A stretch of 64,000 nt of DNA from positions 140,264-204,263 of the forward strand of contig DATKXK010000014.1 in the NCBI GenBank assembly GCA_035529075.1. Reading direction: 5' to 3'. The notes under the pieces are model-generated. The model made no database searches and was not told the DNA's origin. It worked only from the letters and a program-made list of their open reading frames with translations. Positions 1 through 64,000 of this stretch are shown here, in pieces. Each line of letters opens with the position of its first letter. The stretch's first letter is position 1. The position numbers were made by a program, and so were the translations under genes. The stretch comes from Acidobacteriota bacterium. GTDB taxonomy: Bacteria > Zixibacteria > MSB-5A5 > GN15 > FEB-12.

Positions 1-2095
1 CCGTGTTCAGGTGGCCGAGTGCCGCGTGCGCGGTTATGAGGTTCACGTAAGCGTCGGCAAACTGCGGGTCCGTCGTGATGGCCAGTTGGCCGTACCGGAT
101 TGCCTGTCCGTAAAGCCCATTGATCCCCCCTAAGAACGCCAGTTGGTGATATGCTTTCGCCTTCTCCCGAACGAATCGTGCCCGCTCGGTCATGAACAGC
201 CGGCTGAACGCCAGGTCGTCGATCTCCACCGGGACCGGCTCGGATCGCGCTGCTCGAAGCAGCAGGGATTCAGCTTTCGCGTGCTCACCCCGATCGGTGA
301 GAAACACCGCCGCCTCGTTCAGAAGGTAGAGGTTATCGTGGGTGGCGCGGGCGGCGGCCTGCACGGTCCGGTAAAGGCTGTCAACGTCTACCGTCGTGTC
401 AACGGCGGCCGCGCGCACGAGAATCGTATTGGGCGTAAGCTCGTACGGCTTTCGCTCCAGGGCGGCCAGGGCCTCCCGCCGCGCCGCCTCGTACTGGCCG
501 TTGACGAGATAAAGCGACGCAAGGTTGCTGTAGGCATCGGCGCGTTCGGGATGCTCCTGTTTCTCCAACTCGAAATAGTGACGTGCCGAGTCAGCCGCGC
601 CCAGGCGATAGTAGGCGGCTCCCACGTTCAGGCCGGCTCCGGGGAAATGCGGGTCTCTCAGCCAGGCGTCTCTGTAATACTGCAACGATTGCCGGTAATC
701 CCCAACGTTGTAATAGTAGAGGCCGGCCGAGGAGAGGTCGCCGGTGTGACGGCTCGTCGGCAATGAAATCAACGGGTAAAAAGCAAACACGCCCAGTGAG
801 AACAGGGCGACGGCCAGCCCCGGGATCGTGGCCGCCTTCAGACGTACGTGCCTGATGCAGACGGTCGCGCCGAAGACGCCCAGCAGGATATAGTAGGGAA
901 TGAGCGGCAGCCGGAAGCGGCTGGCGAAAAAGAACAGCGCAAACGTCAGAGCATAAAGTCCCATGACAAAGAGCAGAAGTCGTATCCGGGAATCCCGGGC
1001 GAACCCGGCAAGCGCCCCGATGACGGCGAAAGGGAAGATCAGGCCGAACGACAGGGGGTTAAGACGCAGCACCGGCGTCTTGTGAAAGAAGACCGGCAGG
1101 GAACGATTATTGGAGACCTCGCGGTCCGAGAAGCTGAAATACATCTTCTTGAGGCACAACCCGGCGAAACGGACCGGATTGTCCGCAATCCATCGCACCG
1201 CCCGTTCCGTCCAGTAGGCCGATACCTCTCCCGATTTGAGCTCGCGGCCCCGGTCCCGCTCGGCGATGTAGGTAATATCGCTTATTCGCCAGTCATAGCC
1301 GAGCGGTTGAGGCATGAAGGCGGACAAACCATCGGCTTCGTCGTTGTTCCCGATATAAAGGTTGATCCCTCCCTGCGAAGCAATGAGCACCGGATCACCG
1401 GCGACCAGAATGTTTCTGAGTAACACGGGTCCTATCAATACGCTCAGTCCCGCGACGACCAATACCGCCTGCCTGATGGTCTGCTTCCAGTGTGCCCGCT
1501 GCCACAGCACGATTAACAGGATGACCGGGACAAGGATAAGGGCTGTAGGCCGGGTTATGGCCGCCAGTCCGGCCAGCAGGCCGACCGTGAACAATTTGTC
1601 GGACCGCCTTTCCGTGTACCAGACAAGTAGATGATAAACGGTTAGCTGGAACAAGAGCATGAACAGGGGGTCCAGCAGAAGCTCGGCTTCGAAGTAGATC
1701 ATGGACGGGTACAGTGCCTGCACCAGCGCAGCTATCAGGCCTGTCTTTTTTCCAAAAAGCTTTCGTCCAAGCAGGTAGGTCATGAAGATTGAGCCGAGTC
1801 CGACGCCCAGCCCGAATATCCGCGCGGCCCACAGAGACGGGCCAAAAACCGCATACAGAACGGCCAGGCAAAATACATACAGCGGCGCCCGAAAGAACGT
1901 TGTGTCCCCGAATATGTCTCCGGCCGCGATCACCTGCGCCCAATTGTGATGGTAGTAGTTGTCCACGGTCAGCAGGTTCCATTCTACAAGTCCGTGGTAC
2001 TGCGCCAGGTATACCGTTCTGATGAGAGCGGCAAGCAGCAGCACCGGAACTACAGGTGAGACGGATTGGAATAGCTTGGCGGGTCTGAATGCCAT
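1..2095 (-). CDS. Membrane glycosyltransferase (GT39/PMT-like) with C-terminal TPRs, partial
   Basis: An uninterrupted minus-strand frame runs from ATG at 2095 to the window edge, about 698 codons, with the C-terminus outside. The first ~400 residues are polytopic. Soon after the first membrane segment comes VDNYYHHNWA, in the place of the acidic motif that PMT/ArnT-type, polyprenyl-phosphate-sugar-dependent transferases carry in their first exterior loop, followed by FFRAPLY. From about residue 460 the sequence becomes TPR-like repeats (SAGLYYYNVGDYRQSL, ADAYSNLASLYLVNGQYEAA). The family glycosylates proteins or lipids on the outer face of the inner membrane; the substrate is unknown here. 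It is transcribed away from the subtilase. An overlapping 246-codon frame at 1395-2135 is a shadow. Confidence 0.85.
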   Translation of the reverse strand, partial: MAFRPAKLFQSVSPVVPVLLLAALIRTVYLAQYHGLVEWNLLTVDNYYHHNWAQVIAAGDIFGDTTFFRAPLYVFCLAVLYAVFGPSLWAARIFGLGVGLGSIFMTYLLGRKLFGKKTGLIAALVQALYPSMIYFEAELLLDPLFMLLFQLTVYHLLVWYTERRSDKLFTVGLLAGLAAITRPTALILVPVILLIVLWQRAHWKQTIRQAVLVVAGLSVLIGPVLLRNILVAGDPVLIASQGGINLYIGNNDEADGLSAFMPQPLGYDWRISDITYIAERDRGRELKSGEVSAYWTERAVRWIADNPVRFAGLCLKKMYFSFSDREVSNNRSLPVFFHKTPVLRLNPLSFGLIFPFAVIGALAGFARDSRIRLLLFVMGLYALTFALFFFASRFRLPLIPYYILLGVFGATVCIRHVRLKAATIPGLAVALFSLGVFAFYPLISLPTSRHTGDLSSAGLYYYNVGDYRQSLQYYRDAWLRDPHFPGAGLNVGAAYYRLGAADSARHYFELEKQEHPERADAYSNLASLYLVNGQYEAARREALAALERKPYELTPNTILVRAAAVDTTVDVDSLYRTVQAAARATHDNLYLLNEAAVFLTDRGEHAKAESLLLRAARSEPVPVEIDDLAFSRLFMTERARFVREKAKAYHQLAFLGGINGLYGQAIRYGQLAITTDPQFADAYVNLITAHAALGHLNT

Positions 2096-2324
2096 CGGCA
2101 CCAATATACGACTTCGCGAGACGCCGGGGCTCCAAAAACTGCAGGTTCCGTCACGATAGGCAATTGCCGTCACCTGTATGCAGAATACGGTACTGGAGGG
2201 TGAGGCAGTTTATCCCTTGAACAATTCGGCCAACCCCCAGGTAAGTCCCTGCCATGCAATGGGTTATGCTTCGCGCCCGCTTTCGGACTGCAACCGGGTG
2301 CATGAAATCCCGCCCCGTCGGGGC

Positions 2325-2340
2325 TGGCACAGCCTTTGCT
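2325..2340 (+). promoter_or_regulatory. Sigma-54 (-24/-12) promoter of the subtilase gene
   Basis: TGGCACAGCCTTTGCT matches the RpoN consensus TGGCACR-N4-TTGCW at every defined position, with GG and GC correctly spaced. Transcription would start near 2352, leaving a leader of about 23 nt that contains the AAGGAG ribosome site before ATG 2375. A GCCCCGTCGGGGC hairpin lies directly upstream. An enhancer-binding activator would be needed; none is encoded in the window. Confidence 0.75.
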
Positions 2341-2374
2341 CAAAGACCTTCTGGACTTTACGGAAGGAGACGAG

Positions 2375-5290
2375 ATGGAGGTACGGTACGGAAAACTCGC
2401 GGCGGCTCTTCTGGCGGTAGTCGTGATAACGCTCGCCCGGAGCGCGTTTTCGAACGATATTCCTCCTTCACCTGACGGCCTCGCTTGGCTTGAAGATTAT
2501 CAGACCGAAGGCGACAGCCTGGTCACGGTCGTGATATTTATGGAGGACGAGGCCGCCCGTGATGATCTCTCCATGATGACCCGACGGACCGGCCTGTCTC
2601 GATCCTCCAGAATTACGGGAGTTCTGCGTCGCCTCCAGTCTTTCAAAGCGCAGGGCTCTGAGAGAGTCGAAGAGTTTGTCGGCCGGGTCTCCAAAACTGA
2701 GGTGATAAGGCACTGGATCGTTCCCGCTTACACGGCGACCATCAGTTCTACGGACATCCATCTTCTCTCGCAGTTTGAGGGAGTGAAACTGATCGTTCCC
2801 GATGTTCCGCTGATCGCCGTCGAGCCGGTGGACGTTTCCGCGTCTCCGTCGCTTTCCACCACCGTGTCCAGCCAGCTGGAGCTTTTGCGAGTGCCTCAAC
2901 TCTGGGCGCTGGGCTTGACCGGTGCAGGACGCCTGGTGGCGTCGTTCGATACCGGTGTCGAGCAACCGCACCCGGCGCTGGCTCCCAAATGGCGCGGTAA
3001 TCACGCAGATCTGTCGGCGTCCTGGTTTTCACCGATCCAGCCGAACATACTGCCGTACGACAACGCCGGTCACGGCACTCATACCATGGGAATCATAGTA
3101 GGCTCGACGGTTGCCGACACCTTCGGCGTCGCCCCGGGTGCCGAGTGGATTACGGCCGGAGTCGTAGATCAGGGACGGTCCCTCTCGGCGACGGTTTCCG
3201 ATATCATTCAGGCTTTCCAATGGGCTCTCAACCCGGACGGCGACGAGGGCACGACCAACGACGTGCCGGACGTTATCCTTAACAGTTGGGGCATACCGGC
3301 CGGCATCTTCAGCCCGTGCGATCAGACCTTTTCGACGGTCATAGACAACGTTGAAGCGGCCGGAATCCTGGCCGTCTTTGCCGCGGGCAATGAAGGTCCT
3401 GCCCCGCAGTCGCTCCGCGACCCCGCCGACCGGGCCAGCGGTCCGCTCAACACGTTCTCGGTCGGTGCCGTCAGCAACAGTAAAATTATCGCCGACTTTT
3501 CCAGCCGCGGTCCCTCGCGCTGCGATGCCAACCAGAAGAAGCCGGAAGTTGTCGCCCCGGGCATTTCCGTGCGATCGTCTTCCAAGGATGGAACCTACAC
3601 GGTCATGAGCGGGACGTCGATGGCCGCTCCTTACGTGGCCGGGCTGGCTCTGCTGGCACGCCAGTACAATCCCGACGCGACTGTGGACGAAATCAAGTCG
3701 GCCCTTATTCAGTCGGCCGAGGACCTCGGGCCGGCCGGAGAGGATAACGCTTACGGCTATGGACTCGTCGATGCCGTCCGGATGCTGGAGAACCTGCCGA
3801 GGTCAAGCCTGTACCATTTTGCCGTTTCCGGCACAATTATCTCCGGCGACGGTGTCGCCTGCCCGGGTGAAGGGTTCGACTTCCAGGTGGTTCTCACCAA
3901 CGCATCCGCGAACGTTGAAAGCCTCACGGGCATACTGAAGGCTGACGACGGCGGGCCGGTTTCCATCACAAGCGATCATGCTGAGTTCTTCTTCGGCGAC
4001 GGTGGTACGACGGCCATCAACTACGCGCCGTTCCAACTGACTTTCGCCTCGACTGCCTTGCACGGGCAGGAGATTACGTTAAACCTTTACCTTGCTGATT
4101 CGACGGGGGGTGTGCTCGACACTCTCGAGTTGGGCCTGACGGTGGGCTATGCGCCACCCGGCTCGATCGGCGAGCACGCGTCCGGCGATATCAGTTTCAC
4201 GGTCTCGGACTTCGGGCAGTTCGGCTTTGCTCCGGGTTCGATATACAACCTGGCCGGAAACGGATTTCGCTACGCCGGATCGAGCAACCTGCTTTACGAA
4301 GCCGGGTTGATTGTCGGGCGGAATTACCTGCAGCTGTCAAGTTCGATCCGAGATCTGACCGGGGAGCTGAGGCCTTCAGATTTTACCCCGATCCAGGGGC
4401 TCAGTGCCGGCCTGCTTGACTCGGAGCAGGCATTTCACCGGCATGCCCGCTTCGTCGATTCATACTCAGAGATTCCGATCCCGGTAACGATTGATCAACA
4501 CACCGTTGATTTCGCCGGCGTCGACGGCGAAGCGGCCGTGATCTTTCAGTACCACGTCATTAACAACACCCTGGAAAAGCTCACCGGCCTGAGCTTCGGC
4601 TTCCTGGCCGATTTCGACCTGTCCGACACTGCTGATCAGGTCGTGTACGATGACCAGATGAAGCTTATCTACCAGTGCGGGGGCGGGGCATCGGTGGTCG
4701 GCCTCGTGGCCCTGGGCAATGTGAATTCATTCAGTTTGCTGGATAACAATTCCGGAAAAATCGGCTTTTCGTCCGTCGAACTGTACGAGCTGATATCTCA
4801 GAGTACGAACGATGTGGACACAAGCCTGCGCGGCGACCTCATGTTCGTCGCATCATCCGGCGCCGTCACGCTTACCGCGCTCGACTCTATTGAAGTGGCC
4901 TTCGCCCTCGTGGCGGGTGATAACGTAGCCGGTCTGTACCGGAATGCCTGGCTGGCCAGGGACAAGTATGATATCGTTACCAGTATCGAGGAGTCTGCCG
5001 GCGGCCTTCCCGGCACCTTTGTGCTGGGCCAGAACTATCCCAATCCGTTCAACCCGACGACGTCAATCACGTTTTCGATTCTCTCCGGTGCGGAAGTCAA
5101 CCTGGAGGTCTTCAACGTGCTCGGGCAGCGGGTGCGGCAACTGCGCGACGGCTACCTCTCGGCCGGCAGCCACACGGTGAAATGGGATGCCCGCAGCGAC
5201 GCCGGCGACGGCGTTGCCAGTGGTGTGTACCTGTATCGCCTGACAGTCGACGGCGTATCGCGCTCCCGGAAAATGCTGCTTTTGCGGTAG
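2375..5290 (+). CDS. Secreted subtilisin-like serine protease with Por-type C-terminal sorting domain
   Basis: 971 residues. ATG 2375 is chosen over an in-frame TTG at 2336 because it follows AAGGAG, begins a clean signal peptide (MEVRYGKLAAALLAVVV), and the TTG lies inside the sigma-54 promoter. The S8 triad is visible: Asp192 (FDTG), His233 (GHGTHT), Ser415 (GTSMAAP), with oxyanion Asn339 (AAGNEG). Residues ~30-150 look like an inhibitor-type propeptide. After the catalytic domain comes ~380 residues of beta-rich sequence. The last ~85 residues are a FlgD-like sorting domain (NYPNPFNPTTSITF ... VASGVYLYRL), which in the FCB group directs export through the type IX system. It probably works at the cell surface or outside. 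Confidence 0.93.
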   Translation: MEVRYGKLAAALLAVVVITLARSAFSNDIPPSPDGLAWLEDYQTEGDSLVTVVIFMEDEAARDDLSMMTRRTGLSRSSRITGVLRRLQSFKAQGSERVEEFVGRVSKTEVIRHWIVPAYTATISSTDIHLLSQFEGVKLIVPDVPLIAVEPVDVSASPSLSTTVSSQLELLRVPQLWALGLTGAGRLVASFDTGVEQPHPALAPKWRGNHADLSASWFSPIQPNILPYDNAGHGTHTMGIIVGSTVADTFGVAPGAEWITAGVVDQGRSLSATVSDIIQAFQWALNPDGDEGTTNDVPDVILNSWGIPAGIFSPCDQTFSTVIDNVEAAGILAVFAAGNEGPAPQSLRDPADRASGPLNTFSVGAVSNSKIIADFSSRGPSRCDANQKKPEVVAPGISVRSSSKDGTYTVMSGTSMAAPYVAGLALLARQYNPDATVDEIKSALIQSAEDLGPAGEDNAYGYGLVDAVRMLENLPRSSLYHFAVSGTIISGDGVACPGEGFDFQVVLTNASANVESLTGILKADDGGPVSITSDHAEFFFGDGGTTAINYAPFQLTFASTALHGQEITLNLYLADSTGGVLDTLELGLTVGYAPPGSIGEHASGDISFTVSDFGQFGFAPGSIYNLAGNGFRYAGSSNLLYEAGLIVGRNYLQLSSSIRDLTGELRPSDFTPIQGLSAGLLDSEQAFHRHARFVDSYSEIPIPVTIDQHTVDFAGVDGEAAVIFQYHVINNTLEKLTGLSFGFLADFDLSDTADQVVYDDQMKLIYQCGGGASVVGLVALGNVNSFSLLDNNSGKIGFSSVELYELISQSTNDVDTSLRGDLMFVASSGAVTLTALDSIEVAFALVAGDNVAGLYRNAWLARDKYDIVTSIEESAGGLPGTFVLGQNYPNPFNPTTSITFSILSGAEVNLEVFNVLGQRVRQLRDGYLSAGSHTVKWDARSDAGDGVASGVYLYRLTVDGVSRSRKMLLLR

Positions 5291-5376
5291 GCATCCGGGC
5301 CTTATATTGGTTTTCGGAACACGCCGTGTCCCGGCTACGTATCAAAAGTTAAGGACATCTGGGAAAGGAAAGTGTG

Positions 5377-8169
5377 ATGCTGATTCTTCGAGGATTGGGC
5401 AGGGCGCTTCTTGTTTCATGCGCGCTTGCGTTGATTGTTGGTCCTGTGAACGCGATGCCGCCGACCGATGAGGTCACCGAACAGTGGATAGCCGACGGAG
5501 TGTGGCAAGAGAACGTCGCTGTTTGGCAGGCCTTCAAGGCGGCCGGAGGCTGCGCTCCAGGAGAACACTCTCCACTTGAGACTTTTCGGGCCGCTCGCGC
5601 GGCGGCACTGGGCAGTGACGTTGTGGATACCATCAACGTGGTCGTGCTCCTGGTTGAGTTCCCGGACTACCGAGCTTCCGGTCAGGGCGTGTCGGCCACG
5701 GTGGCGGATTTCGAAGCCCTGCTCTTCTCCGACCGACGCACCGATCCCAGCCCCTATCCGACCGGCTCCATGACCGATTTCTACGTTGAGAACTCGTACG
5801 GTGCACTCGTCATCACGGGAGATGTGTTCGGCTGGTACATGATGCCGCAGGACTACTCGTGGTACGTAGGCGACAACTACGGGCTTGGCGGCGGCGGCGC
5901 CCTGCTGGCCGGACACGCCGTTGATGCCGCCGAGGCGGCCGGAGTGGATTTTAGTCTTTACGCCAATGGCGATACGTGGGTCGACGGCGTGATCGTCGTG
6001 CACCCCGGGCCCGGGGCGGAGTCCGCAGGCACTGGCATCTGGTCCCACCAGTCAACCATTTCGCCTTTACGAAACTATGACAACGTCTTGATATCGGATT
6101 ACACGGTAAACCCTGAAGAGTCCTATTACGGCAGTCTCTCGACGATAGGCGTGTTCGGCCACGAGTACGGTCACGTCATCGGTCTGCCTGATCTGTATGA
6201 CCTCAACCCGATTCAGGCTCAGAAAGGTAGCGGTCTCGGCTCCTGGTCGATGATGGCTAATGGGAGTTGGAACGGTGGACCGCCCGGATCTTCTCCCGCG
6301 CACTTCGACGCCTGGTGCAAGCTGATGCTGGACTTTGGGGAGGTCGCATACCTCGAATCCAATCTGTCGCAGGCTGCTTTACCCCAGGTGGAAGAGAGCG
6401 GTGTTATCTATCATCTCGGCACGGTTCCGGGCGATGCAGCCCACGAGTACTGGCTCGTGGAGAATCGCCAAAGAGTCGGTTTCGATCAGTCCCTGCCCGG
6501 CGGCGGGCTTTGCATTTACCACTTTGATCCGTTCGTTGCGAGCCAGAACGATCACGACCGCTATCGGGTTGCCCTTGAGCAGGCGGACGGGGAAGAGGAT
6601 CTATACTACGGCTTCGCGAGTGACGCCGGCGACCCCTGGCCGGGGATTACGGGGAACAGCAATTTCCACGCTTACACCATACCGGATTCGCGCACCAACG
6701 ACGGCGACATCACCGACATCGCCGTGTGGAACATCCGAAATTCGGGTCCGGTGATATATGCCGATCTGGATGTAGAATTCTCTCGCCCTTACGTGGTCTT
6801 CGCGGAAACAAAAGACTCCGTCAGGTTCCGGGATAAAGCCCCGGGCGGCAACGGCAACGGGATTGTCGAGGCGGGCGAGACCATCGAAGCGTCCTTCAGG
6901 GTGCGCAACAAGATGAGGCTGGCCTACGATCCGACGTTTACGTTGTCGGTCGACGCTCCGGGCGTGAATTTCATCCAGAACGGCGTCCCCCTAGCGGCGG
7001 CCACGCTGAGTCCCGTTTTTGACGCGTGGAACGAGGTGCCGATCAAGTTTTCATTGCCCGCTGATTTTGTGACGGTCCAGGCCGGATTCACGCTTACGCT
7101 GGAGGCTGATTCGATTTCCGGGTCAGGCGACCGGGCGTACGTGCAGGAGCTTACCTTTGAGTGGCGCCTCGGCAGAACCCAGGTGCTGGTGGTGGACGAC
7201 GATGGAGGGGCGGCGTACGAATCCCGGTTTGAGAACAGCCTGGATCGGCTCCGCATACCGTACGATGTCTGGGACAAGAGTTCCAGTTCGCCGTCGTATA
7301 GCGACCTGGCCCCCTACCCGTTTGTCCTGTGGTTCACCGGCAGTAGCGCGAACGGCGGCACACTGACGGCGGGCGACGTCTCCGTGCTCAAGCAGTTCCT
7401 TGATAATCGCGGCAACCTGTACCTGAGCAGCATGACCGCAGCATCCCAACTTCACGGGCTCGACTCAGCCTTCCTGGCCGATTACCTGCACGCCAATCTG
7501 GTCAGCAGCGACGTTTTCGGCCTTGGCTTTAACGGTGTCGACGGCAACCCGGTGGGCGAGGGCGCCGCCTTTGCCCTGGCCAATAATGCTCCCAGTCCCT
7601 TTCACCTGATCCTGGAACCCGTCGGTGGCGGGCAGGCGGCATTCGAACTGTCCGAAGATTACAACGTGTGGACTGACCTGGGAACCTGCGGCGTGACGTT
7701 CTCCGAAAGATACCGCACGATCTTGACGACTTTCGGGTTTGAGTTCCTCGGAAACGAGATCCCCCTGTATGGCGTTTATCACCGCGACAGCCTCATGCGG
7801 CGGGTGCTGAGCTTCTTTGCCGAGGGCATTGCCACGCCGGTCGAAGACCGCCGGGCTGATGATGCTCTGCCGGCCGGCTTTGCCCTGGCGCAGAATTATC
7901 CCAACCCGTTTAACCCCGTTACGACTGTTACCTACACGGTAGGCGGCGGCAACCACCCCAGGGAACTCGTAGCCACCCGCCTGACCATCTACAATACGCT
8001 CGGGCAAAAGGTAACTACCATGGTTGATGAGTTGAAGTACCCGGGAACGTACACGGTCGTCTGGGACGGGACCGGCAGCGGGGGACGCCAAGTCGCTTCC
8101 GGCGTCTACCTTTACCGGCTGGAGAGCGACGGCCGGCACCTGACCAGGAAGATGTTGTTTCTGAAGTAG
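5377..8169 (+). CDS. Secreted M6-family (immune inhibitor A-like) metalloprotease with Por-type sorting domain
   Basis: 930 residues. ATG 5377 follows GGGAAAGGAAA; a GTG sits one codon earlier. A signal peptide ends near residue 26. The zinc motif HEYGH starts at residue 262 and is followed by GLPDLYD, as in M6 peptidases, where the downstream Asp is the third ligand. A GSWSMMANG segment follows, giving the expected metzincin-like turn. About 400 beta-rich residues lead to a C-terminal FlgD-like domain (NYPNPFNPVTTVTYTV ... VASGVYLYRLES). It lies 86 nt after the subtilase. A TATATT at 5303-5308 could be a -10 but has no good -35, so co-transcription with the subtilase is as likely. A terminator follows. 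Confidence 0.92.
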   Translation: MLILRGLGRALLVSCALALIVGPVNAMPPTDEVTEQWIADGVWQENVAVWQAFKAAGGCAPGEHSPLETFRAARAAALGSDVVDTINVVVLLVEFPDYRASGQGVSATVADFEALLFSDRRTDPSPYPTGSMTDFYVENSYGALVITGDVFGWYMMPQDYSWYVGDNYGLGGGGALLAGHAVDAAEAAGVDFSLYANGDTWVDGVIVVHPGPGAESAGTGIWSHQSTISPLRNYDNVLISDYTVNPEESYYGSLSTIGVFGHEYGHVIGLPDLYDLNPIQAQKGSGLGSWSMMANGSWNGGPPGSSPAHFDAWCKLMLDFGEVAYLESNLSQAALPQVEESGVIYHLGTVPGDAAHEYWLVENRQRVGFDQSLPGGGLCIYHFDPFVASQNDHDRYRVALEQADGEEDLYYGFASDAGDPWPGITGNSNFHAYTIPDSRTNDGDITDIAVWNIRNSGPVIYADLDVEFSRPYVVFAETKDSVRFRDKAPGGNGNGIVEAGETIEASFRVRNKMRLAYDPTFTLSVDAPGVNFIQNGVPLAAATLSPVFDAWNEVPIKFSLPADFVTVQAGFTLTLEADSISGSGDRAYVQELTFEWRLGRTQVLVVDDDGGAAYESRFENSLDRLRIPYDVWDKSSSSPSYSDLAPYPFVLWFTGSSANGGTLTAGDVSVLKQFLDNRGNLYLSSMTAASQLHGLDSAFLADYLHANLVSSDVFGLGFNGVDGNPVGEGAAFALANNAPSPFHLILEPVGGGQAAFELSEDYNVWTDLGTCGVTFSERYRTILTTFGFEFLGNEIPLYGVYHRDSLMRRVLSFFAEGIATPVEDRRADDALPAGFALAQNYPNPFNPVTTVTYTVGGGNHPRELVATRLTIYNTLGQKVTTMVDELKYPGTYTVVWDGTGSGGRQVASGVYLYRLESDGRHLTRKMLFLK

Positions 8170-8195
8170 TCTTTGCTAAATCCGTACCGTAACAG

Positions 8196-8223
8196 GGCCG
8201 CCTGCCGCTGGCGGCCTTTTTTT
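8196..8223 (+). terminator. Intrinsic terminator of the protease pair
   Basis: GGCCGCC (8196-8202) pairs with GGCGGCC (8210-8216) around a 7-nt loop and is followed by seven T residues, 26 nt after the metalloprotease stop codon. Confidence 0.88.
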
Positions 8224-8278
8224 GTGGGTCCGCTCCGCGGACTTCGAAACGAGGGGCGCTCGAAGTTTCCGGAATTAC

Positions 8279-8307
8279 TTGACTTTTTGCCTCAAATGGG
8301 TTAAATG
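8279..8307 (+). promoter_or_regulatory. Sigma-70-type promoter of the fur-feo operon
   Basis: TTGACT (8279-8284), a 17-nt spacer and TAAATG (8302-8307). The weak -10 is overlapped by the palindromic operator at 8303-8329, as expected for iron repression. The leader to ATG 8358 is about 45 nt. Confidence 0.5.
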
Positions 8308-8329
8308 AAATTGAAATTCGATTTCATTT
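8303..8329 (+). promoter_or_regulatory. Fur-box-like operator
   Basis: A 27-nt near-perfect inverted repeat with outer arms AAATGAAAT and ATTTCATTT around an imperfect centre. Its AT-rich character, size and place over the -10 of a gene for a Fur-family protein fit a Fur/PerR-type operator. It differs from the E. coli consensus, so it is identified by position and symmetry. Confidence 0.65.
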
Positions 8330-8357
8330 GACCGATAACTGACCTGGAGGCGATACA

Positions 8358-8798
8358 ATGAAAGAGCTCCTCAGGACCAGGGGGTTCAAGGTGACCCCGC
8401 AGCGGGAACTGATATTCCGCGCTTTTTTCGACCTCGGCAGGCACGTGACGGTTGACGAACTGTATCGTCGCGTTCGCGCCAGTGATCAGTCGGTCGGGTA
8501 TACCACGGTCTGGCGGAATCTCAAGCTGATCTGCAAGGTTGGTCTGGCCGAAGAGGTGAACCTCGGTGACGGTGTGACTCGCTACGACCGTATTACCCGC
8601 AGGCCGCACGGCCACCTCTACTGCCTGAAGTGCAAGAAGGTCGTCGAGTTCGGCATGGATGACGTGACCGGCTCACTTCGCCGGACGGCGCGAAAAGAGA
8701 GTTTTGCGGTTGAGGGCGTAAAGGTCGAAATACACGGCGTCTGTAAGTCATGCCGGCAGAACGACGGCGGCGCGTCAGAAGAAGAGCTTCTGAACTGA
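8358..8798 (+). CDS. fur: Fur-family metal-responsive transcriptional repressor
   Basis: 146 residues, the normal family length. The N-terminal winged helix has the usual opening (GFKVTPQRELIF) and recognition region (VGYTTVWRNLKLI). The C-terminal dimerisation and metal domain has PHGHLYCLKCKKV, giving His ligands and the first CxxC, and HGVCKSC, the second CxxC of the structural zinc site. The ribosome site GGAGG precedes ATG 8358. It is the first gene of an operon with feoA and feoB and sits behind a palindrome in its own promoter, so I infer autoregulated iron sensing. A PerR or Zur role cannot be excluded from sequence alone. Confidence 0.9.
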   Translation: MKELLRTRGFKVTPQRELIFRAFFDLGRHVTVDELYRRVRASDQSVGYTTVWRNLKLICKVGLAEEVNLGDGVTRYDRITRRPHGHLYCLKCKKVVEFGMDDVTGSLRRTARKESFAVEGVKVEIHGVCKSCRQNDGGASEEELLN

Positions 8799-8874
8799 CC
8801 ACGCTGGAGAAAGGGTTCGGCCGGGCAGGCGGACCGGAAAAGCAAGAATACATCTTGGTACAGGGTGAGAAAGC

Positions 8875-9105
8875 ATGACGTATCTGAGCAGGATGGTTCC
8901 CGGGCAACGGGGTAAGATAGTGGGATTCACGGACGATTCCACCGTGGCGCGTCGGCTGGTCGAAATGGGTCTGGTGCCGGGCCGGAGTATTACGCATGTA
9001 AGGAACGCACCGCTTCAGGATCCGCTTGAGATTCAGGTGGGGATGTCCTGTCTGTCACTTCGGCGCAGCGAGGCATCCCTCGTGCTCGTAGAGTTACAGG
9101 ATTAG
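8875..9105 (+). CDS. feoA: Ferrous iron transport protein A
   Basis: 76 residues, typical of FeoA, a small cytoplasmic SH3-like accessory of the FeoB ferrous iron channel. The family opening (LSRMVPGQRGKIVGF), the central RRLVEMGLVPGRSI and the final strand LSLRRSEASLVLVE are all present. It starts 76 nt after fur and ends 24 nt before feoB in the same operon. Confidence 0.93.
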   Translation: MTYLSRMVPGQRGKIVGFTDDSTVARRLVEMGLVPGRSITHVRNAPLQDPLEIQVGMSCLSLRRSEASLVLVELQD

Positions 9106-9129
9106 CGCTCAAAGAGGCCGGCGGTATAC

Positions 9130-11547
9130 ATGAACGTTCGCCCCGACAGTGCCGTTTCCCCGCGCGACGTGGCGGTTGCCATCTGCGGCAATCCTAACTC
9201 CGGGAAAACCACGATATTCAATGCCATCACCGGCCTTCGGCAAAAGGTGGGCAACTATCCGGGCGTGACGGTGGAGAGGGTCTCAGGACGCTTCGGCATA
9301 CGCTCCTGCCCGGAAAGCCGCTTTACGCTGGTCGACGTTCCGGGTGCGTATTCCCTGGCCGCTTTTTCTCCGGACGAGTATATCGCGGCAGGCGTCCTTT
9401 TCGGGCACGTCAAGGATGAGCGGTCTCCTGATGTCATCGTCTATGTTCTGGACGCGACCAATCTGGAGCGGGGCCTTTACATGCTGTTTCAGATTCTTCA
9501 ACTCGGCCGGCCGGTTGTGGTGGCGCTTAACATGATGGATGTGGCCTGGCGATGCGGTTTGAGAATCGAGGCCGCGGTGCTCTCCGAGCGGCTTGGCGGA
9601 GTCCCCGTGGTCCCCGTTGTGGGCAGCCGCAACAGGGGTATCGATGACCTCAAACGGGCGATTGGCCGGACACTGACGGAGGAAACGGGGCCGGGGCAGC
9701 AGTGGTACGATGCCCGGGTCATGAACGTGGTTGAGACCTTGAAGAGCGCGTCGAACAACGGCCGGCGATCAGATGCCGAGTACCTGCGAGTGCTCTTTGA
9801 CGTTGCGGGACCGGCTGAGGGGAGTTTTCTGCGGCAGGAAGAACAGGCCGGCAGGGCCGTTCTGGCCGGAGGCAGGCAGCGGCTGATCGACAGCTTCGGA
9901 TCTCTCTCGGCCGCCGAGACTTTGCCTCTGACCGCTTCAGCAGCCGAGGTGGCCGCGCAGGCGGTTATCGCCCCGAAAACCGGCAGGGATTCAATCACTG
10001 AGAGGCTGGACCGCGTGCTCCTTCATCGCCTGCTCGGACCGGTTATCCTGGTCGCCCTGATGATTCTGATGTTCCAGTCGGTATTCAGCTGGGCGGAACC
10101 GGCGATGACTACTATCGACCGGCTGTTCAGCGGCTTTGCCGGGCAGGTCGAGAGCGTGATGGCGGCCGGACCGTTGCGATCACTTCTGGCCGACGGGATC
10201 ATAGGCGGCGCAGGCTCAGTGCTGGTGTTTCTCCCGCAGATTGTCATCCTCTTTTTCTTTATCGCCCTGCTCGAAGACTCCGGGTATCTGCCGCGTGCGG
10301 CTTTCCTGGTCGACCGCATGTTCAGTTGGTGCGGCCTGTCGGGCAAGTCGTTTATTCCGATGCTTTCGTCGTTCGCATGCGCCATTCCGGGCATCATGGC
10401 CACACGCACGATTGAGAGCCGTAAGCTGCGCCTTATCACGATCCTGGTTTCGCCACTGATGAGTTGCTCGGCGCGACTTCCCGTCTACGCTATCATGATC
10501 GCCGCCTTTATCCCCCACAGGTCCTACTGGGGATTGTTCAACTCGCGCGGTTTGGTGCTCACCGGTTTGTATCTGCTCGGCATATCGGTGGCCGTACTGG
10601 TATCGCTGGTGCTGAGCAAGACGCTGTTGCCGTCCCGGCGCGGTACCTTCATGCTGGAGATGCCAAGTTACAAACTGCCGACCCCGCGCTCGATCTACAT
10701 TCGCGTATACGCCCGTGCCCGTTCCTTCGTCGTGAGAGCCGGCACCCTCATTCTGGCCATCACCATCATCATATGGGCTCTGAGCTACTATCCGAGGCCG
10801 CCGGACCTGCAGCAGCCCTTCGAGTTCCGGCAAGCGGCTCTCGGACAGGAATACAACGCTCGCATCGCTGATATCCAGGGCAGGCTCTCTTCGCTCGAGA
10901 ACCGGAGTCCCCAGACGCCGTCTGTCCGTGTCGAGCAGGTCCGGCAGAGCCTTGCGTCGACGTCTTCACTTGAGGAGCTGGATCGAACGGCCGGCGAATT
11001 GTACCGATCCGACGGCGCGAGCCTGGATTTTGTGCGGCTCCTGGTTGAGCGTCGAGAAACCGACCTCACGTTCACACAGGCCCGGCAGGCGATAGGCGCC
11101 GAGCAGGCCGGGGCCAACCTCAGGAATTCCTACTTCGGCCGCATCGGCCGCACGGTCGAGCCGGTATTTCGTCCCCTCGGCTGGGACTGGAAAGTGACCA
11201 TGGCGACGCTGGCTTCTTTCCCGGCCCGGGAAGTGATTATTGCCACCCTGGGCACAATCTTCAACCTCGGAGAGGGCCTTGGCGAAGGCAGCCCGTCGCT
11301 CGTCGCCCGGCTGCGGCGAGCCACGTGGGACGACGGACCGAAGAAAGGGCAGCCCCTTTTCACGGTCGCGGTGGCACTTTCGATAACGATCTTCTTTGCG
11401 CTTTGTTGCCAGTGCGGGGCAACCCTTGTGACCATCAGGCAGGAAACCAACAGCTGGTGGTACCCGGTGGCCACGTTTGCTTACATGTCCACTCTTGCCT
11501 ACCTGTGCGCGCTGGCGGCGTACCAGCTTATCGTGCGGTTGGCGTAG
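9130..11547 (+). CDS. feoB: Ferrous iron transport protein B (G-protein-gated Fe2+ transporter)
   Basis: 805 residues, somewhat longer than usual. The N-terminal G domain has the P-loop GNPNSGKTT (residues 20-28), the switch region GNYPGVTVE, the Walker B/G3 motif VDVPGAYSL and NMMD as the G4 motif. The membrane domain has the two gate regions, including ALLEDSGYLPRAAFL and SCSARLPVYAIM, and the late segment LASFPAREVIIATLG. Extra length comes from a charged exterior loop at ~residues 560-665 rich in Gln, Arg and Glu, before LRNSYFGRIGR. It imports Fe2+ across the inner membrane. A small partner gene begins 2 nt after its stop. Confidence 0.95.
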   Translation: MNVRPDSAVSPRDVAVAICGNPNSGKTTIFNAITGLRQKVGNYPGVTVERVSGRFGIRSCPESRFTLVDVPGAYSLAAFSPDEYIAAGVLFGHVKDERSPDVIVYVLDATNLERGLYMLFQILQLGRPVVVALNMMDVAWRCGLRIEAAVLSERLGGVPVVPVVGSRNRGIDDLKRAIGRTLTEETGPGQQWYDARVMNVVETLKSASNNGRRSDAEYLRVLFDVAGPAEGSFLRQEEQAGRAVLAGGRQRLIDSFGSLSAAETLPLTASAAEVAAQAVIAPKTGRDSITERLDRVLLHRLLGPVILVALMILMFQSVFSWAEPAMTTIDRLFSGFAGQVESVMAAGPLRSLLADGIIGGAGSVLVFLPQIVILFFFIALLEDSGYLPRAAFLVDRMFSWCGLSGKSFIPMLSSFACAIPGIMATRTIESRKLRLITILVSPLMSCSARLPVYAIMIAAFIPHRSYWGLFNSRGLVLTGLYLLGISVAVLVSLVLSKTLLPSRRGTFMLEMPSYKLPTPRSIYIRVYARARSFVVRAGTLILAITIIIWALSYYPRPPDLQQPFEFRQAALGQEYNARIADIQGRLSSLENRSPQTPSVRVEQVRQSLASTSSLEELDRTAGELYRSDGASLDFVRLLVERRETDLTFTQARQAIGAEQAGANLRNSYFGRIGRTVEPVFRPLGWDWKVTMATLASFPAREVIIATLGTIFNLGEGLGEGSPSLVARLRRATWDDGPKKGQPLFTVAVALSITIFFALCCQCGATLVTIRQETNSWWYPVATFAYMSTLAYLCALAAYQLIVRLA

Positions 11548-11549
11548 TC

Positions 11550-11723
11550 ATGAGCGTATTCTGGCAGGATATGGGTATCGCGGCGGCGGTGATGGTCGCC
11601 TTCGTCTATCTTGTCGCCTATGCCGCCCGCCGCAGGAAACGAAGGCGTCCTTGCGCGCAGTGTGGTATTCTACGGGTCGGCCTGCGTGAAGGCGTGCCGC
11701 CGGAGCGCCGTCCGGGCGGTTGA
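11550..11723 (+). CDS. Small FeoB-associated membrane protein
   Basis: 57 residues. ATG 11550 lies 2 nt after the feoB stop. One N-terminal membrane helix (IAAAVMVAFVYLVAYAA) is followed by a very basic stretch (RRRKRRRP) and a single CAQC pair. Size, topology and position match the FeoB-associated cysteine-rich membrane proteins, although this one has only two cysteines. It probably assists Fe2+ transport at the inner membrane; the family role is poorly defined. Confidence 0.7.
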   Translation: MSVFWQDMGIAAAVMVAFVYLVAYAARRRKRRRPCAQCGILRVGLREGVPPERRPGG

Positions 11724-11747
11724 CTTTCCGTCCGCATACGGTATATT
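11720..11747 (+). promoter_or_regulatory. Promoter of ecfT-truA
   Basis: TTGACT (11720-11725), a 16-nt spacer and TATATT (11742-11747). It overlaps the stop codon of the preceding small gene. Transcription would begin near 11754, which supports ATG 11771 as the start of ecfT rather than the upstream in-frame codon at 11720. Confidence 0.65.
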
Positions 11748-11770
11748 TTCCGCTCCTGGGTACATGTAAG

Positions 11771-12574
11771 ATGCTGCGATCAAATTCGATACTGCTGGGG
11801 CAATACCGTCCGCTTGATTCGTTCCTTCACAGCCTGGACGCCCGTGCCAAGCTGTTGCCGGTTCTGCTGGTGTTAGTCCTCGGGCTTCTCACCGAATCTC
11901 TGCTCTTTTACGTGGTGATACTGGGAGCCCTGCTGGCCGGGCTCATCGCTTCCGGCGTCGGGCTGAGTGCGCTCATGCAAAACTTCCGGCCGGTCCTGAT
12001 CATTGTGGCCGTTACGTTTGCTTACCACCTGGTGTTTTCAGGCCGCGACACCGCGGTCCAGTTCACGCTTCTCGGCTTTGACGTCACCAGTGGAGCCCTG
12101 ATGACCGCCTCCTTCTTTTCGCTTCGCTTAGTGCTCTTTCTGTCCATGGCTTTCCTTGTCACGCTCACCAGTTCGCCCTCGGAGCTTGCTGAAGCCGTCA
12201 CACGGCTGCTGAGGCCATTGAAAAGAGTCCGCGTCCCGGTGGACGATCTGGGGCTGATCCTGTTCATGGCGCTGCGCTTTATCCCCATTCTTTATGGTGA
12301 GTTCATGGCCATTAAACATGCCCAGATTATACGAGGAGTGAGTTTCTCAGGTTCGCTGGTCAATAGGATTCGCCGGACCTCCAGCCTTCTGGTGCCCGTC
12401 CTTGTGACGGCAATCGCTCGGGCCGACGACCTGGCCCTGGCCATCGAAGCGCGCGGTTATCGGAGCGGTCAGCCCAGGACGTTCTACAGCCGGGCCCTGG
12501 TAGGTCGAAAAGAGTGGGCTTTCATAGCCACAAGCTGTCTGGCAACAAGTCTGTTATACTGGATTATGCGCTGA
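11771..12574 (+). CDS. ecfT: EcfT-like energy-coupling-factor transporter transmembrane protein
   Basis: 267 residues with five or six membrane segments. The signature HSLDARAKLL near the N-terminus and the coupling motif AIEARGY near residue 235 are those of EcfT, the scaffold that links the two ATPases to a substrate-binding S component for vitamin or metal uptake. No ATPase or S component lies within 30 kb on either side in this window, so it is presumably a shared scaffold partnered elsewhere. It has its own promoter and runs 2 nt into truA. Confidence 0.82.
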   Translation: MLRSNSILLGQYRPLDSFLHSLDARAKLLPVLLVLVLGLLTESLLFYVVILGALLAGLIASGVGLSALMQNFRPVLIIVAVTFAYHLVFSGRDTAVQFTLLGFDVTSGALMTASFFSLRLVLFLSMAFLVTLTSSPSELAEAVTRLLRPLKRVRVPVDDLGLILFMALRFIPILYGEFMAIKHAQIIRGVSFSGSLVNRIRRTSSLLVPVLVTAIARADDLALAIEARGYRSGQPRTFYSRALVGRKEWAFIATSCLATSLLYWIMR

Positions 12575-12576
12575 GT

Positions 12577-13329
12577 ATGGCCGAGCGGAATATCAGATTG
12601 ACTGTCGACTATGACGGTACGCAGTATGCGGGCTGGCAGATGCAGACCGACCAGAGAACGATTCAGGGTGAACTTACAGAGGCCATTTACAGGACGACGG
12701 GTCAGCGGGTCAACCTGATCGGAGCCGGCCGCACGGATGCCGGGGTGCACGCGCTGGGCCAGGTGGCGAATTTCCGTATCGAGCACCGGCTGGAGCCGGC
12801 ACGATACAAGCAGGCTGTCAATTTCCATCTGCCGGATGACGTACACGTCAGGGAGTCAGTCGATGTGCCCCTGGAGTTTCATGCCCGGTTTGACGCGAGA
12901 TTCAGGCGGTATCGGTACCTGATCGACGCCGAGCCGTCGGCAGTTCACCGGCATTTTCGCTGGCACCAGGAGGATCTGGACCAGGAGCTGTTGTGCCGGG
13001 CGGCATCTCTGGTGCCGGGTGAGCATGATTTCGCGCCATTTTGCGTGACGGCATCGCGGAAAGACAGTAACGTGTGCCGGGTAGGATCTTCCCGGTGGCG
13101 GTCGGTCGGTTCGCTGCTGGTGTACGAGATCAGGGCGGATCGGTTTCTCCACGGGATGGTCCGGTCGCTGGTCGGGGCGATGGTCAATCTGGCTCGGATA
13201 CGCAGGGACCGCCACCCGGAAAACTTGACTTTGTCACGGTTCAGAGATATTTTACTGGCTCCCAGTGAGATACGGGTCGTGTTCACCGCCCCGGCGCACG
13301 GTCTCTATCTTGTATCTGTAGGTTATTAG
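12577..13329 (+). CDS. truA: tRNA pseudouridine(38-40) synthase
   Basis: 250 residues. ATG 12577 is 2 nt after the ecfT stop; upstream in-frame codons would lie inside ecfT. TruA makes pseudouridine in the anticodon stem-loop of tRNAs. The catalytic Asp is in GAGRTDAGVHALGQV near residue 53, after the N-terminal LTVDYDGTQYAGWQ; FLHGMVRSLVGAM near the C-terminus is also typical. The length is normal. Confidence 0.95.
   Translation: MAERNIRLTVDYDGTQYAGWQMQTDQRTIQGELTEAIYRTTGQRVNLIGAGRTDAGVHALGQVANFRIEHRLEPARYKQAVNFHLPDDVHVRESVDVPLEFHARFDARFRRYRYLIDAEPSAVHRHFRWHQEDLDQELLCRAASLVPGEHDFAPFCVTASRKDSNVCRVGSSRWRSVGSLLVYEIRADRFLHGMVRSLVGAMVNLARIRRDRHPENLTLSRFRDILLAPSEIRVVFTAPAHGLYLVSVGY
13225..13253 (+). 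promoter_or_regulatory. Possible internal promoter for transaldolase-purB
   Basis: TTGACT (13225-13230), a 17-nt spacer and TATTTT (13248-13253) lie inside the end of truA, about 90 nt before the transaldolase ATG. Good spacing, weak -10; it could be chance. Confidence 0.33.
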
Positions 13330-13344
13330 CATGGGATACGACAC

Positions 13345-13995
13345 ATGAAATTCTTCATTGACTCCGCCAACCTCGACGATATCAAGGAAGCCGCGGCCAT
13401 GGGTGTGCTTGATGGTGTGACGACCAACCCGTCGCTGGCCGCCAAAGAGAGCACTCCGTACCGGGAACTGCTGGCTCAAATCTGTAAGCTTGTCCCGGGG
13501 CCCGTCTCCGCCGAGGTGCTCGCGACCGACACCGACGGCATGATCCGCGAAGCCGAGGAACTGGCCGCCATAGGCGACAACATCGTTGTTAAGATACCCA
13601 CTATTCTGGAAGGCCTCCGGGTGATAAAGGAACTGAACGGTCGCGGGATTATGACCAATGCCACGCTGGTGTTCAGTCCGATGCAGGCACTGCTCGTGGC
13701 CAAGGCCGGGGCGACCTTTGTATCGCCGTTTGTGGGCCGGCTTGACGACATATCCAGCGACGGCATGGACCTGGTATCGCAGATTGTCACGATCTACGGT
13801 AACTACGGTTTCAGCACGGAGGTGATCGTCGCGTCGGTGCGGCATCCCATGCATGCCGTGGAGGCCGCCCGCATGGGCGCCCACGTGATTACCATGCCGC
13901 TGGCCGTGATTCGTAACCTGATTCGGCACCCGCTGACCGACATCGGCCTGGAGAAGTTTCTCAGCGATTTCAGGAAGGCGAGCAAGAATCAATGA
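13345..13995 (+). CDS. tal: Transaldolase, small TAL/FSA type
   Basis: 216 residues, the size of the short transaldolase/fructose-6-phosphate aldolase subfamily. The opening [16 protein letters not shown] and TTNPSL are diagnostic. The Schiff-base lysine is Lys83 (NIVVKIPT), and [13 protein letters not shown] and FVGRLDD follow as in the TIM-barrel fold. It transfers a dihydroxyacetone unit between sugar phosphates in the pentose phosphate pathway, or cleaves fructose 6-phosphate; sequence alone does not settle which. Its stop overlaps the purB start by 4 nt. Confidence 0.93.
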
Positions 13996-15287
13996 TTGAA
14001 CGGTACACCTTGCCCGAGATGGGCGCGCTCTGGACCAGGGAGGCCACGTTTGACAGCTGGCTGGAGGTCGAAATCGAGGCCGCACGGGCCATGGCCTACT
14101 ACAAGATCATTCCTCAAGAGGCCTTCCGCAGCATTCTCAAAAAGGCGAATTTCGACATAGCCCGCATTGACGAGATCGAAAAGGACGTCAATCACGACGT
14201 TATCGCCTTCCTGACCTCGGTCTCGGAGGCGGTGGGGGAAGATGCCCGGTATCTGCACTTTGGCATGACGTCATCGGACGTGCTTGACACCGCGCTGTCG
14301 CTGCGCATGATGCGGGCGTCGGCCATTATCGACAAGAAGGTTGACTCGGCGCTTCGGCTGATCCGAAAACTCGCCCACAGGCATAAGACTACCCCTTGCA
14401 TCGCGCGCACACACGGCGTCCTGGCTGAACCGACCACGGTAGGACTGAAATTCGCCGTCTGGTATACCGAACTCAAGCGCCGGCGCGCGTTGTTCAAGGC
14501 CGCGACGAAATCCGTATCAGTGGGGAAAATCTCCGGGGCAGTGGGCAATTACGCTAACCTTGACCCGAAGGTTGAGAAAGCCGTCTGCAGGCGGCTCGGG
14601 CTGGCGCCGGCGCTGGTATCGACCCAGGTAGTGCAGCGGGACCGCCACGCCGAGTACATCACCGCCCTGGCCCTGATGGCCTCTTCGCTGGAGAAGTTTG
14701 CCACGGAGGTGCGGAACCTGCAGCGCACGGAAATCGGCGAGATGTTCGAGGGGTTCGGCAAACGGCAGAAGGGTTCGTCGGCCATGCCGCACAAGAAGAA
14801 TCCCATCACGGCCGAGCGGATCACCGGAATCGCGCGGCTCCTGCGCGGCTATGCGGTGTCCGCGATGGAGAACGTTCCCCTGTGGCACGAGCGGGATATC
14901 GCCCATTCTTCGGTCGAGCGGGTGATTATTCCCGATGCCGTTATCATCATCGACTACGACCTGCAGAAGTTCATCGAGCTGCTCCGGGGGCTGACTGTCA
15001 ACGAAAAGCGCATGCTCGAAAACATCTTTTGGGCCGGTGGCTTAGTCTTTTCCCAGCGGCTGCTGTTGAAACTGGCCGGGCCGGTCGGCTCACGCGACGA
15101 GGCCTATCGCATGGTCCAGCGCAACGGCCTGCTGGCCACGGCCGGCAAGGGGTCGTTTCGGGACCTGGTCCGCCGAGACGAGGAAATCCGGAAATATCTT
15201 TCCCTGCCGGAAATAGACGACTGTTTTGACCTTTCATACTATACGAAGCACGTCGGCAAGATTTTTCGCCGGGTATTCGGCTCATGA
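13992..15287 (+). CDS. purB: Adenylosuccinate lyase
   Basis: 431 residues, normal for the short PurB type. It cleaves adenylosuccinate to AMP and SAICAR to AICAR in purine synthesis. The flexible catalytic loop [12 protein letters not shown] is present with serines 262 and 263. The N-terminal [20 protein letters not shown] and [12 protein letters not shown] are family motifs. It overlaps the genes on both sides by 4 nt, so it is tightly cotranscribed with transaldolase and psd. Confidence 0.96.
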
Positions 15288-15985
15288 TGGCGCGGGAAGG
15301 CATACCATTTGTCCTGGTCGGGCTTGCACTCACGCTCGTCCTGTTGTGGGGTGCCCTTGCGCTCGGCGGCCTGCTGCTGCCGGTTCTGTGCCTGCTGCTC
15401 GGATTGCTGACGCTGGGCACGGCGTTCTTTTTCCGTGACCCCGAGCGGACGTTCACGGAGCAGGCCGATACGATCGTATCGCCTGCCGACGGGCGGGTCG
15501 TTGCAATCACCAGGTCGGAGCACCACCCGTTTGCCGGAGACGACACCGTACGGATATCGATCTTTCTATCGATTCTGGACGTGCACGTCAACCGGGTACC
15601 GGTTTCGGGAACAGTAGCGTACGTAAAATACAATCCCGGCAGGTTTGTCGCTGCCTACAAGGACAAGGCGTCTGAGGTCAACGAACAGACCGAGATCGGT
15701 ATGACCGCGCACTCCGGGCACAGGCTGGTTTTCAAGCAGATCGCCGGGGTGATCGCGCGGCGGATTGTCTGCCGTCTGAGCCAGGGAGACAGCGTTGCCG
15801 CCGGCCAGCGGTGCGGCCTTATCCGGTTCGGTTCCCGCACCGATCTCATCCTGCCCGGCAAAACCAGGGTCGAGGTCCGGACCGGCGATCACGTGCTGGG
15901 CGGCAGCACCGTCCTCGGCCGCCTCGTCGGTCGGGTGGAGGCCGCGGGGGTACTCCCTGTCACGGGAAGCGAGAATGTCGATTAA
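15284..15985 (+). CDS. psd: Phosphatidylserine decarboxylase proenzyme, short form
   Basis: 233 residues with two N-terminal membrane segments, then FFRDPERTF, SPADGRV, SILDVHVNRVP and the self-cleavage site FGSRTD, where Ser184 becomes the pyruvoyl group. This is the short Psd class found in FCB bacteria and archaea. It converts phosphatidylserine to phosphatidylethanolamine at the inner membrane. It overlaps purB by ATGA and the next gene pssA by 11 nt, giving the two successive steps of phosphatidylethanolamine synthesis in one translational unit. Confidence 0.95.
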   Translation: MMAREGIPFVLVGLALTLVLLWGALALGGLLLPVLCLLLGLLTLGTAFFFRDPERTFTEQADTIVSPADGRVVAITRSEHHPFAGDDTVRISIFLSILDVHVNRVPVSGTVAYVKYNPGRFVAAYKDKASEVNEQTEIGMTAHSGHRLVFKQIAGVIARRIVCRLSQGDSVAAGQRCGLIRFGSRTDLILPGKTRVEVRTGDHVLGGSTVLGRLVGRVEAAGVLPVTGSENVD

Positions 15986-16748
15986 CCGGGGCATCTTTCC
16001 GGGGACGTTCACCATGGGCAACGTGGTGTGCGGCTTCCTGGCCATTCTGTCGGCCTTCGAAGGGAACGTCACGACGGCGTGCTGGTTCATTGTTCTGGCC
16101 GGGTTTCTCGATGCCCTTGACGGCAAAGTTGCCCGTATCAGCCGCACGACGTCCCAGTTCGGCCTGGAACTTGATTCTCTGGCTGATTTCCTTTCGTTCG
16201 GCGTGGCTCCGGCGGTGGTAGTGTACGCCACCAGGCTCAGCGCCCTGGGCAAGTGGGGCTGGATCATTTCCATTGTTTACATCATGGCGGCTTCCTACCG
16301 TCTGGCGCGGTTTAACCTGATGGCCGACACGGAAGAGAAGAAGGACTTTGTCGGGCTGCCCGTTCCCGCGGCGGCCTTTGCCCTGGTCTCTTTCATCATT
16401 GCCTGCTATCACCTGTGGGGTGGCCTGCGGTACGATGAATTCCTGGTCTCAACGATTGTCCTGTGTTCGTTTCTCATGGTTTCGCAGGTGGAGTATGACA
16501 GTCTGCCGGATCGTTTTCATTCGCTCCGCGAGCGACTCAAGCTTGCCTTTGTCGTCGGCACGGTCCTGGTGATGGTTATCACGCTGGTCGTCAGCGGCAG
16601 ATGGTTCAACTATAGAGTTTTATTGTTTCTGTTTGTGGGATTGTATATATTGTCCGGTATAGTGCGAGAATTCTACCGGTTGTTTACCGTCGGTGTCGGT
16701 AAGGTCACCGGTCGCCCGCACCCCCGACGAACGGCGGGAAAGGACTGA
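15975..16748 (+). CDS. pssA: CDP-diacylglycerol-serine O-phosphatidyltransferase
   Basis: 257 residues from ATG 15975; an in-frame codon at 15795 lies deep in psd and is rejected. The CDP-alcohol phosphotransferase motif DG-x2-AR-x8-G-x3-D-x3-D is complete in ALDGKVARI ... FGLELDSLADF. Polytopic, with about eight membrane segments. It makes phosphatidylserine from CDP-diacylglycerol and serine, feeding Psd encoded just upstream. Confidence 0.95.
   Translation: MSINRGIFPGTFTMGNVVCGFLAILSAFEGNVTTACWFIVLAGFLDALDGKVARISRTTSQFGLELDSLADFLSFGVAPAVVVYATRLSALGKWGWIISIVYIMAASYRLARFNLMADTEEKKDFVGLPVPAAAFALVSFIIACYHLWGGLRYDEFLVSTIVLCSFLMVSQVEYDSLPDRFHSLRERLKLAFVVGTVLVMVITLVVSGRWFNYRVLLFLFVGLYILSGIVREFYRLFTVGVGKVTGRPHPRRTAGKD
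16623..16651 (+). promoter_or_regulatory. Possible internal promoter for purS-purQ
   Basis: TTGTTT (16623-16628), a 17-nt spacer and TATATT (16646-16651) inside the end of pssA, about 100 nt before purS. The local sequence is unusually AT-rich for this genome. Weak evidence. Confidence 0.35.
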
Positions 16749-16752
16749 CACG

Positions 16753-17004
16753 ATGCCAGCACGCGAGAAGGCGATTGTCTACGTAAGCCTCAAGGACGGT
16801 GTTCTTGACCCTCAGGGGGTGACCATCCAGAAAGCGCTCAACCAGATGGGGTACGGTGATTTCTTATCGGTGCGCTCCGGCCGGTTCTTTGAACTGGAAA
16901 TCGAGTCCGGGGCCGCCGACATTGACCGGCAGATCGATGACGTCTGCTCCAGGTTGCTGGCGAATCCGGTTATCGAAGAATATCGCGTGGAGCGCCTGCG
17001 ATGA
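16753..17004 (+). CDS. purS: Phosphoribosylformylglycinamidine synthase subunit PurS
   Basis: 83 residues. The sequence opens KAIVYVSLKDGVLDPQG and continues IQKALNQMGY, then ends VIEEYRVERLR, all typical of PurS. PurS bridges PurQ and PurL in the three-part FGAM synthase of purine synthesis. It overlaps purQ by 4 nt. purL is not in the window. Confidence 0.95.
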   Translation: MPAREKAIVYVSLKDGVLDPQGVTIQKALNQMGYGDFLSVRSGRFFELEIESGAADIDRQIDDVCSRLLANPVIEEYRVERLR

Positions 17005-17714
17005 AATTCGGCGTGGTCACTTTTCCCGGGTCCAACTGCGACTACGACGCGTACGCCGCCGTGCGCCACGTGTTGCGCGACGAGGTTGAGTTTTTGTGGC
17101 ACCGCTCGTCGGACCTTAAGGGATGTGACGTCATCATTCTGCCGGGCGGGTTTTCCTACGGCGATTACCTGCGCGCCGGCGCTATCGCACGCTTCTCAGC
17201 GATCATGAATGAGGTTGTCGGTTTCGCCCGGTCCGGCGGCCTTGTGATCGGCATCTGCAACGGCTTTCAGATGCTGACCGAGGTCGGCCTGCTGCCGGGA
17301 GCCCTTGTCCGCAACCGTCACCTTCGCTTTCGCTGCCGCCAAGTATACCTCCGCGTCGAGCGGAGCGATACGTGCTTTACCTCCGCCTGCGCGGACGGGG
17401 ACGTGCTCATGGTCCCCATTGCGCACGGGGAAGGCAGTTACTACAATTTCGAGGGTGACATTCGCAGGCTGGAAGATGCGCGACAGGTGGTCTTTCGCTA
17501 CGTGGATAGCCAGGGGCGTACGACGGACGAGGCCAACCCCAACGGTTCGGTCAACAACATTGCCGGCGTTTCCAACGCCGAGGGCAACGTGCTGGGCATG
17601 ATGCCTCACCCGGAGCGGGCGGTTGAAAAGATCCTCGGGTCCGCGGACGGTCTTAAGGTCTTCGAGTCGCTGCGGGCGGCGAAACCGAATCCCAATCTGG
17701 CGAGGCAGCCGTGA
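17001..17714 (+). CDS. purQ: Phosphoribosylformylglycinamidine synthase subunit PurQ (glutaminase)
   Basis: 237 residues, class I glutamine amidotransferase. It opens FGVVTFPGSNCDYD; the nucleophile Cys is in GICNGFQMLTE and the His/Glu pair in MMPHPERAVE near residue 205. It supplies ammonia to PurL for FGAM synthesis. It overlaps purS and the next gene by 4 nt each. Confidence 0.96.
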   Translation: MKFGVVTFPGSNCDYDAYAAVRHVLRDEVEFLWHRSSDLKGCDVIILPGGFSYGDYLRAGAIARFSAIMNEVVGFARSGGLVIGICNGFQMLTEVGLLPGALVRNRHLRFRCRQVYLRVERSDTCFTSACADGDVLMVPIAHGEGSYYNFEGDIRRLEDARQVVFRYVDSQGRTTDEANPNGSVNNIAGVSNAEGNVLGMMPHPERAVEKILGSADGLKVFESLRAAKPNPNLARQP

Positions 17715-17977
17715 AACGGCGCGAACTGACGTTTATTATCACGGCTCTGATTCTGGGGGCCGTAGTGGGGGGCCTGCTGGGAGACATCATCGGCACGTTT
17801 CTGCCGCCCGGCGCCGCCAAGACGGTCTTCTCGAAGTCGGTTCAGATCGGTTTTGCGCCTTTCCAGGTGGAGTTTTATGCCGTATCATTCACCGTCGGCC
17901 TTATGTTCAAGATTAATTTCATGTCGGTGCTGTTTATTTTGCTCGTAATAGTATATTTCCGCTGGTGGTACTTGTAA
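17711..17977 (+). CDS. DUF4321-like small membrane protein
   Basis: 88 residues with an N-terminal membrane helix (LTFIITALILGAVVGGLLG) and a C-terminal one (FMSVLFILLVIVYFRWWYL). The pattern GLLGDIIGTFLP followed by FEFYA-like and TVGLMFKINF-like strands matches the family called DUF4321, which I recognise by pattern only. The function is unknown. It overlaps purQ by 4 nt and precedes tatA by 30 nt. Confidence 0.72.
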   Translation: MKRRELTFIITALILGAVVGGLLGDIIGTFLPPGAAKTVFSKSVQIGFAPFQVEFYAVSFTVGLMFKINFMSVLFILLVIVYFRWWYL

Positions 17978-18007
17978 CGAGAGCGAGAATCCTGGGAGGA
18001 TGGTTAT

Positions 18008-18241
18008 ATGTTCGGACTTGGGCCATGGGAATTGCTGCTGATTTTTCTTGCTGTCCTGCTGCTGTTCGGTGCCAAGAGACTGCCGGAGATCGCGCAGGGC
18101 ATGGGCAAGGGAATTAAGGAATTCCGAAGGGCGATGAAGGATACGACCGACGAAATCAAGGGGTCGATCGACCCCGACAAGGATAAGACGTCCGACACGT
18201 CGGTCAAGTCAGGAAAGTCTGACAGTAAGGGAGATAAGTGA
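18008..18241 (+). CDS. tatA: Twin-arginine translocase subunit TatA/TatE
   Basis: 77 residues. A short N-terminal membrane helix (ELLLIFLAVLLLFGAKRLPEIA) is followed by an amphipathic helix (GMGKGIKEFRRAMKD) and a charged, disordered tail. This is the pore-forming TatA subunit that exports folded proteins. GGGAGGA-type ribosome site just upstream. tatC is not in the window. Confidence 0.92.
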   Translation: MFGLGPWELLLIFLAVLLLFGAKRLPEIAQGMGKGIKEFRRAMKDTTDEIKGSIDPDKDKTSDTSVKSGKSDSKGDK

Positions 18242-18278
18242 CAACGCCGCCCCGGCGGCGCATCTCCTGAGGCAAAAA

Positions 18279-18737
18279 ATGACTACAGGCTTTGGCAAGA
18301 GTGACGTCGAGAAGATCGGCAAGGTACTGGGCGCGGAGAGGATCATATACGAGAAGGATCACTACCGCCTCAAGGTCACCAACCCGGAAGAAAAGCGCAT
18401 CCTGGTGCTGGAAGTGTATCCGGAGGTGACGCTGGGCCGCTCGCGGGGCATGCTGGTGGTCATCTACACGGGCAACAGCCACCTGCAACTGCACAACTGC
18501 ACGGGGTACGTGGTCTCCGAGGAACTGGCCGAAGTGACCTTTGTCGCCGAGACCGCCAGCCGGCTGTCAGGCCTGGTGGTCGAACGGGGCGCCTCCTGTT
18601 CCCTGTACGCCGGCATGAGCCGGGATCTGATCTCGTCGGATTTCACCCAGCTCGGAGTGGAGGCCATGCTTTCCGGCGTGGCGCTCTCGCTGGCGGAGGA
18701 AATCCTTGAAAAAGAAGAGGATCGTCCGGCCGACTGA
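18279..18737 (+). CDS. Conserved-looking hypothetical protein
   Basis: 152 residues, no signal peptide or membrane segment. It is a mixed alpha/beta soluble protein with a charged C-terminal helix (AEEILEKEEDRPAD). One segment, VVSEELAEVTFVAE, reads like a regular strand-helix unit. It has two cysteines (HNCTGY, ASCSLY). It lies 37 nt after tatA, the last gene of the long plus-strand run. I do not recognise the family. Confidence 0.65.
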   Translation: MTTGFGKSDVEKIGKVLGAERIIYEKDHYRLKVTNPEEKRILVLEVYPEVTLGRSRGMLVVIYTGNSHLQLHNCTGYVVSEELAEVTFVAETASRLSGLVVERGASCSLYAGMSRDLISSDFTQLGVEAMLSGVALSLAEEILEKEEDRPAD

Positions 18738-18810
18738 ACCTGAGAATCGGGATGCCGACGATACGGTCCCGGTGCGACCGGTGGGCGTCACTGTCTGCCC
18801 GCCCGGAACC

Positions 18811-18844
18811 ACAAAAAAGCCCGCCGCCTCCGGGCGCAGCGGGC
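18811..18844 (-). terminator. Intrinsic terminator of the kinase operon
   Basis: On the minus strand GCCCGC (18844-18839) pairs with GCGGGC (18824-18819) and is followed by a run of T (18818-18813). It lies 28 nt past the kinase stop, between convergent genes. Confidence 0.75.
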
Positions 18845-18872
18845 CGTCTTGTATCCTGGCCGTCTCCGCAGC

Positions 18873-21356
18873 TTAACGAGCCGCGAAGGATTCCACGAAA
18901 TCATGAAGGTCGACGTTTATTTCCGATGCCTTCTGGTATCGCTCGGCCGGCTCCTTCTTCAACGCTTTTGCCGTGATGTGATCGAACAGCAGCGGTATTT
19001 GCGGGTTGACGTTTGACGGCTTTTCCGGCTCATGGTGAAGGATCGCATAGATGAGCGACGTGATGTTCTCGCCCCTGAACGGCCGGCGCCCGAGTAGCAT
19101 TTCGTACATGACGACGCCCAGGGAGAAGATGTCGGCCCGCCGGTCAATCGTCTTACCTTTCAGTTGCTCGGGCGAGATGTAGTTCGGTGTGCCCATGGCG
19201 ATGCCGGTCTTGGTCATGGAATTGGAATCGATACGGGCGATACCGTAATCCATCACCTTTACGCGATAATCCTTGAGGATCATGATGTTCGCCGGTTTGA
19301 TGTCGCGGTGAACGATGCCCTGCTCGTGTGCATAGTGGAGAGCGTTGCAGATCTGGGTGATGATCTGGGCAATGATCCGGTAGTTGAACTTCACTTTCTT
19401 CTTGATCATCTCTTCGAGCGTGTGGCCTTCGAGATACTCCATGGCAATGTACTGAAGGTGTCCTTCGGAGCCGACGTCGTAAATCGTCACTATGTTCGGG
19501 TTAGACAGTTTGCCGGCTGCCTGCGCCTCGCGGAACAGCCGTTCCCTGAGTTCGGCCATTTCCTCAGGGTCGTTGACGAAGTCCAGCCGGATCGTCTTGA
19601 GAGCGACGGGGCGGTTGATGGCCGGGTCGATTCCCTTGTACACCAGGCCCATGGCGCCTTTGCCCAGGACACTGTGGACCTGGTAGCGACCCAGGTGCTT
19701 GACCTCGCCGGGATCGGTGGGCACTCCGACTTTCCGGCTGTCCGGACCTTCCGGCTCCATGGCGGTTTCGCCGCTCTCGTCAATCTGAAAGCCGTCCGGA
19801 GCGACATAGTCCTGCTCGTCTTCGACCGACCCGGAGCCGGCGATGTCAGGGGAGACCGTCGCCGCCGACCCGGTCGTGGCCGGCGTTACGGTTGTCTGCT
19901 GGACCTCGGTGACCTCCTCGTCAATGTTGATTGTCTGGTAGTCGTCAGGCAGACCGTGCGGCGTGATCGGTTTGTGAGGATCAATAGCCCGGGTCTCCAT
20001 GCGTGCCGAGTCGTAAGCTGAGTCACGGATCTGGCGCACCGGGATGTCCTCCCGCGTTGTGCGCGGCTGGCCCGCCGCGGCGATCGGCACGCTGGCTTTG
20101 GGCGGGCCGGCTTTTGCCCTCGTTTCGCCGGTAATGAACCGGCTGTCAAGCAGCGGTGCGGCGGCCATGAACAGGAAAAGCTCCAGGGCCACGTATACCG
20201 TCTGCGGGATGATTCCGAAGGAACTCACCATGAAATAGTTGACGTTGGCGAGCAGAATCACGGACGTGCCGAGCGCCACCATGCGGTACATCAGCGCGAG
20301 GCGCGGAAGAACGAAGGCGCACAGGACGCCCAGGATTACCAGAATGAACGCGTCGACAAGGGCTCGTTCTTCCCTGACCGTTACCATGTTCTTATTGAGG
20401 ATGTTCTCGATGACGGTCGCTTTTACCCACAGAGTGGGCGTATCCTCCCTGAAGGGGGTGCGAAACGTTTCGGTAAAGCGCGGCTCGTCGACTCCGACAA
20501 GAACCGTCTTGCCGGCAAGCTTGGTGAAGTCGAACTTCCCGGTCAGGACGTCGGCCGCTGAGTAGCGCTCGAAGGGGGTGCCTCGGGCGAAGCGGATGAA
20601 ATACCGGCTGGCATCGTCAATGGGGATGGTGCGCTGGCGGCCCAGCAGAATGGCCTCCTTCTCCACCACCTGTACCTGATCCGGAGGAATACCGAGGGAG
20701 ACCGCCGCGGCCAGGAGGCTCTGCGAGGGGTAGTAGAACCCCTCGTAGTTCATGACAAGCGAGTGGCGGCGCAGAAGGTGGTCGCCGTCCGGCGATTCGT
20801 AGTCAAACCCGATGTAGGGTTTGTGGGTCAGGAGCTTTTCGGCCGGCAGGAAGATCTTTCTCGCCAGCAGCGACGATTCTTCACTGAGCACGCCGAGCGG
20901 ATTGTCCGTGGTAATGGAATTATTAAACAGGTACGGCGGGTTGCTTGTCTTGCCCGATCGGTAGGTCGCCAGGGCGATGTCGTACGGCAGGATGGCGTTA
21001 TCGATCCACGAGAGTTGGTCGGCCAGAATGTCGGTGAAGCCGGCCGAGTCCTGGGTGGCGTCTTCCGGCAGGTCAAAGTCCAGCACGATGGCCTTCGGAT
21101 TGCCCGAGGCCACGGCGGCGGTCAGGTCGGCGATCAGGTCGTAATTCCAGGGCCAGGAGCCCAGCGAGTCCTGTGCGCGGCCGTCGACCATGATCAGCGA
21201 CACGTTGGGCCGGACGCCCTCCGGTGCCGTAAGCCTGCACAGAGCGTCGTTCAGTGATCGCTGCATTGACTCCATGGGCCCGAAGCCGTTCGCATACAGG
21301 ATCACAATGGACACGGCAACGAGGAGATAGAGAACGTATGAAGAATATCTGGCCAT
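18873..21356 (-). CDS. CHASE2-domain membrane Ser/Thr protein kinase
   Basis: 827 residues. An N-terminal membrane helix is followed by a CHASE2 sensor (VSLIMVDGRAQDSLGSWPW, PKAIVLDFDLPEDA) to about residue 320, outside the membrane, then three helices (~residues 325-400), a low-complexity linker rich in Pro, Thr and Asp, and a C-terminal Hanks-type kinase from ~555. Visible kinase parts: GKGAMGLVYKG, ATP lysine 587 (VALKTI), HRDIKPANI with catalytic Asp685, and Asp703 in DYG instead of DFG. It should phosphorylate cytoplasmic proteins in response to an exterior signal. It is last in an operon after an FHA protein and a phosphoesterase. Confidence 0.93.
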   Translation of the reverse strand: MARYSSYVLYLLVAVSIVILYANGFGPMESMQRSLNDALCRLTAPEGVRPNVSLIMVDGRAQDSLGSWPWNYDLIADLTAAVASGNPKAIVLDFDLPEDATQDSAGFTDILADQLSWIDNAILPYDIALATYRSGKTSNPPYLFNNSITTDNPLGVLSEESSLLARKIFLPAEKLLTHKPYIGFDYESPDGDHLLRRHSLVMNYEGFYYPSQSLLAAAVSLGIPPDQVQVVEKEAILLGRQRTIPIDDASRYFIRFARGTPFERYSAADVLTGKFDFTKLAGKTVLVGVDEPRFTETFRTPFREDTPTLWVKATVIENILNKNMVTVREERALVDAFILVILGVLCAFVLPRLALMYRMVALGTSVILLANVNYFMVSSFGIIPQTVYVALELFLFMAAAPLLDSRFITGETRAKAGPPKASVPIAAAGQPRTTREDIPVRQIRDSAYDSARMETRAIDPHKPITPHGLPDDYQTINIDEEVTEVQQTTVTPATTGSAATVSPDIAGSGSVEDEQDYVAPDGFQIDESGETAMEPEGPDSRKVGVPTDPGEVKHLGRYQVHSVLGKGAMGLVYKGIDPAINRPVALKTIRLDFVNDPEEMAELRERLFREAQAAGKLSNPNIVTIYDVGSEGHLQYIAMEYLEGHTLEEMIKKKVKFNYRIIAQIITQICNALHYAHEQGIVHRDIKPANIMILKDYRVKVMDYGIARIDSNSMTKTGIAMGTPNYISPEQLKGKTIDRRADIFSLGVVMYEMLLGRRPFRGENITSLIYAILHHEPEKPSNVNPQIPLLFDHITAKALKKEPAERYQKASEINVDLHDFVESFAAR

Positions 21357-21367
21357 GGTGTCCTTCC

Positions 21368-22096
21368 TTACCGTCCGACTACCAACCGGTCGGCGAGCAT
21401 TTTGTGTATGCTTGCCTCTTTCATTTTCTTCTGCGTCAGCCCCACGTCGTATTCCACGCGGCGAAAGATGATCTCCTGTTGCTTCGAATCGTAAATGACG
21501 TAAGATGAGCGAGGGTCGTTGTCTCGCGGCTGTCCCACTGAGCCGACGTTGACAAGGTAGCGTCCCTCGGGATCGGGATTGAAATCATGACCGACCTTGC
21601 TGCCGTAGGTGCCGTCGGGATATGCTGAATAAATGTGCGGCACGTGAGAGTGGCCGAAGAATGCCGTTTGCTGCGGGAAGCACTCAAAACTGCCTTTGGC
21701 CTCACTAATCGTCATAATGTAGTGCCATTGGTCCGGCTGGCGCGGAGAGGCGTGCACCAGGTAGGCACCGTGGATGGTGGCATCCAGTTCGAAATCCGCC
21801 AGTTGAGCTAGTTCCCGATCGTCCAGCTGGCTTACCGTCCAGGCCATCGAATCCCTGGCCACCTTGTTCAGGTGGCTCCAATCGAGCAGGCCGAGTGCGA
21901 CGTACTCGTGATTGCCCAGCAGCTTGATGTCGCAGTGCCGAACGACCAGATTGAGACACTCAACCGGGTTGCACCCGTATCCGATCACGTCGCCCAGGCA
22001 GTGGACGCGGTCGAGGTGCTGCTCGTCGATGTCCCGGAAAACCGTCTGCAGGGCCTCAAGATTGGCATGGATGTCCGATATCAGCGCACACCTCAT
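21368..22096 (-). CDS. Calcineurin-like metallophosphoesterase
   Basis: 242 residues, cytoplasmic. The metal-binding motifs are complete: SDIHANLEAL, HCLGDVIGYG, LLGNHEY, YLVHASP and FGHSHVPH. This subgroup includes phosphodiesterases and some protein phosphatases. Its place between an FHA phosphothreonine reader and a Ser/Thr kinase makes a phosphatase role attractive, but that is inference. Overlaps the FHA gene by 4 nt and is 11 nt before the kinase. Confidence 0.9.
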   Translation of the reverse strand: MRCALISDIHANLEALQTVFRDIDEQHLDRVHCLGDVIGYGCNPVECLNLVVRHCDIKLLGNHEYVALGLLDWSHLNKVARDSMAWTVSQLDDRELAQLADFELDATIHGAYLVHASPRQPDQWHYIMTISEAKGSFECFPQQTAFFGHSHVPHIYSAYPDGTYGSKVGHDFNPDPEGRYLVNVGSVGQPRDNDPRSSYVIYDSKQQEIIFRRVEYDVGLTQKKMKEASIHKMLADRLVVGR

Positions 22097-22791
22097 GCAG
22101 TCCTGCCTTCAACGAACTTAAACGTCGACTTGCCCACCGTTACCAGGTCACCGTTCTTCAACACGCAGCGCTCAATCGACTCGCCGTTCACCTTCGTCTT
22201 GCCCTTCTTACCGAGGTTGATCAGTGCAAAACCGTTGTTTTCGCTCACGACCTTGGCCTGAATGCCCGAGATCATGAACCCTTTTGCCTTCACGTGCACG
22301 AACTTCGCCCGGCCGATCGTGGTCACCTCCCGGTCCAGCCGGAACTCCGAGAACTCAGTGTTCTCCTCGCCGGTCAGGACGGATCCGCCGTGTTTGGCGA
22401 CCATCTGCCGTTCCATGCGGTCGTCCTCCAGCATTCTCTTCTGCTTCTTCGTGTTCAGCACCATCGTCCCGTCCATGTTGGCCATGTCATCGGCACGGGC
22501 CGTGGATTCCTTGTGGTAGACGAGAGAGTACTTGCCGATGGTGATGGTGTCATCGTTGCGGAGCACTTCCTCGGTGATTTTGCGGCTGTTGACGAAAGTG
22601 CCGTTGAGCGATTCGTTGTCGATGATCACGGCGGCATTGTCGTTGAATTCGATCATCGCGTGTTTGCGGGAGACACCCCGGTTTTCCAGGACGATGTCGT
22701 TGTCGTGAGTGCGCCCGATGGAGAGCCGCTTCTTCTCGGTGACGATCCGCTCGATGACCTTATCTTCAAATCTGACTACGATCTCAGCCAT
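22093..22791 (-). CDS. Protein with two FHA domains
   Basis: 232 residues, no membrane segment. The first FHA domain (~residues 20-95) has SIGRTHDNDIVL, GVSRKHAMIEF and NESLNGTFVN. The second (~145-225) has TIGRAKF, a degenerate middle where SxxH is not obvious (ISGIQAKV), and VNGESI. FHA domains bind phosphothreonine peptides, so the first probably reads kinase output and the second may have lost binding. The linker has charged, Met-rich sequence. First gene of the operon with the phosphoesterase and CHASE2-kinase. Confidence 0.9.
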   Translation of the reverse strand: MAEIVVRFEDKVIERIVTEKKRLSIGRTHDNDIVLENRGVSRKHAMIEFNDNAAVIIDNESLNGTFVNSRKITEEVLRNDDTITIGKYSLVYHKESTARADDMANMDGTMVLNTKKQKRMLEDDRMERQMVAKHGGSVLTGEENTEFSEFRLDREVTTIGRAKFVHVKAKGFMISGIQAKVVSENNGFALINLGKKGKTKVNGESIERCVLKNGDLVTVGKSTFKFVEGRTA

Positions 22792-22888
22792 TGAGGGTTC
22801 CTTTCCTGTTATCTGCCAGTGGCGTTTTGTTCCGTCAGGGCCGTGACGGCCATAGACCCATGGGCTCTGTATCTTGTTGCAACATCAC

Positions 22889-22917
22889 TTGTTGAACATG
22901 GTCAACCTTAGTATATT
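22889..22917 (+). promoter_or_regulatory. Promoter of dusB, with inverted repeat
   Basis: TTGTTG (22889-22894), a 17-nt spacer and TATATT (22912-22917). The spacer region holds an inverted repeat GTTGA-N6-TCAAC (22891-22906). Transcription would start at or next to ATG 22924, so the message may be leaderless; no ribosome site precedes that ATG. Confidence 0.55.
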
Positions 22918-22923
22918 GTCGGC

Positions 22924-23937
22924 ATGACGGTGGGAAACTTAAACCTCACCGGGCGGGCCCTCCTGGCCCCGCTGGCCGGTGTATCCAATCGACCGTTTCG
23001 CGTCCTGGCCATCAGCGCCGGAGCCGCCATGGCGTTTACGGAGATGGTCTCGGCCGATGGCATCGTTCGGTCTCAGGCCAAAACGCTGGCCATGATGCGT
23101 TTCAAGCCTGACGAGCAACCTATTGGCATCCAGCTATTTGGTGCCGACCCGGCGGTTATGCACGAAGCTGCCGCCATCACTGTAGAACGCTTCAGGCCGG
23201 ACCTTATCGATATCAACCTCGGTTGCCCCGTGAAAAAGGTGGTTCGCAAAAACGGCGGGGCGGCCTTGCTCAAGGACATCGGCCTGACCAGGCGGGTCAT
23301 TCGCGCCGTGGTCACGGCCGCCGGCACCACCCCGGTCTCTGTCAAAATGCGTTCCGGTTGGGAGCAATCGAGCCCCGTCTATATCGAAGTGGCCCGTCTG
23401 GCCGAGGAGGAGGGTGTCAGCGCCGTAACGCTGCACGCTCGGTCGCGTTCCTGCGGGTTTGCCGGTCGGGCCGACTGGTCGGCAATCGCCCGGCTGAAAT
23501 CGGCCGTATCCATCCCGGTGATTGGCAACGGCGACATTCGTGTTCCGGAAGACGCTCGGCGCATGCTGGAAGAAACCGGCTGCGACTCTGTCATGGTCGG
23601 GCGAGCGGCAATGACCGATCCGCTGATATTCCGTCGGATCAACCAGTTGCTGTCAACCGGTGTGGAGCCGGCGCCGCCGACCATCCCCCAGATCGTGGAA
23701 CTGGCCCTGGTCCATGCCCGTCTCATGCGCGATGAGTACGGCGAACAGAGGGGTATGCGGATGATGCGCCGCTACCTCGGCTGGCAGGTCAGGGGCATTC
23801 GGGGTGCCGCCAAGCTGCGGCCCCTGTTGTTCAGAGTTGAAACACTTCGGGACATCGAGCGGATATTCGAACGTTATCTCGGGGCCGGCGCCCCTGAGCC
23901 GTCTGCTCCGCCTGAGAAACTGCGACCCGGCGCTTGA
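22924..23937 (+). CDS. dusB: tRNA-dihydrouridine synthase (DusB type)
   Basis: 337 residues, FMN-dependent TIM-barrel enzyme reducing uridines in tRNA. It opens LLAPLAGVSNRPFR; FTEMVSADGI, IGIQLFGADP and the catalytic Cys in DINLGCPVKKVVRKNGGAAL are family motifs, as are VTLHARSR, IPVIGNGDI and VMVGRAAM. It starts at the first ATG after a strong -10 with no ribosome site, suggesting a leaderless transcript. etfA follows 70 nt later with its own promoter. Confidence 0.95.
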   Translation: MTVGNLNLTGRALLAPLAGVSNRPFRVLAISAGAAMAFTEMVSADGIVRSQAKTLAMMRFKPDEQPIGIQLFGADPAVMHEAAAITVERFRPDLIDINLGCPVKKVVRKNGGAALLKDIGLTRRVIRAVVTAAGTTPVSVKMRSGWEQSSPVYIEVARLAEEEGVSAVTLHARSRSCGFAGRADWSAIARLKSAVSIPVIGNGDIRVPEDARRMLEETGCDSVMVGRAAMTDPLIFRRINQLLSTGVEPAPPTIPQIVELALVHARLMRDEYGEQRGMRMMRRYLGWQVRGIRGAAKLRPLLFRVETLRDIERIFERYLGAGAPEPSAPPEKLRPGA

Positions 23938-23943
23938 AAAGAG

Positions 23944-23972
23944 TTGCCTGGCACGGGAGCGAAGCCTATATT
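23944..23972 (+). promoter_or_regulatory. Promoter of etfA
   Basis: TTGCCT (23944-23949), a 17-nt spacer and TATATT (23967-23972) in the gap between dusB and etfA, about 35 nt before ATG 24008. This supports ATG 24008 rather than the in-frame codon far upstream at 23804. Confidence 0.6.
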
Positions 23973-24007
23973 ACGAGCCAAGTTACTGCACATCAGAGGG
24001 TGACGGA

Positions 24008-24973
24008 ATGAAGATACTTGTAGTTGCGCTGCAGAAAGACGGTAAGGTTGCATCGGCTACCTTTGAGGTAATCACGGTGGCCAAGTCGCTCGGCGGAGAG
24101 ATCAGCACGGCCGTACTTGCCGACAACGCACAGGCACCGGCCGAGAAGATTGCATCAAGAGGAGGCGGCAAGGTACTTGCAGTGTCCAACCCTGCTCTGA
24201 AGTACTTCAACGACGAGAGCTACGCCCGGGTCATTGCTGAAATGATCTCGCGACATGCACCCGATCTCGTGCTCGGGCCTGCGTCCTTCTACGGCAAAGC
24301 GTTGTTCAGCCGACTGGCGGCTCTTTCGGGCGGAGCTATGGTGTCCGACGTAACCGGTGTGGAGGCGAACAGCGACAGGCTGGAGATTACCAGACCCAGC
24401 TACGGCGGTTCGGTCATAGAGCGCGTCGTCGGGCGGAGTGCCGGGGGGCCGCTTTTTGCCACCGTACGCCCGAAGATATTCCCCGAGTCGTCGGACGGCG
24501 CCGGTGAGGTTGTATCTGAAACCGTCGACGAGTCATGCTTTCAGTCCCGCGCTACGGTAACGGAGGTCAAGGTGGAATCGGCCGGGTCACAGAACCTTGC
24601 CGAGGCCGACATCGTGGTATCGGCTGGTCGCGGCATCAAGGGTCCGGAGAACGCAGCACTGGTGCGCGATTTGGCTGACGCGCTCAGTGCAGCCTTCGGC
24701 GCCTCCCGAGCCGTCGTCGATGCCGGCTGGCTTGCCTATTCGCAGCAGGTCGGCCAGACCGGAAAGACCGTCAACCCGAAGCTCTACATCGCCGTGGGGA
24801 TCTCCGGAGCCATCCAGCACCTCGTCGGTATGCAGACCTCGCAGACTATCGTGGCGATTAACAAGGATAAGGATGCTCCCATCTTTAACATCGCCAACTA
24901 CGGTATAGTCGGAGACCTTTTTGAGATCGTCCCGGTGCTCACCAGGAAATTCAAGGCGGAACTGTCGCGGTAG
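24008..24973 (+). CDS. etfA: Electron transfer flavoprotein alpha subunit
   Basis: 321 residues from ATG 24008. The N-terminal domain ends in [20 protein letters not shown]. The C-terminal FAD domain has the signatures [37 protein letters not shown] and [10 protein letters not shown]. EtfA binds FAD and passes electrons between dehydrogenases and the quinone pool. EtfB, usually adjacent, is absent: the preceding gene is dusB and the next is a convergent PKD gene. The partner must be encoded elsewhere. Confidence 0.94.
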
Positions 24974-25006
24974 ACATACTCGGACGGAAACAAAGCGAAG
25001 TATAAG

Positions 25007-25035
25007 AAAGCCCGCCGGCTCGGCCGACGGGCTTT
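25007..25035 (+). terminator. Bidirectional intrinsic terminator
   Basis: AAAGCCCG and CGGGCTTT form the outer stem with further pairing CGG/CCG inside, then TTTTC. It lies between convergent etfA and the PKD lipoprotein gene; the A-rich 5' side makes it usable from both strands. Confidence 0.8.
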
Positions 25036-25050
25036 TCTCCTGGCTAACTC

Positions 25051-26430
25051 TTACGGTGCCGTCACCACTACCGTATCCACGTCTTCTACCTGACCGCAGT
25101 CATTGCTGATGGTCAGCCGTATCTCGTGTGAACCGGCGGATGTAAACTGAAACGTTTCGATGCTGTCCGTTCCGGTGTTCGCGGGGTCGCCGAAGACCCA
25201 GTCTCGACCGAGGACTACGCCCGGCGACAGGTCGGTGAAGGTGAAAACGTCGTCCGTGGTGCCGGTGGTGGGTGAGATGCTGAACGACACGGTCTGCAGC
25301 GTATCGGACAGGACGACAAGGTCGGCTGCCGTGCGTTCGTCCTGGCCGCAGGGACCGTCGACTTCCAGGATGATTGTATACCTGCCCGGCGTCATGAAGG
25401 CGTGGGCGGGACTGGTGTCGTTGGAAAACGTGCCGTCACCGAAGTCCCACGTCCAGCTTGTGATTCCGCCGACCGATTCATCCTGGAACTTGACGACAAA
25501 CTGCTGAAAGTCAGATATGCAGCCGGCGGTCGGGCTGGCCGCCGAAAAGGCGGCCTGGGTGCTGTCATACACCGTGATGAGGTCGACCATCGAGTCGATG
25601 GACACGCCGCCGGTGCTGGTCACTTCCAGCGTAACCGTGTACGTGCCGGAGTCTTCGTACGTCCAGACGGGGTTCTGGTCGGTTGAGGTGCCGCCGTCCC
25701 CGAAACTCCACGACCGACCGGTGATGGCGTGATCCTGGCCGGCTTCGCTGGAGTCGTAGAACGCTACTATCAGGGGTCGGCATCCGGAAACCGGGTCGGC
25801 GGCAAACTGCACGACCGGGCAATCCGTAATCTGGATCAAATTGGAGTCCGTAAGGATGGTCTGGCCGCAGGCGCCGTCGACCGTCAGAGTCACGCTGTAC
25901 TGGCCGACGGTATCGTACACGTGGACCGGAACCGAGTCGTTGGATGATTCGCCGTCACCGAAATCCCAATCCCAGGCGGTAATGCCACCATACTGCACCG
26001 GAGTGAAAGTGACCTCGAGACCGGGACACCCTGAATCGACCGACGGTACGAAGTCGGCGATTGACTGGCCCGCGATAATAAATCGTTTCTTGATCTCCGT
26101 ATCCTCGCCTTCCGTCGGCTCATGTTCCAGCGTCAGCATAACCGTGTACACACCGGCGCTGTCATACGTGTGGACGGGATTGGTGTCGGTCGAGGTTGTG
26201 CTGTCGCCGAAGTCCCACAGCCAGCCGGTTCGCGGGCCGTCCGACAGATCCTGAAAAGTCACCGTCAGCGGCACACAGCCGGAGTCGATATCGACGCCGA
26301 ATTCCGCCGTCGGGTGCCCGGCGATCGTAACTTCGGTCACCTCGGTAACCAGTTCGTCGCACCCGGGAACGGTGAGCGCCACGGTGACAACAACACAAAG
26401 GAAGATTGGCAGGAGGGATCTTCTGGTCAT
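25051..26430 (-). CDS. Lipoprotein with five PKD domains
   Basis: 459 residues. A lipoprotein signal with VPGC places the lipidated Cys at residue 24. Five PKD-type beta-sandwich repeats follow, each with the core WDFGD or a variant (WLWDFGDSTTS, WDWDFGDGESS, RSWSFGDGGTS, WTWDFGDGTFS, RDWVFGDPA) and a final HxYxxxGxYTVTL-like strand. Such repeats mediate protein or carbohydrate contacts at the cell surface. It has no catalytic domain. It is monocistronic, with a strong promoter at 26468-26496. Confidence 0.9.
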   Translation of the reverse strand: MTRRSLLPIFLCVVVTVALTVPGCDELVTEVTEVTIAGHPTAEFGVDIDSGCVPLTVTFQDLSDGPRTGWLWDFGDSTTSTDTNPVHTYDSAGVYTVMLTLEHEPTEGEDTEIKKRFIIAGQSIADFVPSVDSGCPGLEVTFTPVQYGGITAWDWDFGDGESSNDSVPVHVYDTVGQYSVTLTVDGACGQTILTDSNLIQITDCPVVQFAADPVSGCRPLIVAFYDSSEAGQDHAITGRSWSFGDGGTSTDQNPVWTYEDSGTYTVTLEVTSTGGVSIDSMVDLITVYDSTQAAFSAASPTAGCISDFQQFVVKFQDESVGGITSWTWDFGDGTFSNDTSPAHAFMTPGRYTIILEVDGPCGQDERTAADLVVLSDTLQTVSFSISPTTGTTDDVFTFTDLSPGVVLGRDWVFGDPANTGTDSIETFQFTSAGSHEIRLTISNDCGQVEDVDTVVVTAP

Positions 26431-26467
26431 GGACGGCCTTTCCTTGTCGCAATTGAGTACGCCTGAC

Positions 26468-26496
26468 TATATATGTACGGCTCTCCTGGGTGTCAA
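26468..26496 (-). promoter_or_regulatory. Promoter of the PKD lipoprotein gene
   Basis: On the minus strand TTGACA (26496-26491), a 17-nt spacer and TATATA (26473-26468). This is close to consensus. The start site near 26461 gives a 30-nt leader with an AGGAAAGG ribosome site. Confidence 0.8.
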
Positions 26497-26808
26497 TTCA
26501 TTATTTCTACCCGCCCCACGTCGATTGTTTCCCTGACGGTATACGAAACGAGGAGCGCCATGGCGGCGTGACGGAACCTCAAGGCCCGTGGCGGGTAAGA
26601 CTATGAGACTGCCGGTCGCGGACGCTCTAAAGGCCTTGCCTTGAACAGCCGTTTTGGTTATGTTCCCCAGCATCAAATCCCGGGCCGGTCAACGCACGGC
26701 AGTGCCAGCGCCGCCCGACCGGTAAATACGGCATGAAACGGCCTTGACACGACCAAACCGCGTAAAAACTGCTCCCGGCGACGGGTCTTTTTTTACCTGG
26801 AGTACACT
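26497..26808. other. Intergenic region between divergent surface-protein genes
   Basis: I see no gene here. TTGACA at 26744-26749 is the best -35 for the plus-strand operon, but no -10 stands at the right distance. A CCCGGCGACGGG hairpin followed by seven T residues at about 26774-26796 sits just before the next gene and could be an attenuator or the end of an upstream transcript. Confidence 0.4.
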
Positions 26809-29505
26809 GTGAAAACTGTTGTGAAGCTTTGCGCACTTTTCCTGCTCCTGGCTCCGGCGGCCGTCGGGGAGGTTGCTGACCATTTTGAATTGAACGCCTC
26901 TCCGGCAACGGGTGTAGCCAGCAATACGGCCCTTGAGGCCCTGCGGCACGGTCTCTCCGCCGATTCCGTGGGCATCTGGCTGGCCACCGGGAAGGGCGTG
27001 AACTTCTCGTTTGACGGCGGTCAGACCTGGTTTATCCGCGACGCCCGCGACGGCCTGGTCAGCGATGTTATCTCGGCGCTGTTTTCAGTGGGCGGTCGGC
27101 TCTGGGCGGGATCTCTTCACTACGAGTTGATAAAAGAGCAGCTATTCTCCATTTCGGACGGCCTTTCCTTCAGTGACAACAACGGTGAGACGTGGACGCA
27201 GATCAACTTCGGACCGTCGGGCCTGGACATACCGTTCGTATGGGGCGGGGACCGAACGGTGTACGACGTTACCGGCCATATCGACTCCGGCTTTTTCAAT
27301 CACCTGGCGGACCCGGCCCCCACCGAATGGCTGTTCTTTTCCGCCTTTGCCGGCGGCCTTCTGGCTTCCCAGGACGGGGGTATGCACTGGCGACGGATCT
27401 ACCCGTCAGCGATGGACTCGGTGCAGTACTATTCGGGCGGTGCTCCTTCTTACGCCAACCGGAACTTCTCGTGTGCCGTGGATACGTCGCATGCCGACAC
27501 TCTCGTGCTGTGGAACGGAACGGCCAACGGCGTGTACCAGTACGTCTTCGTCACGCCTCGGGAGAAGCTGTATTCTCGCCGCGTGAACCGGCTGGCCTTC
27601 TGCGATACCTGCTCTGACAGCGCCGTCGGCGGTATCCTGTTTGTCGCCGGGGACAACGGCTTCAGCCGGGGGAGGCTGACCGGCGGGCCGTATGAAACGC
27701 GGTTTAAAGACGTGGACGGCCTTCCCGGGTCGTTCGTATCGGCTCTTATCGACGTCGGCGGCAACCTGCTGGTCGGAACCGTCGACACCGGGTCAGGTGC
27801 CTCGGCCGGTCTGGCCGTCTCGACCGACGTCGGAGACTCCTTCTCGCCGGTAACGCTGCCGGGCGTGGTCGGCCCTGATCGCGTTATCTCGGACTTCACG
27901 CTCATGAACGGGCGTTTGTACCTGGCCGCCCAGACAGCCGGACTGTTCGTCTCGCTGGACGACGGACTGTCATGGAATCCCGTTCCCCTCGACACGCTCA
28001 CGGCGCCCGACGTGAACACCGTGAACGCCCTCAACGTCAAGGAGGACACGCTGCTGCTTGGAACCGATGCCGGTCTCGCGGCCCTGTTTATGGATGCCGT
28101 GGGGAATGTCGATTCCAGCAGCCTTACGCCGTTTCCGGAAGGTGACAGCAGCTCGAGCAGAATCATTCGCGTCAAGACGCAGGTCTTTACCGATACCCTT
28201 GACAACGTGGACTCGACGATCATCTGGACGATACATCGCCCGCTCTCGCCGGCCGGTCAGCCTATGGTGGGTCGCCGCGGATTGGTCATTGACACCATCG
28301 CCAACGACACTACGACGGTCTGGGCCCACCTGCAGGTGGGAGCCCCGGTGTTCGACGTCAACTTTTTCGGAGTCACGGCTTTCGTGACCGGCTATTTCAA
28401 CGGCGTCAGCGTCCGCTTCACGACCACCGGCCAGAACCCGGAAAATCCCTTCACGGTCCGGCAGGTGGACGAGTATGGTGTGGTTCGGGACAGACTCGAC
28501 GACGACACGGTCACGGTCATGGAACTGCGGGGGGATACGGTTCTCTTCGGCAGCCACAACGGCTTTGCCTACTCTTTAGACGGCGGGCTGACGTTCACGA
28601 TTGTGCGCCCCAATCTGGACACGCTCAAATCCGACTTTGTTATCAATCATACGTTCCAGTCCAGCCTGAATTTTGATGATTCCACTTACGGCCTGACGGG
28701 TGATTTCATTCCCGCCCTGGGTGTAAAGTACGGCGATGCGGGGGTCGCCCATGTCTGGGCATCGGGAAGGCAGGTCACGGACGGCTTTGCGGGCGGCCGT
28801 TCGGTTGGGAGGTTCACCAAGCCGGAGGTGGTCACCGTTGTCGACACGGTCACGGGCGACACGATCTCGGTCGACACGGTGGGATACAGCGTCCGCTGGC
28901 AGGCCGTCGATACGAGCAACTTCGCCTGGAATTTCGAGTTTGTCGGTGATTCCACGTTCTCCGGGACCGATGCAGGCCTGTTTTTGGATATCGGCCCGGC
29001 CGTCCTGGGGTCAAGCGTCCGGGTGCCGCTGGTGAACGAATCCACCGGCGAGCAGCTCGTTGACCCGGGAACTACGGTGCTGGCCGTCGAGGCCCTGGAC
29101 ACGTTTCTCTGGGTAGGCACCGACGACGGCACCGTACGCCTGTCGCTGAGCCCTTTCCTTGACAACCGCCTGATTCGAAAGGTTGACTCCGCGGACCAGG
29201 TTTACGCGTTCCCGGTGCCGTTCAGCCCCGGTCGCGATAACGGGCAGACGGTGGACTTTCATTTCCCGGTCAGGGAGGCGGGCTACGTCACGGTGGAGAT
29301 ATATGATTTCGCCATGAACCTCGTGGCCAGGCCCATCGACCACGTGTTTTACGAGGCAGGCATCTATCCGGGCGAATCGTCCCAGGGGATCATCTGGGAC
29401 GGACGAAACGGCAGGGGTGACATTGTTGCGGTCGGAGTCTACTACTTTAAGGTTCGATCCGGATCCGGCGAGGAACGCTGGGGCAAACTGGCCGTTATGC
29501 CGTAA
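26809..29505 (+). CDS. Secreted beta-propeller protein with Por-type C-terminal domain
   Basis: 898 residues with a GTG start after CTGGAG; no ATG lies nearby. A signal peptide ends near residue 20. Repeated BNR/sortilin-like elements follow: FSFDGGQTWF, FSDNNGETW, ASQDGGMHW, VSTDVGDSF, VSLDDGLSW and YSLDGGLTF, indicating one or two beta-propellers. The last ~95 residues are FlgD-like (YAFPVPFSPGRDNGQTVDF ... VAVGVYYFKV), a divergent sorting domain with PVPFSP in place of YPNPFNP. It is followed after 10 nt by two PorV-like genes, so cargo and transporter parts share an operon. Ligand or activity unknown. Confidence 0.88.
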   Translation: MKTVVKLCALFLLLAPAAVGEVADHFELNASPATGVASNTALEALRHGLSADSVGIWLATGKGVNFSFDGGQTWFIRDARDGLVSDVISALFSVGGRLWAGSLHYELIKEQLFSISDGLSFSDNNGETWTQINFGPSGLDIPFVWGGDRTVYDVTGHIDSGFFNHLADPAPTEWLFFSAFAGGLLASQDGGMHWRRIYPSAMDSVQYYSGGAPSYANRNFSCAVDTSHADTLVLWNGTANGVYQYVFVTPREKLYSRRVNRLAFCDTCSDSAVGGILFVAGDNGFSRGRLTGGPYETRFKDVDGLPGSFVSALIDVGGNLLVGTVDTGSGASAGLAVSTDVGDSFSPVTLPGVVGPDRVISDFTLMNGRLYLAAQTAGLFVSLDDGLSWNPVPLDTLTAPDVNTVNALNVKEDTLLLGTDAGLAALFMDAVGNVDSSSLTPFPEGDSSSSRIIRVKTQVFTDTLDNVDSTIIWTIHRPLSPAGQPMVGRRGLVIDTIANDTTTVWAHLQVGAPVFDVNFFGVTAFVTGYFNGVSVRFTTTGQNPENPFTVRQVDEYGVVRDRLDDDTVTVMELRGDTVLFGSHNGFAYSLDGGLTFTIVRPNLDTLKSDFVINHTFQSSLNFDDSTYGLTGDFIPALGVKYGDAGVAHVWASGRQVTDGFAGGRSVGRFTKPEVVTVVDTVTGDTISVDTVGYSVRWQAVDTSNFAWNFEFVGDSTFSGTDAGLFLDIGPAVLGSSVRVPLVNESTGEQLVDPGTTVLAVEALDTFLWVGTDDGTVRLSLSPFLDNRLIRKVDSADQVYAFPVPFSPGRDNGQTVDFHFPVREAGYVTVEIYDFAMNLVARPIDHVFYEAGIYPGESSQGIIWDGRNGRGDIVAVGVYYFKVRSGSGEERWGKLAVMP

Positions 29506-29515
29506 GGGAGAAGAG

Positions 29516-30502
29516 ATGAATTACCGAATCCTTGTCAGCGCGGTGCTTATCGGCGTACTCTGGGCCTGCCCGGGGCGGTCGGCCGAGGGCGACGGCGGGT
29601 ATGCCGGAGCCTTTTTCCAGGTACCGGCGGGAGCGCGCCCGACGGCCATGGGGGGAGCCTATCTTGCGGTTTCCGACGACGGTGCGGCTCCGCTTTTCAA
29701 CCCGGCCGGGCTGGCCAATCTCAAGCGACCTCTGGTCGGAAGTTCGTATCGGGCGATGAAACTGGACCGGTCCCTGGGCTACATCACCGTCATGTTTCCG
29801 GTTCAGGGCAGCGCCGTGGTCGGGGCCCACTGGCTGTATGCCGGATCGGGCTCGGTCGAGGCGAGGGATTCCGACGGTGACCTCCTGGGAAGGGATATCA
29901 GCAACAACAACCACCAGTTTGCGGCCGTGTTCGCCAAACGGTTTGAACGCTACCTGGCCTTTGGTATCAATCTCGGCTACCTGTACTCAACGATGCCCGA
30001 AATCAACGCCGCTTCGGTCGGCTTCGATTTCGGCCTGATGTTCTATGTTGATCAGCTGTTCGACCGCGAAAAACGCGAGGAGCTGCCGGTGAAGGATATC
30101 CAGGTCGGCCTGACGTTCAAGAACGTGTCCAAAAGATATTCGTGGAACTCGGAGACCTACCTCGCCAAGTATACGACGAACGCCACGGGTTCGGAACGTG
30201 ATGACGACGTCCCCCTGGAGTTCGGTCTTGGCGCCGCCGGTCGCTTCGCAGATCGCAGGCTGCTGCTGGCCGCCGACGTCCTGAAAAATGAAAAGCAGGG
30301 CACTCAATTACATGCCGGCGCTGAATTCTACGTGTCCGAAGAGTTTGCCCTTCGCTCCGGTTACTCCGACGGGCGGTTCACGGCCGGCACCGGTTACATG
30401 TTTCGGCTCGGCAGCCGGGTTCTGCTGATTGATTACGCTTTTACTACCGATAAAGCCGATGAAGGTTCGGAGCACATCTTCTCGTTCGACGTGCAATTCT
30501 AA
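29516..30502 (+). CDS. PorV/PorQ-family outer-membrane beta-barrel protein
   Basis: 328 residues. ATG 29516 follows AAGGGAG and starts a signal peptide ending at GRSA. The family signature is clear: FFQVPAGARPTAMGGAYLAV, DDGAAPLFNPAGLA, then alternating barrel strands and a C-terminal strand ending FSFDVQF. PorV-type barrels are FadL-like and, in type IX secretion, carry cargo from the translocon to the sorting complex. Lies between a cargo-type protein and a second family member. Confidence 0.87.
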   Translation: MNYRILVSAVLIGVLWACPGRSAEGDGGYAGAFFQVPAGARPTAMGGAYLAVSDDGAAPLFNPAGLANLKRPLVGSSYRAMKLDRSLGYITVMFPVQGSAVVGAHWLYAGSGSVEARDSDGDLLGRDISNNNHQFAAVFAKRFERYLAFGINLGYLYSTMPEINAASVGFDFGLMFYVDQLFDREKREELPVKDIQVGLTFKNVSKRYSWNSETYLAKYTTNATGSERDDDVPLEFGLGAAGRFADRRLLLAADVLKNEKQGTQLHAGAEFYVSEEFALRSGYSDGRFTAGTGYMFRLGSRVLLIDYAFTTDKADEGSEHIFSFDVQF

Positions 30503-30514
30503 GGGCTCGTTTGG

Positions 30515-31420
30515 ATGGTACGGATACGCGCATCGTGTTTGACGTTCTTACTCGTCATTTGCCTGACCGGGGCTGCCGAGGTGCAGGCCCAGCTCGGGCT
30601 GGCGCTGATGAAGGTTGAGCCGGCGGCCCGTCCATCAGGGATGGGCGGGGCGTTTGTTTCAGTCACCGGCGACCCGAACGCTCCGGCGTACAATCCGGCG
30701 GGGGCCGTCATGACCGAACGGTTTGTCGCTTCGCTTGGTCACAACACCTACTGGACCAACGTACGCCTCGAGACCGGCTACGCCGTGGCCCCGCTGAGCA
30801 GCCGAACGTACCTTCACGGCGGGTTCCGGTTTGCCTCGGTGGACGATATCGAGGGCCGGTCCGCACCATCGGCCGAGCCGGACGTCGTTTTCGAGGCCAG
30901 GGACATTTCGTTCAAGGCCGGGCTGGCTTACCGGTACACTGAACGGTTCAGCGCCGGCTTTGCCGTGGGCTGGTTCATGGAGAAGATCGGGGCCTGGCGC
31001 GGGTCGGCGTTCAACGTCGACGCAGGCCTGTTGTACAGGATCACGCCGGTAATCGTAGTCGGCGCCTCGGTCGTCAATAACGGCTGTGATTTCAATCTTA
31101 AGCTCGACGGTAATCCGTCCAGCGAAGATATTGCCCTGCCGACGACCTACCGTGCCGGCGGCTCGTACCGCTACGACCGGTATCTCGGGGCCGTGGACGT
31201 GGTGATGCTGGAAGAGAAGGTACATGTCCACGCCGGGGCCGAGGCGGTCCTGCACGAGAGTCTATCCATCCGCTCGGGCTACATGTTCAACTATGATTCG
31301 AAGAACTTCACGGCCGGGGCGTCGTTCACCCGGCACAACTTCACTTTTGACTACGCTTTCGTACCGTACACAAACGACCTGGGGACAAGTCATCTCTTTA
31401 ACCTGACTGTGACCATATAA
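30515..31420 (+). CDS. PorV/PorQ-family outer-membrane beta-barrel protein, second copy
   Basis: 301 residues with a signal peptide ending at VQA. It opens LALMKVEPAARPSGMGGAFVSV and continues APAYNPAGAVM, the same signature as the gene 12 nt upstream, but the rest has diverged, so this is an old duplication. The last strand ends HLFNLTVTI. Probable FadL-like barrel of the type IX apparatus or a relative. Confidence 0.85.
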   Translation: MVRIRASCLTFLLVICLTGAAEVQAQLGLALMKVEPAARPSGMGGAFVSVTGDPNAPAYNPAGAVMTERFVASLGHNTYWTNVRLETGYAVAPLSSRTYLHGGFRFASVDDIEGRSAPSAEPDVVFEARDISFKAGLAYRYTERFSAGFAVGWFMEKIGAWRGSAFNVDAGLLYRITPVIVVGASVVNNGCDFNLKLDGNPSSEDIALPTTYRAGGSYRYDRYLGAVDVVMLEEKVHVHAGAEAVLHESLSIRSGYMFNYDSKNFTAGASFTRHNFTFDYAFVPYTNDLGTSHLFNLTVTI

Positions 31421-31438
31421 GAAACAGGAGCTACCCTG

Positions 31439-32557
31439 ATGGCCAAGTATCGGATCGCCTGGCTACCCGGTGATGGTGTCGGTAACGACGTCATGGAAGC
31501 GGCCAGAATCGTTCTGGACGCAATCCGGCTTGACGCCGAGTATATCCCCGGCGACGTCGGCTGGGAATTCTGGAAACGGGAAGCCAACCCGCTGCCCGAC
31601 CGCACCCTCGACCTGCTGAGAAACACCGACTGTGCCCTTTTTGGAGCCATCACGTCGCGCCCTAAAGAGGAGGCCCAGAAGGACCTCATCCCGGAGCTTC
31701 AGGGTAAGGGGCACGTATACGCCTCGCCGATAGTCCGCATGCGGCAGGAGCTGAACCTCCGCACCAACCTCCGCCCCTGCAGGGCATACGAAGGCAACCC
31801 GCTCAACTACAAAGGCGGTATCGACATTGTCGTGTTCCGCGAGAATACCGAGGATTTATACTCCGGCGTGGAGTTTCACCCCGTCCCGGACGAAGTGCGC
31901 GACGTCCTGAAGAAACACAACAAGAAAATGGCCCGCTTCGACCGTGTACCGGGCGAAGACATGGCGATATCGCTGCGCATCGTTACCCGAAACGCCAGCC
32001 GGAACATCATCACCGACGCCTTCGAATACGCGAAAAAGACCGGGCGCAAGAACGTCACCGTCGTCGAGAAACCGAACGTCATCCGCGAGACGTCGGGATT
32101 GATCGTTCGCACGGCCCGCGAGGTGGCCCGGGATTACCCCGGTATCGAATTGTGGGAAACCAACATCGACGCCATGTGCATGTGGTTGATCAAGAACCCG
32201 CTGGACTACAGTGTCCTTGTCACCTCGAACATGTTCGGGGATATAGTCTCCGATCTGTGTGCGCAACTGGTCGGCGGCCTTGGTTTTGCCGCCTCCGGCA
32301 ATATTGGTGACGACTACGCGGTCTTCGAACCGACCCACGGATCGGCGCCCAAATACGCCGGGCAGTACAAAGTCAACCCGATGGCTATGCTCCTGTCGGT
32401 CAAGCTGATGCTGGAATGGCTGGGGGAGACGGCCAGTGCCGACACCCTGGAGAAGGCCATCGCCGGCGTGATCAGGGAAGGCAGGATCCGCACTTACGAC
32501 ATGGGTGGCACCAATTCTACGCTCGATGTAGCCAAAGCCGTGGCAGCCGGGGTTTAG
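31439..32557 (+). CDS. Isocitrate/isopropylmalate dehydrogenase family enzyme, probably isocitrate dehydrogenase
   Basis: 372 residues. It opens [18 protein letters not shown]; substrate region [63 protein letters not shown]; and coenzyme loop [10 protein letters not shown]. In E. coli isocitrate dehydrogenase the Lys-Tyr of PKYAGQ binds the NADP 2'-phosphate, where isopropylmalate dehydrogenases have Asp-Ile, so NADP and isocitrate are likely. Homoisocitrate or another 2-hydroxyacid remains possible. It is 18 nt after the second PorV gene, with no relation in function that I can see. Confidence 0.85.
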
Positions 32558-32594
32558 GCCGGAGTCTTGCCGGAAAGTCAGTCCGGGCTCATCT

Positions 32595-33200
32595 TCAAGC
32601 TCGCATGGCGTTGAGCCGTTCGATTATCAAGGAACGGGCTTCCTGCAACGCTTTGCCCCGGTGGCTGACGAGGTTCTTTTCTTCCAGCGTCATGTCCGAG
32701 AAGCGCTTTTGCTTCGGGGGATAGTAAAAGACCGGATCGTACCCGAACCCCTCGGCCCCGGCGATGTCCTCTGTTATGCGGCCCTCCGCCGTCCCTTCAA
32801 CGGTCTGGACTTCCTCGCTGTCCCAGGCGATGGCGATCACGCAACGGAAACGTGCGGTGCGGCGCTCGGCGGGGACGCCCTCAAGTTCCCGTAACAGCTT
32901 CTCGTTGTTGTCGCGGTACGTACAACCCTCTCCGGCAAAGCGGGATGAGAGGACACCCGGAGCGCCGCCCAGGGCGTCCACCTGTAGACCGGAGTCGTCG
33001 GCCAGGGTCGGATGTTCACAGAATTCGGCGACCGTTCTGGCCTTGAGAACAGCGTTCTCTTCCAGCGTGGTTCCGGTTTCCGCGACCTCCGGGAATTCGA
33101 GGTAATCGTCGGCGGTCAGGATAGTGACCGGCAGGTCGCCAAGAAGTTGCGTTATCTCCCTGACCTTGTCGGGGTTATTTGTCGCCAGAACGAGCTGCAT
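32595..33200 (-). CDS. rdgB: XTP/dITP diphosphatase (RdgB/HAM1)
   Basis: 201 residues, normal length. It opens LVLATNNPDKVREI; TTLEENAVLKAR, LADDSGLQVDALGGAPGV, SSRFAG, GFGYDPVF and SHRGKAL are family motifs. It removes deaminated purine nucleotides such as dITP and XTP from the pool. Last gene of the smpB-amidase-murI-rdgB operon, 18 nt after murI. Confidence 0.95.
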   Translation of the reverse strand: MQLVLATNNPDKVREITQLLGDLPVTILTADDYLEFPEVAETGTTLEENAVLKARTVAEFCEHPTLADDSGLQVDALGGAPGVLSSRFAGEGCTYRDNNEKLLRELEGVPAERRTARFRCVIAIAWDSEEVQTVEGTAEGRITEDIAGAEGFGYDPVFYYPPKQKRFSDMTLEEKNLVSHRGKALQEARSLIIERLNAMRA

Positions 33201-33218
33201 GGGGCGGTCGACGGCACT

Positions 33219-34037
33219 TCAATACGCGTTGATATCCACTCTCGTAGTTTTCTCCACCACCTTCCCGAGAAACCGCGTGGCAACCTGCGAGAATTTCTCG
33301 GGGACGTCGGACACGAAGAACTTATGCTCTCCCTCGGGGGCCGGTTTCTGCGACGTGCGTGGCGTCAGCAGGTTGTCCTCGGCCAGGACCTGATACGCGG
33401 CCCGGGCAGCCTCTTCGCCGCTGTCGATCAGCGTGATACGGTCTCCCATGACGTCGGCAATGACGTGTTTGAGCAGGGGGTAGTGGGTGCATCCGAGGAT
33501 GAGGGTGTCGATACCGACGTCGTGCATGGTCTGGAGATAGTCACGCGCTATCAGGTACGTGGCTTCCTTGTCGATGTAACCTTCCTCGGCCAGGGGGACA
33601 AACAAGGGGCAGGCCAGTGAGAAGACTTTCAGATCGGGGCTGATTTCGTGGATCATCCGCGCATAGGCGTTGGAGCTGATGGTGGCGTGTGTTCCGATGA
33701 CGCCGATGCGTCCGTTTGTGGTGCCGTCCACGGCCGCCGTCGCACCCGGTCTGATCACGCCGACCATTTTGACCGGGAATTTACGGGCAATCTCGTCGAG
33801 CGCCACCGCGGAGGCGGTGTTGCACGCGCAAATGATGAATTTGACTTTGTGCTCCATCAGGAACGAGATGTCCTGGGCGGTGAACTTCGTGATGATCTCC
33901 CGGGACCGACCGCCGTAGGGGTAACGCCCCACGTCGCCGAAGTACACGATATCCTCGGCCGGCAGCAGCTTGAACACCTCGCGTGCCACTGTCAGGCCCC
34001 CCACTCCCGAGTCAAAGATGCCGATTGGCGCGTCCAT
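33219..34037 (-). CDS. murI: Glutamate racemase
   Basis: 272 residues. The paired catalytic cysteines are in CACNTASAVAL and LGCTHYPLL. IGIFDSGVGGLTV and YFGDVGRYPYG are family signatures. It makes D-glutamate for peptidoglycan in the cytoplasm, and sits next to a peptidoglycan amidase gene. Confidence 0.95.
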   Translation of the reverse strand: MDAPIGIFDSGVGGLTVAREVFKLLPAEDIVYFGDVGRYPYGGRSREIITKFTAQDISFLMEHKVKFIICACNTASAVALDEIARKFPVKMVGVIRPGATAAVDGTTNGRIGVIGTHATISSNAYARMIHEISPDLKVFSLACPLFVPLAEEGYIDKEATYLIARDYLQTMHDVGIDTLILGCTHYPLLKHVIADVMGDRITLIDSGEEAARAAYQVLAEDNLLTPRTSQKPAPEGEHKFFVSDVPEKFSQVATRFLGKVVEKTTRVDINAY

Positions 34038-34078
34038 ACCTGCTTGTGTCCTCCCGCGTTTATACCTGTTCGGATCGA

Positions 34079-35590
34079 TCAGAGACTCTCGTACTTGGCC
34101 TTGAACCGCTTGATGGCGTCATACAGGCCGGTGGCAATGTTGCGCTGGTATTTCTTGTCTCGCAACAGCTGTTCGTCCGTCTTGTTGGAGATAAAAGCCG
34201 ATTCCACCAGCACCGACGGCGCGAACACCTTGTTGAGCACAAAGAACCCGGCCTGATCGATGCCGCGAGCCGGCGTACTGCTGAAACGGCGAAACTCACG
34301 GTTCACCATCATGGCAAAGTCGTGCGATTCCACCTGGAATTCCGTCATGATCATCTCGTTGAGAATGCTGATAACGGGATCGAAGCCGTCCGAAGCGGAT
34401 TGTCCCTCGGTGTGCGCCTCGAAGGCCGAAAGCTCGCGCAGGAAGTAGCTGTTTTCCAGTTGCTCGACGGCGCGGGCTGAGTCGTTACGGGCCGGGGCCA
34501 GGAAGAAGACATTCCACCCCCGGACCTGTTGGTTGGGCGAGGCATTGGCGTGAATCGATATGAACAGGTCGGTCCCGGCCCTGTTGGCGACATCGGCACG
34601 ATCCTGGAGGCTGACCGTCCGATCCCGATCCCGGGTCATGATCACCTTGAATTCCTTGTCCTTTCGGATCAGCCCGGCCAGTTCGCGGGCGATCCTCAGG
34701 GCAACGTCCTTTTCGCGCGTTCCCCTGGGGCCGATGGCACCGTAATCCCTGCCGCCGTGCCCGGGATCGATGACTATGACGTCGATCTTGTCATCGGGAC
34801 CGAGAACCGGATTGGTGTCGGCCGTGTCTAGCTGGAAGTCGACGTCGGCTATCGAAATCTGTATGCGCGGCGGATCCTGGACGAGCTTGTCGTGCCATTT
34901 CTCGACGTTGCGCTTGAGGCGAATCGACACCTGACCCGTGCTCTCGACCTGGTGGGCTTCCAGACGATACATGTACCGTTTGTCGATGCGGGAGAGAAGG
35001 CGCGACCGGTTCAGCAGGCCATCGCGGATGGAGACGTTGACCCAATTGCCCTCCGTCATAAATACCTCGTAAGGCAGGGCGGTGGTCAGGTGGATCTCGA
35101 TAAGGAGCCCGTTGGCTTTGGGAGAGAACGAGATGTCGGTGACGTTGAAGTACTCGGCATCCACCCGCACGAACCGGGACCGAGCGTCCCAGGTGATCTT
35201 CCTGTCGTTGACCCTGTCCAGGAAGGGAAGAAACGTCTCTGCCGGAACGTACAACTGACCCTCTTTGAATCGGGCCGGGTACGTCATGTTGTACACGCTG
35301 TCACTGAGCTTGAAGAAAGGGGATTCAATCAGGAAGTCGAAGCGGTACGATATGTCCTTGAACCTGACCTCGTGGCCGATGGTCTCCCAGCCGAGACTGC
35401 CGCCGAGGATATCCGCCAGCTCAGAGAGCGATATGTACTCGGTCCCGCCGTCCGTGAAAGAGTTGATCTCCTCGTACCCGCCGGCCAGCTGCACCCGGAC
35501 GGTGGCTCCGGCGCGGGCGGCCAACAGAACGACCAGCATCGGGAGCAGCTTTACCAGGTTTCGGTAGACTCGACCTGCCGGAGGCTTCAC
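34079..35590 (-). CDS. N-acetylmuramoyl-L-alanine amidase with copper-amine-oxidase-N-like and AMIN-like domains
   Basis: 503 residues. A signal peptide is followed by a region like the copper amine oxidase N-terminal repeat (YISLSELADILGGSLGWE, GQLYVPAETFLPFLD), then an AMIN-like domain (~residues 150-240). The C-terminal amidase_3 domain has VIDPGHGGRDYGA with zinc His, the Glu in TREKDVALR, SIHANAS with a second zinc His, and VLVESAFISN with the catalytic Glu. It cleaves the amide between MurNAc and the stem peptide in the periplasm. It overlaps smpB by ATGA. Confidence 0.93.
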   Translation of the reverse strand: MKPPAGRVYRNLVKLLPMLVVLLAARAGATVRVQLAGGYEEINSFTDGGTEYISLSELADILGGSLGWETIGHEVRFKDISYRFDFLIESPFFKLSDSVYNMTYPARFKEGQLYVPAETFLPFLDRVNDRKITWDARSRFVRVDAEYFNVTDISFSPKANGLLIEIHLTTALPYEVFMTEGNWVNVSIRDGLLNRSRLLSRIDKRYMYRLEAHQVESTGQVSIRLKRNVEKWHDKLVQDPPRIQISIADVDFQLDTADTNPVLGPDDKIDVIVIDPGHGGRDYGAIGPRGTREKDVALRIARELAGLIRKDKEFKVIMTRDRDRTVSLQDRADVANRAGTDLFISIHANASPNQQVRGWNVFFLAPARNDSARAVEQLENSYFLRELSAFEAHTEGQSASDGFDPVISILNEMIMTEFQVESHDFAMMVNREFRRFSSTPARGIDQAGFFVLNKVFAPSVLVESAFISNKTDEQLLRDKKYQRNIATGLYDAIKRFKAKYESL

Positions 35591-36057
35591 TTGTCGACGT
35601 CCTTTCTCACGGCCCGCCGGATCTTTCGGTCGGCTTCAGCGCGGGCGATGGCTTGACGCTTGTCGTACTTCTTACGGCCGAGGCCGAGCCCCAGTTCGAC
35701 CTTAACGTAAGCTCCCCGGAAATACACGGCCAGCGGCACCAGGGTCATGCCTCGCTGCTGGGTACGGATGGCGAGCTTACGGATCTCCCGCTTGTGCATC
35801 AGCAGTCGGCGGGGCCGGATCGGGTCATGGTCTTCCTGCGCCATCTTGTACGGCGATATATGCAGGTTCTTCAGCACTGCCTGCCCGTCCTCAACCACGG
35901 CATAGGCGTCGGACAGATTGACCTTGCCCTCCCGGACGGACTTGACTTCGCTACCCCTGAGTTCCAGACCGGCCTCGACGGTGCTCTCTATATGGTAGTC
36001 ATAGCGCGCCTTGCGGTTCCGGGCAATCATCCTGACGGTGGCGTCCTGCTTGACCAT
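35587..36057 (-). CDS. smpB: SsrA-binding protein
   Basis: 156 residues. It opens IARNRKARYDYHIESTVEAGLEL; GSEVKSVREGKVNLSDAY and the C-terminal KKYDKRQAIARAEADRKI are SmpB signatures. SmpB carries tmRNA to stalled ribosomes. First gene of the operon. tmRNA was not seen in the window. Confidence 0.96.
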   Translation of the reverse strand: MVKQDATVRMIARNRKARYDYHIESTVEAGLELRGSEVKSVREGKVNLSDAYAVVEDGQAVLKNLHISPYKMAQEDHDPIRPRRLLMHKREIRKLAIRTQQRGMTLVPLAVYFRGAYVKVELGLGLGRKKYDKRQAIARAEADRKIRRAVRKDVDK

Positions 36058-36263
36058 CGGCTCACGATAGAAGAAGCCGGATACTATCGCAATCTAAAAA
36101 GGCCGGCCGGGGGTGGTGTGCATGCGGTTGGCCCGGCTGACCGGAGGCGACGGCCGCTCTGGCGACCTGTCCGTAAACTATCGGGCAGGACCGCCGATAT
36201 ACGGAAACAAGGCTGGGCATACGAGTAATCCGGTCAGCATGACAAGAGGATGGTTTGCTACCC

Positions 36264-36677
36264 ATGAGCACGGACCAGGCCAGGATCACCGGAACTATAC
36301 TGGTCGTCGATGATGACGAGGCGATCCTGCAGACTATAAAGACCATTCTGTCCGAATGCGGCCATACTGTCCTGACCGCCAGGGACGGGACCAAGGGACT
36401 GGCCGCCGCGGAGCAGACGAGTCCGGATCTGATCCTTATGGATGTCGTTATGCCGGAGATGGACGGCTACGAGACTACACGGCGGCTCAGGGAGAGGCCT
36501 CACCTGAAGAATGTACCGGTGATTTTCCTGTCCGGCCGGTCGACCGGCGAGGACGCCGGCCGGTCGTTCGCCCACGGGGGACTGACCTTTGTGAGGAAGC
36601 CCTTCTCCACGCAGCAACTTACTGACCTGGTGGCACTTACCCTTCAATCGCTGGATGAGTCCGGGGAGACCGGGTAA
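36264..36677 (+). CDS. Single-domain response regulator
   Basis: 137 residues, CheY-like receiver only. Acidic pair in ILVVDDDEA, phospho-acceptor Asp60 (LILMDVVMPEMDG), and Lys in FVRKPFS. ATG 36264 is used; TTG 36255 is an alternative. It has no output domain and no histidine kinase nearby. It lies 14 nt before a second receiver with the matching GRSF..GG..F..KPFS stretch, so the pair arose by duplication. Confidence 0.9.
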   Translation: MSTDQARITGTILVVDDDEAILQTIKTILSECGHTVLTARDGTKGLAAAEQTSPDLILMDVVMPEMDGYETTRRLRERPHLKNVPVIFLSGRSTGEDAGRSFAHGGLTFVRKPFSTQQLTDLVALTLQSLDESGETG

Positions 36678-36691
36678 AGGAATGTGCGCCA

Positions 36692-37144
36692 TTGACCGAT
36701 ACAACGAACGACTTCACAGTAGAAAAGGTTACAACAATCCAGATGTCGCACCAAATCAGACTTAAGACGGCCAAAGTGCTGGTGGTAGACGACGAGCCGG
36801 AAATAACCGACATTGTCGAAACGTTCCTTACCGAATCCGGGTACACCGTCGCCGTTGAAAATGCCTCAACCAACGCCATCAAAAAGGCCAGAGAGTTCCG
36901 TCCGGATGTCATTCTGCTGGACATCATGATGCCCGGCCAGGACGGATATGATACCTGCCAGGCACTCAAAAAAGACCCCAAACTCGCTGCCGTCCCGGTC
37001 ATCTTTCTTACCGGCAAAGACCGGACCGACGATATGGGACGATCGTTTAAGTCAGGCGGCGATATGTTCATCAAGAAACCGTTCTCGTGCGAACGGCTGC
37101 TGGAGATTGTCAATATCGTGGTCATGTCTACCAGCCATCCGTAA
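36692..37144 (+). CDS. Single-domain response regulator, second of pair
   Basis: 150 residues, TTG start 9 nt after an AAGGAA site; ATG 36743 is an alternative but lacks a ribosome site. Receiver domain with VLVVDDEPE, phospho-acceptor Asp77 (VILLDIMMPGQDG) and Lys in FIKKPFS. The first ~27 residues are an extra, polar N-terminal segment. No output domain. Confidence 0.88.
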   Translation: MTDTTNDFTVEKVTTIQMSHQIRLKTAKVLVVDDEPEITDIVETFLTESGYTVAVENASTNAIKKAREFRPDVILLDIMMPGQDGYDTCQALKKDPKLAAVPVIFLTGKDRTDDMGRSFKSGGDMFIKKPFSCERLLEIVNIVVMSTSHP

Positions 37145-37182
37145 ACCGGCACGGCTGCCGCCGGCACCGGAACTTTTTTCTC

Positions 37183-37211
37183 TTGACATGTATTGTGCAG
37201 TGCACTATATT
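37183..37211 (+). promoter_or_regulatory. Strong promoter of the PHA-regulator gene with palindrome in the spacer
   Basis: TTGACA (37183-37188), a 17-nt spacer and TATATT (37206-37211). The spacer ends in the perfect palindrome GTGCAGTGCAC (37195-37205), well placed for repression. ATG 37220 lies 8 nt after the -10, so the transcript is leaderless or nearly so; GGTGA at 37212 is the only ribosome-site-like element. Confidence 0.82.
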
Positions 37212-37219
37212 GGTGACAC

Positions 37220-37822
37220 ATGGCTTACCGACTCATAAAGCGCTATCGAAACCGGCGGCTTTACGATTTGCAGGCCAGCCGGACCATCACCCAGGCCGAT
37301 CTTGCCGGTATGATCAAGGAAGGCCACCGCGTCAAGGTGGTCGACTCGACCACCGGGAGCGACATCACGCTGGCTGTGCTGGGACGGGTATTGCTGGCGG
37401 AATCATCCCGATGGCGCGACCTTAAGGAATCCAGAGAGCTGTTGCAGGAGATAATCTATTTGGGAGGTGACAGATCAATGTCGCTTTTGAAGAACACGGT
37501 GCTGGCCTCTATCGGCGCCCTGCAGGTAACGAAGGCCAAGGCTGAGAAGATCATCGACGACCTTATCAAGAAAGGTGATCTTGACAAGTCTGATCGCAAG
37601 AAGGCGATCATGGAGCTTCTCGAAAAAGCCGAGAAGTCGACCGGCGAATTCAAGGACAAGGTGCTCAGGGAAGCCGGAAAGGCGCAGAAAAGCGCCTCCA
37701 GGCTGGCCAGGGATCTCAACTGGGCGCGGCACAATGACCTGAAGAGGCTGGAAACCAGGGTCAACCAACTGGCCAAGGCGGTCAAAGCTCTCGAGCAAAA
37801 GATCGGCGGCCAGAGCGGCTGA
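37220..37822 (+). CDS. PHA/PHB accumulation regulator N-domain fused to a phasin-like coiled coil
   Basis: 200 residues. Residues 1-62 match the DNA-binding domain of polyhydroxyalkanoate synthesis repressors (LIKRYRNRRLYDLQASRTIT, VKVVDSTTGSDIT). From ~85 on it is helical and Lys/Ala/Glu-rich, like phasins that coat PHA granules (ASIGALQVTKAKAEKIIDDL, KLRR-type heptads to EQKIGG). The family binds granules and releases DNA when polymer forms. No PHA synthase gene is in the window. It is preceded by a promoter with a palindrome, so autorepression is likely. Confidence 0.82.
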   Translation: MAYRLIKRYRNRRLYDLQASRTITQADLAGMIKEGHRVKVVDSTTGSDITLAVLGRVLLAESSRWRDLKESRELLQEIIYLGGDRSMSLLKNTVLASIGALQVTKAKAEKIIDDLIKKGDLDKSDRKKAIMELLEKAEKSTGEFKDKVLREAGKAQKSASRLARDLNWARHNDLKRLETRVNQLAKAVKALEQKIGGQSG

Positions 37823-38299
37823 TCAGTCGGTCGGTCGCTCCTTCGTTCGTTCAGCGGGAGCCTGGCTCGGGCGCGGGACCAGCGCATTTGATTGTGCCCG
37901 GCCGGGGCGCGTCAGGGTCAGCCAGACATGGACCACGAACAGCCCGACGGTTGCCACCTGAACCGCCGCCGAAACGGCGAACGACCAGGTATAGGCCACG
38001 GAACCGTAAGAGAGTTCCAGGCCGCGCCAGGTTACCATACTGATAAGGCTCACGTTGGCGAGCCAGAAGTGCCACGGTATCCAGTGAGGGTACCGCAGGG
38101 CGCGGCCCGCAAATGACGGCAGTGCGAAATACGCAAGGCTGTAAGCCGCCATGGAAATGAATCCCAGTAGATTGAAGTGCAGGTGGGCAAACCCGGCGGC
38201 GGGACCGAGATCAGTTAGATAGCCCAGCCCTTCACAGGCGGCGGCCAGCCCGAGGTATACCAGGGCTGCGTAAGCGAACCTTCGAGAATATCCCTTCAC
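37823..38299 (-). CDS. Small haem-copper-oxidase subunit I-like membrane protein
   Basis: 158 residues with four membrane segments. AHLHFNLLGFISMAAYSLAYFALP and WIPWHFWLANVSL resemble helices of cbb3/NOR-type subunit I, including HxH and WHFW that could bind haem. At four helices it is far too short to be an oxidase. Such short relatives occur next to respiratory and nitric-oxide genes in other bacteria, and their function is not established. Its 3' end touches the convergent PHA-regulator gene. The C-terminal tail is Pro/Arg-rich. Confidence 0.65.
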   Translation of the reverse strand: MKGYSRRFAYAALVYLGLAAACEGLGYLTDLGPAAGFAHLHFNLLGFISMAAYSLAYFALPSFAGRALRYPHWIPWHFWLANVSLISMVTWRGLELSYGSVAYTWSFAVSAAVQVATVGLFVVHVWLTLTRPGRAQSNALVPRPSQAPAERTKERPTD

Positions 38300-38341
38300 C
38301 TTTATACACTACCGTCGGAGCGGCCCGGACGGCCGGTTCGC

Positions 38342-40390
<2,049 letters not shown>

Positions 40391-40393
40391 CTA

Positions 40394-40936
40394 TCAGGTG
40401 GCATGCTGTTCCCGGTGCTGGCGTCGCACCTGCTTGCGAAAGCTGGAAATGAACTGCCCCGCGATGTCATCCACGATGTCACCGACCCAGATCCCGACCA
40501 GCGAGTTGTCCTGGGCGACGTCGGCCACGACGGATTCGGCAAGGAGATAACTGCGCACGGCGCGGGGGAGCCGGGCAAACCGGAGAAGCAGGGCGGTACG
40601 TTGGGGATTGGCCATGAGCTTGGGGTCGGCCATACGGCGGCGGAAGTCGAGCCATCGTACATCAGCCGGTGAAGGGTCGGCCGGCAGGGCCAGACCATCC
40701 CGGACCGGCCAGTGCCGTCGCGGTCGGGAGACCTCGATGAACAGCAGCCGCCCGTGCATGTCCAGATCCAGCCGCACGTATTCCGATTCGAGGTAGGAAA
40801 AGAACCGGTGCCGGCGGGAGAAGGGCGCTACCTGCACGTACAGCGTATCTTCTTCCAATTGATAAAAACCCCGACCGGTTGAGAGTTCACCGATCGGGGA
40901 ATCGATTCTGAGTTTAAGCGCCGGTGGGCTTGTCAT
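40394..40936 (-). CDS. Hypothetical protein in the pal-cpoB-ligA operon
   Basis: 180 residues, soluble, no signal peptide. The N-terminal half is beta-rich (TLYVQVAPFSRRHRFFSYLES, YVRLDLDMHGRLLFIEVSRPR) and looks like a short beta-barrel; the C-terminal half is helical and basic. Overlaps cpoB by ATGA and is 42 nt before ligA, so it is coupled to the Tol-Pal genes. I do not recognise it. Confidence 0.72.
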   Translation of the reverse strand: MTSPPALKLRIDSPIGELSTGRGFYQLEEDTLYVQVAPFSRRHRFFSYLESEYVRLDLDMHGRLLFIEVSRPRRHWPVRDGLALPADPSPADVRWLDFRRRMADPKLMANPQRTALLLRFARLPRAVRSYLLAESVVADVAQDNSLVGIWVGDIVDDIAGQFISSFRKQVRRQHREQHAT

Positions 40937-41721
40937 CTGAGATCTCTGACGCGCTGCTTGGCCTGTTCGGCCTCCAGCGTGCCGGGGTGCTCCTCGATAA
41001 CCCTCTGGAACAACTGCCGCGCTTCATCGGTCTTGCCGAGTTCCTGCTTGGAGCGGGCCAGCTTATACAGGGTCGGAGCCACCTTGGCCGAGGAGGGGTA
41101 ATCATTCAGCAGGAGCTCGAACTCGGCCACGGCCTGGGCGAAATCCCCCATGGCGTAATAACACTCGCCGATCCAGTAGTGAGCGTTGGAAGCGTTCTCG
41201 TGCTTCTCACACGACTGCAGGAATTCCTGGAAGCGGCCGATGGCCTTTTCGTATTCGCTGTTTCGTGTCAGAATAAAGGCGTCGTCGTAGGCGGCGATAC
41301 AGTCAGCCTCGAGCGCCTGCGCCGGAGGCGGTGAGGCGGTATCGGCATTCTGTGCCTCCGACTGCGAGCCGGGAGAACTTCTGGGCGGCAGCTTTATCAC
41401 CTCCTGCTGGTTCATCTGGTCGATTCTCGCCATGAGGTCGTTGTAGTTTTCCAGAAGCTGCGCGATCTGCTGCTGCATGTTCTCGCTGGAGACGCGGATC
41501 TCGTTCCGGAGCCGGTTGTCGGACTCGGCCCCGGTGATTACGGTCGAATCCATACTCTGGACCATCCGCAGAGTCCGCTGGTTCTGGTCCTCAATGGCGG
41601 TAAGCCGATTCTTGACCTCTTCAATGTCTCGCTTCGTGATGCAGCCGCTTGCCGCCAGGCCGAAACAGACAGCCGCCATCACGCCGATGACGGCTATCCT
41701 TCTGGTTCGCCTCGTGCTCAT
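40933..41721 (-). CDS. cpoB: Cell division coordinator CpoB/YbgF-like TPR lipoprotein
   Basis: 262 residues. Unlike E. coli CpoB, this protein has a lipobox (LAASGC), so it is probably lipid-anchored. A coiled coil (~residues 35-95, VKNRLTAIEDQNQRTLRMV, then LLENYNDLMARIDQMNQQ) leads to TPR repeats (AYDDAFILTRNSEYEKAI, AHYWIGECYYAMGDFAQAV, LARSKQELGKTDEARQLF). It couples peptidoglycan synthesis with Tol-Pal constriction. Directly downstream of pal. Confidence 0.88.
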   Translation of the reverse strand: MSTRRTRRIAVIGVMAAVCFGLAASGCITKRDIEEVKNRLTAIEDQNQRTLRMVQSMDSTVITGAESDNRLRNEIRVSSENMQQQIAQLLENYNDLMARIDQMNQQEVIKLPPRSSPGSQSEAQNADTASPPPAQALEADCIAAYDDAFILTRNSEYEKAIGRFQEFLQSCEKHENASNAHYWIGECYYAMGDFAQAVAEFELLLNDYPSSAKVAPTLYKLARSKQELGKTDEARQLFQRVIEEHPGTLEAEQAKQRVRDLR

Positions 41722-41741
41722 ACCTGTTATACTCGCCGTCG

Positions 41742-42266
41742 CTATTGCGAGATGATTCTAAACTCGCACCGGCGGTTCTTGTCCCAGGCCGTTTCATCAT
41801 GGCCAGCGTCGACCGGGCGTTCCTTGCCGTAACTGATCACCGAGATCCGCGCAGCAGTGATGCCGAGGCCGACCAGATAATCCTGGGCCGACTTGGCACG
41901 CTTCTCGCCGAGCGACAGGTTGTACTCGATAGTACCGCGCTCGTCGCAGTGCCCCTCGATCTTGATTATGACATCCGGGAATTCGTTGAGCAGGGCGTAG
42001 TTTGCATCCAGTGACGCCTTGGCGTCAGCGCGAAGGTTGAACTTGTCAAAGTCAAAGTAGACCGTCTTGAACTGACTCTCCTTCAGCACCGGTTTGGGTG
42101 GTGGCTGAGGAGGTGGCTGAGGAGGCGGCGTCGTCGTGTCTTCAACGACGACGGGCATTGTGTCTATCGGTACTTCTGGGACAACCTCCTTCTTGCCGCC
42201 GCAGGAGACCCCGGCCGCGTATATCACGGCGGCACCGAGCATCAAAACCAACAGAAGCCTTTTCAT
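41742..42266 (-). CDS. pal: Peptidoglycan-associated lipoprotein Pal
   Basis: 174 residues from ATG 42266, preceded by an AGGGATCAGGA site. A lipobox ends at AGVSC. A Pro-rich linker with repeated PPPQPP follows, then the OmpA C-terminal domain: TVYFDFDKFNLR, IKIEGHCDERGT, EYNLSLGEKRAKSAQDYL and NRRCEFRI. It anchors the outer membrane to peptidoglycan and binds TolB. It has its own promoter at 42335-42363. Confidence 0.95.
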   Translation of the reverse strand: MKRLLLVLMLGAAVIYAAGVSCGGKKEVVPEVPIDTMPVVVEDTTTPPPQPPPQPPPKPVLKESQFKTVYFDFDKFNLRADAKASLDANYALLNEFPDVIIKIEGHCDERGTIEYNLSLGEKRAKSAQDYLVGLGITAARISVISYGKERPVDAGHDETAWDKNRRCEFRIISQ

Positions 42267-42334
42267 CTTCCTGATCCCTCCCTGGTGGGTCACGGTATTG
42301 TTCAGTTTGTTCTTTTCAGATCCCTGATCGCTCG

Positions 42335-42363
42335 AATCTACGCATTGCTCAAAAGTCGGTCAA
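42335..42363 (-). promoter_or_regulatory. Promoter of pal-cpoB-ligA
   Basis: On the minus strand TTGACC (42363-42358), a 17-nt spacer and TAGATT (42340-42335), in the 166-nt gap between tolB and pal. It allows pal and the genes after it to be expressed apart from tolQRAB. Confidence 0.65.
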
Positions 42364-42432
42364 TAAAAAAGGGGGAGGCGTTTTGGGTTTTTGCCGGGGG
42401 ACGGGGTTATTCGCGCCGGCGGCAGGCTTTTC

Positions 42433-43746
42433 TTAGCGGAGCGGCCCCCAGTCCGGATTGGAGCAGCCGCCCGAGCGAGTGAGACGGCGCTGATTGCGGC
42501 CTGAGATGTCCATGGTAAACACCTCCCGGGGGCCGAGGCGGTTGGACGAGAAGATGATGTGCTTACCGTCCGGGGAGAAATGGGGATTCTCGTTCATGCC
42601 AAGTTCTGTCAGTATACGGTAGCTGGTGCCGGAGGTGTCTGTGGAGGCCAGATCGAAACGTCCCCGCTTGTCGCGACTCACAAACGTTATCCGGTCGCCA
42701 CGCTGCGACCAGACGGGAGAATCGTTGTAGCCGCCCCGGTAAGTCAGCCGCCGGACGTTCAGGCCAAAGGCATCCATGATATAAACCTGCGGCGAGCCCG
42801 TGCGATCGGAGCTGAAGGCGATCATCCGCCCGTCCGGAGACCAGGTGGGGGCGGTGTCTATTGCCCAGTGATGGGTGAGGCGCTTGATTATTCGGCCGTC
42901 CCGATCGATCAGGTAGATTTCAGAGTTGCCGTCCCTGGTCAGAACGCAGGCAATCTTGTCGCCATCCGGGGAGACCGCCGCTGCCGCGACAAGGCCGGGG
43001 AAGGAAGCCACCTTTGTGACCTCGCCGGTGGATATGTCCACTTTGAAAAGTTGGGGATCTCCCTCGACATAGCTCGTAAAGTACAGCTCGTCGCCGTCGG
43101 GAGCAAAGGCGGGGGAGAGGTTAGTGGACCCGTTACTGGTGAGCTGTCGCTCGTTGGCGCCGTCGTAATCGGCGACGAACAGTTCCTTGGCCGCCTCGAT
43201 CTTTCGGATATAGGCTATCTTCGTTCGGAAAATCCCCCGTTCGCCCGTCAGGTTGTAGACTACCTCGTTGGCGATGTCATGGCCGAGTTCGCGCCAGTAG
43301 GCGCGGTTGTATTCCAGTCGGCCATTTGCCACCTGCCGTCGACGCACGGTTTCGAAGAGTTTCCAGGCCACGCGCAGGTTCCTGCCGGGGAACTCGGCCT
43401 CGAGTTTGACCACGAGATCGGCACCGAGGCGTTCCCAGCCGAGCAGATCAAGCTCGAAAATCTCGTAGGTTTTCAGATAGAAGCTGTCGAGCGGCACGAG
43501 ATCGAAGTCGGCGTAGAAATCCAGGTCCCGCTGAATGATGGTAGTAGTGTAGCGCATCAGGGCGGAGTCGTCAGCCGTGATGTAGCGGTTGCCGACGTAC
43601 TTCATCTCGTCCACGCCAATCGGCGTCGGCTGGACGTCGCCGGTGCGAAGGGTATCGAAGAGGACGTTGCGGACGCGTTCGTCCTGCGCGGAGGCGGACG
43701 CGAAGGCCGCAAGGGACAGGACTACGAGCAACAGGTGACGTTTCAT
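42433..43746 (-). CDS. tolB: Tol-Pal system periplasmic protein TolB
   Basis: 437 residues from ATG 43746; a codon 7 residues upstream lies near the tolA end. Signal peptide ends at ASA. The N-terminal domain (to ~residue 165) is followed by a six-bladed propeller with repeated SPDG or APDG turns: SPAFAPDGDELYFTS, AAVSPDGDKIACVL, APTWSPDGRMIAFSS, SPVWSQRGDRITFVS, NPHFSPDGKHIIFSS. TolB passes force from TolA to Pal at the division site. Confidence 0.95.
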   Translation of the reverse strand: MKRHLLLVVLSLAAFASASAQDERVRNVLFDTLRTGDVQPTPIGVDEMKYVGNRYITADDSALMRYTTTIIQRDLDFYADFDLVPLDSFYLKTYEIFELDLLGWERLGADLVVKLEAEFPGRNLRVAWKLFETVRRRQVANGRLEYNRAYWRELGHDIANEVVYNLTGERGIFRTKIAYIRKIEAAKELFVADYDGANERQLTSNGSTNLSPAFAPDGDELYFTSYVEGDPQLFKVDISTGEVTKVASFPGLVAAAAVSPDGDKIACVLTRDGNSEIYLIDRDGRIIKRLTHHWAIDTAPTWSPDGRMIAFSSDRTGSPQVYIMDAFGLNVRRLTYRGGYNDSPVWSQRGDRITFVSRDKRGRFDLASTDTSGTSYRILTELGMNENPHFSPDGKHIIFSSNRLGPREVFTMDISGRNQRRLTRSGGCSNPDWGPLR

Positions 43747-43756
43747 AGAGGCTCCT

Positions 43757-44452
43757 TCACGGCTCATACTTGAACGGCAGGGTTATACCGATGATCTCAT
43801 CGGGGAAACTCTGGGGCAGGGGAGGGAAAGGGGCGGCGCGCTCGACGGCCCGCACACAGGCCTCATCGTAGGCCCGTATGCCTGATGGTTCCTCGACCCG
43901 CAGTTCGATGACCCGACCGGATTTAAGAACCTGGAAGTACACGTCGCATACTATGCTGTAGTCCGCCGCTATGGGATTTCGCCAGTTGGACTGAATCTTG
44001 TAAAATGCCTGGGTAAACCAGTACGGGTAGTCAAATGAAGCGTTGTCGATAGTAGCGCCGGCAAAGGGCGTCCCGCCACTGGCGCTGACCTCCGCGGAAC
44101 CCGAGTCGCTGCCCGGCTGTCGGGTCGCGCCCTGCTCCGCCTGTGGCTGGTAAGGCTTTTCCTCGCGTTCCTCCTCCGCCTGCGGCTCGTCTTCGGGTTC
44201 GGTAATCTCCGCCGCGGGTGCGGTAGTCGGCTCGTTTATCGGCACTTCGACGGGCTCCGGTTCCAGTGCTCGGGGGATTTCCACCGGCGGTAATTCGACC
44301 GGTTCGGCGGCCGGCATGAAAGGAGCAGAGGTCAGGGAGACGGTAATCACTTCCCCTTGCATCTGGTGCCTGACATTCAGGGGCGAAACAATGACCGTGA
44401 CCGTCACCACGAGCAGGTGAAGTCCTATCGAGAAGACTACGCCCTGCTTCAT
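43757..44452 (-). CDS. tolA: TolA/TonB-like energy-transducing protein
   Basis: 231 residues, about half the length of E. coli TolA. N-terminal membrane helix (IGLHLLVVTVTVIV), a Pro/Glu-rich periplasmic region with alternating PVE and PEPVEV units rather than the long Ala/Lys helix, and a C-terminal TonB/TolA domain (NWRNPIAADYSIVCDVYFQV ... AFDEACVRAV-like). It spans the periplasm and uses the proton-driven TolQR motor. The short form resembles TonB; its place between tolR and tolB argues for TolA. Confidence 0.87.
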   Translation of the reverse strand: MKQGVVFSIGLHLLVVTVTVIVSPLNVRHQMQGEVITVSLTSAPFMPAAEPVELPPVEIPRALEPEPVEVPINEPTTAPAAEITEPEDEPQAEEEREEKPYQPQAEQGATRQPGSDSGSAEVSASGGTPFAGATIDNASFDYPYWFTQAFYKIQSNWRNPIAADYSIVCDVYFQVLKSGRVIELRVEEPSGIRAYDEACVRAVERAAPFPPLPQSFPDEIIGITLPFKYEP

Positions 44453-44468
44453 ACGGAACTCCTTCCCG

Positions 44469-44888
44469 CTACCGCCTGGGCTGCCCTTCTTCGTGGGCCG
44501 TGACCAGGCCGATCGATTCGATGCCCATTTCCTTGATACGGCCGATCACGTTGATCGCGGTACCGTAGGCGATGGTTGAATCCCCCCGCAGGTAGACGGA
44601 GGCCGTGTTTTTGGCGCGGAGTTCGCGGTCAAGCGCCTGCTCGAAGTTCTCCAGCCGCGTCCAGACGTCGTTGACGTAGACTCCCCCCCTGGCATCAATG
44701 GTCACGACAACACCGGATGCCTCTTTATCGAGCGCGGCGGCGCGGGTTTTGGGCAGTTCGATCTCGATACCGGATTGCAGGAGAGGGGCGGAAATCATGA
44801 ATATGATCAGCAGGACCAGCACGACGTCGACCAGGTTTGCAATGTTGATATCGGCAACGGCGCGGTATGTGCGACGGCGGTGACGCAT
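44469..44888 (-). CDS. tolR: Biopolymer transport protein TolR/ExbD
   Basis: 139 residues, one N-terminal helix with the proton-binding Asp in LVDVVLVLLIIFMIS, then a periplasmic domain (GVYVNDVWTRLENFEQAL). It forms the stator/rotor with TolQ. Overlaps tolQ by one nucleotide (TGATG). Confidence 0.93.
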   Translation of the reverse strand: MRHRRRTYRAVADINIANLVDVVLVLLIIFMISAPLLQSGIEIELPKTRAAALDKEASGVVVTIDARGGVYVNDVWTRLENFEQALDRELRAKNTASVYLRGDSTIAYGTAINVIGRIKEMGIESIGLVTAHEEGQPRR

Positions 44889-45604
44889 CAGCGCTCTTCC
44901 TTCTTGGCCCGGGCGATGAAATCGAGAATGAAGGCAAAGGAGCGGTCGTTCAGCTGCTTGACCTTGTTGTTAGCCCAGTTGTAGCCGATTACGGCCGGTA
45001 TGGCCGCTCCCAGCCCGACGATTGTCGCCAGCAGGGCCTCGGCAATCCCGGGTGCCACCACCGCCAGCGAGGCCGACCCGCGCTCTCCCACCGACCAGAA
45101 TGAGTCCATGATGCCGACCACCGTGCCCAGGAGCCCCATGAACGGCGCCGAACTGCCGGTAGTGGCAAGGAATATCACCCGCCGCTCCAGCCTGGACAAC
45201 TCCTCGGTAAGGCTGCGCTCCATGGTCATCTCGACTATTTCGAAATCGTCGTGGTTGAGCGGTACGGTTTTCTCTCTCAGGCCGCCCGCCTCGTTCCGCC
45301 TCTCCCTGAGTTGGCTGATCTCGTTCTGACCGGCCAGATAGATGTTCGACAGCGGTGAGAGCCGGTATACCTTGGCCTGACCGGCTATGTCGGCGATTCT
45401 GCGGGACCGTTGAAACTGCTGGGCAAAGCCGCTGCTGGATTGATCGACGACGCGAAACAGGCGCCACTTCTGAAAGATGATGGCCCAGGAGACCAGCGAC
45501 ATGACCACCAGGACGAGCAGAATGAAAATCCCGAACGCCGAAGTCTGGCCGACGATCTGCCAGACCGACCCCGAGAACAACCCGAGTAGAATAATTCTGA
45601 CCAT
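44888..45604 (-). CDS. tolQ: Tol-Pal motor protein TolQ (MotA/TolQ/ExbB family)
   Basis: 238 residues with three membrane segments: residues ~20-40, then LIFLATTGSSAPFMGLLGTV-like and PGIAEALLATIVGLGAAIPA, the conserved pore helices. A coiled cytoplasmic loop lies between. It forms the proton channel with TolR to energise TolA. First gene of the tolQRAB cluster; the promoter is not clear. Confidence 0.94.
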   Translation of the reverse strand: MVRIILLGLFSGSVWQIVGQTSAFGIFILLVLVVMSLVSWAIIFQKWRLFRVVDQSSSGFAQQFQRSRRIADIAGQAKVYRLSPLSNIYLAGQNEISQLRERRNEAGGLREKTVPLNHDDFEIVEMTMERSLTEELSRLERRVIFLATTGSSAPFMGLLGTVVGIMDSFWSVGERGSASLAVVAPGIAEALLATIVGLGAAIPAVIGYNWANNKVKQLNDRSFAFILDFIARAKKEER

Positions 45605-45754
45605 AATCGAGCTACGTCTACCTCTTATACATGTTTCGCCGTCGTTTTATCCCCGGGAAAAAGAGCGTACCGGGCGGGCCTGCCGTATTTCGCCGGGTTG
45701 CCAACCGAAATCACTCGTAGCTACGAACAATCGGCGGCACTTTCAACATAAAAC

Positions 45755-45790
45755 TTGACTTGCGGTTCACGGCGGTCCATATATGGACCG
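45755..45790 (+). promoter_or_regulatory. Promoter overlapped by a perfect 18-bp palindrome
   Basis: TTGACT (45755-45760) and a -10 within CATATATG (about 45778-45785). The perfect palindrome CGGTCCATATATGGACCG covers 45773-45790, directly over the -10, followed by five T residues. It lies 40 nt before the small lipoprotein gene. Operator is my preferred reading; with its T-run it could also act as a terminator. Confidence 0.55.
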
Positions 45791-45829
45791 TTTTTCGTAC
45801 GCGAACCTTCAAATCTCAGGGAGGAAGAT

Positions 45830-46045
45830 ATGAAAAGACTGTTCGTGGTTTTTGTCTGCCTTCTTCTGGCCATAGCGATCATCGGCGGCTGTTCGTCGCA
45901 GGAGGAGTCTCCGGAACAAACGGGTGCCGCGGGACAGCCCGAAGAGATGGCGGACACCACTCGCATGGACTCGGCAATGCCCGGGGCTGCTGACGTCGAC
46001 ACGACTGCAACCGCTCCCGCTGAGGAGCCGCCCACGACTCCGTAA
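45830..46045 (+). CDS. Small lipoprotein, acidic
   Basis: 71 residues. ATG 45830 follows GGGAGGAAG. Lipobox IIGGC gives lipidated Cys21. The rest is a low-complexity acidic chain rich in Glu, Thr, Ala and Pro with no predicted fold. Divergent from tolQ. Small tethers of this kind are common in cell envelopes; function unknown. The strong ribosome site and dedicated promoter argue that it is real. Confidence 0.75.
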   Translation: MKRLFVVFVCLLLAIAIIGGCSSQEESPEQTGAAGQPEEMADTTRMDSAMPGAADVDTTATAPAEEPPTTP

Positions 46046-46092
46046 AAGCTGTCGCGGCCCTGACCCATACTCGCCAGGTAAAAATGAAAAAG

Positions 46093-46115
46093 CCTCCCGC
46101 CGTCGGCGGGAGGCC
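46093..46115 (-). terminator. Intrinsic terminator of the MutL-family operon
   Basis: GCCTCCCGCC (46093-46102) pairs perfectly with GGCGGGAGGC (46106-46115) with a 3-nt loop. On the minus strand it is followed by TTTTTCATTTTT. It may also stop the small lipoprotein transcript. Confidence 0.82.
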
Positions 46116-46143
46116 TCTCTATTCATGGGCGCTGCGGCCGGTA

Positions 46144-47265
46144 CTAGTCTTCAATCATCTCCACGTTCGCTCGTGGCACGACGGCGCGGGTGCCTTCATC
46201 AAACTCTACCTCCAGGACACGTGCCCTGGACCCCGATTCCAGTTCCTGCAGGGGAGCGGGCAGATCGGTGACCTTGCCAAGGCGTCCGAAATGCGGATGA
46301 CGGATGACCCGGACCGGTGAGCCGACGGTCAGGCCGCCCATGGTTGCCGTCCTTGCCACCTGCTCGCTGCTTTCAGACACGACGGGGACCACCACCTCCG
46401 GACGAATCACCCCTGCTCGGATCTGCGTGGCGCCGTTGATGCAGGCCATTTCACCCTCGTGCCGCTTGAGCAGATCGAACGTCTTCTGAGCCATATTGAT
46501 CTGTCCGAATCCTTCCGTTACGACGAGAGTGATGTTGATATCCTCCGAGCCGGTGATGGCCACTCCGATGTCATAGCCCAGAAAGTCGCGGAGGTCCTTG
46601 TCGTCAAACCCGCCCACCACGATGCCGCGGACGCCGGCACTGATCGCCTTCTTGAGGGCCGAGGCCGTGACGAGCGATCCCCCCACGACCACCTTGCCGG
46701 CCAGATCACTGCTGATAAGGTCGTCCGACAGGACGGTGGCGTTGTCGGGTGTCGCCACCCGGATGTTCCCGAACGTTTCGCCGCCTATGCCAAAGATGCC
46801 CTGCACGAATGAGGCCTGGCAACTCACGACCACCCCCTCGTTGGGCAGTACTTCCGTAACCTCCCCCCGCAGATAGGCCCTGACTTCCACCGGCGCCGGT
46901 TCGCCCCTTTGCAGGATCTGGCCGGTCACGTGCGAGATGGATTCGATAGCGCCGTCAATCGTCGCGTAACAGTAATTCTTGAATATAAACAGCGTTCGGG
47001 ACAGCGCGATAGGCTCGTTCTCCGTGATCCGGTCGCCGACCTTCTTGAGCATCACCATCTCGATGTCCTCGGGCGGCAAGCCCAGCTTGTTGGCGACGTT
47101 GATCGGCACGACGTTTCCCGGAAGCAGCGTCCGGGCCACGACGTCATCCGGCTTCACTTTGTCCCCGACCTTCACCATCACCTCGCCCTTGAGTGGAAGG
47201 ATGCGGTGCTTCCGGACAATGATGCGCTCAGTAACTTTAAGGCCGGGAGTATAGGCGTGGGCCAT
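46144..47265 (-). CDS. Unknown protein with barrel-sandwich-like N-domain and KOW-like C-terminus
   Basis: 373 residues, no membrane segment. The N-terminal ~125 residues read like a barrel-sandwich hybrid (LPLKGEVMVKVGDKVKPDDVVAR, in two repeats: VTGQILQRGEPAPVEV). The middle (~130-290) is alpha/beta with Gly-rich turns (GKVVVGGSLVTASALKKAI, GVRGIVVGGFDDKDL). The C-terminal ~60 residues resemble a KOW/SH3 fold (GSPVRVIRHPHFGRLGKV). Third gene of the MutL-family cluster, 31 nt after its neighbour. I do not recognise a function; the context suggests a partner of the MutL-family ASKHA protein. Confidence 0.75.
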   Translation of the reverse strand: MAHAYTPGLKVTERIIVRKHRILPLKGEVMVKVGDKVKPDDVVARTLLPGNVVPINVANKLGLPPEDIEMVMLKKVGDRITENEPIALSRTLFIFKNYCYATIDGAIESISHVTGQILQRGEPAPVEVRAYLRGEVTEVLPNEGVVVSCQASFVQGIFGIGGETFGNIRVATPDNATVLSDDLISSDLAGKVVVGGSLVTASALKKAISAGVRGIVVGGFDDKDLRDFLGYDIGVAITGSEDINITLVVTEGFGQINMAQKTFDLLKRHEGEMACINGATQIRAGVIRPEVVVPVVSESSEQVARTATMGGLTVGSPVRVIRHPHFGRLGKVTDLPAPLQELESGSRARVLEVEFDEGTRAVVPRANVEMIED

Positions 47266-47296
47266 CGGCGTCCCTTTCTCTCATTGTTTACTTACC

Positions 47297-48061
47297 TTAC
47301 CGTTTGCGGCGCCTGCGACTCAGGATTACCACGGCGGCTATAACCACCAGCACGGCGATCCCGATGGGAACGAAACCCCTTGACTTCTTTCCCTGCCGGG
47401 ACTCGAGGTCCGCCACCTTTACCTCTTCCACGGGCACGGAGGCCTCGATCTCCTCGGTTGAGAACGATGTCACGATATCGGCGAAAAGCTGTTTGCTCTC
47501 CTCGAAGAGCGAATCCGGCGAATAGAAGTAGAAGTTGGCGATCCCGTGCTCATAGAACTTGAGCATCAGGAGGTTCTTCTTGAAGACCTCGCCGTCCTCA
47601 AGGATGTCGGTGACGATCGCCGCCGTATGCGTCTGAGCATCGTACAGCGGCGCGTTCGACTTCATGTTGGTCATGAAGTTCCCCACCGGATAGTAGGCGA
47701 CCTCTTCGCCGAACATGTCGCCCAGATTCGACAGGACCGAATCGATTTGGCTCTCGCTCAGTTGTCCCACAGTGTCTACCGTCAGGATAAGATACACGTC
47801 ATCCGCAAACCGTGCTCCTTCATGGGGGGAGAGAACCACGTCGTACTGAAATGTCAACGGGTCGGTGCCTCCCCTCTGCAGGTAGTAGTCGACGGTGCGG
47901 TAATCGGCACGGATCCACGTATCCGGATAGGTGAAGTGGAACTTGCCGTTGAAACTGATGAACACTTCGGCGGCCGGGCTCGATGAAACGATCAACACGA
48001 GCACCAGGCTGGCGAACGCCAGGCGAACAAGTCGCCCGCTAGATTTGCCTGCTATCAACAT
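47297..48061 (-). CDS. Exported protein with C-terminal membrane anchor
   Basis: 254 residues from ATG 48061, 8 nt after the MutL-family stop with an AAGGCAG site; an in-frame codon at 48115 would overlap that gene. Signal peptide ends at SPAA. The body is a mixed alpha/beta domain, and GKFHFTYPDTWIRADYR resembles the start of PsbP-like or other domains of the Mog1 fold. A C-terminal helix (VPIGIAVLVVIAAVVIL) and RRRRKR anchor it. Topology: exterior domain, single C-terminal anchor. Confidence 0.75.
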   Translation of the reverse strand: MLIAGKSSGRLVRLAFASLVLVLIVSSSPAAEVFISFNGKFHFTYPDTWIRADYRTVDYYLQRGGTDPLTFQYDVVLSPHEGARFADDVYLILTVDTVGQLSESQIDSVLSNLGDMFGEEVAYYPVGNFMTNMKSNAPLYDAQTHTAAIVTDILEDGEVFKKNLLMLKFYEHGIANFYFYSPDSLFEESKQLFADIVTSFSTEEIEASVPVEEVKVADLESRQGKKSRGFVPIGIAVLVVIAAVVILSRRRRKR

Positions 48062-48069
48062 GTTCTGCC

Positions 48070-49923
48070 TTAGAGTTTGTCGATATCGGGATAGATATCC
48101 AGTTCTTTCATCCACGTCTTCAGGTATGATACGCGCTCTTCCTCGTCGAGCACCGAAAGGTTAAACGGCCGGCCGCGGCCGTCGAGGATAACGCCGGCCA
48201 CGCCGCCGTACAGCGTCCTTTCGACCTTGTCTCCCCTGCCGGCACCCAGGTCAAAACCGCGCTCCGGTTCGAGCACCGCCCGCACTTTCAGGGGCAGCCC
48301 GTCTTCACCCAGACCGAGCGGGAAGTGCTTCATTTCGAGGTAGTCCAGAGTGCCCGAGACGGGGCCGTCCGGAAGCTCGATCCGGTACTTCATCACGGGC
48401 CCGCGTTTTTTGGCCGTACCTGCGGCTGCGACGCAGGTTCCCAGGTGGATCAGGCAGTCCTTTTCAAACACCTCGGTGGCCGCCTTTGGCTGTACCTCGG
48501 TCAGCACGCCGAGCTGCGGCATCATGAAAATCGAGTCCACGGCCAGGCGCGTCACGCCCTCGGGCATGAAAGCGTCGATCATCATCAGGGCCGCCTGCTG
48601 CCGGCGCGGCGCGTGCGACAACACTCCGCCCGAGCCGATGAGCATGTCGAGAGTCATCATGTTGACGATTGTCTGACCGGACGAAGACTGCTCAAAGGCA
48701 TCGGCGATGGTCCTCTGCTGCTGCACTCCCTTGAGCACGGTGGCGAAGGACCGATGCTGCTTTAAGGCCAGGCGAAGAGCTTCTTTGGCAATGGCCTGTT
48801 CGAAGACGAGTTCTTCCAGCGACTGGGGAATGGTCGTCGGGCGGATCATCTTGTTCTTTACGCGGTTGCGAAGGTCCCGCTCGTCCATCTTGAATGGCAC
48901 CCAGCGCATCACCATCGGCAAGGTCGCCTCGGCAAAGACGTTGGAAATCGAGTACGACATGCCCAGGTTGGCCGACACCGTGCGGTTGAACTCGGGTGTT
49001 GAGCCGTCGGGGCGAAATACCGAGAAGATGTCGGTGGTGGCCCCGCCAATGTCAACACCGAGGGCTTCGATGTTATACTGCTTGGCGATTGTCTGTATGA
49101 TCAACCCGACCGCCCCCGGAGTGGGCATGATGGGGGCGTCGGTCCACCCCATAAGCTTTTTGTAACCCGGCGCCTGAGCCATGACGTGCTCCATAAAAAG
49201 CTCATGGATTTCCTCGCGGGCAGGACCCAGGTTCTCGCGCTCGAGCACCGGACGCAGGTTCGCGACCGTGCGCAGATCGACCTTGTCGGCCAGGGTGCTT
49301 TTGACGTCCTCCATCGCATCCTTGTTGCCGGCATAGATAATGGGCAGCTTGTAGCCGGAGCCGAGGCGCGGACGAGGGTCGGCCGCGGCCACGAGTTCGG
49401 CGATCTCCACGACGTGGGTTCGGGTCCCGCCGTCGATACCGCCCGAGAGGAGGATCATGTCGGGGCGGAGGAGGCGGATGCGCTCGATCTGCTGGTGCGG
49501 CAGGCGCTTGTCGTTGGACGCGATCACGTCCATCACGATCGCGCCGGCGCCGAGCGCGGCACGCTCGGCTGATTCCGCCGTCATGGACCGCACCACTCCG
49601 GCCACCATCATCTGCAATCCGCCGCCGGCCGACGAAGTGGAAATATAGATGTCCGTGCCGACATTGCCCTCCGAAGGCTTTATAAACTTGTCGGATTCGT
49701 CGAGCAGCTTTCGACCCGTCAACTCTTCAAGCTCGGCCACGGCGTTGAGCACGCCCATCGTCACGTCTTCAAACGGGGCTTCAACAGTCGTCGGAGCTTC
49801 TCCGCGCGAAATGAGGCGGTACTCACCGTTGATGTATTCAATAAGGATTGCCTTGGTGGTGGTCGAGCCGCAGTCGGTCGCGACTATAACTCGTATCTCG
49901 TTCGGGTTATCGAAATCTGCCAT
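48070..49923 (-). CDS. MutL-family ASKHA protein (glutamate mutase L-like)
   Basis: 617 residues. The ASKHA-type ATPase signatures are VATDCGSTTTKAIL near the N-terminus and ALGVDIGGATTDIFSVF in the middle; SSAGGGLQMMVAGVV and LLSGGIDGGTRTH are characteristic of the family named after MutL of the clostridial glutamate mutase operon. In that operon MutL is thought to act as a chaperone or reactivase for a B12 mutase. No mutase subunit is in this window; instead two uncharacterised genes follow at 8 and 31 nt. So the role here may differ from the name. Confidence 0.85.
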   Translation of the reverse strand: MADFDNPNEIRVIVATDCGSTTTKAILIEYINGEYRLISRGEAPTTVEAPFEDVTMGVLNAVAELEELTGRKLLDESDKFIKPSEGNVGTDIYISTSSAGGGLQMMVAGVVRSMTAESAERAALGAGAIVMDVIASNDKRLPHQQIERIRLLRPDMILLSGGIDGGTRTHVVEIAELVAAADPRPRLGSGYKLPIIYAGNKDAMEDVKSTLADKVDLRTVANLRPVLERENLGPAREEIHELFMEHVMAQAPGYKKLMGWTDAPIMPTPGAVGLIIQTIAKQYNIEALGVDIGGATTDIFSVFRPDGSTPEFNRTVSANLGMSYSISNVFAEATLPMVMRWVPFKMDERDLRNRVKNKMIRPTTIPQSLEELVFEQAIAKEALRLALKQHRSFATVLKGVQQQRTIADAFEQSSSGQTIVNMMTLDMLIGSGGVLSHAPRRQQAALMMIDAFMPEGVTRLAVDSIFMMPQLGVLTEVQPKAATEVFEKDCLIHLGTCVAAAGTAKKRGPVMKYRIELPDGPVSGTLDYLEMKHFPLGLGEDGLPLKVRAVLEPERGFDLGAGRGDKVERTLYGGVAGVILDGRGRPFNLSVLDEEERVSYLKTWMKELDIYPDIDKL

Positions 49924-50600
49924 CGCTTTCCTGCTCTCAGCCAGTCTCCTGGGTATGTTGTTGTGGTGCAGCGTGCTGAGCGAGACCGCCTGGCGCTCGA
50001 TTCAGTCACACAGCCGGTTAGTATAATACAACACCGGCCCGCTGTAAAGCCACATTTTCCCGCCGTCTGCCGGCCCGCCTGCCGCCGCCTGTCGACCCGA
50101 CCCCGCCGCTGCCGCTTCTTTATAGGCCCCGGTCTCTCCGGCTGCCATATTGCCTGGAGGTAACCGGATCATGTCCTTTCTGCGCCGCGTCAGCACGTTC
50201 CGCCCACGGTGACCGGTGTATTCCGCTTCGCCCCGGTCAGCGGTACCGTGCTGGCGGTCGAGCGGTTACCAGGTATAGTGCAGTTTAATTCCGACGGCGT
50301 GCAAAGGTTCGTGAGCAGCTTTGCCTGCCGGTCTAAACACGGGAACCGGATTGAAGTGCGAACCTTGCGGGAGTATGCGTGCAACGTGGCCGGTCTGTTT
50401 TTTCGCTTGACTTGACCTGTCCTGAGTCCTAGATTCGAAGCTCTGCAACTGGAGTATGTGCAGAATCAGGATTTCGCCGCAGCGGGCCTGGGCAAACGCG
50501 TTACGGTCAATTGGCATTTGATGCCTCAGCCTCGGGTTCGTCTTTATGTATGGTTGTGGCCGGTTAATGGCTTGACTAGCCCACGCGTAAGGATTGGACA
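49924..50600. other. 677-nt region without a convincing gene, upstream of the membrane array
   Basis: No frame here reads like a protein on either strand. A minus-strand frame ending near 50268 (RPAGKAAHEPLHAVGIKLHYTW, split) has a barrel-like end but no credible start or ribosome site. A promoter candidate lies at 50407-50435 and a second TTGACT at 50572-50577. The GC content falls towards the array. Confidence 0.45.
50407..50435 (+). promoter_or_regulatory. Promoter candidate for the twelve-gene membrane array
   Basis: TTGACT (50407-50412), a 17-nt spacer and TAGATT (50430-50435), the same -10 as the pal promoter. It implies a leader of about 160 nt before 50601. Confidence 0.5.
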
Positions 50601-51884
50601 TTGTATAAAAGACTCCGTTCAGGCAGCCGCAAGATGCGCGTGGCGCTTTTTCTCTGTTTTTCTGTCCTCGTTATCCCCATACTGATCGCCGTCGGCCCGG
50701 CCACGGCTGAAGAAGAGTCCCCGGCCGGCGACACTCTTGTGTCGGCCGAACGGCTCGACAGCCTGACCGCGTTTCAGATCGCCCGGCCGGTGACGAACGC
50801 CCGAGCTGAGGACAACCCGGATGACGGCGGCGGCGCCGCCCTGATCAAATGGGATCACTCTCCTGACGACCACGAGGCCGGAACGGTTACGACCTACATT
50901 GTCTATCGTTCCGAGTCCCCGGACAGCCTCTTTGTTGAGGTGGGCGACGTGCCGAAGGGTGTTTTCGAGCTTATTGACGGCAACACGGTCGACGGCCGTA
51001 CTTACTTTTATAAAGTGGTGCCCGTGGCCGGGCCCGGCGCACCGGAGCAAGCGCTCCTGGCAATGCTGAACGCGGCAGACCTCACCGATCCGGTCAGCTC
51101 TTCTGCCCAGTGGTTCGATTTCCGCCGGATCAACGTGTTCGTGGGTACGATGCTGCTCAGTTTCTTGATCATATTCATGATTATACGGGCCAAATCGGGC
51201 AAAGAGCTGTTCATACGCAAGATCGCCGGCATGGAGGCGGTAGATGAGGCCGTCGGCCGAGCCACCGAGATGGGTCGCAAGATTTTCTTTGTTCCCGGTA
51301 TCAACGACATGGATAACGTTCAGACGATTGCCGGGATTACGATCCTCGGGCGGGTCGCCGAGCTGGCCGCGCAGTACGAGACCTGGCTCGAGGTACCTGT
51401 TTGCCGTTCGCTTGTGCTGGTCACGGCCAAAGAGGTGGTCCGCGAGGCCTACGCCAAGGCCGGCCGTCCGGAAGCCTTCCAGGAGAACCAGGTGCACTAC
51501 TTGACCGACGACCAGTTCGGCTACGCCGCGGCCATCGACGGCATGGTCGTTCGGGAGAAGCCCGCCACCATTTTTTACATGGGCGCGTTTTTCGCGGAGT
51601 CGCTGATTTTGGCGGAGACCGGCAATGCCACCGGGGCCATTCAGATAGCGGGCACGGCGATGCCATCGCAATTACCCTTTTTCGTGGCCTCCTGCGACTA
51701 CACCCTTATAGGAGAAGAATTGTTCGCCGCCTCGGCCTACCTTTCCAAGGAGCCGAAACTTCTCGGTTCTCTCAAGGGTCAGGATATGGGCAAGGCGGTT
51801 ATTCTTTTTGCCATTATTGCGGGGATTATTTTGGAGACGTTCGGTATCTGGAGTCTTTCGAGCCTGTTTACAGTGATCGAGTAA
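50601..51884 (+). CDS. Module 1, A subunit: FN3-like ectodomain, membrane anchor and conserved cytoplasmic domain
   Basis: 427 residues; TTG 50601 follows AAGGA, ATG 50634 is the alternative. N-terminal signal (VALFLCFSVLVIPILIAV), then an FN3-like domain at ~60-145 (ALIKWDHSPDD, TYIVYRSESPD, TYFYKVVPV), a membrane helix (178-195), a cytoplasmic domain (~196-397) and a last helix (~398-416). RAKSGKELFIRK after the helix sets the cytoplasmic side by the positive-inside rule. Conserved in all three A proteins: GRATEMGR, FFAESLILAETG, and PFFVASCDYTLIGEEL. It resembles proteins listed as domain of unknown function (DUF6754, if I recall it correctly). No catalytic motif seen. Confidence 0.85.
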   Translation: MYKRLRSGSRKMRVALFLCFSVLVIPILIAVGPATAEEESPAGDTLVSAERLDSLTAFQIARPVTNARAEDNPDDGGGAALIKWDHSPDDHEAGTVTTYIVYRSESPDSLFVEVGDVPKGVFELIDGNTVDGRTYFYKVVPVAGPGAPEQALLAMLNAADLTDPVSSSAQWFDFRRINVFVGTMLLSFLIIFMIIRAKSGKELFIRKIAGMEAVDEAVGRATEMGRKIFFVPGINDMDNVQTIAGITILGRVAELAAQYETWLEVPVCRSLVLVTAKEVVREAYAKAGRPEAFQENQVHYLTDDQFGYAAAIDGMVVREKPATIFYMGAFFAESLILAETGNATGAIQIAGTAMPSQLPFFVASCDYTLIGEELFAASAYLSKEPKLLGSLKGQDMGKAVILFAIIAGIILETFGIWSLSSLFTVIE

Positions 51885-51888
51885 TCTT

Positions 51889-52536
51889 ATGCGCAGAGAG
51901 ATCCCGCTTTTCATAACCGGCCTTGTAGGCGTTGTGTTTGTCGTCCAGTACTTTATCCCCCACTATCCGTTCAACCGCATGAACGGCTGGTTCTCCGACT
52001 GGTTCTCGATTGTCGCAGCCTGCGCGATCGTCCTGGGCGCCCTCAACCTCATGATGATTTCCGGGCAGAAGATTATCAAGCGGAAGCCGGACTGGGGATA
52101 CGCCCTCGTGATCATTCTCTCCTTTGCCCTGATCACTATCATCGGGTTTGCCGATGGTGAGGGATTCCGCGAACCGGGGACGAATTTCGACTGGCTGTAT
52201 GTTTTCATCTACATCCCGCTGTCGGCGACAATGTATGCCATCCTGGCCTTCTTTGTTGCCTCGGCCGCCTACCGGGCTTTTCGTGCCCGCAACGCGGAGG
52301 CGACCCTGTTGCTGCTGGCGGCGTTTTTCGTGATGCTCGGCCGGGTGCCGATCGGCAATGTCCTTACGTGGTTTATGCCGGAGGGGGCGCGGTTGTCCGA
52401 CCTGGCCTCGTGGATCATGAATTTCCCGCAGACGGCCGGCCAGCGCGCCATCATGATCGGTATCGCGCTCGGTCTGGTGTCCACCTCGTTGCGCATTATC
52501 CTCGGGATTGAGCGCTCCTACCTGGGGGGGGATTAG
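51889..52536 (+). CDS. Module 1, B subunit: polytopic membrane protein
   Basis: 215 residues, about six membrane segments, starting 4 nt after A. The family signature is AFFVASAAYRAFRARN in the middle, with GRVPIG, then W-M-N-x-P and GQRAIMIGIALGLVS, ending LRIILGIERSYLG. The three B proteins share these with little else. The charged YRAFRARN loop between helices 4 and 5 is predicted cytoplasmic. No known transporter signature. Confidence 0.85.
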   Translation: MRREIPLFITGLVGVVFVVQYFIPHYPFNRMNGWFSDWFSIVAACAIVLGALNLMMISGQKIIKRKPDWGYALVIILSFALITIIGFADGEGFREPGTNFDWLYVFIYIPLSATMYAILAFFVASAAYRAFRARNAEATLLLLAAFFVMLGRVPIGNVLTWFMPEGARLSDLASWIMNFPQTAGQRAIMIGIALGLVSTSLRIILGIERSYLGGD

Positions 52537-52539
52537 CGT

Positions 52540-53550
52540 ATGAGCACGAAGGTCAGGGAAATCATCGCCATGTCCCTAATCGCTGTTTTCTGTGTGGTTA
52601 TGTACATAGGCAAAGTGTCGGGCTGGACGCATGGGTTTCAGTTCCCGGTCTGGTTGTCCGTGGTGGTGCTGGCCGTCATAGGCTTGTCCCTGCTGTGGAT
52701 GCTGGTCCGGACCGTCAGGGGTCGCCTGGTGGAACGCCGGGTGGTATTCCTTTACGTCGGTATAGCCGTTGCCCTGCCTCTGTTCATGCCGCTGTCGCAG
52801 GATATCATCGTTTCCGATGAAGTGCGGGCGGTGTACGAGGCGGTTCAGGAGTTGTCACCGGGATCCCGGGTTCTGGTATCATTTGACTATGATCCGGCGT
52901 CCGCTCCGGAGCTTCAGCCGATGGCGGAATCGTTCATGACGGAGTGCTTCAGAAGGGACATCAAGGTGGTCGTCATGGGTCTGTGGCCCCAGGGACCGCA
53001 GCAGGCGAACATGGCCATTGCGAAGGCGCTGGCCCGGGAGGAGATCGCCGGCAAGGATCTCAAATACGGCATTGATTACGCCAACCTGGGATACCAGGCG
53101 GGCAACGAGTTCGTTATTCAGCGGATGGGTTCTGACTTCAAGTCGATGTTCAAGACCGACTATCGCGGTCAGGCGTACGACGACATCCCCCTGGTCAGAA
53201 ACGTAAGGAATTTCTCCAACATAGATTACTCGTTCAACTTATCCGCCGGCTTTCCCGGCACGGTGGAATGGGTTCAGGTGGCCGTCGACCGCTACGGCTT
53301 GAGAATGGGTGCGGGCAATACCGCGGTGCAGGCGCCGACCATTTATCCTTACCTGCGCTCCGGCCAGCTTGTCGGGCTGATAGGTGGTATGAACGGCGGA
53401 GCGGAGTTTGAGCGGCTGACGAGCACACAGTCAAAGGCGACCAAGTTCATGCTGTCCCAGTCGCTGGCGCACATTATCGTCATCGCGTTCGTTATCATCG
53501 GGAACGTGGCCTTCTTCCGGAGCGGCCGGAAATCGGCGCTGCGAGGTTAG
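52540..53550 (+). CDS. Module 1, C subunit: membrane-anchored exterior domain
   Basis: 336 residues. Three N-terminal membrane helices (~8-25, 37-58, 68-85), a soluble domain (~90-305) and one C-terminal helix (AHIIVIAFVIIGNVAFF). The basic loop VRTVRGRLVERR between helices 2 and 3 puts the domain outside. Family motifs: SPGSRVLVSFDYDP, APELQPMAESF, GYQAGNE, DDIPLVRN and the Gly-rich GLIGGMNGGAEFERL. The order, strand-SFDYDP-helix-strand, suggests a Rossmann-like alpha/beta start, but no catalytic site is evident. Confidence 0.85.
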   Translation: MSTKVREIIAMSLIAVFCVVMYIGKVSGWTHGFQFPVWLSVVVLAVIGLSLLWMLVRTVRGRLVERRVVFLYVGIAVALPLFMPLSQDIIVSDEVRAVYEAVQELSPGSRVLVSFDYDPASAPELQPMAESFMTECFRRDIKVVVMGLWPQGPQQANMAIAKALAREEIAGKDLKYGIDYANLGYQAGNEFVIQRMGSDFKSMFKTDYRGQAYDDIPLVRNVRNFSNIDYSFNLSAGFPGTVEWVQVAVDRYGLRMGAGNTAVQAPTIYPYLRSGQLVGLIGGMNGGAEFERLTSTQSKATKFMLSQSLAHIIVIAFVIIGNVAFFRSGRKSALRG

Positions 53551-53566
53551 ATCGGAGCAATCACGC

Positions 53567-54190
53567 ATGGAACATTTCGGACTCTGGGTCGCCGCCTTCC
53601 TGACACTCGGGATTTACTCCTTCCTGTATCGTGACAACGCCTGGTACAAGCTGAGTGAGGCGATATTCATCGGCATCTCGGCCGGTTACTGGGTGGTGTC
53701 GCTGTACTGGGACAACTTCTACGGCAAGTTCTGGATCGGCAAAGGGGAGGACCCGTGGTTGTGGGTGGGCGCCGTGCTGGGAATCCTCATGCTGATGAGG
53801 CTGGTGCCCAAGATCGGCTGGATTTCGCGCTGGCCGCTGTCGTTTATTGTCGGCGCCACGGCCGGACTGTGGATGATGAACTACTTTTCTTCGAACATCA
53901 TGCTGCAGGTGAGGGACACCATGATCCCGCTGCTGGGCCCGGGCTTCAGCGCCTCGCCGTACGCAATCGTCGGTAACGTCGTGGTGGCAATCGGGACGTT
54001 CAGCGGCCTTGTATACTTCTTCTTTTCAAAGGAGCACAAAGGGGCGTTCGGCGCGACGGCCAAAGTGGGGATATTTTTTATCATGGTCACTTTCGGTGCC
54101 TCCTTCGGCTACACGGTCATGAGTCGTATGTCACTCCTGATCGGCCGTATCGACTTCCTTTTCTCCGACTGGCTGGGGTTGGTGCTGTAG
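53567..54190 (+). CDS. Module 1, D subunit: polytopic membrane protein
   Basis: 207 residues, about six membrane segments; the shortest D protein. Motifs shared with the other copies are SFLYRDN-x-WYK near the start, GISAGYW, a Gly-Leu-rich helix before PKIGWISRWPLSFIVG, and FFSKEHKG...FGASFGYTVMSRMSLL. The PK-GWISRWP loop carries the strictly kept charged residues and may be a contact site. Its stop codon overlaps the start of the next A gene by one nucleotide. Confidence 0.85.
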   Translation: MEHFGLWVAAFLTLGIYSFLYRDNAWYKLSEAIFIGISAGYWVVSLYWDNFYGKFWIGKGEDPWLWVGAVLGILMLMRLVPKIGWISRWPLSFIVGATAGLWMMNYFSSNIMLQVRDTMIPLLGPGFSASPYAIVGNVVVAIGTFSGLVYFFFSKEHKGAFGATAKVGIFFIMVTFGASFGYTVMSRMSLLIGRIDFLFSDWLGLVL

Positions 54191-55455
54191 TGTCGTCCGG
54201 CAAGGTCAAAACCCGGGGATGGATTCTCGCCTCTCTTCTTGTTCTGACCATTCTGTTCAACGTGTCACTCTCGGGCACGTGCGCCGCGCAAACTGATCTG
54301 GCGCCGCCGGGTGAAGCCGCCCTGGATGATTCCACCGATATCATTATAGCCGAACCGGTTACGTCGGTAATTGCCTCCGATCACAAGTATGACGACGGCG
54401 AGATGATCGATCTTGGATGGGTTCCCTCCATCGACGACCAGTTGCTCGGGGGGACGGTCAAGGGGTACCGCGTCTATCGAATCGTCAACGACGGCGCCCC
54501 GGATATTGTGGCCGAACTGCCGCCGCGGTCCTACCTTTTCCTGGATCAGTCCGCCCACCGCGACAGCAGCTACGTCTACTACGTTTCGGCCGTGACGTCG
54601 AACGCTGAGTTCGCCTCCCTCAGGACGGCCCCGATCTCACCCGGGCGTGAATGGATAAATTACGAGAAGAAATACCTGTTTTTGATTGCGCTCATTATCG
54701 GCGGCTCGGTGGTCTTTTTCATTGAGACGGCGCGCCGGGGGAAAAAGCTGTTCGTGCGTAAAATCGCCGGGCTGGAGGCCGTTGACGACGCCGTGGGCAG
54801 GGCCACCGAGATGGGGCGGCCCATTCTTTTTGTCCCCGGCATTCTGGATATGAACGACGTGCAGACGCTGGCCGGGCTGACCATTCTCGGTCGCGTCTCG
54901 AGAGTCATTGCCGACTACGATACGCAGATATTCATGCCCGTTTCGCGATCGCTTGTCATGACGGCGGCGAGAGAAACGATCAAGGCGTCATATCAGTCGG
55001 CCGGCCGACCGGAGAAGTACAGCGACGACATGGTCAGCTACGTTACCGACGAACAGTTCGGTTACGTGGCGGCGGTCGACGGTATCATGGTCCGCGAGAA
55101 GCCGGCCACGGTGTTCCTGCTCGGCGCCTTCTTTGCCGAGTCACTGATTCTGGCCGAGACGGGCAACTACATCGGCGCCATTCAGATTGCCGGCACCGCC
55201 CGCCCGGCGCAGTTGCCCTTCTTCATCGCTGCCTGCGACTTCACGCTGATCGGTGAAGAACTGTTCGCGGCCTCGGCCTATCTTTCCAATGAGCCCAAGG
55301 CCCTTGGCTCGCTCAAGGGGCAGGACGTGGGCAAGGCGATAGCGATGGTGACCATCTTTGTCGGCGTGATCGGCATTACGATTGACCTGGCGTGGAACGT
55401 CCAGTCCATGCATTGGCTGGTCGGAACCTTGAACGACATCTTCTCTACCAGGTGA
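54190..55455 (+). CDS. Module 2, A subunit
   Basis: 421 residues with a GTG start embedded in the stop of the preceding gene (TAGTG). Signal peptide ends near residue 31. FN3-like domain with IDLGWVPSIDD, GYRVYRIVND and SYVYYVSAVTS; membrane helix (YLFLIALIIGGSVVFFI); cytoplasmic domain starting RRGKKLFVRKIAG and carrying GRATEMGR, GAFFAESLILAETG and PFFIAACDFTLIGEEL; final helix AMVTIFVGVIGITID. It is the closest to A1 by eye, above half identical in the cytoplasmic domain. Confidence 0.85.
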   Translation: MSSGKVKTRGWILASLLVLTILFNVSLSGTCAAQTDLAPPGEAALDDSTDIIIAEPVTSVIASDHKYDDGEMIDLGWVPSIDDQLLGGTVKGYRVYRIVNDGAPDIVAELPPRSYLFLDQSAHRDSSYVYYVSAVTSNAEFASLRTAPISPGREWINYEKKYLFLIALIIGGSVVFFIETARRGKKLFVRKIAGLEAVDDAVGRATEMGRPILFVPGILDMNDVQTLAGLTILGRVSRVIADYDTQIFMPVSRSLVMTAARETIKASYQSAGRPEKYSDDMVSYVTDEQFGYVAAVDGIMVREKPATVFLLGAFFAESLILAETGNYIGAIQIAGTARPAQLPFFIAACDFTLIGEELFAASAYLSNEPKALGSLKGQDVGKAIAMVTIFVGVIGITIDLAWNVQSMHWLVGTLNDIFSTR

Positions 55456-55462
55456 CCCGGAT

Positions 55463-56140
55463 ATGAAACGGTACGTACCGCTGGCAATCACGTTTCTTGT
55501 GGGCACGCTCCTGATCGTGTCGGTGTTCATCCCGCCGATGGAGACCCTGGGGGAGAACTTCACGCTGTTTTTTGACATCATTGCCGTCTTTGCCTTCTTT
55601 CTCGGCGGCGGCAATCTGATGCGCGTTCACATCAGCAAGCTCCAGCGCCGCAAAACCGACTGGCCGTTTTCCATCGTGACACTGGTCGGCTTCGGCTTCA
55701 TGCTGATAATCGGCCTGTTCAAGATCGGGAACCCGGGTGACATTTCCGCTTCCGTAACCGCTGAAGGCTCCTGGTTCCAGGAGATGTTTCGCTACTTGAT
55801 CACGCCCCTTCAGTCGACTATGTACGCCCTGCTGGCGTTCTTCGTCGCCTCGGCGTCGTACCGCGCCTTCCGGGCGAAGAACCGCGAGGCGACGATGTTA
55901 CTGGTGGCGGCCTTTATCATATTGCTGGGTCGCACGCCGTTCGGGATGATGGTGACTGCATGGGTGCCCGAGTCGCTGTCGGTGCTGCAGATCCCGAACC
56001 TGGCCATCTGGATCATGAACTCGCCCAACCTGGCCGGCCAGCGCGCCATTATGATCGGCATCGGCCTCGGCGTGGTGTCGATGTCGCTGCGGCTCATCCT
56101 CGGAATAGAACGTACCTACCTGGGGGACGACCGTGGCTAA
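55463..56140 (+). CDS. Module 2, B subunit
   Basis: 225 residues, about six membrane segments. Shared B motifs: LLAFFVASASYRAFRAKN, LLGRTPFG, WIMNSPNLAGQRAIMIGIG and LRLILGIERTYLG. A short extra exterior loop (GNPGDISASVTAEGSWFQ) distinguishes it from B1. Its end overlaps the GTG start of C2 by 8 nt. Confidence 0.85.
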   Translation: MKRYVPLAITFLVGTLLIVSVFIPPMETLGENFTLFFDIIAVFAFFLGGGNLMRVHISKLQRRKTDWPFSIVTLVGFGFMLIIGLFKIGNPGDISASVTAEGSWFQEMFRYLITPLQSTMYALLAFFVASASYRAFRAKNREATMLLVAAFIILLGRTPFGMMVTAWVPESLSVLQIPNLAIWIMNSPNLAGQRAIMIGIGLGVVSMSLRLILGIERTYLGDDRG

Positions 56141-57050
56141 CATCGGCGTGGTCATCTCACTTGTGATCATATTCGGCGGCATGCTGGCCCTGTTGTTCAG
56201 ATCGGTGATGGCCCGCGAAGTCGACCGGCGAATAATCTTCCTGTTCATCTTTCTGGCCGTGGCGGCGCCGATCCTGTTCCCGATAACGTTTTCCGAGAAA
56301 GCCACGCAGGTTGTCAAGTCGGTGTTCGACCGGATAGAGAACCTGCCGCCCGGTTCCAACGTGCTGATCTCGTTCGATTTCGACCCCGCCATGGCGCCGG
56401 AAGTGCAACCGATGGCCAACGCCATCAGCCGGCACTGTCTGGAGAAGGGGCATAAGGTCATTTTCATGTCGCTCTGGGCGACCGGTCAGGCGCTGTTGAC
56501 GCAGTTGCTCGAAGAAGCCATTCTGCCGGGTTTCCCGGACAAGCAGAACCTCGTGGATTACGTCAACGTCGGGTACAAAGCCGGCAACGAAGGCGTCCTT
56601 AACGTCATCATCACCGATTTCAGGAAGATGTTCCCGACCGACGTCAACAGTGTTCCGCTCGACAGCATCCCCGTGTTTGACGACGTCAGGTCGTGCAAGG
56701 ACCTTGACCTTGTTATCGCCATCGGGGGCGGACAGCCCGGACCGAAGGAGTGGGTGCTCTTCGTCGGAGACCCGGGGAACGTGCCGGTCGGAGTCGGCGT
56801 GGCTGCCGTTACGGCTCCCCAGCTATACCCGTATTACCCCGCGCAGGTCATCGGCATTCTGGGCGGGGTCAAGGGTGCGGCTGAGTATGAATCCGAACTG
56901 ATGCGGGTGCACCCGCGGTTTGCCGATATGGATACCCCGGGACTCCGCATGATGGGTCCGCAGACGCTGGCTCACGTGGTCATCATGTCGTTCATAATCA
57001 TCGGCAACATTGTGTTCTTCAGAACGCGTCGCCGGGAGCAGAAGACATGA
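56133..57050 (+). CDS. Module 2, C subunit
   Basis: 305 residues, GTG start inside the end of B2. Two N-terminal helices align with helices 2-3 of C1, so the first helix of C1 is missing. The exterior domain has LPPGSNVLISFDFDP, APEVQPMANAI, GYKAGNEG, LDSIPVFDDV and GILGGVKGAAEYE. The last helix is followed by a basic tail (RTRRREQK). Overlaps D2 by 4 nt. Function unknown. Confidence 0.85.
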   Translation: MANIGVVISLVIIFGGMLALLFRSVMAREVDRRIIFLFIFLAVAAPILFPITFSEKATQVVKSVFDRIENLPPGSNVLISFDFDPAMAPEVQPMANAISRHCLEKGHKVIFMSLWATGQALLTQLLEEAILPGFPDKQNLVDYVNVGYKAGNEGVLNVIITDFRKMFPTDVNSVPLDSIPVFDDVRSCKDLDLVIAIGGGQPGPKEWVLFVGDPGNVPVGVGVAAVTAPQLYPYYPAQVIGILGGVKGAAEYESELMRVHPRFADMDTPGLRMMGPQTLAHVVIMSFIIIGNIVFFRTRRREQKT

Positions 57051-57862
57051 GGCGGTCCACGTACATCGTCATGGCCGTTGTCCTGGGGCTGTTTCTCATC
57101 AGTTGGGTCGTCAAGGCACTGAGCTTTCAGCCCGACACCGACCACTACATCATACGGGGATTCCTCATAACGTTTTCGGCCTTCCTGACGCTGGCCGTGC
57201 TTTCGTTCCTCTACCGGGACAATCCGTTCTACAAGTTCGCCGAGCATCTTTTCGTCGGCATATCGGCGGCCTTCTGGATGTGCGTCGGATTCTGGACCAC
57301 CATCGTGCAGAACCTGATCCCGAGAATATCGGAGGGGCTGTCCGGCTTTTTCAAAGTGCCCTACCTGCCCGGCACGTATAACTTTTTCTTCTTCATCCCG
57401 GTGATCCTGGGTATCCTCCTGCTGATGCGGCTCTCGCCGAAGGGCGGGTGGATCTCCCGCTGGCCGCTGGCGTTTATCGTCGGCACGACGGCGGGACTGA
57501 ATTTTTCGCGATATCTCCGCACGGATTTCATAAAGCAGATCTCCTCGACATTTGTGCCGCTGCTCGGAAGAGAATGGCAGGGGGTGGGTGTCTTTTTCTC
57601 CACCCTTGACCTGTCGGCCACCGGGCAGTTCGTCATGATAGCGGCCAACTGGGTCATATTCCTGGGCGTTTTCTGCGGCCTTATCTACTTCTATTTCTCG
57701 CGGGAGCACAGCGGCCTTTTCGGAAGGGCGTCCCGGGTCGGTGTCTGGATTCTGATGATTACGTTTGGAGCGTCCTTTGGTTATACGGTGATGGGCCGGA
57801 TCTCGCTGTTGGTGGGGCGCATCACCTTCCTTTTCAGAGATTGGCTGGGACTAATAAGCTGA
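57047..57862 (+). CDS. Module 2, D subunit, with extra N-terminal helix
   Basis: 271 residues. The D core begins around residue 40 (FLITFSAFLTLAVLSFLYRDN). Before it is an extra helix (TYIVMAVVLGLFLISWVV) that D1 and D3 lack. D motifs: NPFYKFAEHLFVGISAAFW, PKGGWISRWPLAFIVG, and FGASFGYTVMGRISLLVGR. About seven membrane segments in all. The added helix has the same orientation as the helix missing from C2. Confidence 0.85.
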   Translation: MRRSTYIVMAVVLGLFLISWVVKALSFQPDTDHYIIRGFLITFSAFLTLAVLSFLYRDNPFYKFAEHLFVGISAAFWMCVGFWTTIVQNLIPRISEGLSGFFKVPYLPGTYNFFFFIPVILGILLLMRLSPKGGWISRWPLAFIVGTTAGLNFSRYLRTDFIKQISSTFVPLLGREWQGVGVFFSTLDLSATGQFVMIAANWVIFLGVFCGLIYFYFSREHSGLFGRASRVGVWILMITFGASFGYTVMGRISLLVGRITFLFRDWLGLIS

Positions 57863-57886
57863 ACACATTCCTGGGTTGGTAGGAAA

Positions 57887-59461
57887 ATGTGTATGAAACA
57901 TAAACTGATTTTGGGTGCGGTGGTCCTGATTGTATGCCTCGGGCAGGCGGCGGCACAAGAGCCGGCGGCGACAGTGGATAGCCTTCTCGTCGATGCGGCC
58001 TTGCTGCCTGCTGCGGTGACCGACCTGACGGTCTCCGATAAGGACAACGATCACGGCCATGCCATCGTCCTGAACTGGAAACCGTCGGTCGATGATCTTG
58101 CGGATACGACCGGCGCGGGCACCGTGATTGGATACACGGTCTACCGCTGGGTTCCCTTCCTGATGCACAGCGTGGACTCACTGCGCGCGGAGTTGGCCGG
58201 GATTCGAATGACCCTGGCAGCGTACGAGGCGGGTCTGCCGCAGGCACGGGAAGCCCTTCGACAATTGCGGGCGGACCAGGTGAGCCTGGACTCGCTGCCG
58301 TTTCAGGTGGCCCGGCCGGTTGACGATACGACGTTCGTGCTGAATCGCGATTTCGTTGACCGGGGCCTGACGGACACGATCCGCATCATGTCCGCCGGGA
58401 TAGGGCCGCTCGACGACAGTATCCGGCCGACTGAACAGAAGATCCGGGACATGAGCGATCAACTTCCCGCCGCCCATGCCGCGTACCCCAACGGCGGGAC
58501 CTGGGATTCGATCGGCGTGGCGGCCCCCGGGGCGACCCAGTTCGAGAACTCGGGTTCCAAGGACAAGTTCTCGGGCGATTTCCTTCCGGACTTCTCCGAC
58601 TACTACTACCGCGTCCAGGCGTGGACGACGGACCCGGCTGTCAGCAGCCTCTCGCAGGTTGTGGGGCCCGTCCAGAGTTACGGGCAGTGGTTCAACACCG
58701 GCAGGTATCCGGTCTTTGTGGCCGTTATCATATTCGCTATTCTGACGGTGTACTTCGTCAGCCGGGCGCGCAGAGGCGCCAAGTTGTACGTGCGACCGCT
58801 TGCGGGGATTGAGGCGGTGGACGATGCCATCGGCCGGGCGACGGAGATGGGTCGTCCGATTCTATACGTGCTCGGCCTCGGCACGGCGGCCGACATCGCC
58901 ACCATCGCTTCGTTCACTATCCTCGGCAGAGTGGCCAAGCGTGTCGCGGAATACCAGACGTCGCTGATTGTTCCCACGTATGAGCCGATCGTGATGTCCG
59001 TGGCGCAGGAGGTGGTCAAGTCCGCGTACCTTGATGCCGGCCGGCCGGATGATTATGACGAGAACACGGTTTTCTTCGTGACTAACCTTCAGTTCGCATA
59101 CGTGGCGGCGGTCAACGGCATCATGCTGCGGCAGTTGCCGGCCACCAATGTATACATGGGCAAGTTCTTCGCCGAATCGCTCATCCTGGCCGAGACGGGT
59201 GCGCTGGCCGGTTCCATTCAGATAGCCGGCACCGATGAAATCGCGCAGATTCCGTTCTTTATCGTGGCCTGCGACTACACGCTGATCGGTGAAGAGCTGT
59301 ATGCCGCCTCGGCGTACCTCGGGCGCGAGCCGATCCTTCTGGGCTCACTGAAGGCTCAGGACTGGGCTAAAGCGGCGGTCATTTTCCTGGCCCTTGCCGG
59401 GCTGGTCGCGTCCAACCTTGACTGGACGGCCTTCACAGCGCTGTTCCACGTGTCCAATTGA
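57887..59461 (+). CDS. Module 3, A subunit, with enlarged ectodomain
   Basis: 524 residues, about 100 more than A1 and A2. AGGAAA precedes two ATGs, 57887 and 57893. The FN3-like fold is split: the first strands (IVLNWKPSVDD, IGYTVYRWVP) and the last (DYYYRVQAWTTD) are separated by ~130 residues containing a likely coiled coil (VDSLRAELAGIRMTLAAYEA, REALRQLRADQVSL, and a later one). The cytoplasmic domain keeps GRATEMGR, GKFFAESLILAETG and PFFIVACDYTLIGEEL but has drifted most elsewhere (LAGIEAVDDAIG). Confidence 0.85.
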   Translation: MCMKHKLILGAVVLIVCLGQAAAQEPAATVDSLLVDAALLPAAVTDLTVSDKDNDHGHAIVLNWKPSVDDLADTTGAGTVIGYTVYRWVPFLMHSVDSLRAELAGIRMTLAAYEAGLPQAREALRQLRADQVSLDSLPFQVARPVDDTTFVLNRDFVDRGLTDTIRIMSAGIGPLDDSIRPTEQKIRDMSDQLPAAHAAYPNGGTWDSIGVAAPGATQFENSGSKDKFSGDFLPDFSDYYYRVQAWTTDPAVSSLSQVVGPVQSYGQWFNTGRYPVFVAVIIFAILTVYFVSRARRGAKLYVRPLAGIEAVDDAIGRATEMGRPILYVLGLGTAADIATIASFTILGRVAKRVAEYQTSLIVPTYEPIVMSVAQEVVKSAYLDAGRPDDYDENTVFFVTNLQFAYVAAVNGIMLRQLPATNVYMGKFFAESLILAETGALAGSIQIAGTDEIAQIPFFIVACDYTLIGEELYAASAYLGREPILLGSLKAQDWAKAAVIFLALAGLVASNLDWTAFTALFHVSN

Positions 59462-59474
59462 GAGGAGGCCAGAG

Positions 59475-60290
59475 ATGAAACGACAAGTTCCTTTGATACT
59501 GGTGTTCGTCTTCGGGCTGTTCATGATCTTTCAGTACTTCGTCCCCCATGAATCGTCCGAGTGGATCTACGAGTTCCTCCTGGATTGGATATACATTATC
59601 GGCATCTTCGCCCTGGCCCTGGGGATCTGGTCGCTCTACGCGGTGTCGGTCGGCAAGATCAAGAACCGCCAGCCCAACTGGGGGTACTCGTACATCACGC
59701 TGGCCGGACTTTTCTCCATGATCATGTTCGGTTTTACCTCCCGAACCGGAGAGTCGTGGGGCTGGTATTTCGTGTTTATCGCGACCGTGCTGTTGACTAT
59801 CGGGATGATCATCCAGGCCACGGTGTCGAGATCGCAAAAGGGGCTGTTCCTTGGCCTGGCCGGGCTCTTCCTGGTCGTTTCCTTAGTCATTGCGATCTTC
59901 GACCGGTCCTGGCAATTCTACTTCTACACGGCTGAGGGCCTTCGTAACTTCATGTTCCGCGCTTTCTTTGACTTCGTCATGATGCCCATTATGGCCACGG
60001 TGTTTTCGCTTCTGGCTTTCTTCATAGCCTCGGCGGCCTACCGGGCGTTCCGGGCGCGCAACCTGCTGGCGTCCCTCCTGCTGGCTGCGGCTCTTATCGT
60101 CATGCTCAGGTTCAACCCGTATCTCACACCGATCTTCGGCGACTACGCGGCCAAAACTTCCAATTGGCTCATGAACGTGCCCAATCTTGCCGCCCAGAGA
60201 GCCATCGTTATCGGTGTCGGGCTCGGCATTGTTTCGACTGCCCTTAAAGTGATTCTGGGCATTGAACGCGGCTACATGGGAAGAGGGTAA
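59475..60290 (+). CDS. Module 3, B subunit, with two extra helices
   Basis: 271 residues from ATG 59475 after GAGGAGG; an in-frame upstream codon at 59394 would overlap A3. It has about eight helices: two more (WYFVFIATVLLTIGMII and LFLGLAGLFLVVSLVIAIF) are inserted before the common part. The common part has LLAFFIASAAYRAFRARN, WLMNVPNLAAQRAIVIGVG and LKVILGIERGYMG. Function unknown. Confidence 0.85.
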   Translation: MKRQVPLILVFVFGLFMIFQYFVPHESSEWIYEFLLDWIYIIGIFALALGIWSLYAVSVGKIKNRQPNWGYSYITLAGLFSMIMFGFTSRTGESWGWYFVFIATVLLTIGMIIQATVSRSQKGLFLGLAGLFLVVSLVIAIFDRSWQFYFYTAEGLRNFMFRAFFDFVMMPIMATVFSLLAFFIASAAYRAFRARNLLASLLLAAALIVMLRFNPYLTPIFGDYAAKTSNWLMNVPNLAAQRAIVIGVGLGIVSTALKVILGIERGYMGRG

Positions 60291-60301
60291 GGAGACGGGC
60301 G

Positions 60302-61180
60302 ATGAATATTTTTGACAAACTGATGCGGCTTGACAGACGGTGGGTGTTTCTCTTACTGATCATCGTCTGTATCGTGACTTACGTGATTCCCTTCCAGGTC
60401 CCTATTTTGGTGGAGAGCGAGGTGGAACGGATCTACGACTTCATCGACAGTCTTTCACCCGGTGAAATAGTCATGGTTGCCATCGATTACGACCCCAACA
60501 ACCTGGCCGAACTGCACCCCATGACGTACGTGATCGTCGAACAGTGCTGGCGCAAGGATCTGAAGGTGATAATCACTTCCCTGTCCCAGAACGGCCCGGG
60601 CATGGCGGATCAGGCCCTCCGTGACATCACCGACTCTCTGGCCCTCACCAAAACGTACAACGGCGTGGAGTACCCGGGCCGGGAAATCGTCAACGGGATC
60701 GACTACACGTTCCTGGGCTACAAACCCTACTTCGCCCTGGTCATCCTGGGTATGGGACAGGACTTCCGCCTGCCGTTCCCGAACGACTACTACGGCACGC
60801 CGCTGGATTCCATACCCATGATGCAAGGCGTGCTCAACTATGACGACGTGGCGTGCGTGATCGACGTGTCCGGCGGTAACATAACCGACTACTGGATCTC
60901 TTACGGGCAGAACCGGTTCAACTTCCCCCTGGCCCTTGGCCTGACCGGCGTAATGACGGCCCAGTATTACCCCTTCCTGGGTTCGGGTCAGGTCTTTGGA
61001 ATCATGGGCGGCCTGCTGGGCGCGGCCCAGTACGAAGAGCTGGCCGACAATCCCGGGTTGGCCAAGGACGGGATGCGCGTTCAGTTGTACGCACACATGG
61101 TGATCATCTTGTTTATAATTGTCGGCAACATAGGGTTCTTCATGGATAAGCGGAAACGCAGACTGGCGGGGGGGGAATAG
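60302..61180 (+). CDS. Module 3, C subunit, minimal anchor
   Basis: 292 residues with only one N-terminal helix (WVFLLLIIVCIVTYVIPF), matching helix 3 of C1, and a C-terminal helix (MVIILFIIVGNIGFF) with a basic tail (DKRKRR). The domain has LSPGEIVMVAIDYDPNN, LAELHPM, GYKPYF, FPNDYYGTPLDSIPMMQG and GIMGGLLGAAQYEEL. With SFDYDP replaced by AIDYDP, the aspartates are kept across all three C proteins, which suggests a functional or metal-binding role. Confidence 0.85.
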   Translation: MNIFDKLMRLDRRWVFLLLIIVCIVTYVIPFQVPILVESEVERIYDFIDSLSPGEIVMVAIDYDPNNLAELHPMTYVIVEQCWRKDLKVIITSLSQNGPGMADQALRDITDSLALTKTYNGVEYPGREIVNGIDYTFLGYKPYFALVILGMGQDFRLPFPNDYYGTPLDSIPMMQGVLNYDDVACVIDVSGGNITDYWISYGQNRFNFPLALGLTGVMTAQYYPFLGSGQVFGIMGGLLGAAQYEELADNPGLAKDGMRVQLYAHMVIILFIIVGNIGFFMDKRKRRLAGGE

Positions 61181-61182
61181 AC

Positions 61183-62019
61183 ATGGACTTCGGAACATTC
61201 CTCTGGACGACCTTCGCGGCCTTCGTGACGCTGGCGACTTTCTCCTTCCTGTACAAGGACAACCCCTTCTACAAGATTGCCGAGCACCTGGTCGTGGGCG
61301 TGTCAGCCGGCTACTTCGTGATTATTCTCTGGCACAACGGGCTGGTCCCTAACCTGTTTCAGCGGCTGGCCGACGGCGACTGGTATGTGCTCTGGCTCAA
61401 CTCCTCGAGACCCTGGTATCTCATCCCGACCGTTCTGGGTATGCTCATGTGGACCCGGTTCTCCAAGAAGTGGTCGTGGGTTTCGCGCTGGCCGATGGGT
61501 CTGTACATCGGCATCTCCACCGGTATCGCGATCCCGCTCGAGATGTCCAATCGGGTCAGCAAGCAGTTGTACGCCACCATGGTCATGAACCCCAACAGCC
61601 CCGGTTTCGACTGGGCGCACTTTTTCGGCCACGGCGGCTTTAACCTCCTGGATATCAGTTCCGGGCTTTCTCAACTGATTATCTTCGTAGGTGCGCTGGC
61701 CGCCCTGGTTTACTTCTTCTTCTCGAAGGCCCACACGGGATTATTCGGGGGCCTTGCGACGTTCGGTATCTGGATCCTTATGATCGGGTTCGGAGCTTCC
61801 TTCGGCTTTACCGTTATGGCGCGTGTTTCGCTGTTCATCAATCGCGTGCAGTTTCTCGATCAGAACTGGATCCAGAACGCGTTTAATTCGGCCAACCCGA
61901 ACTACAACGCCTGGTACCAGGTGGTCTTCTGGCTCATGATGCTCCTTCTTCTGTGGTATATTATCAGGGAGCTTGTCAATTACGGTAAAGGCAAGGGTAC
62001 AGGCGAAGCTGCCGCATGA
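61183..62019 (+). CDS. Module 3, D subunit, with extra C-terminal helix
   Basis: 278 residues. The core follows D1 from the start (FVTLATFSFLYKDNPFYKIAEHL, GVSAGYFVI, KKWSWVSRWPMGLYIG, FGASFGFTVMARVSLF). The extension is C-terminal here: LDQNWIQNAFNSANPNYNAW and a helix (VVFWLMMLLLLWYII), with a charged tail. About seven membrane segments. A terminator follows 22 nt after the stop. Last gene of the array. Confidence 0.85.
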   Translation: MDFGTFLWTTFAAFVTLATFSFLYKDNPFYKIAEHLVVGVSAGYFVIILWHNGLVPNLFQRLADGDWYVLWLNSSRPWYLIPTVLGMLMWTRFSKKWSWVSRWPMGLYIGISTGIAIPLEMSNRVSKQLYATMVMNPNSPGFDWAHFFGHGGFNLLDISSGLSQLIIFVGALAALVYFFFSKAHTGLFGGLATFGIWILMIGFGASFGFTVMARVSLFINRVQFLDQNWIQNAFNSANPNYNAWYQVVFWLMMLLLLWYIIRELVNYGKGKGTGEAAA

Positions 62020-62040
62020 CGACGACGCTGACAACTAACG

Positions 62041-62075
62041 AGACCGCCGGGCCGTCAACCCGGCGGTCTTTTTTT
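62041..62075 (+). terminator. Strong intrinsic terminator of the membrane array
   Basis: AGACCGCCGGG (62041-62051) pairs perfectly with CCCGGCGGTCT (62059-62069) over a 7-nt loop, followed by TTTTTT. It closes the twelve-gene unit. Confidence 0.92.
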
Positions 62076-62110
62076 ATGTTGCAGTTTCCATATCAGCACG
62101 GATATTTTTT

Positions 62111-62138
62111 TTGCTGGTGCGGTTTTGAAACGTATAAT
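62111..62138 (+). promoter_or_regulatory. Promoter candidate
   Basis: TTGCTG (62111-62116), a 16-nt spacer and the consensus TATAAT (62133-62138), in the AT-rich stretch after the array terminator. It would drive the tiny frame at 62168. The region 62291-62438 has no gene; TTGACA at 62324-62329 lacks a good -10. Confidence 0.5.
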
Positions 62139-62167
62139 AAATGCATGCGTGAGGTTTCAGAAGCGTG

Positions 62168-62290
62168 ATGAGCGACAGTGAAGCGGACCGGGGGCGGTGC
62201 AGCTTCTGCGGCGCAAGTCGCTGTTGCGCAAGAAATTACAAAAGAGCGAAAAACACGGCAATCTTAACTCATAGGAACCCTGAGACTTAG
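62168..62290 (+). CDS. Possible 40-residue protein with a CSFCG motif
   Basis: A 40-residue frame with RCSFCGASRCC near the N-terminus. The CSFCG element is like the first half of the ClpX zinc-binding domain, but the second cysteine pair is absent and the rest is unlike ClpX, so it may be a remnant or chance. It lies just after a TATAAT-type promoter. The ribosome site is poor. Confidence 0.3.
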   Translation: MSDSEADRGRCSFCGASRCCARNYKRAKNTAILTHRNPET

Positions 62291-62438
62291 AGGAGGAATT
62301 TTTACGATTTTCGAATATTTCACTTGACATACAGGCAAATATTTCCATCATTTGTTCTCGGTGTGAGGAACCACCACTAGTAGCGCATTTCGGAGACCAG
62401 GGTAGGAACTGAAAAGCACAGGGAAAGTGAGGTGGTTT

Positions 62439-62780
62439 ATGGCTCGGGACAAGAAGTCGGCCGAGGCCAAAACCAGCACTGAGACTGCCCGTGGCACTGA
62501 GGGATATACCGGAGGGGGGAGGCTCTCGACGGCCGAAGCGCGACGGGAATACCAGCGGCGGTACTACCAAATGCACAAGGAAAAGGCCAAAGAGTATCAG
62601 CGCCAGTACAATCTGAAGCACAAGAAGAAAACGCGAAGTCGCGGTAAGTCCAACATTGAGGCACCGCGTGAAGTGTTACGGACGACGTTCAATACGGCGG
62701 ACATTATGCATTCTCCGGTCGAGAAGACGTTGAAGATGCTCGAAAAGATCATCAGGGGCGAACGGATGTTTACAATGTGA
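62439..62780 (+). CDS. Small very basic hypothetical protein
   Basis: 113 residues from ATG 62439, preceded by GAGGTG. The centre is extremely basic and Tyr/Gln-rich (ARREYQRRYYQMHKEKAKEY then QRQYNLKHKKKTRSRG), in two near-repeats, with a helical C-terminus (VEKTLKMLEKIIRG). The composition suggests nucleic-acid or ribosome binding, an inference only. It lies between the array and ppdK, with a terminator after it. Confidence 0.65.
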   Translation: MARDKKSAEAKTSTETARGTEGYTGGGRLSTAEARREYQRRYYQMHKEKAKEYQRQYNLKHKKKTRSRGKSNIEAPREVLRTTFNTADIMHSPVEKTLKMLEKIIRGERMFTM

Positions 62781-62806
62781 GCTGCACGCACTGAGAAACC
62801 TCCTCG

Positions 62807-62826
62807 GGCGACCCGTCGCCTTTTTT
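62807..62826 (+). terminator. Intrinsic terminator after the basic protein gene
   Basis: GGCGA (62807-62811) and TCGCC (62816-62820) with a 4-nt loop, followed by six T residues, 26 nt after the stop. A short stem but in a fitting place. Confidence 0.6.
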
Positions 62827-62924
62827 GAACGGGGGCCGCCTTTTCTGTTGCCTTGAACACCGAATTGCGTTACCATCCCGGTCTGAAAAAACGAACTCCA
62901 CTGAGCTAATCCTTGGGGGATAAT

Positions 62925-64000
62925 ATGGCGCAGAAGAAAGCACCCCGAGCCAAAAAGGCCGTTTCGAAATCTCCAAGCAGGAAGCCGTCCACCAAGAAGG
63001 CTGCAGCCGGCGCCGGTCAGGCGGAATTCTCCGGCAAGTACTACTACTTCTTCGGAGGGGGCAAGGCGGAAGGGTCGGCCGATATGCGCGACCTGCTCGG
63101 CGGTAAAGGAGCCAACCTCGCGGAGATGACCAACGCGGGAGTGCCTGTGCCGGCCGGGTTCACCTTAACCACCGGCGTTTGCCATATCTATTACGAGAAA
63201 GGCATGCGCGTTCCCAAAAGCATTGACCAACAGCTTGAGTCGTTCGTGGACAGGGTGGAGCAGGCGGCCGGACGGAAATTCGGAGATCCGGATAACCCGC
63301 TTCTGGTCTCGGTCCGTTCAGGGGCCAGGTTCTCCATGCCGGGCATGATGGATACGATCCTCAATCTGGGCCTTAACGAGCAGACCCTGAAGGGGCTGGC
63401 GATCAAAACCGGTGACGAACGTTTTGCGCTCGACAATTACCGTCGCTTTATCCAGATGTTCGGCAACGTCGTACTGGGTATCGACAGGAATATCTTCGAG
63501 GACGTCATTACCAAGAAGAAGAAGGACCGGCGCATCAAGCAGGACAGTTCCCTGCAGGTCAATGACCTGAAAGATATCGTCCGGCGATTCAAGCAGATCG
63601 TTCGGCGGAAGTCCGGCGAACCGTTCCCCGAGGATCCCTGGATGCAACTGCGCATGGCCCGGGACGCCGTGTTCCGCAGCTGGAACACCCCCCGCGCCAT
63701 CAGCTATCGGCGGCTTAACGATATCCCCGGCGATCTGGGGACGGCAGTAAACGTGCAGGCGATGGTGTTCGGCAACATGGGCAACGATTCCGGCACCGGG
63801 GTCGGCTTTACGCGTAATCCTGCGACCGGCGATAACGAGTTCTACGGTGAGTATCTGCTCAACGCCCAGGGTGAGGACATCGTGGCCGGAGTGCGGACTC
63901 CTCAGCCCATCTACGATCTTAATAATGATATGCCGGCGATATACAAACAGCTCCGTGGCATTACCGCCAAGCTGGAGAAACATTACCGCGACGTTCAGGA
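62925..64000 (+). CDS. ppdK: Pyruvate, phosphate dikinase, 5' part, with basic N-terminal tail
   Basis: About 358 codons are present; the 3' end lies outside. From ~residue 37 the nucleotide-binding domain is typical: YYYFFGGGKAEGSADMRDLL, LGGKGANLAEMTNAGVPVPAG, LLVSVRSGARFSMPGMMDTI, NYRRFIQMFGNVV and GNDSGTGVGFTRNPATG. PPDK interconverts pyruvate and phosphoenolpyruvate with ATP and phosphate. The start ATG 62925 precedes ~35 residues rich in Lys, Ala, Ser and Pro (AQKKAPRAKKAVSKSPSRK), which are not part of the enzyme. GGGGGA lies 11 nt upstream. Confidence 0.92.
   Translation, partial: MAQKKAPRAKKAVSKSPSRKPSTKKAAAGAGQAEFSGKYYYFFGGGKAEGSADMRDLLGGKGANLAEMTNAGVPVPAGFTLTTGVCHIYYEKGMRVPKSIDQQLESFVDRVEQAAGRKFGDPDNPLLVSVRSGARFSMPGMMDTILNLGLNEQTLKGLAIKTGDERFALDNYRRFIQMFGNVVLGIDRNIFEDVITKKKKDRRIKQDSSLQVNDLKDIVRRFKQIVRRKSGEPFPEDPWMQLRMARDAVFRSWNTPRAISYRRLNDIPGDLGTAVNVQAMVFGNMGNDSGTGVGFTRNPATGDNEFYGEYLLNAQGEDIVAGVRTPQPIYDLNNDMPAIYKQLRGITAKLEKHYRDVQ

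Follow-up and report, generated by a model that had tools for sequence, protein, structure and literature searches.

GlmL-type ASKHA ATPases have so far been linked to the repair of B12 enzymes. DUF6754 (Pfam PF20539) is already catalogued as a domain family but has no assigned function, and no paper on it was found in the open-licence literature. We have analysed a stretch of 64,000 nucleotides from a Zixibacteria contig (DATKXK010000014.1; this whole stretch is called the window below), in which a GlmL-like ATPase (F) and a soluble protein (E) are encoded upstream of, and divergently from, the DUF6754 gene A1, and in which three complete A-B-C-D cassettes stand in tandem between 50601 and 62019 (Table 1). 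What appears to be new here is not the domain family itself, but the linked seven-gene system G-F-E-A-B-C-D, which is seemingly undescribed in the open-licence literature.

Table 1 Positions of the genes and protein parts in the window, with the evidence for each
Feature	Position	Strand	Evidence and remarks
Gene A1	50601-51884	+	ORF; 427 aa from TTG; alternative start ATG 50634
A1 signal peptide and fast-evolving extracytoplasmic N-terminal domain	50601-51119	+	20% three-way identity, 38% orthologue identity
TM1 of A1	51120-51194	+	Model helix 27-51; positive-inside
Conserved cytoplasmic core of A1 (GRATEMGR...LGSLK)	51255-51776	+	Six-strand alternating alpha/beta, DUF6754; PF20539 E 9e-124
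Invariant Glu186, directly past strand 4 (FFAES)	51597-51599	+	Alignment, model
Invariant Cys218-Asp219	51693-51698	+	65-relative alignment
Glu225-Glu226 (E226 invariant, E225 at least 90%)	51714-51719	+	65-relative alignment
TM2 of A1, its helix continuing directly from the core	51753-51839	+	Model helix 238-266
B1, integral membrane partner	51889-52536	+	Conserved order ABCD; B2 55463-56140, B3 59394-60290 (ORF)
C1, membrane protein with large extracytoplasmic alpha/beta domain	52540-53550	+	AF2 pLDDT 94.5; topology
C paralogues	C2 56133-57050; C3 60302-61180		
D1, integral membrane partner	53567-54190	+	ABCD order; D2 57047-57862, D3 61183-62019
Gene A2	54190-55455	+	PF20539 E 7e-120; conserved core 54796-55317
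Gene A3	57887-59461	+	PF20539 E 2e-114; conserved core 58832-59353
E, soluble 373-aa protein	46144-47265	-	Barrel-sandwich-like N-terminus, KOW-like C-terminus (weak domain matches)
F, GlmL-like ASKHA ATPase, own subfamily	48070-49923	-	Pfam MutL 432 bits

A1, A2, and A3 are real ORFs, and their core is kept far more than the rest of each protein, just as the initial annotation of this DNA had proposed. Among the three proteins, 89 of the 174 core columns are identical (51%), whereas the identity falls to 20% (26/133) in the outer N-terminal domain and to 14–27% at the membrane helices (27% for TM1 with its linker, 14% past the core). For comparison, the best 174-column stretches in the partner proteins show three-way identities of 33% (B), 22% (C), and 31% (D). 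All the sequence elements named in the annotation are present in the core. Its start at 51231 was eight codons early, since GRATEMGR lies at 51255, yet the conserved block does begin slightly upstream of this motif, where R59 is invariant. The retention had also been described as uniform, through two duplications, and both points need a correction. Residues 260–299 of A1, in the middle of the core, are only 25–30% identical in the three-way comparison against 55–75% for residues 320–399, and the genome carries five A copies instead of three (besides those in the window, contigs C5 and C10 carry one each).

The same contrast is observed between orthologues. Comparing the window with the locus L033, we have found that the core amino-acid identity is 93% for A1, 87% for A2, and 94% for A3, while the N-terminal identity is 38%, 37%, and 45%, respectively. 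For A1, dN is 0.052 in the core versus 0.632 in the N-terminal part, with synonymous sites near saturation. Since the orthologue pairs behave in this way, the contrast between the core and the outer domain is strong and independent of the duplications. As to the outer domain, A3 carries a long insertion in it that A1 and A2 do not have. An FN3 identity, suggested from a look by eye only, was dropped as the profile test failed; in Pfam, the N-terminal domain of A1 matches no family at E ≤ 1, and that of A3 gives only a weak Ig-like match.

In the profile search, the A core corresponds to DUF6754 over the full length, with an E value of 2e-114 or better and scores of 412 (A1), 399 (A2), and 382 bits (A3) against a curated cut-off of 27 bits. 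Among named records, those closest to it come from Zixibacteria. Our survey of this phylum has detected the domain in 132/132 genomes searched, mostly in 4–6 copies, and in the tree A1, A2, and A3 constitute separate groups. As each group has orthologues across Zixibacteria, the three genes stem from old duplications. Relatives of A have been detected in ten or more phyla (Planctomycetota, Verrucomicrobiota, Cloacimonadota, Stahliibacteriota, Caldifarciminota, Latescibacterota, Bdellovibrionota, Bacillota, Actinomycetota, and others), and the domain is absent from all of 14 well-known control genomes. Outside Zixibacteria the occurrence is patchy, with A in 17/59 Planctomycetota and 4/61 Bacillota genomes, and one genome (G133) has nine matches.

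An AlphaFold2 model of A, for which 65 sequences (own and related) were used, has a mean pLDDT of 93.4 and a pTM of 0.84. Its layout is TM1 (residues 27–51), a helix (62–77), six strands alternating with helices (81–235), and TM2 (238–266). The positive charges cluster after TM1 (on average 4.28 K+R, versus 0.46 before it), which places the core on the cytoplasmic side. Thus, both the model helices and the positive-inside counts agree with the earlier view that the core is flanked by two membrane helices and exposed to the cytoplasm. The core is a predicted cytoplasmic Rossmann-like alternating alpha/beta domain; it is compact and enzyme-like in the model and not a passive anchor, which was also the opinion of the initial annotation. 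Fold prediction followed by structural search had been set as a test, and it revealed no well-known enzyme family: the PDB fold search with the A model gave nothing at E ≤ 0.001, with generic Rossmann-like proteins such as the Moco carrier 6y01 as the best neighbours. When A and C were searched by sequence against solved structures, neither had a relative there.

There are 27 invariant columns across the 65 A relatives from at least ten phyla. The invariant residues include E186, E192, Q201, T205, Q210, C218, D219, and E226, and thirteen invariant residues are polar or charged. The Cys-Asp and Glu-Glu pairs that had been put forward as candidates are therefore conserved except for one detail, as C218, D219, and E226 are invariant while E225 is kept at a level of at least 90%. 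We mapped the conservation onto the secondary-structure elements of the model, not onto the surface. It is nearly even across the element classes (0.627 for strand-to-helix loops and ends, 0.636 for helix-to-strand loops and ends, 0.638 for helices, and 0.663 for strands), and is higher in the second half of the core (0.676) than in the first half (0.563). In helices a0 and a6 every face is conserved, the least conserved one still reaching 0.64–0.65; helix a2 shows ordinary one-sided conservation. In part, this is the even spread that was to speak against a pocket. Of the functions suggested earlier, namely an active site, a ligand pocket, or a common docking surface, the active-looking domain is upheld, but the conservation spans all the secondary-structure elements, which does not favour a pocket serving purely as an active site. 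Overall, a broad contact surface together with packing accounts for the pattern at least as well as a single pocket, if not better.

Among the loci of sufficient length to reveal the gene order, which come from ten or more phyla, nearly all have B, C, and D following A. Most Zixibacteria loci retain the triple array, whereas other phyla mostly show one cassette. In addition, one genome (G015, L028:7542-9318) has two successive A genes and then B, C, and D, i.e., A was duplicated without its partners. B and D look polytopic, and the large domain of C is located outside the cell by the positive-inside test. This domain of C contains the invariant residues E118, P121, D201, E285, and H305, and solved structures offer no good match to it. 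A GT-B/Rossmann likeness of C from the fold search was weak, with poor TM-scores, and we do not take it as evidence of a glycosyltransferase. Common descent of A and C was rejected as well, because the profile comparison shows no relation.

Clustering of the neighbours has identified E and F in 30–34 of 71 loci, and also a small gene G. The order is G-F-E-A-B-C-D in Planctomycetota, Verrucomicrobiota, Latescibacterota, and SP4379, F-E-ABCD in Bdellovibrionota, and ABCD followed by G-F-E in Cloacimonadota and a rumen bacterium. For the A-bearing genomes from other phyla, E is found in 22/22 and F in 21/22. In two evenly drawn samples, from Planctomycetota and Bacillota, 17 genomes have both A and E, 4 have A only, 2 have E only, and 97 have neither, so that the two genes agree in 114/120 genomes (Fisher p 5e-15). 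Full-length F tracks this pattern in the 18 genomes tested. E and F were not found in four A-positive genomes of the even samples (G172, G227, G250, and G263, assembly quality not given). The Zixibacteria, with their 4–6 A copies, mostly have one full-length E and one F, with few exceptions; this holds even where E/F are far from A, as in G015.

The cross-phylum conservation of E and F is about that of the A core, and searching solved-structure sequences with these two proteins gave chance-level matches only. Between E and F in the window there is a 272-aa gene (47297-48115), for which relatives were detected in no group other than Zixibacteria and its close relatives. Bacillota additionally have diverged F-E pairs with no ABCD in the vicinity, and the pairs in L115:6919-10120 and L118:7332-13622 adjoin MacB/FtsX-like ABC transporter genes. 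A B12 enzyme or one common partner beside the extra pairs was considered and rejected, as two are flanked by these MacB/FtsX-like genes and the others by assorted housekeeping genes.

Envelope and lipid genes are found around the system. In the window, a full Tol-Pal-like set (TolQ, TolR, TonB/TolA, TolB, Pal, and CpoB-like; 40933-45604, minus strand) stands beside E and F and shares their strand. In the loci L068-L075, L123, and L124, from Phycisphaerae and Stahlbacteria, the neighbours are fatty-acid genes of the plsX and fabH type. In Phycisphaerae, PlsX-, FabH-, FabD-, FabG-, and FabF-like genes, recognised by eye, come after ABCD, and in Stahlbacteria F and G adjoin profile-confirmed PlsX and FabH. 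Both neighbourhoods would suit a role in the envelope or in membrane lipids, though neither is kept in all phyla.

Why should the core be so strongly retained? The explanation we favour, to which we nevertheless give somewhat less than an even chance, is that it has been frozen mainly since every A copy must engage one common E/F partner, the core being a coupling or docking hub. The core would be the DUF6754 domain of subunit A in an ancient membrane complex of A, B, C, and D, and would act as the inner-face coupling hub, where all the A copies offer the same surface to one soluble E/F pair. F, the GlmL-like ATPase, would together with E use ATP to load, remodel, or energise the complex, working on the hub through E, while action outside the cell would fall to C and to the variable N-terminal domain in A; the Rossmann-like core may additionally hold a small ligand. 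We infer the physical docking of E/F on the core, the ATP-driven coupling, and the ligand from what is observed, namely the predicted fold class, topology, family, operon, co-occurrence, and the single E/F versus several A. A single partner common to all the A copies would fix the contact face only, so the core would be frozen and the outer domains left free, in line with the observed pattern. In agreement with the hub, the conservation covers all the faces of a0 and a6 as well as the loops at both sheet edges, and the core is on the cytoplasmic side, where soluble E and F are expected. On the other hand, some Bacillota E/F pairs have no neighbouring A cassette, four A-positive genomes are without E/F, the thirteen invariant polar or charged residues would suit a catalytic site too, and the single E/F versus many A copies could have other causes.

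The catalytic alternative, in which the core would be an enzyme or carrier domain bound to the membrane and the rest of the complex would move its substrate or product, is in our opinion somewhat unlikely. Its pocket would be formed at the C-terminal strand ends (G181-x-F-F-A-E186, A203-G-T205, and G224-E-E226), with C218-D219 nearby. The Rossmann-like fold agrees with this, as do the ligand-binding alpha/beta proteins among the best fold neighbours (e.g., 6y01) and the invariant polar residues at strand ends; however, these strand ends are not more conserved than elsewhere, no fold match reached the threshold, and no known cofactor motif occurs in the 65 rows. That is, the P-loop GxxxxGK[ST], the dinucleotide motif GxGxxG of NAD(P)-type Rossmann dehydrogenases, and the LOG/Moco carrier motif GGxGTxxE are each in 0/65 rows of the core, CxxC was not found in them, and for iron-sulfur or zinc ligands (at least three conserved Cys/His) the core has no conserved His and one conserved Cys, C218. 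Nucleotide or metal binding by the core has no support from the sequences. For the A core, a docking role is no less probable than a catalytic one.

It is distinctly unlikely that ABCD is a transporter, in which the A core gates or regulates in the cytoplasm, B and D make the path, and C is the extracytoplasmic receptor. The apparently polytopic B and D and the confidently modelled alpha/beta domain of C would fit such roles, and the many copies per genome, up to the nine matches mentioned above, together with the fast outer domain of A would suit substrate variants, but B, C, and D match no transporter family above cut-off, and the most variable part is the outer domain of A, with C not especially variable. 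Least probable of all is that the core serves chiefly for structural packing, holding together a hetero-oligomer of the three paralogous cassettes in one assembly. Such packing would explain helices conserved on all faces and three full cassettes side by side in most Zixibacteria loci; however, many of the invariant residues are charged, and they are kept in Planctomycetota with a single cassette. Since they are kept where one cassette is seen, packing between paralogues cannot be the whole reason.

Taking up the docking hub again, we suggest, still more tentatively than the hub itself, that the genes G-F-E-A-B-C-D encode an ancient membrane machine that is driven by ATP, has not been described before, and occurs in at least ten phyla and apparently all Zixibacteria; in it, a GlmL-type ATPase would act via E on a cytoplasmic Rossmann-like hub of a membrane complex. 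A domain that is present in all the genomes of a phylum searched, kept across ten phyla, and tied to an ATPase and five further genes points to a basic cell function. With the full gene set defined, the system is testable as a unit, and one E/F versus many A gives a concrete and falsifiable reason for the conservation of the core.

Compared with known systems, Tol-Pal is a neighbour in the window, its genes adjoining E and F, but A, B, C, and D have no profile link to Tol proteins, and this neighbourhood is not seen in the Planctomycetota or Bacillota loci. The alternating core of A has a weak likeness to the Moco carrier/LOG Rossmann protein 6y01 (prob 0.99, TMt 0.50), with E 0.017, i.e., above 0.001, 15% identity, and an rmsd of 8, and it differs in being fused between two membrane helices. 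F resembles the GlmL/MutL ASKHA ATPases (PF13941, NF040745, and NF040744). F has the family domain, with 432 bits against the PF13941 cut-off of 27, and both phosphate-binding stretches, DCGSTTTK and DIGGATTD, which are kept in all the aligned rows. It stays below the cut-offs of NF040745 (238.6 bits against 475), TIGR01319 (173.5 against 204), and Or-4, and differs by a C-terminal extension of its own. In the operons read, F stands beside membrane genes instead of a B12-dependent mutase.
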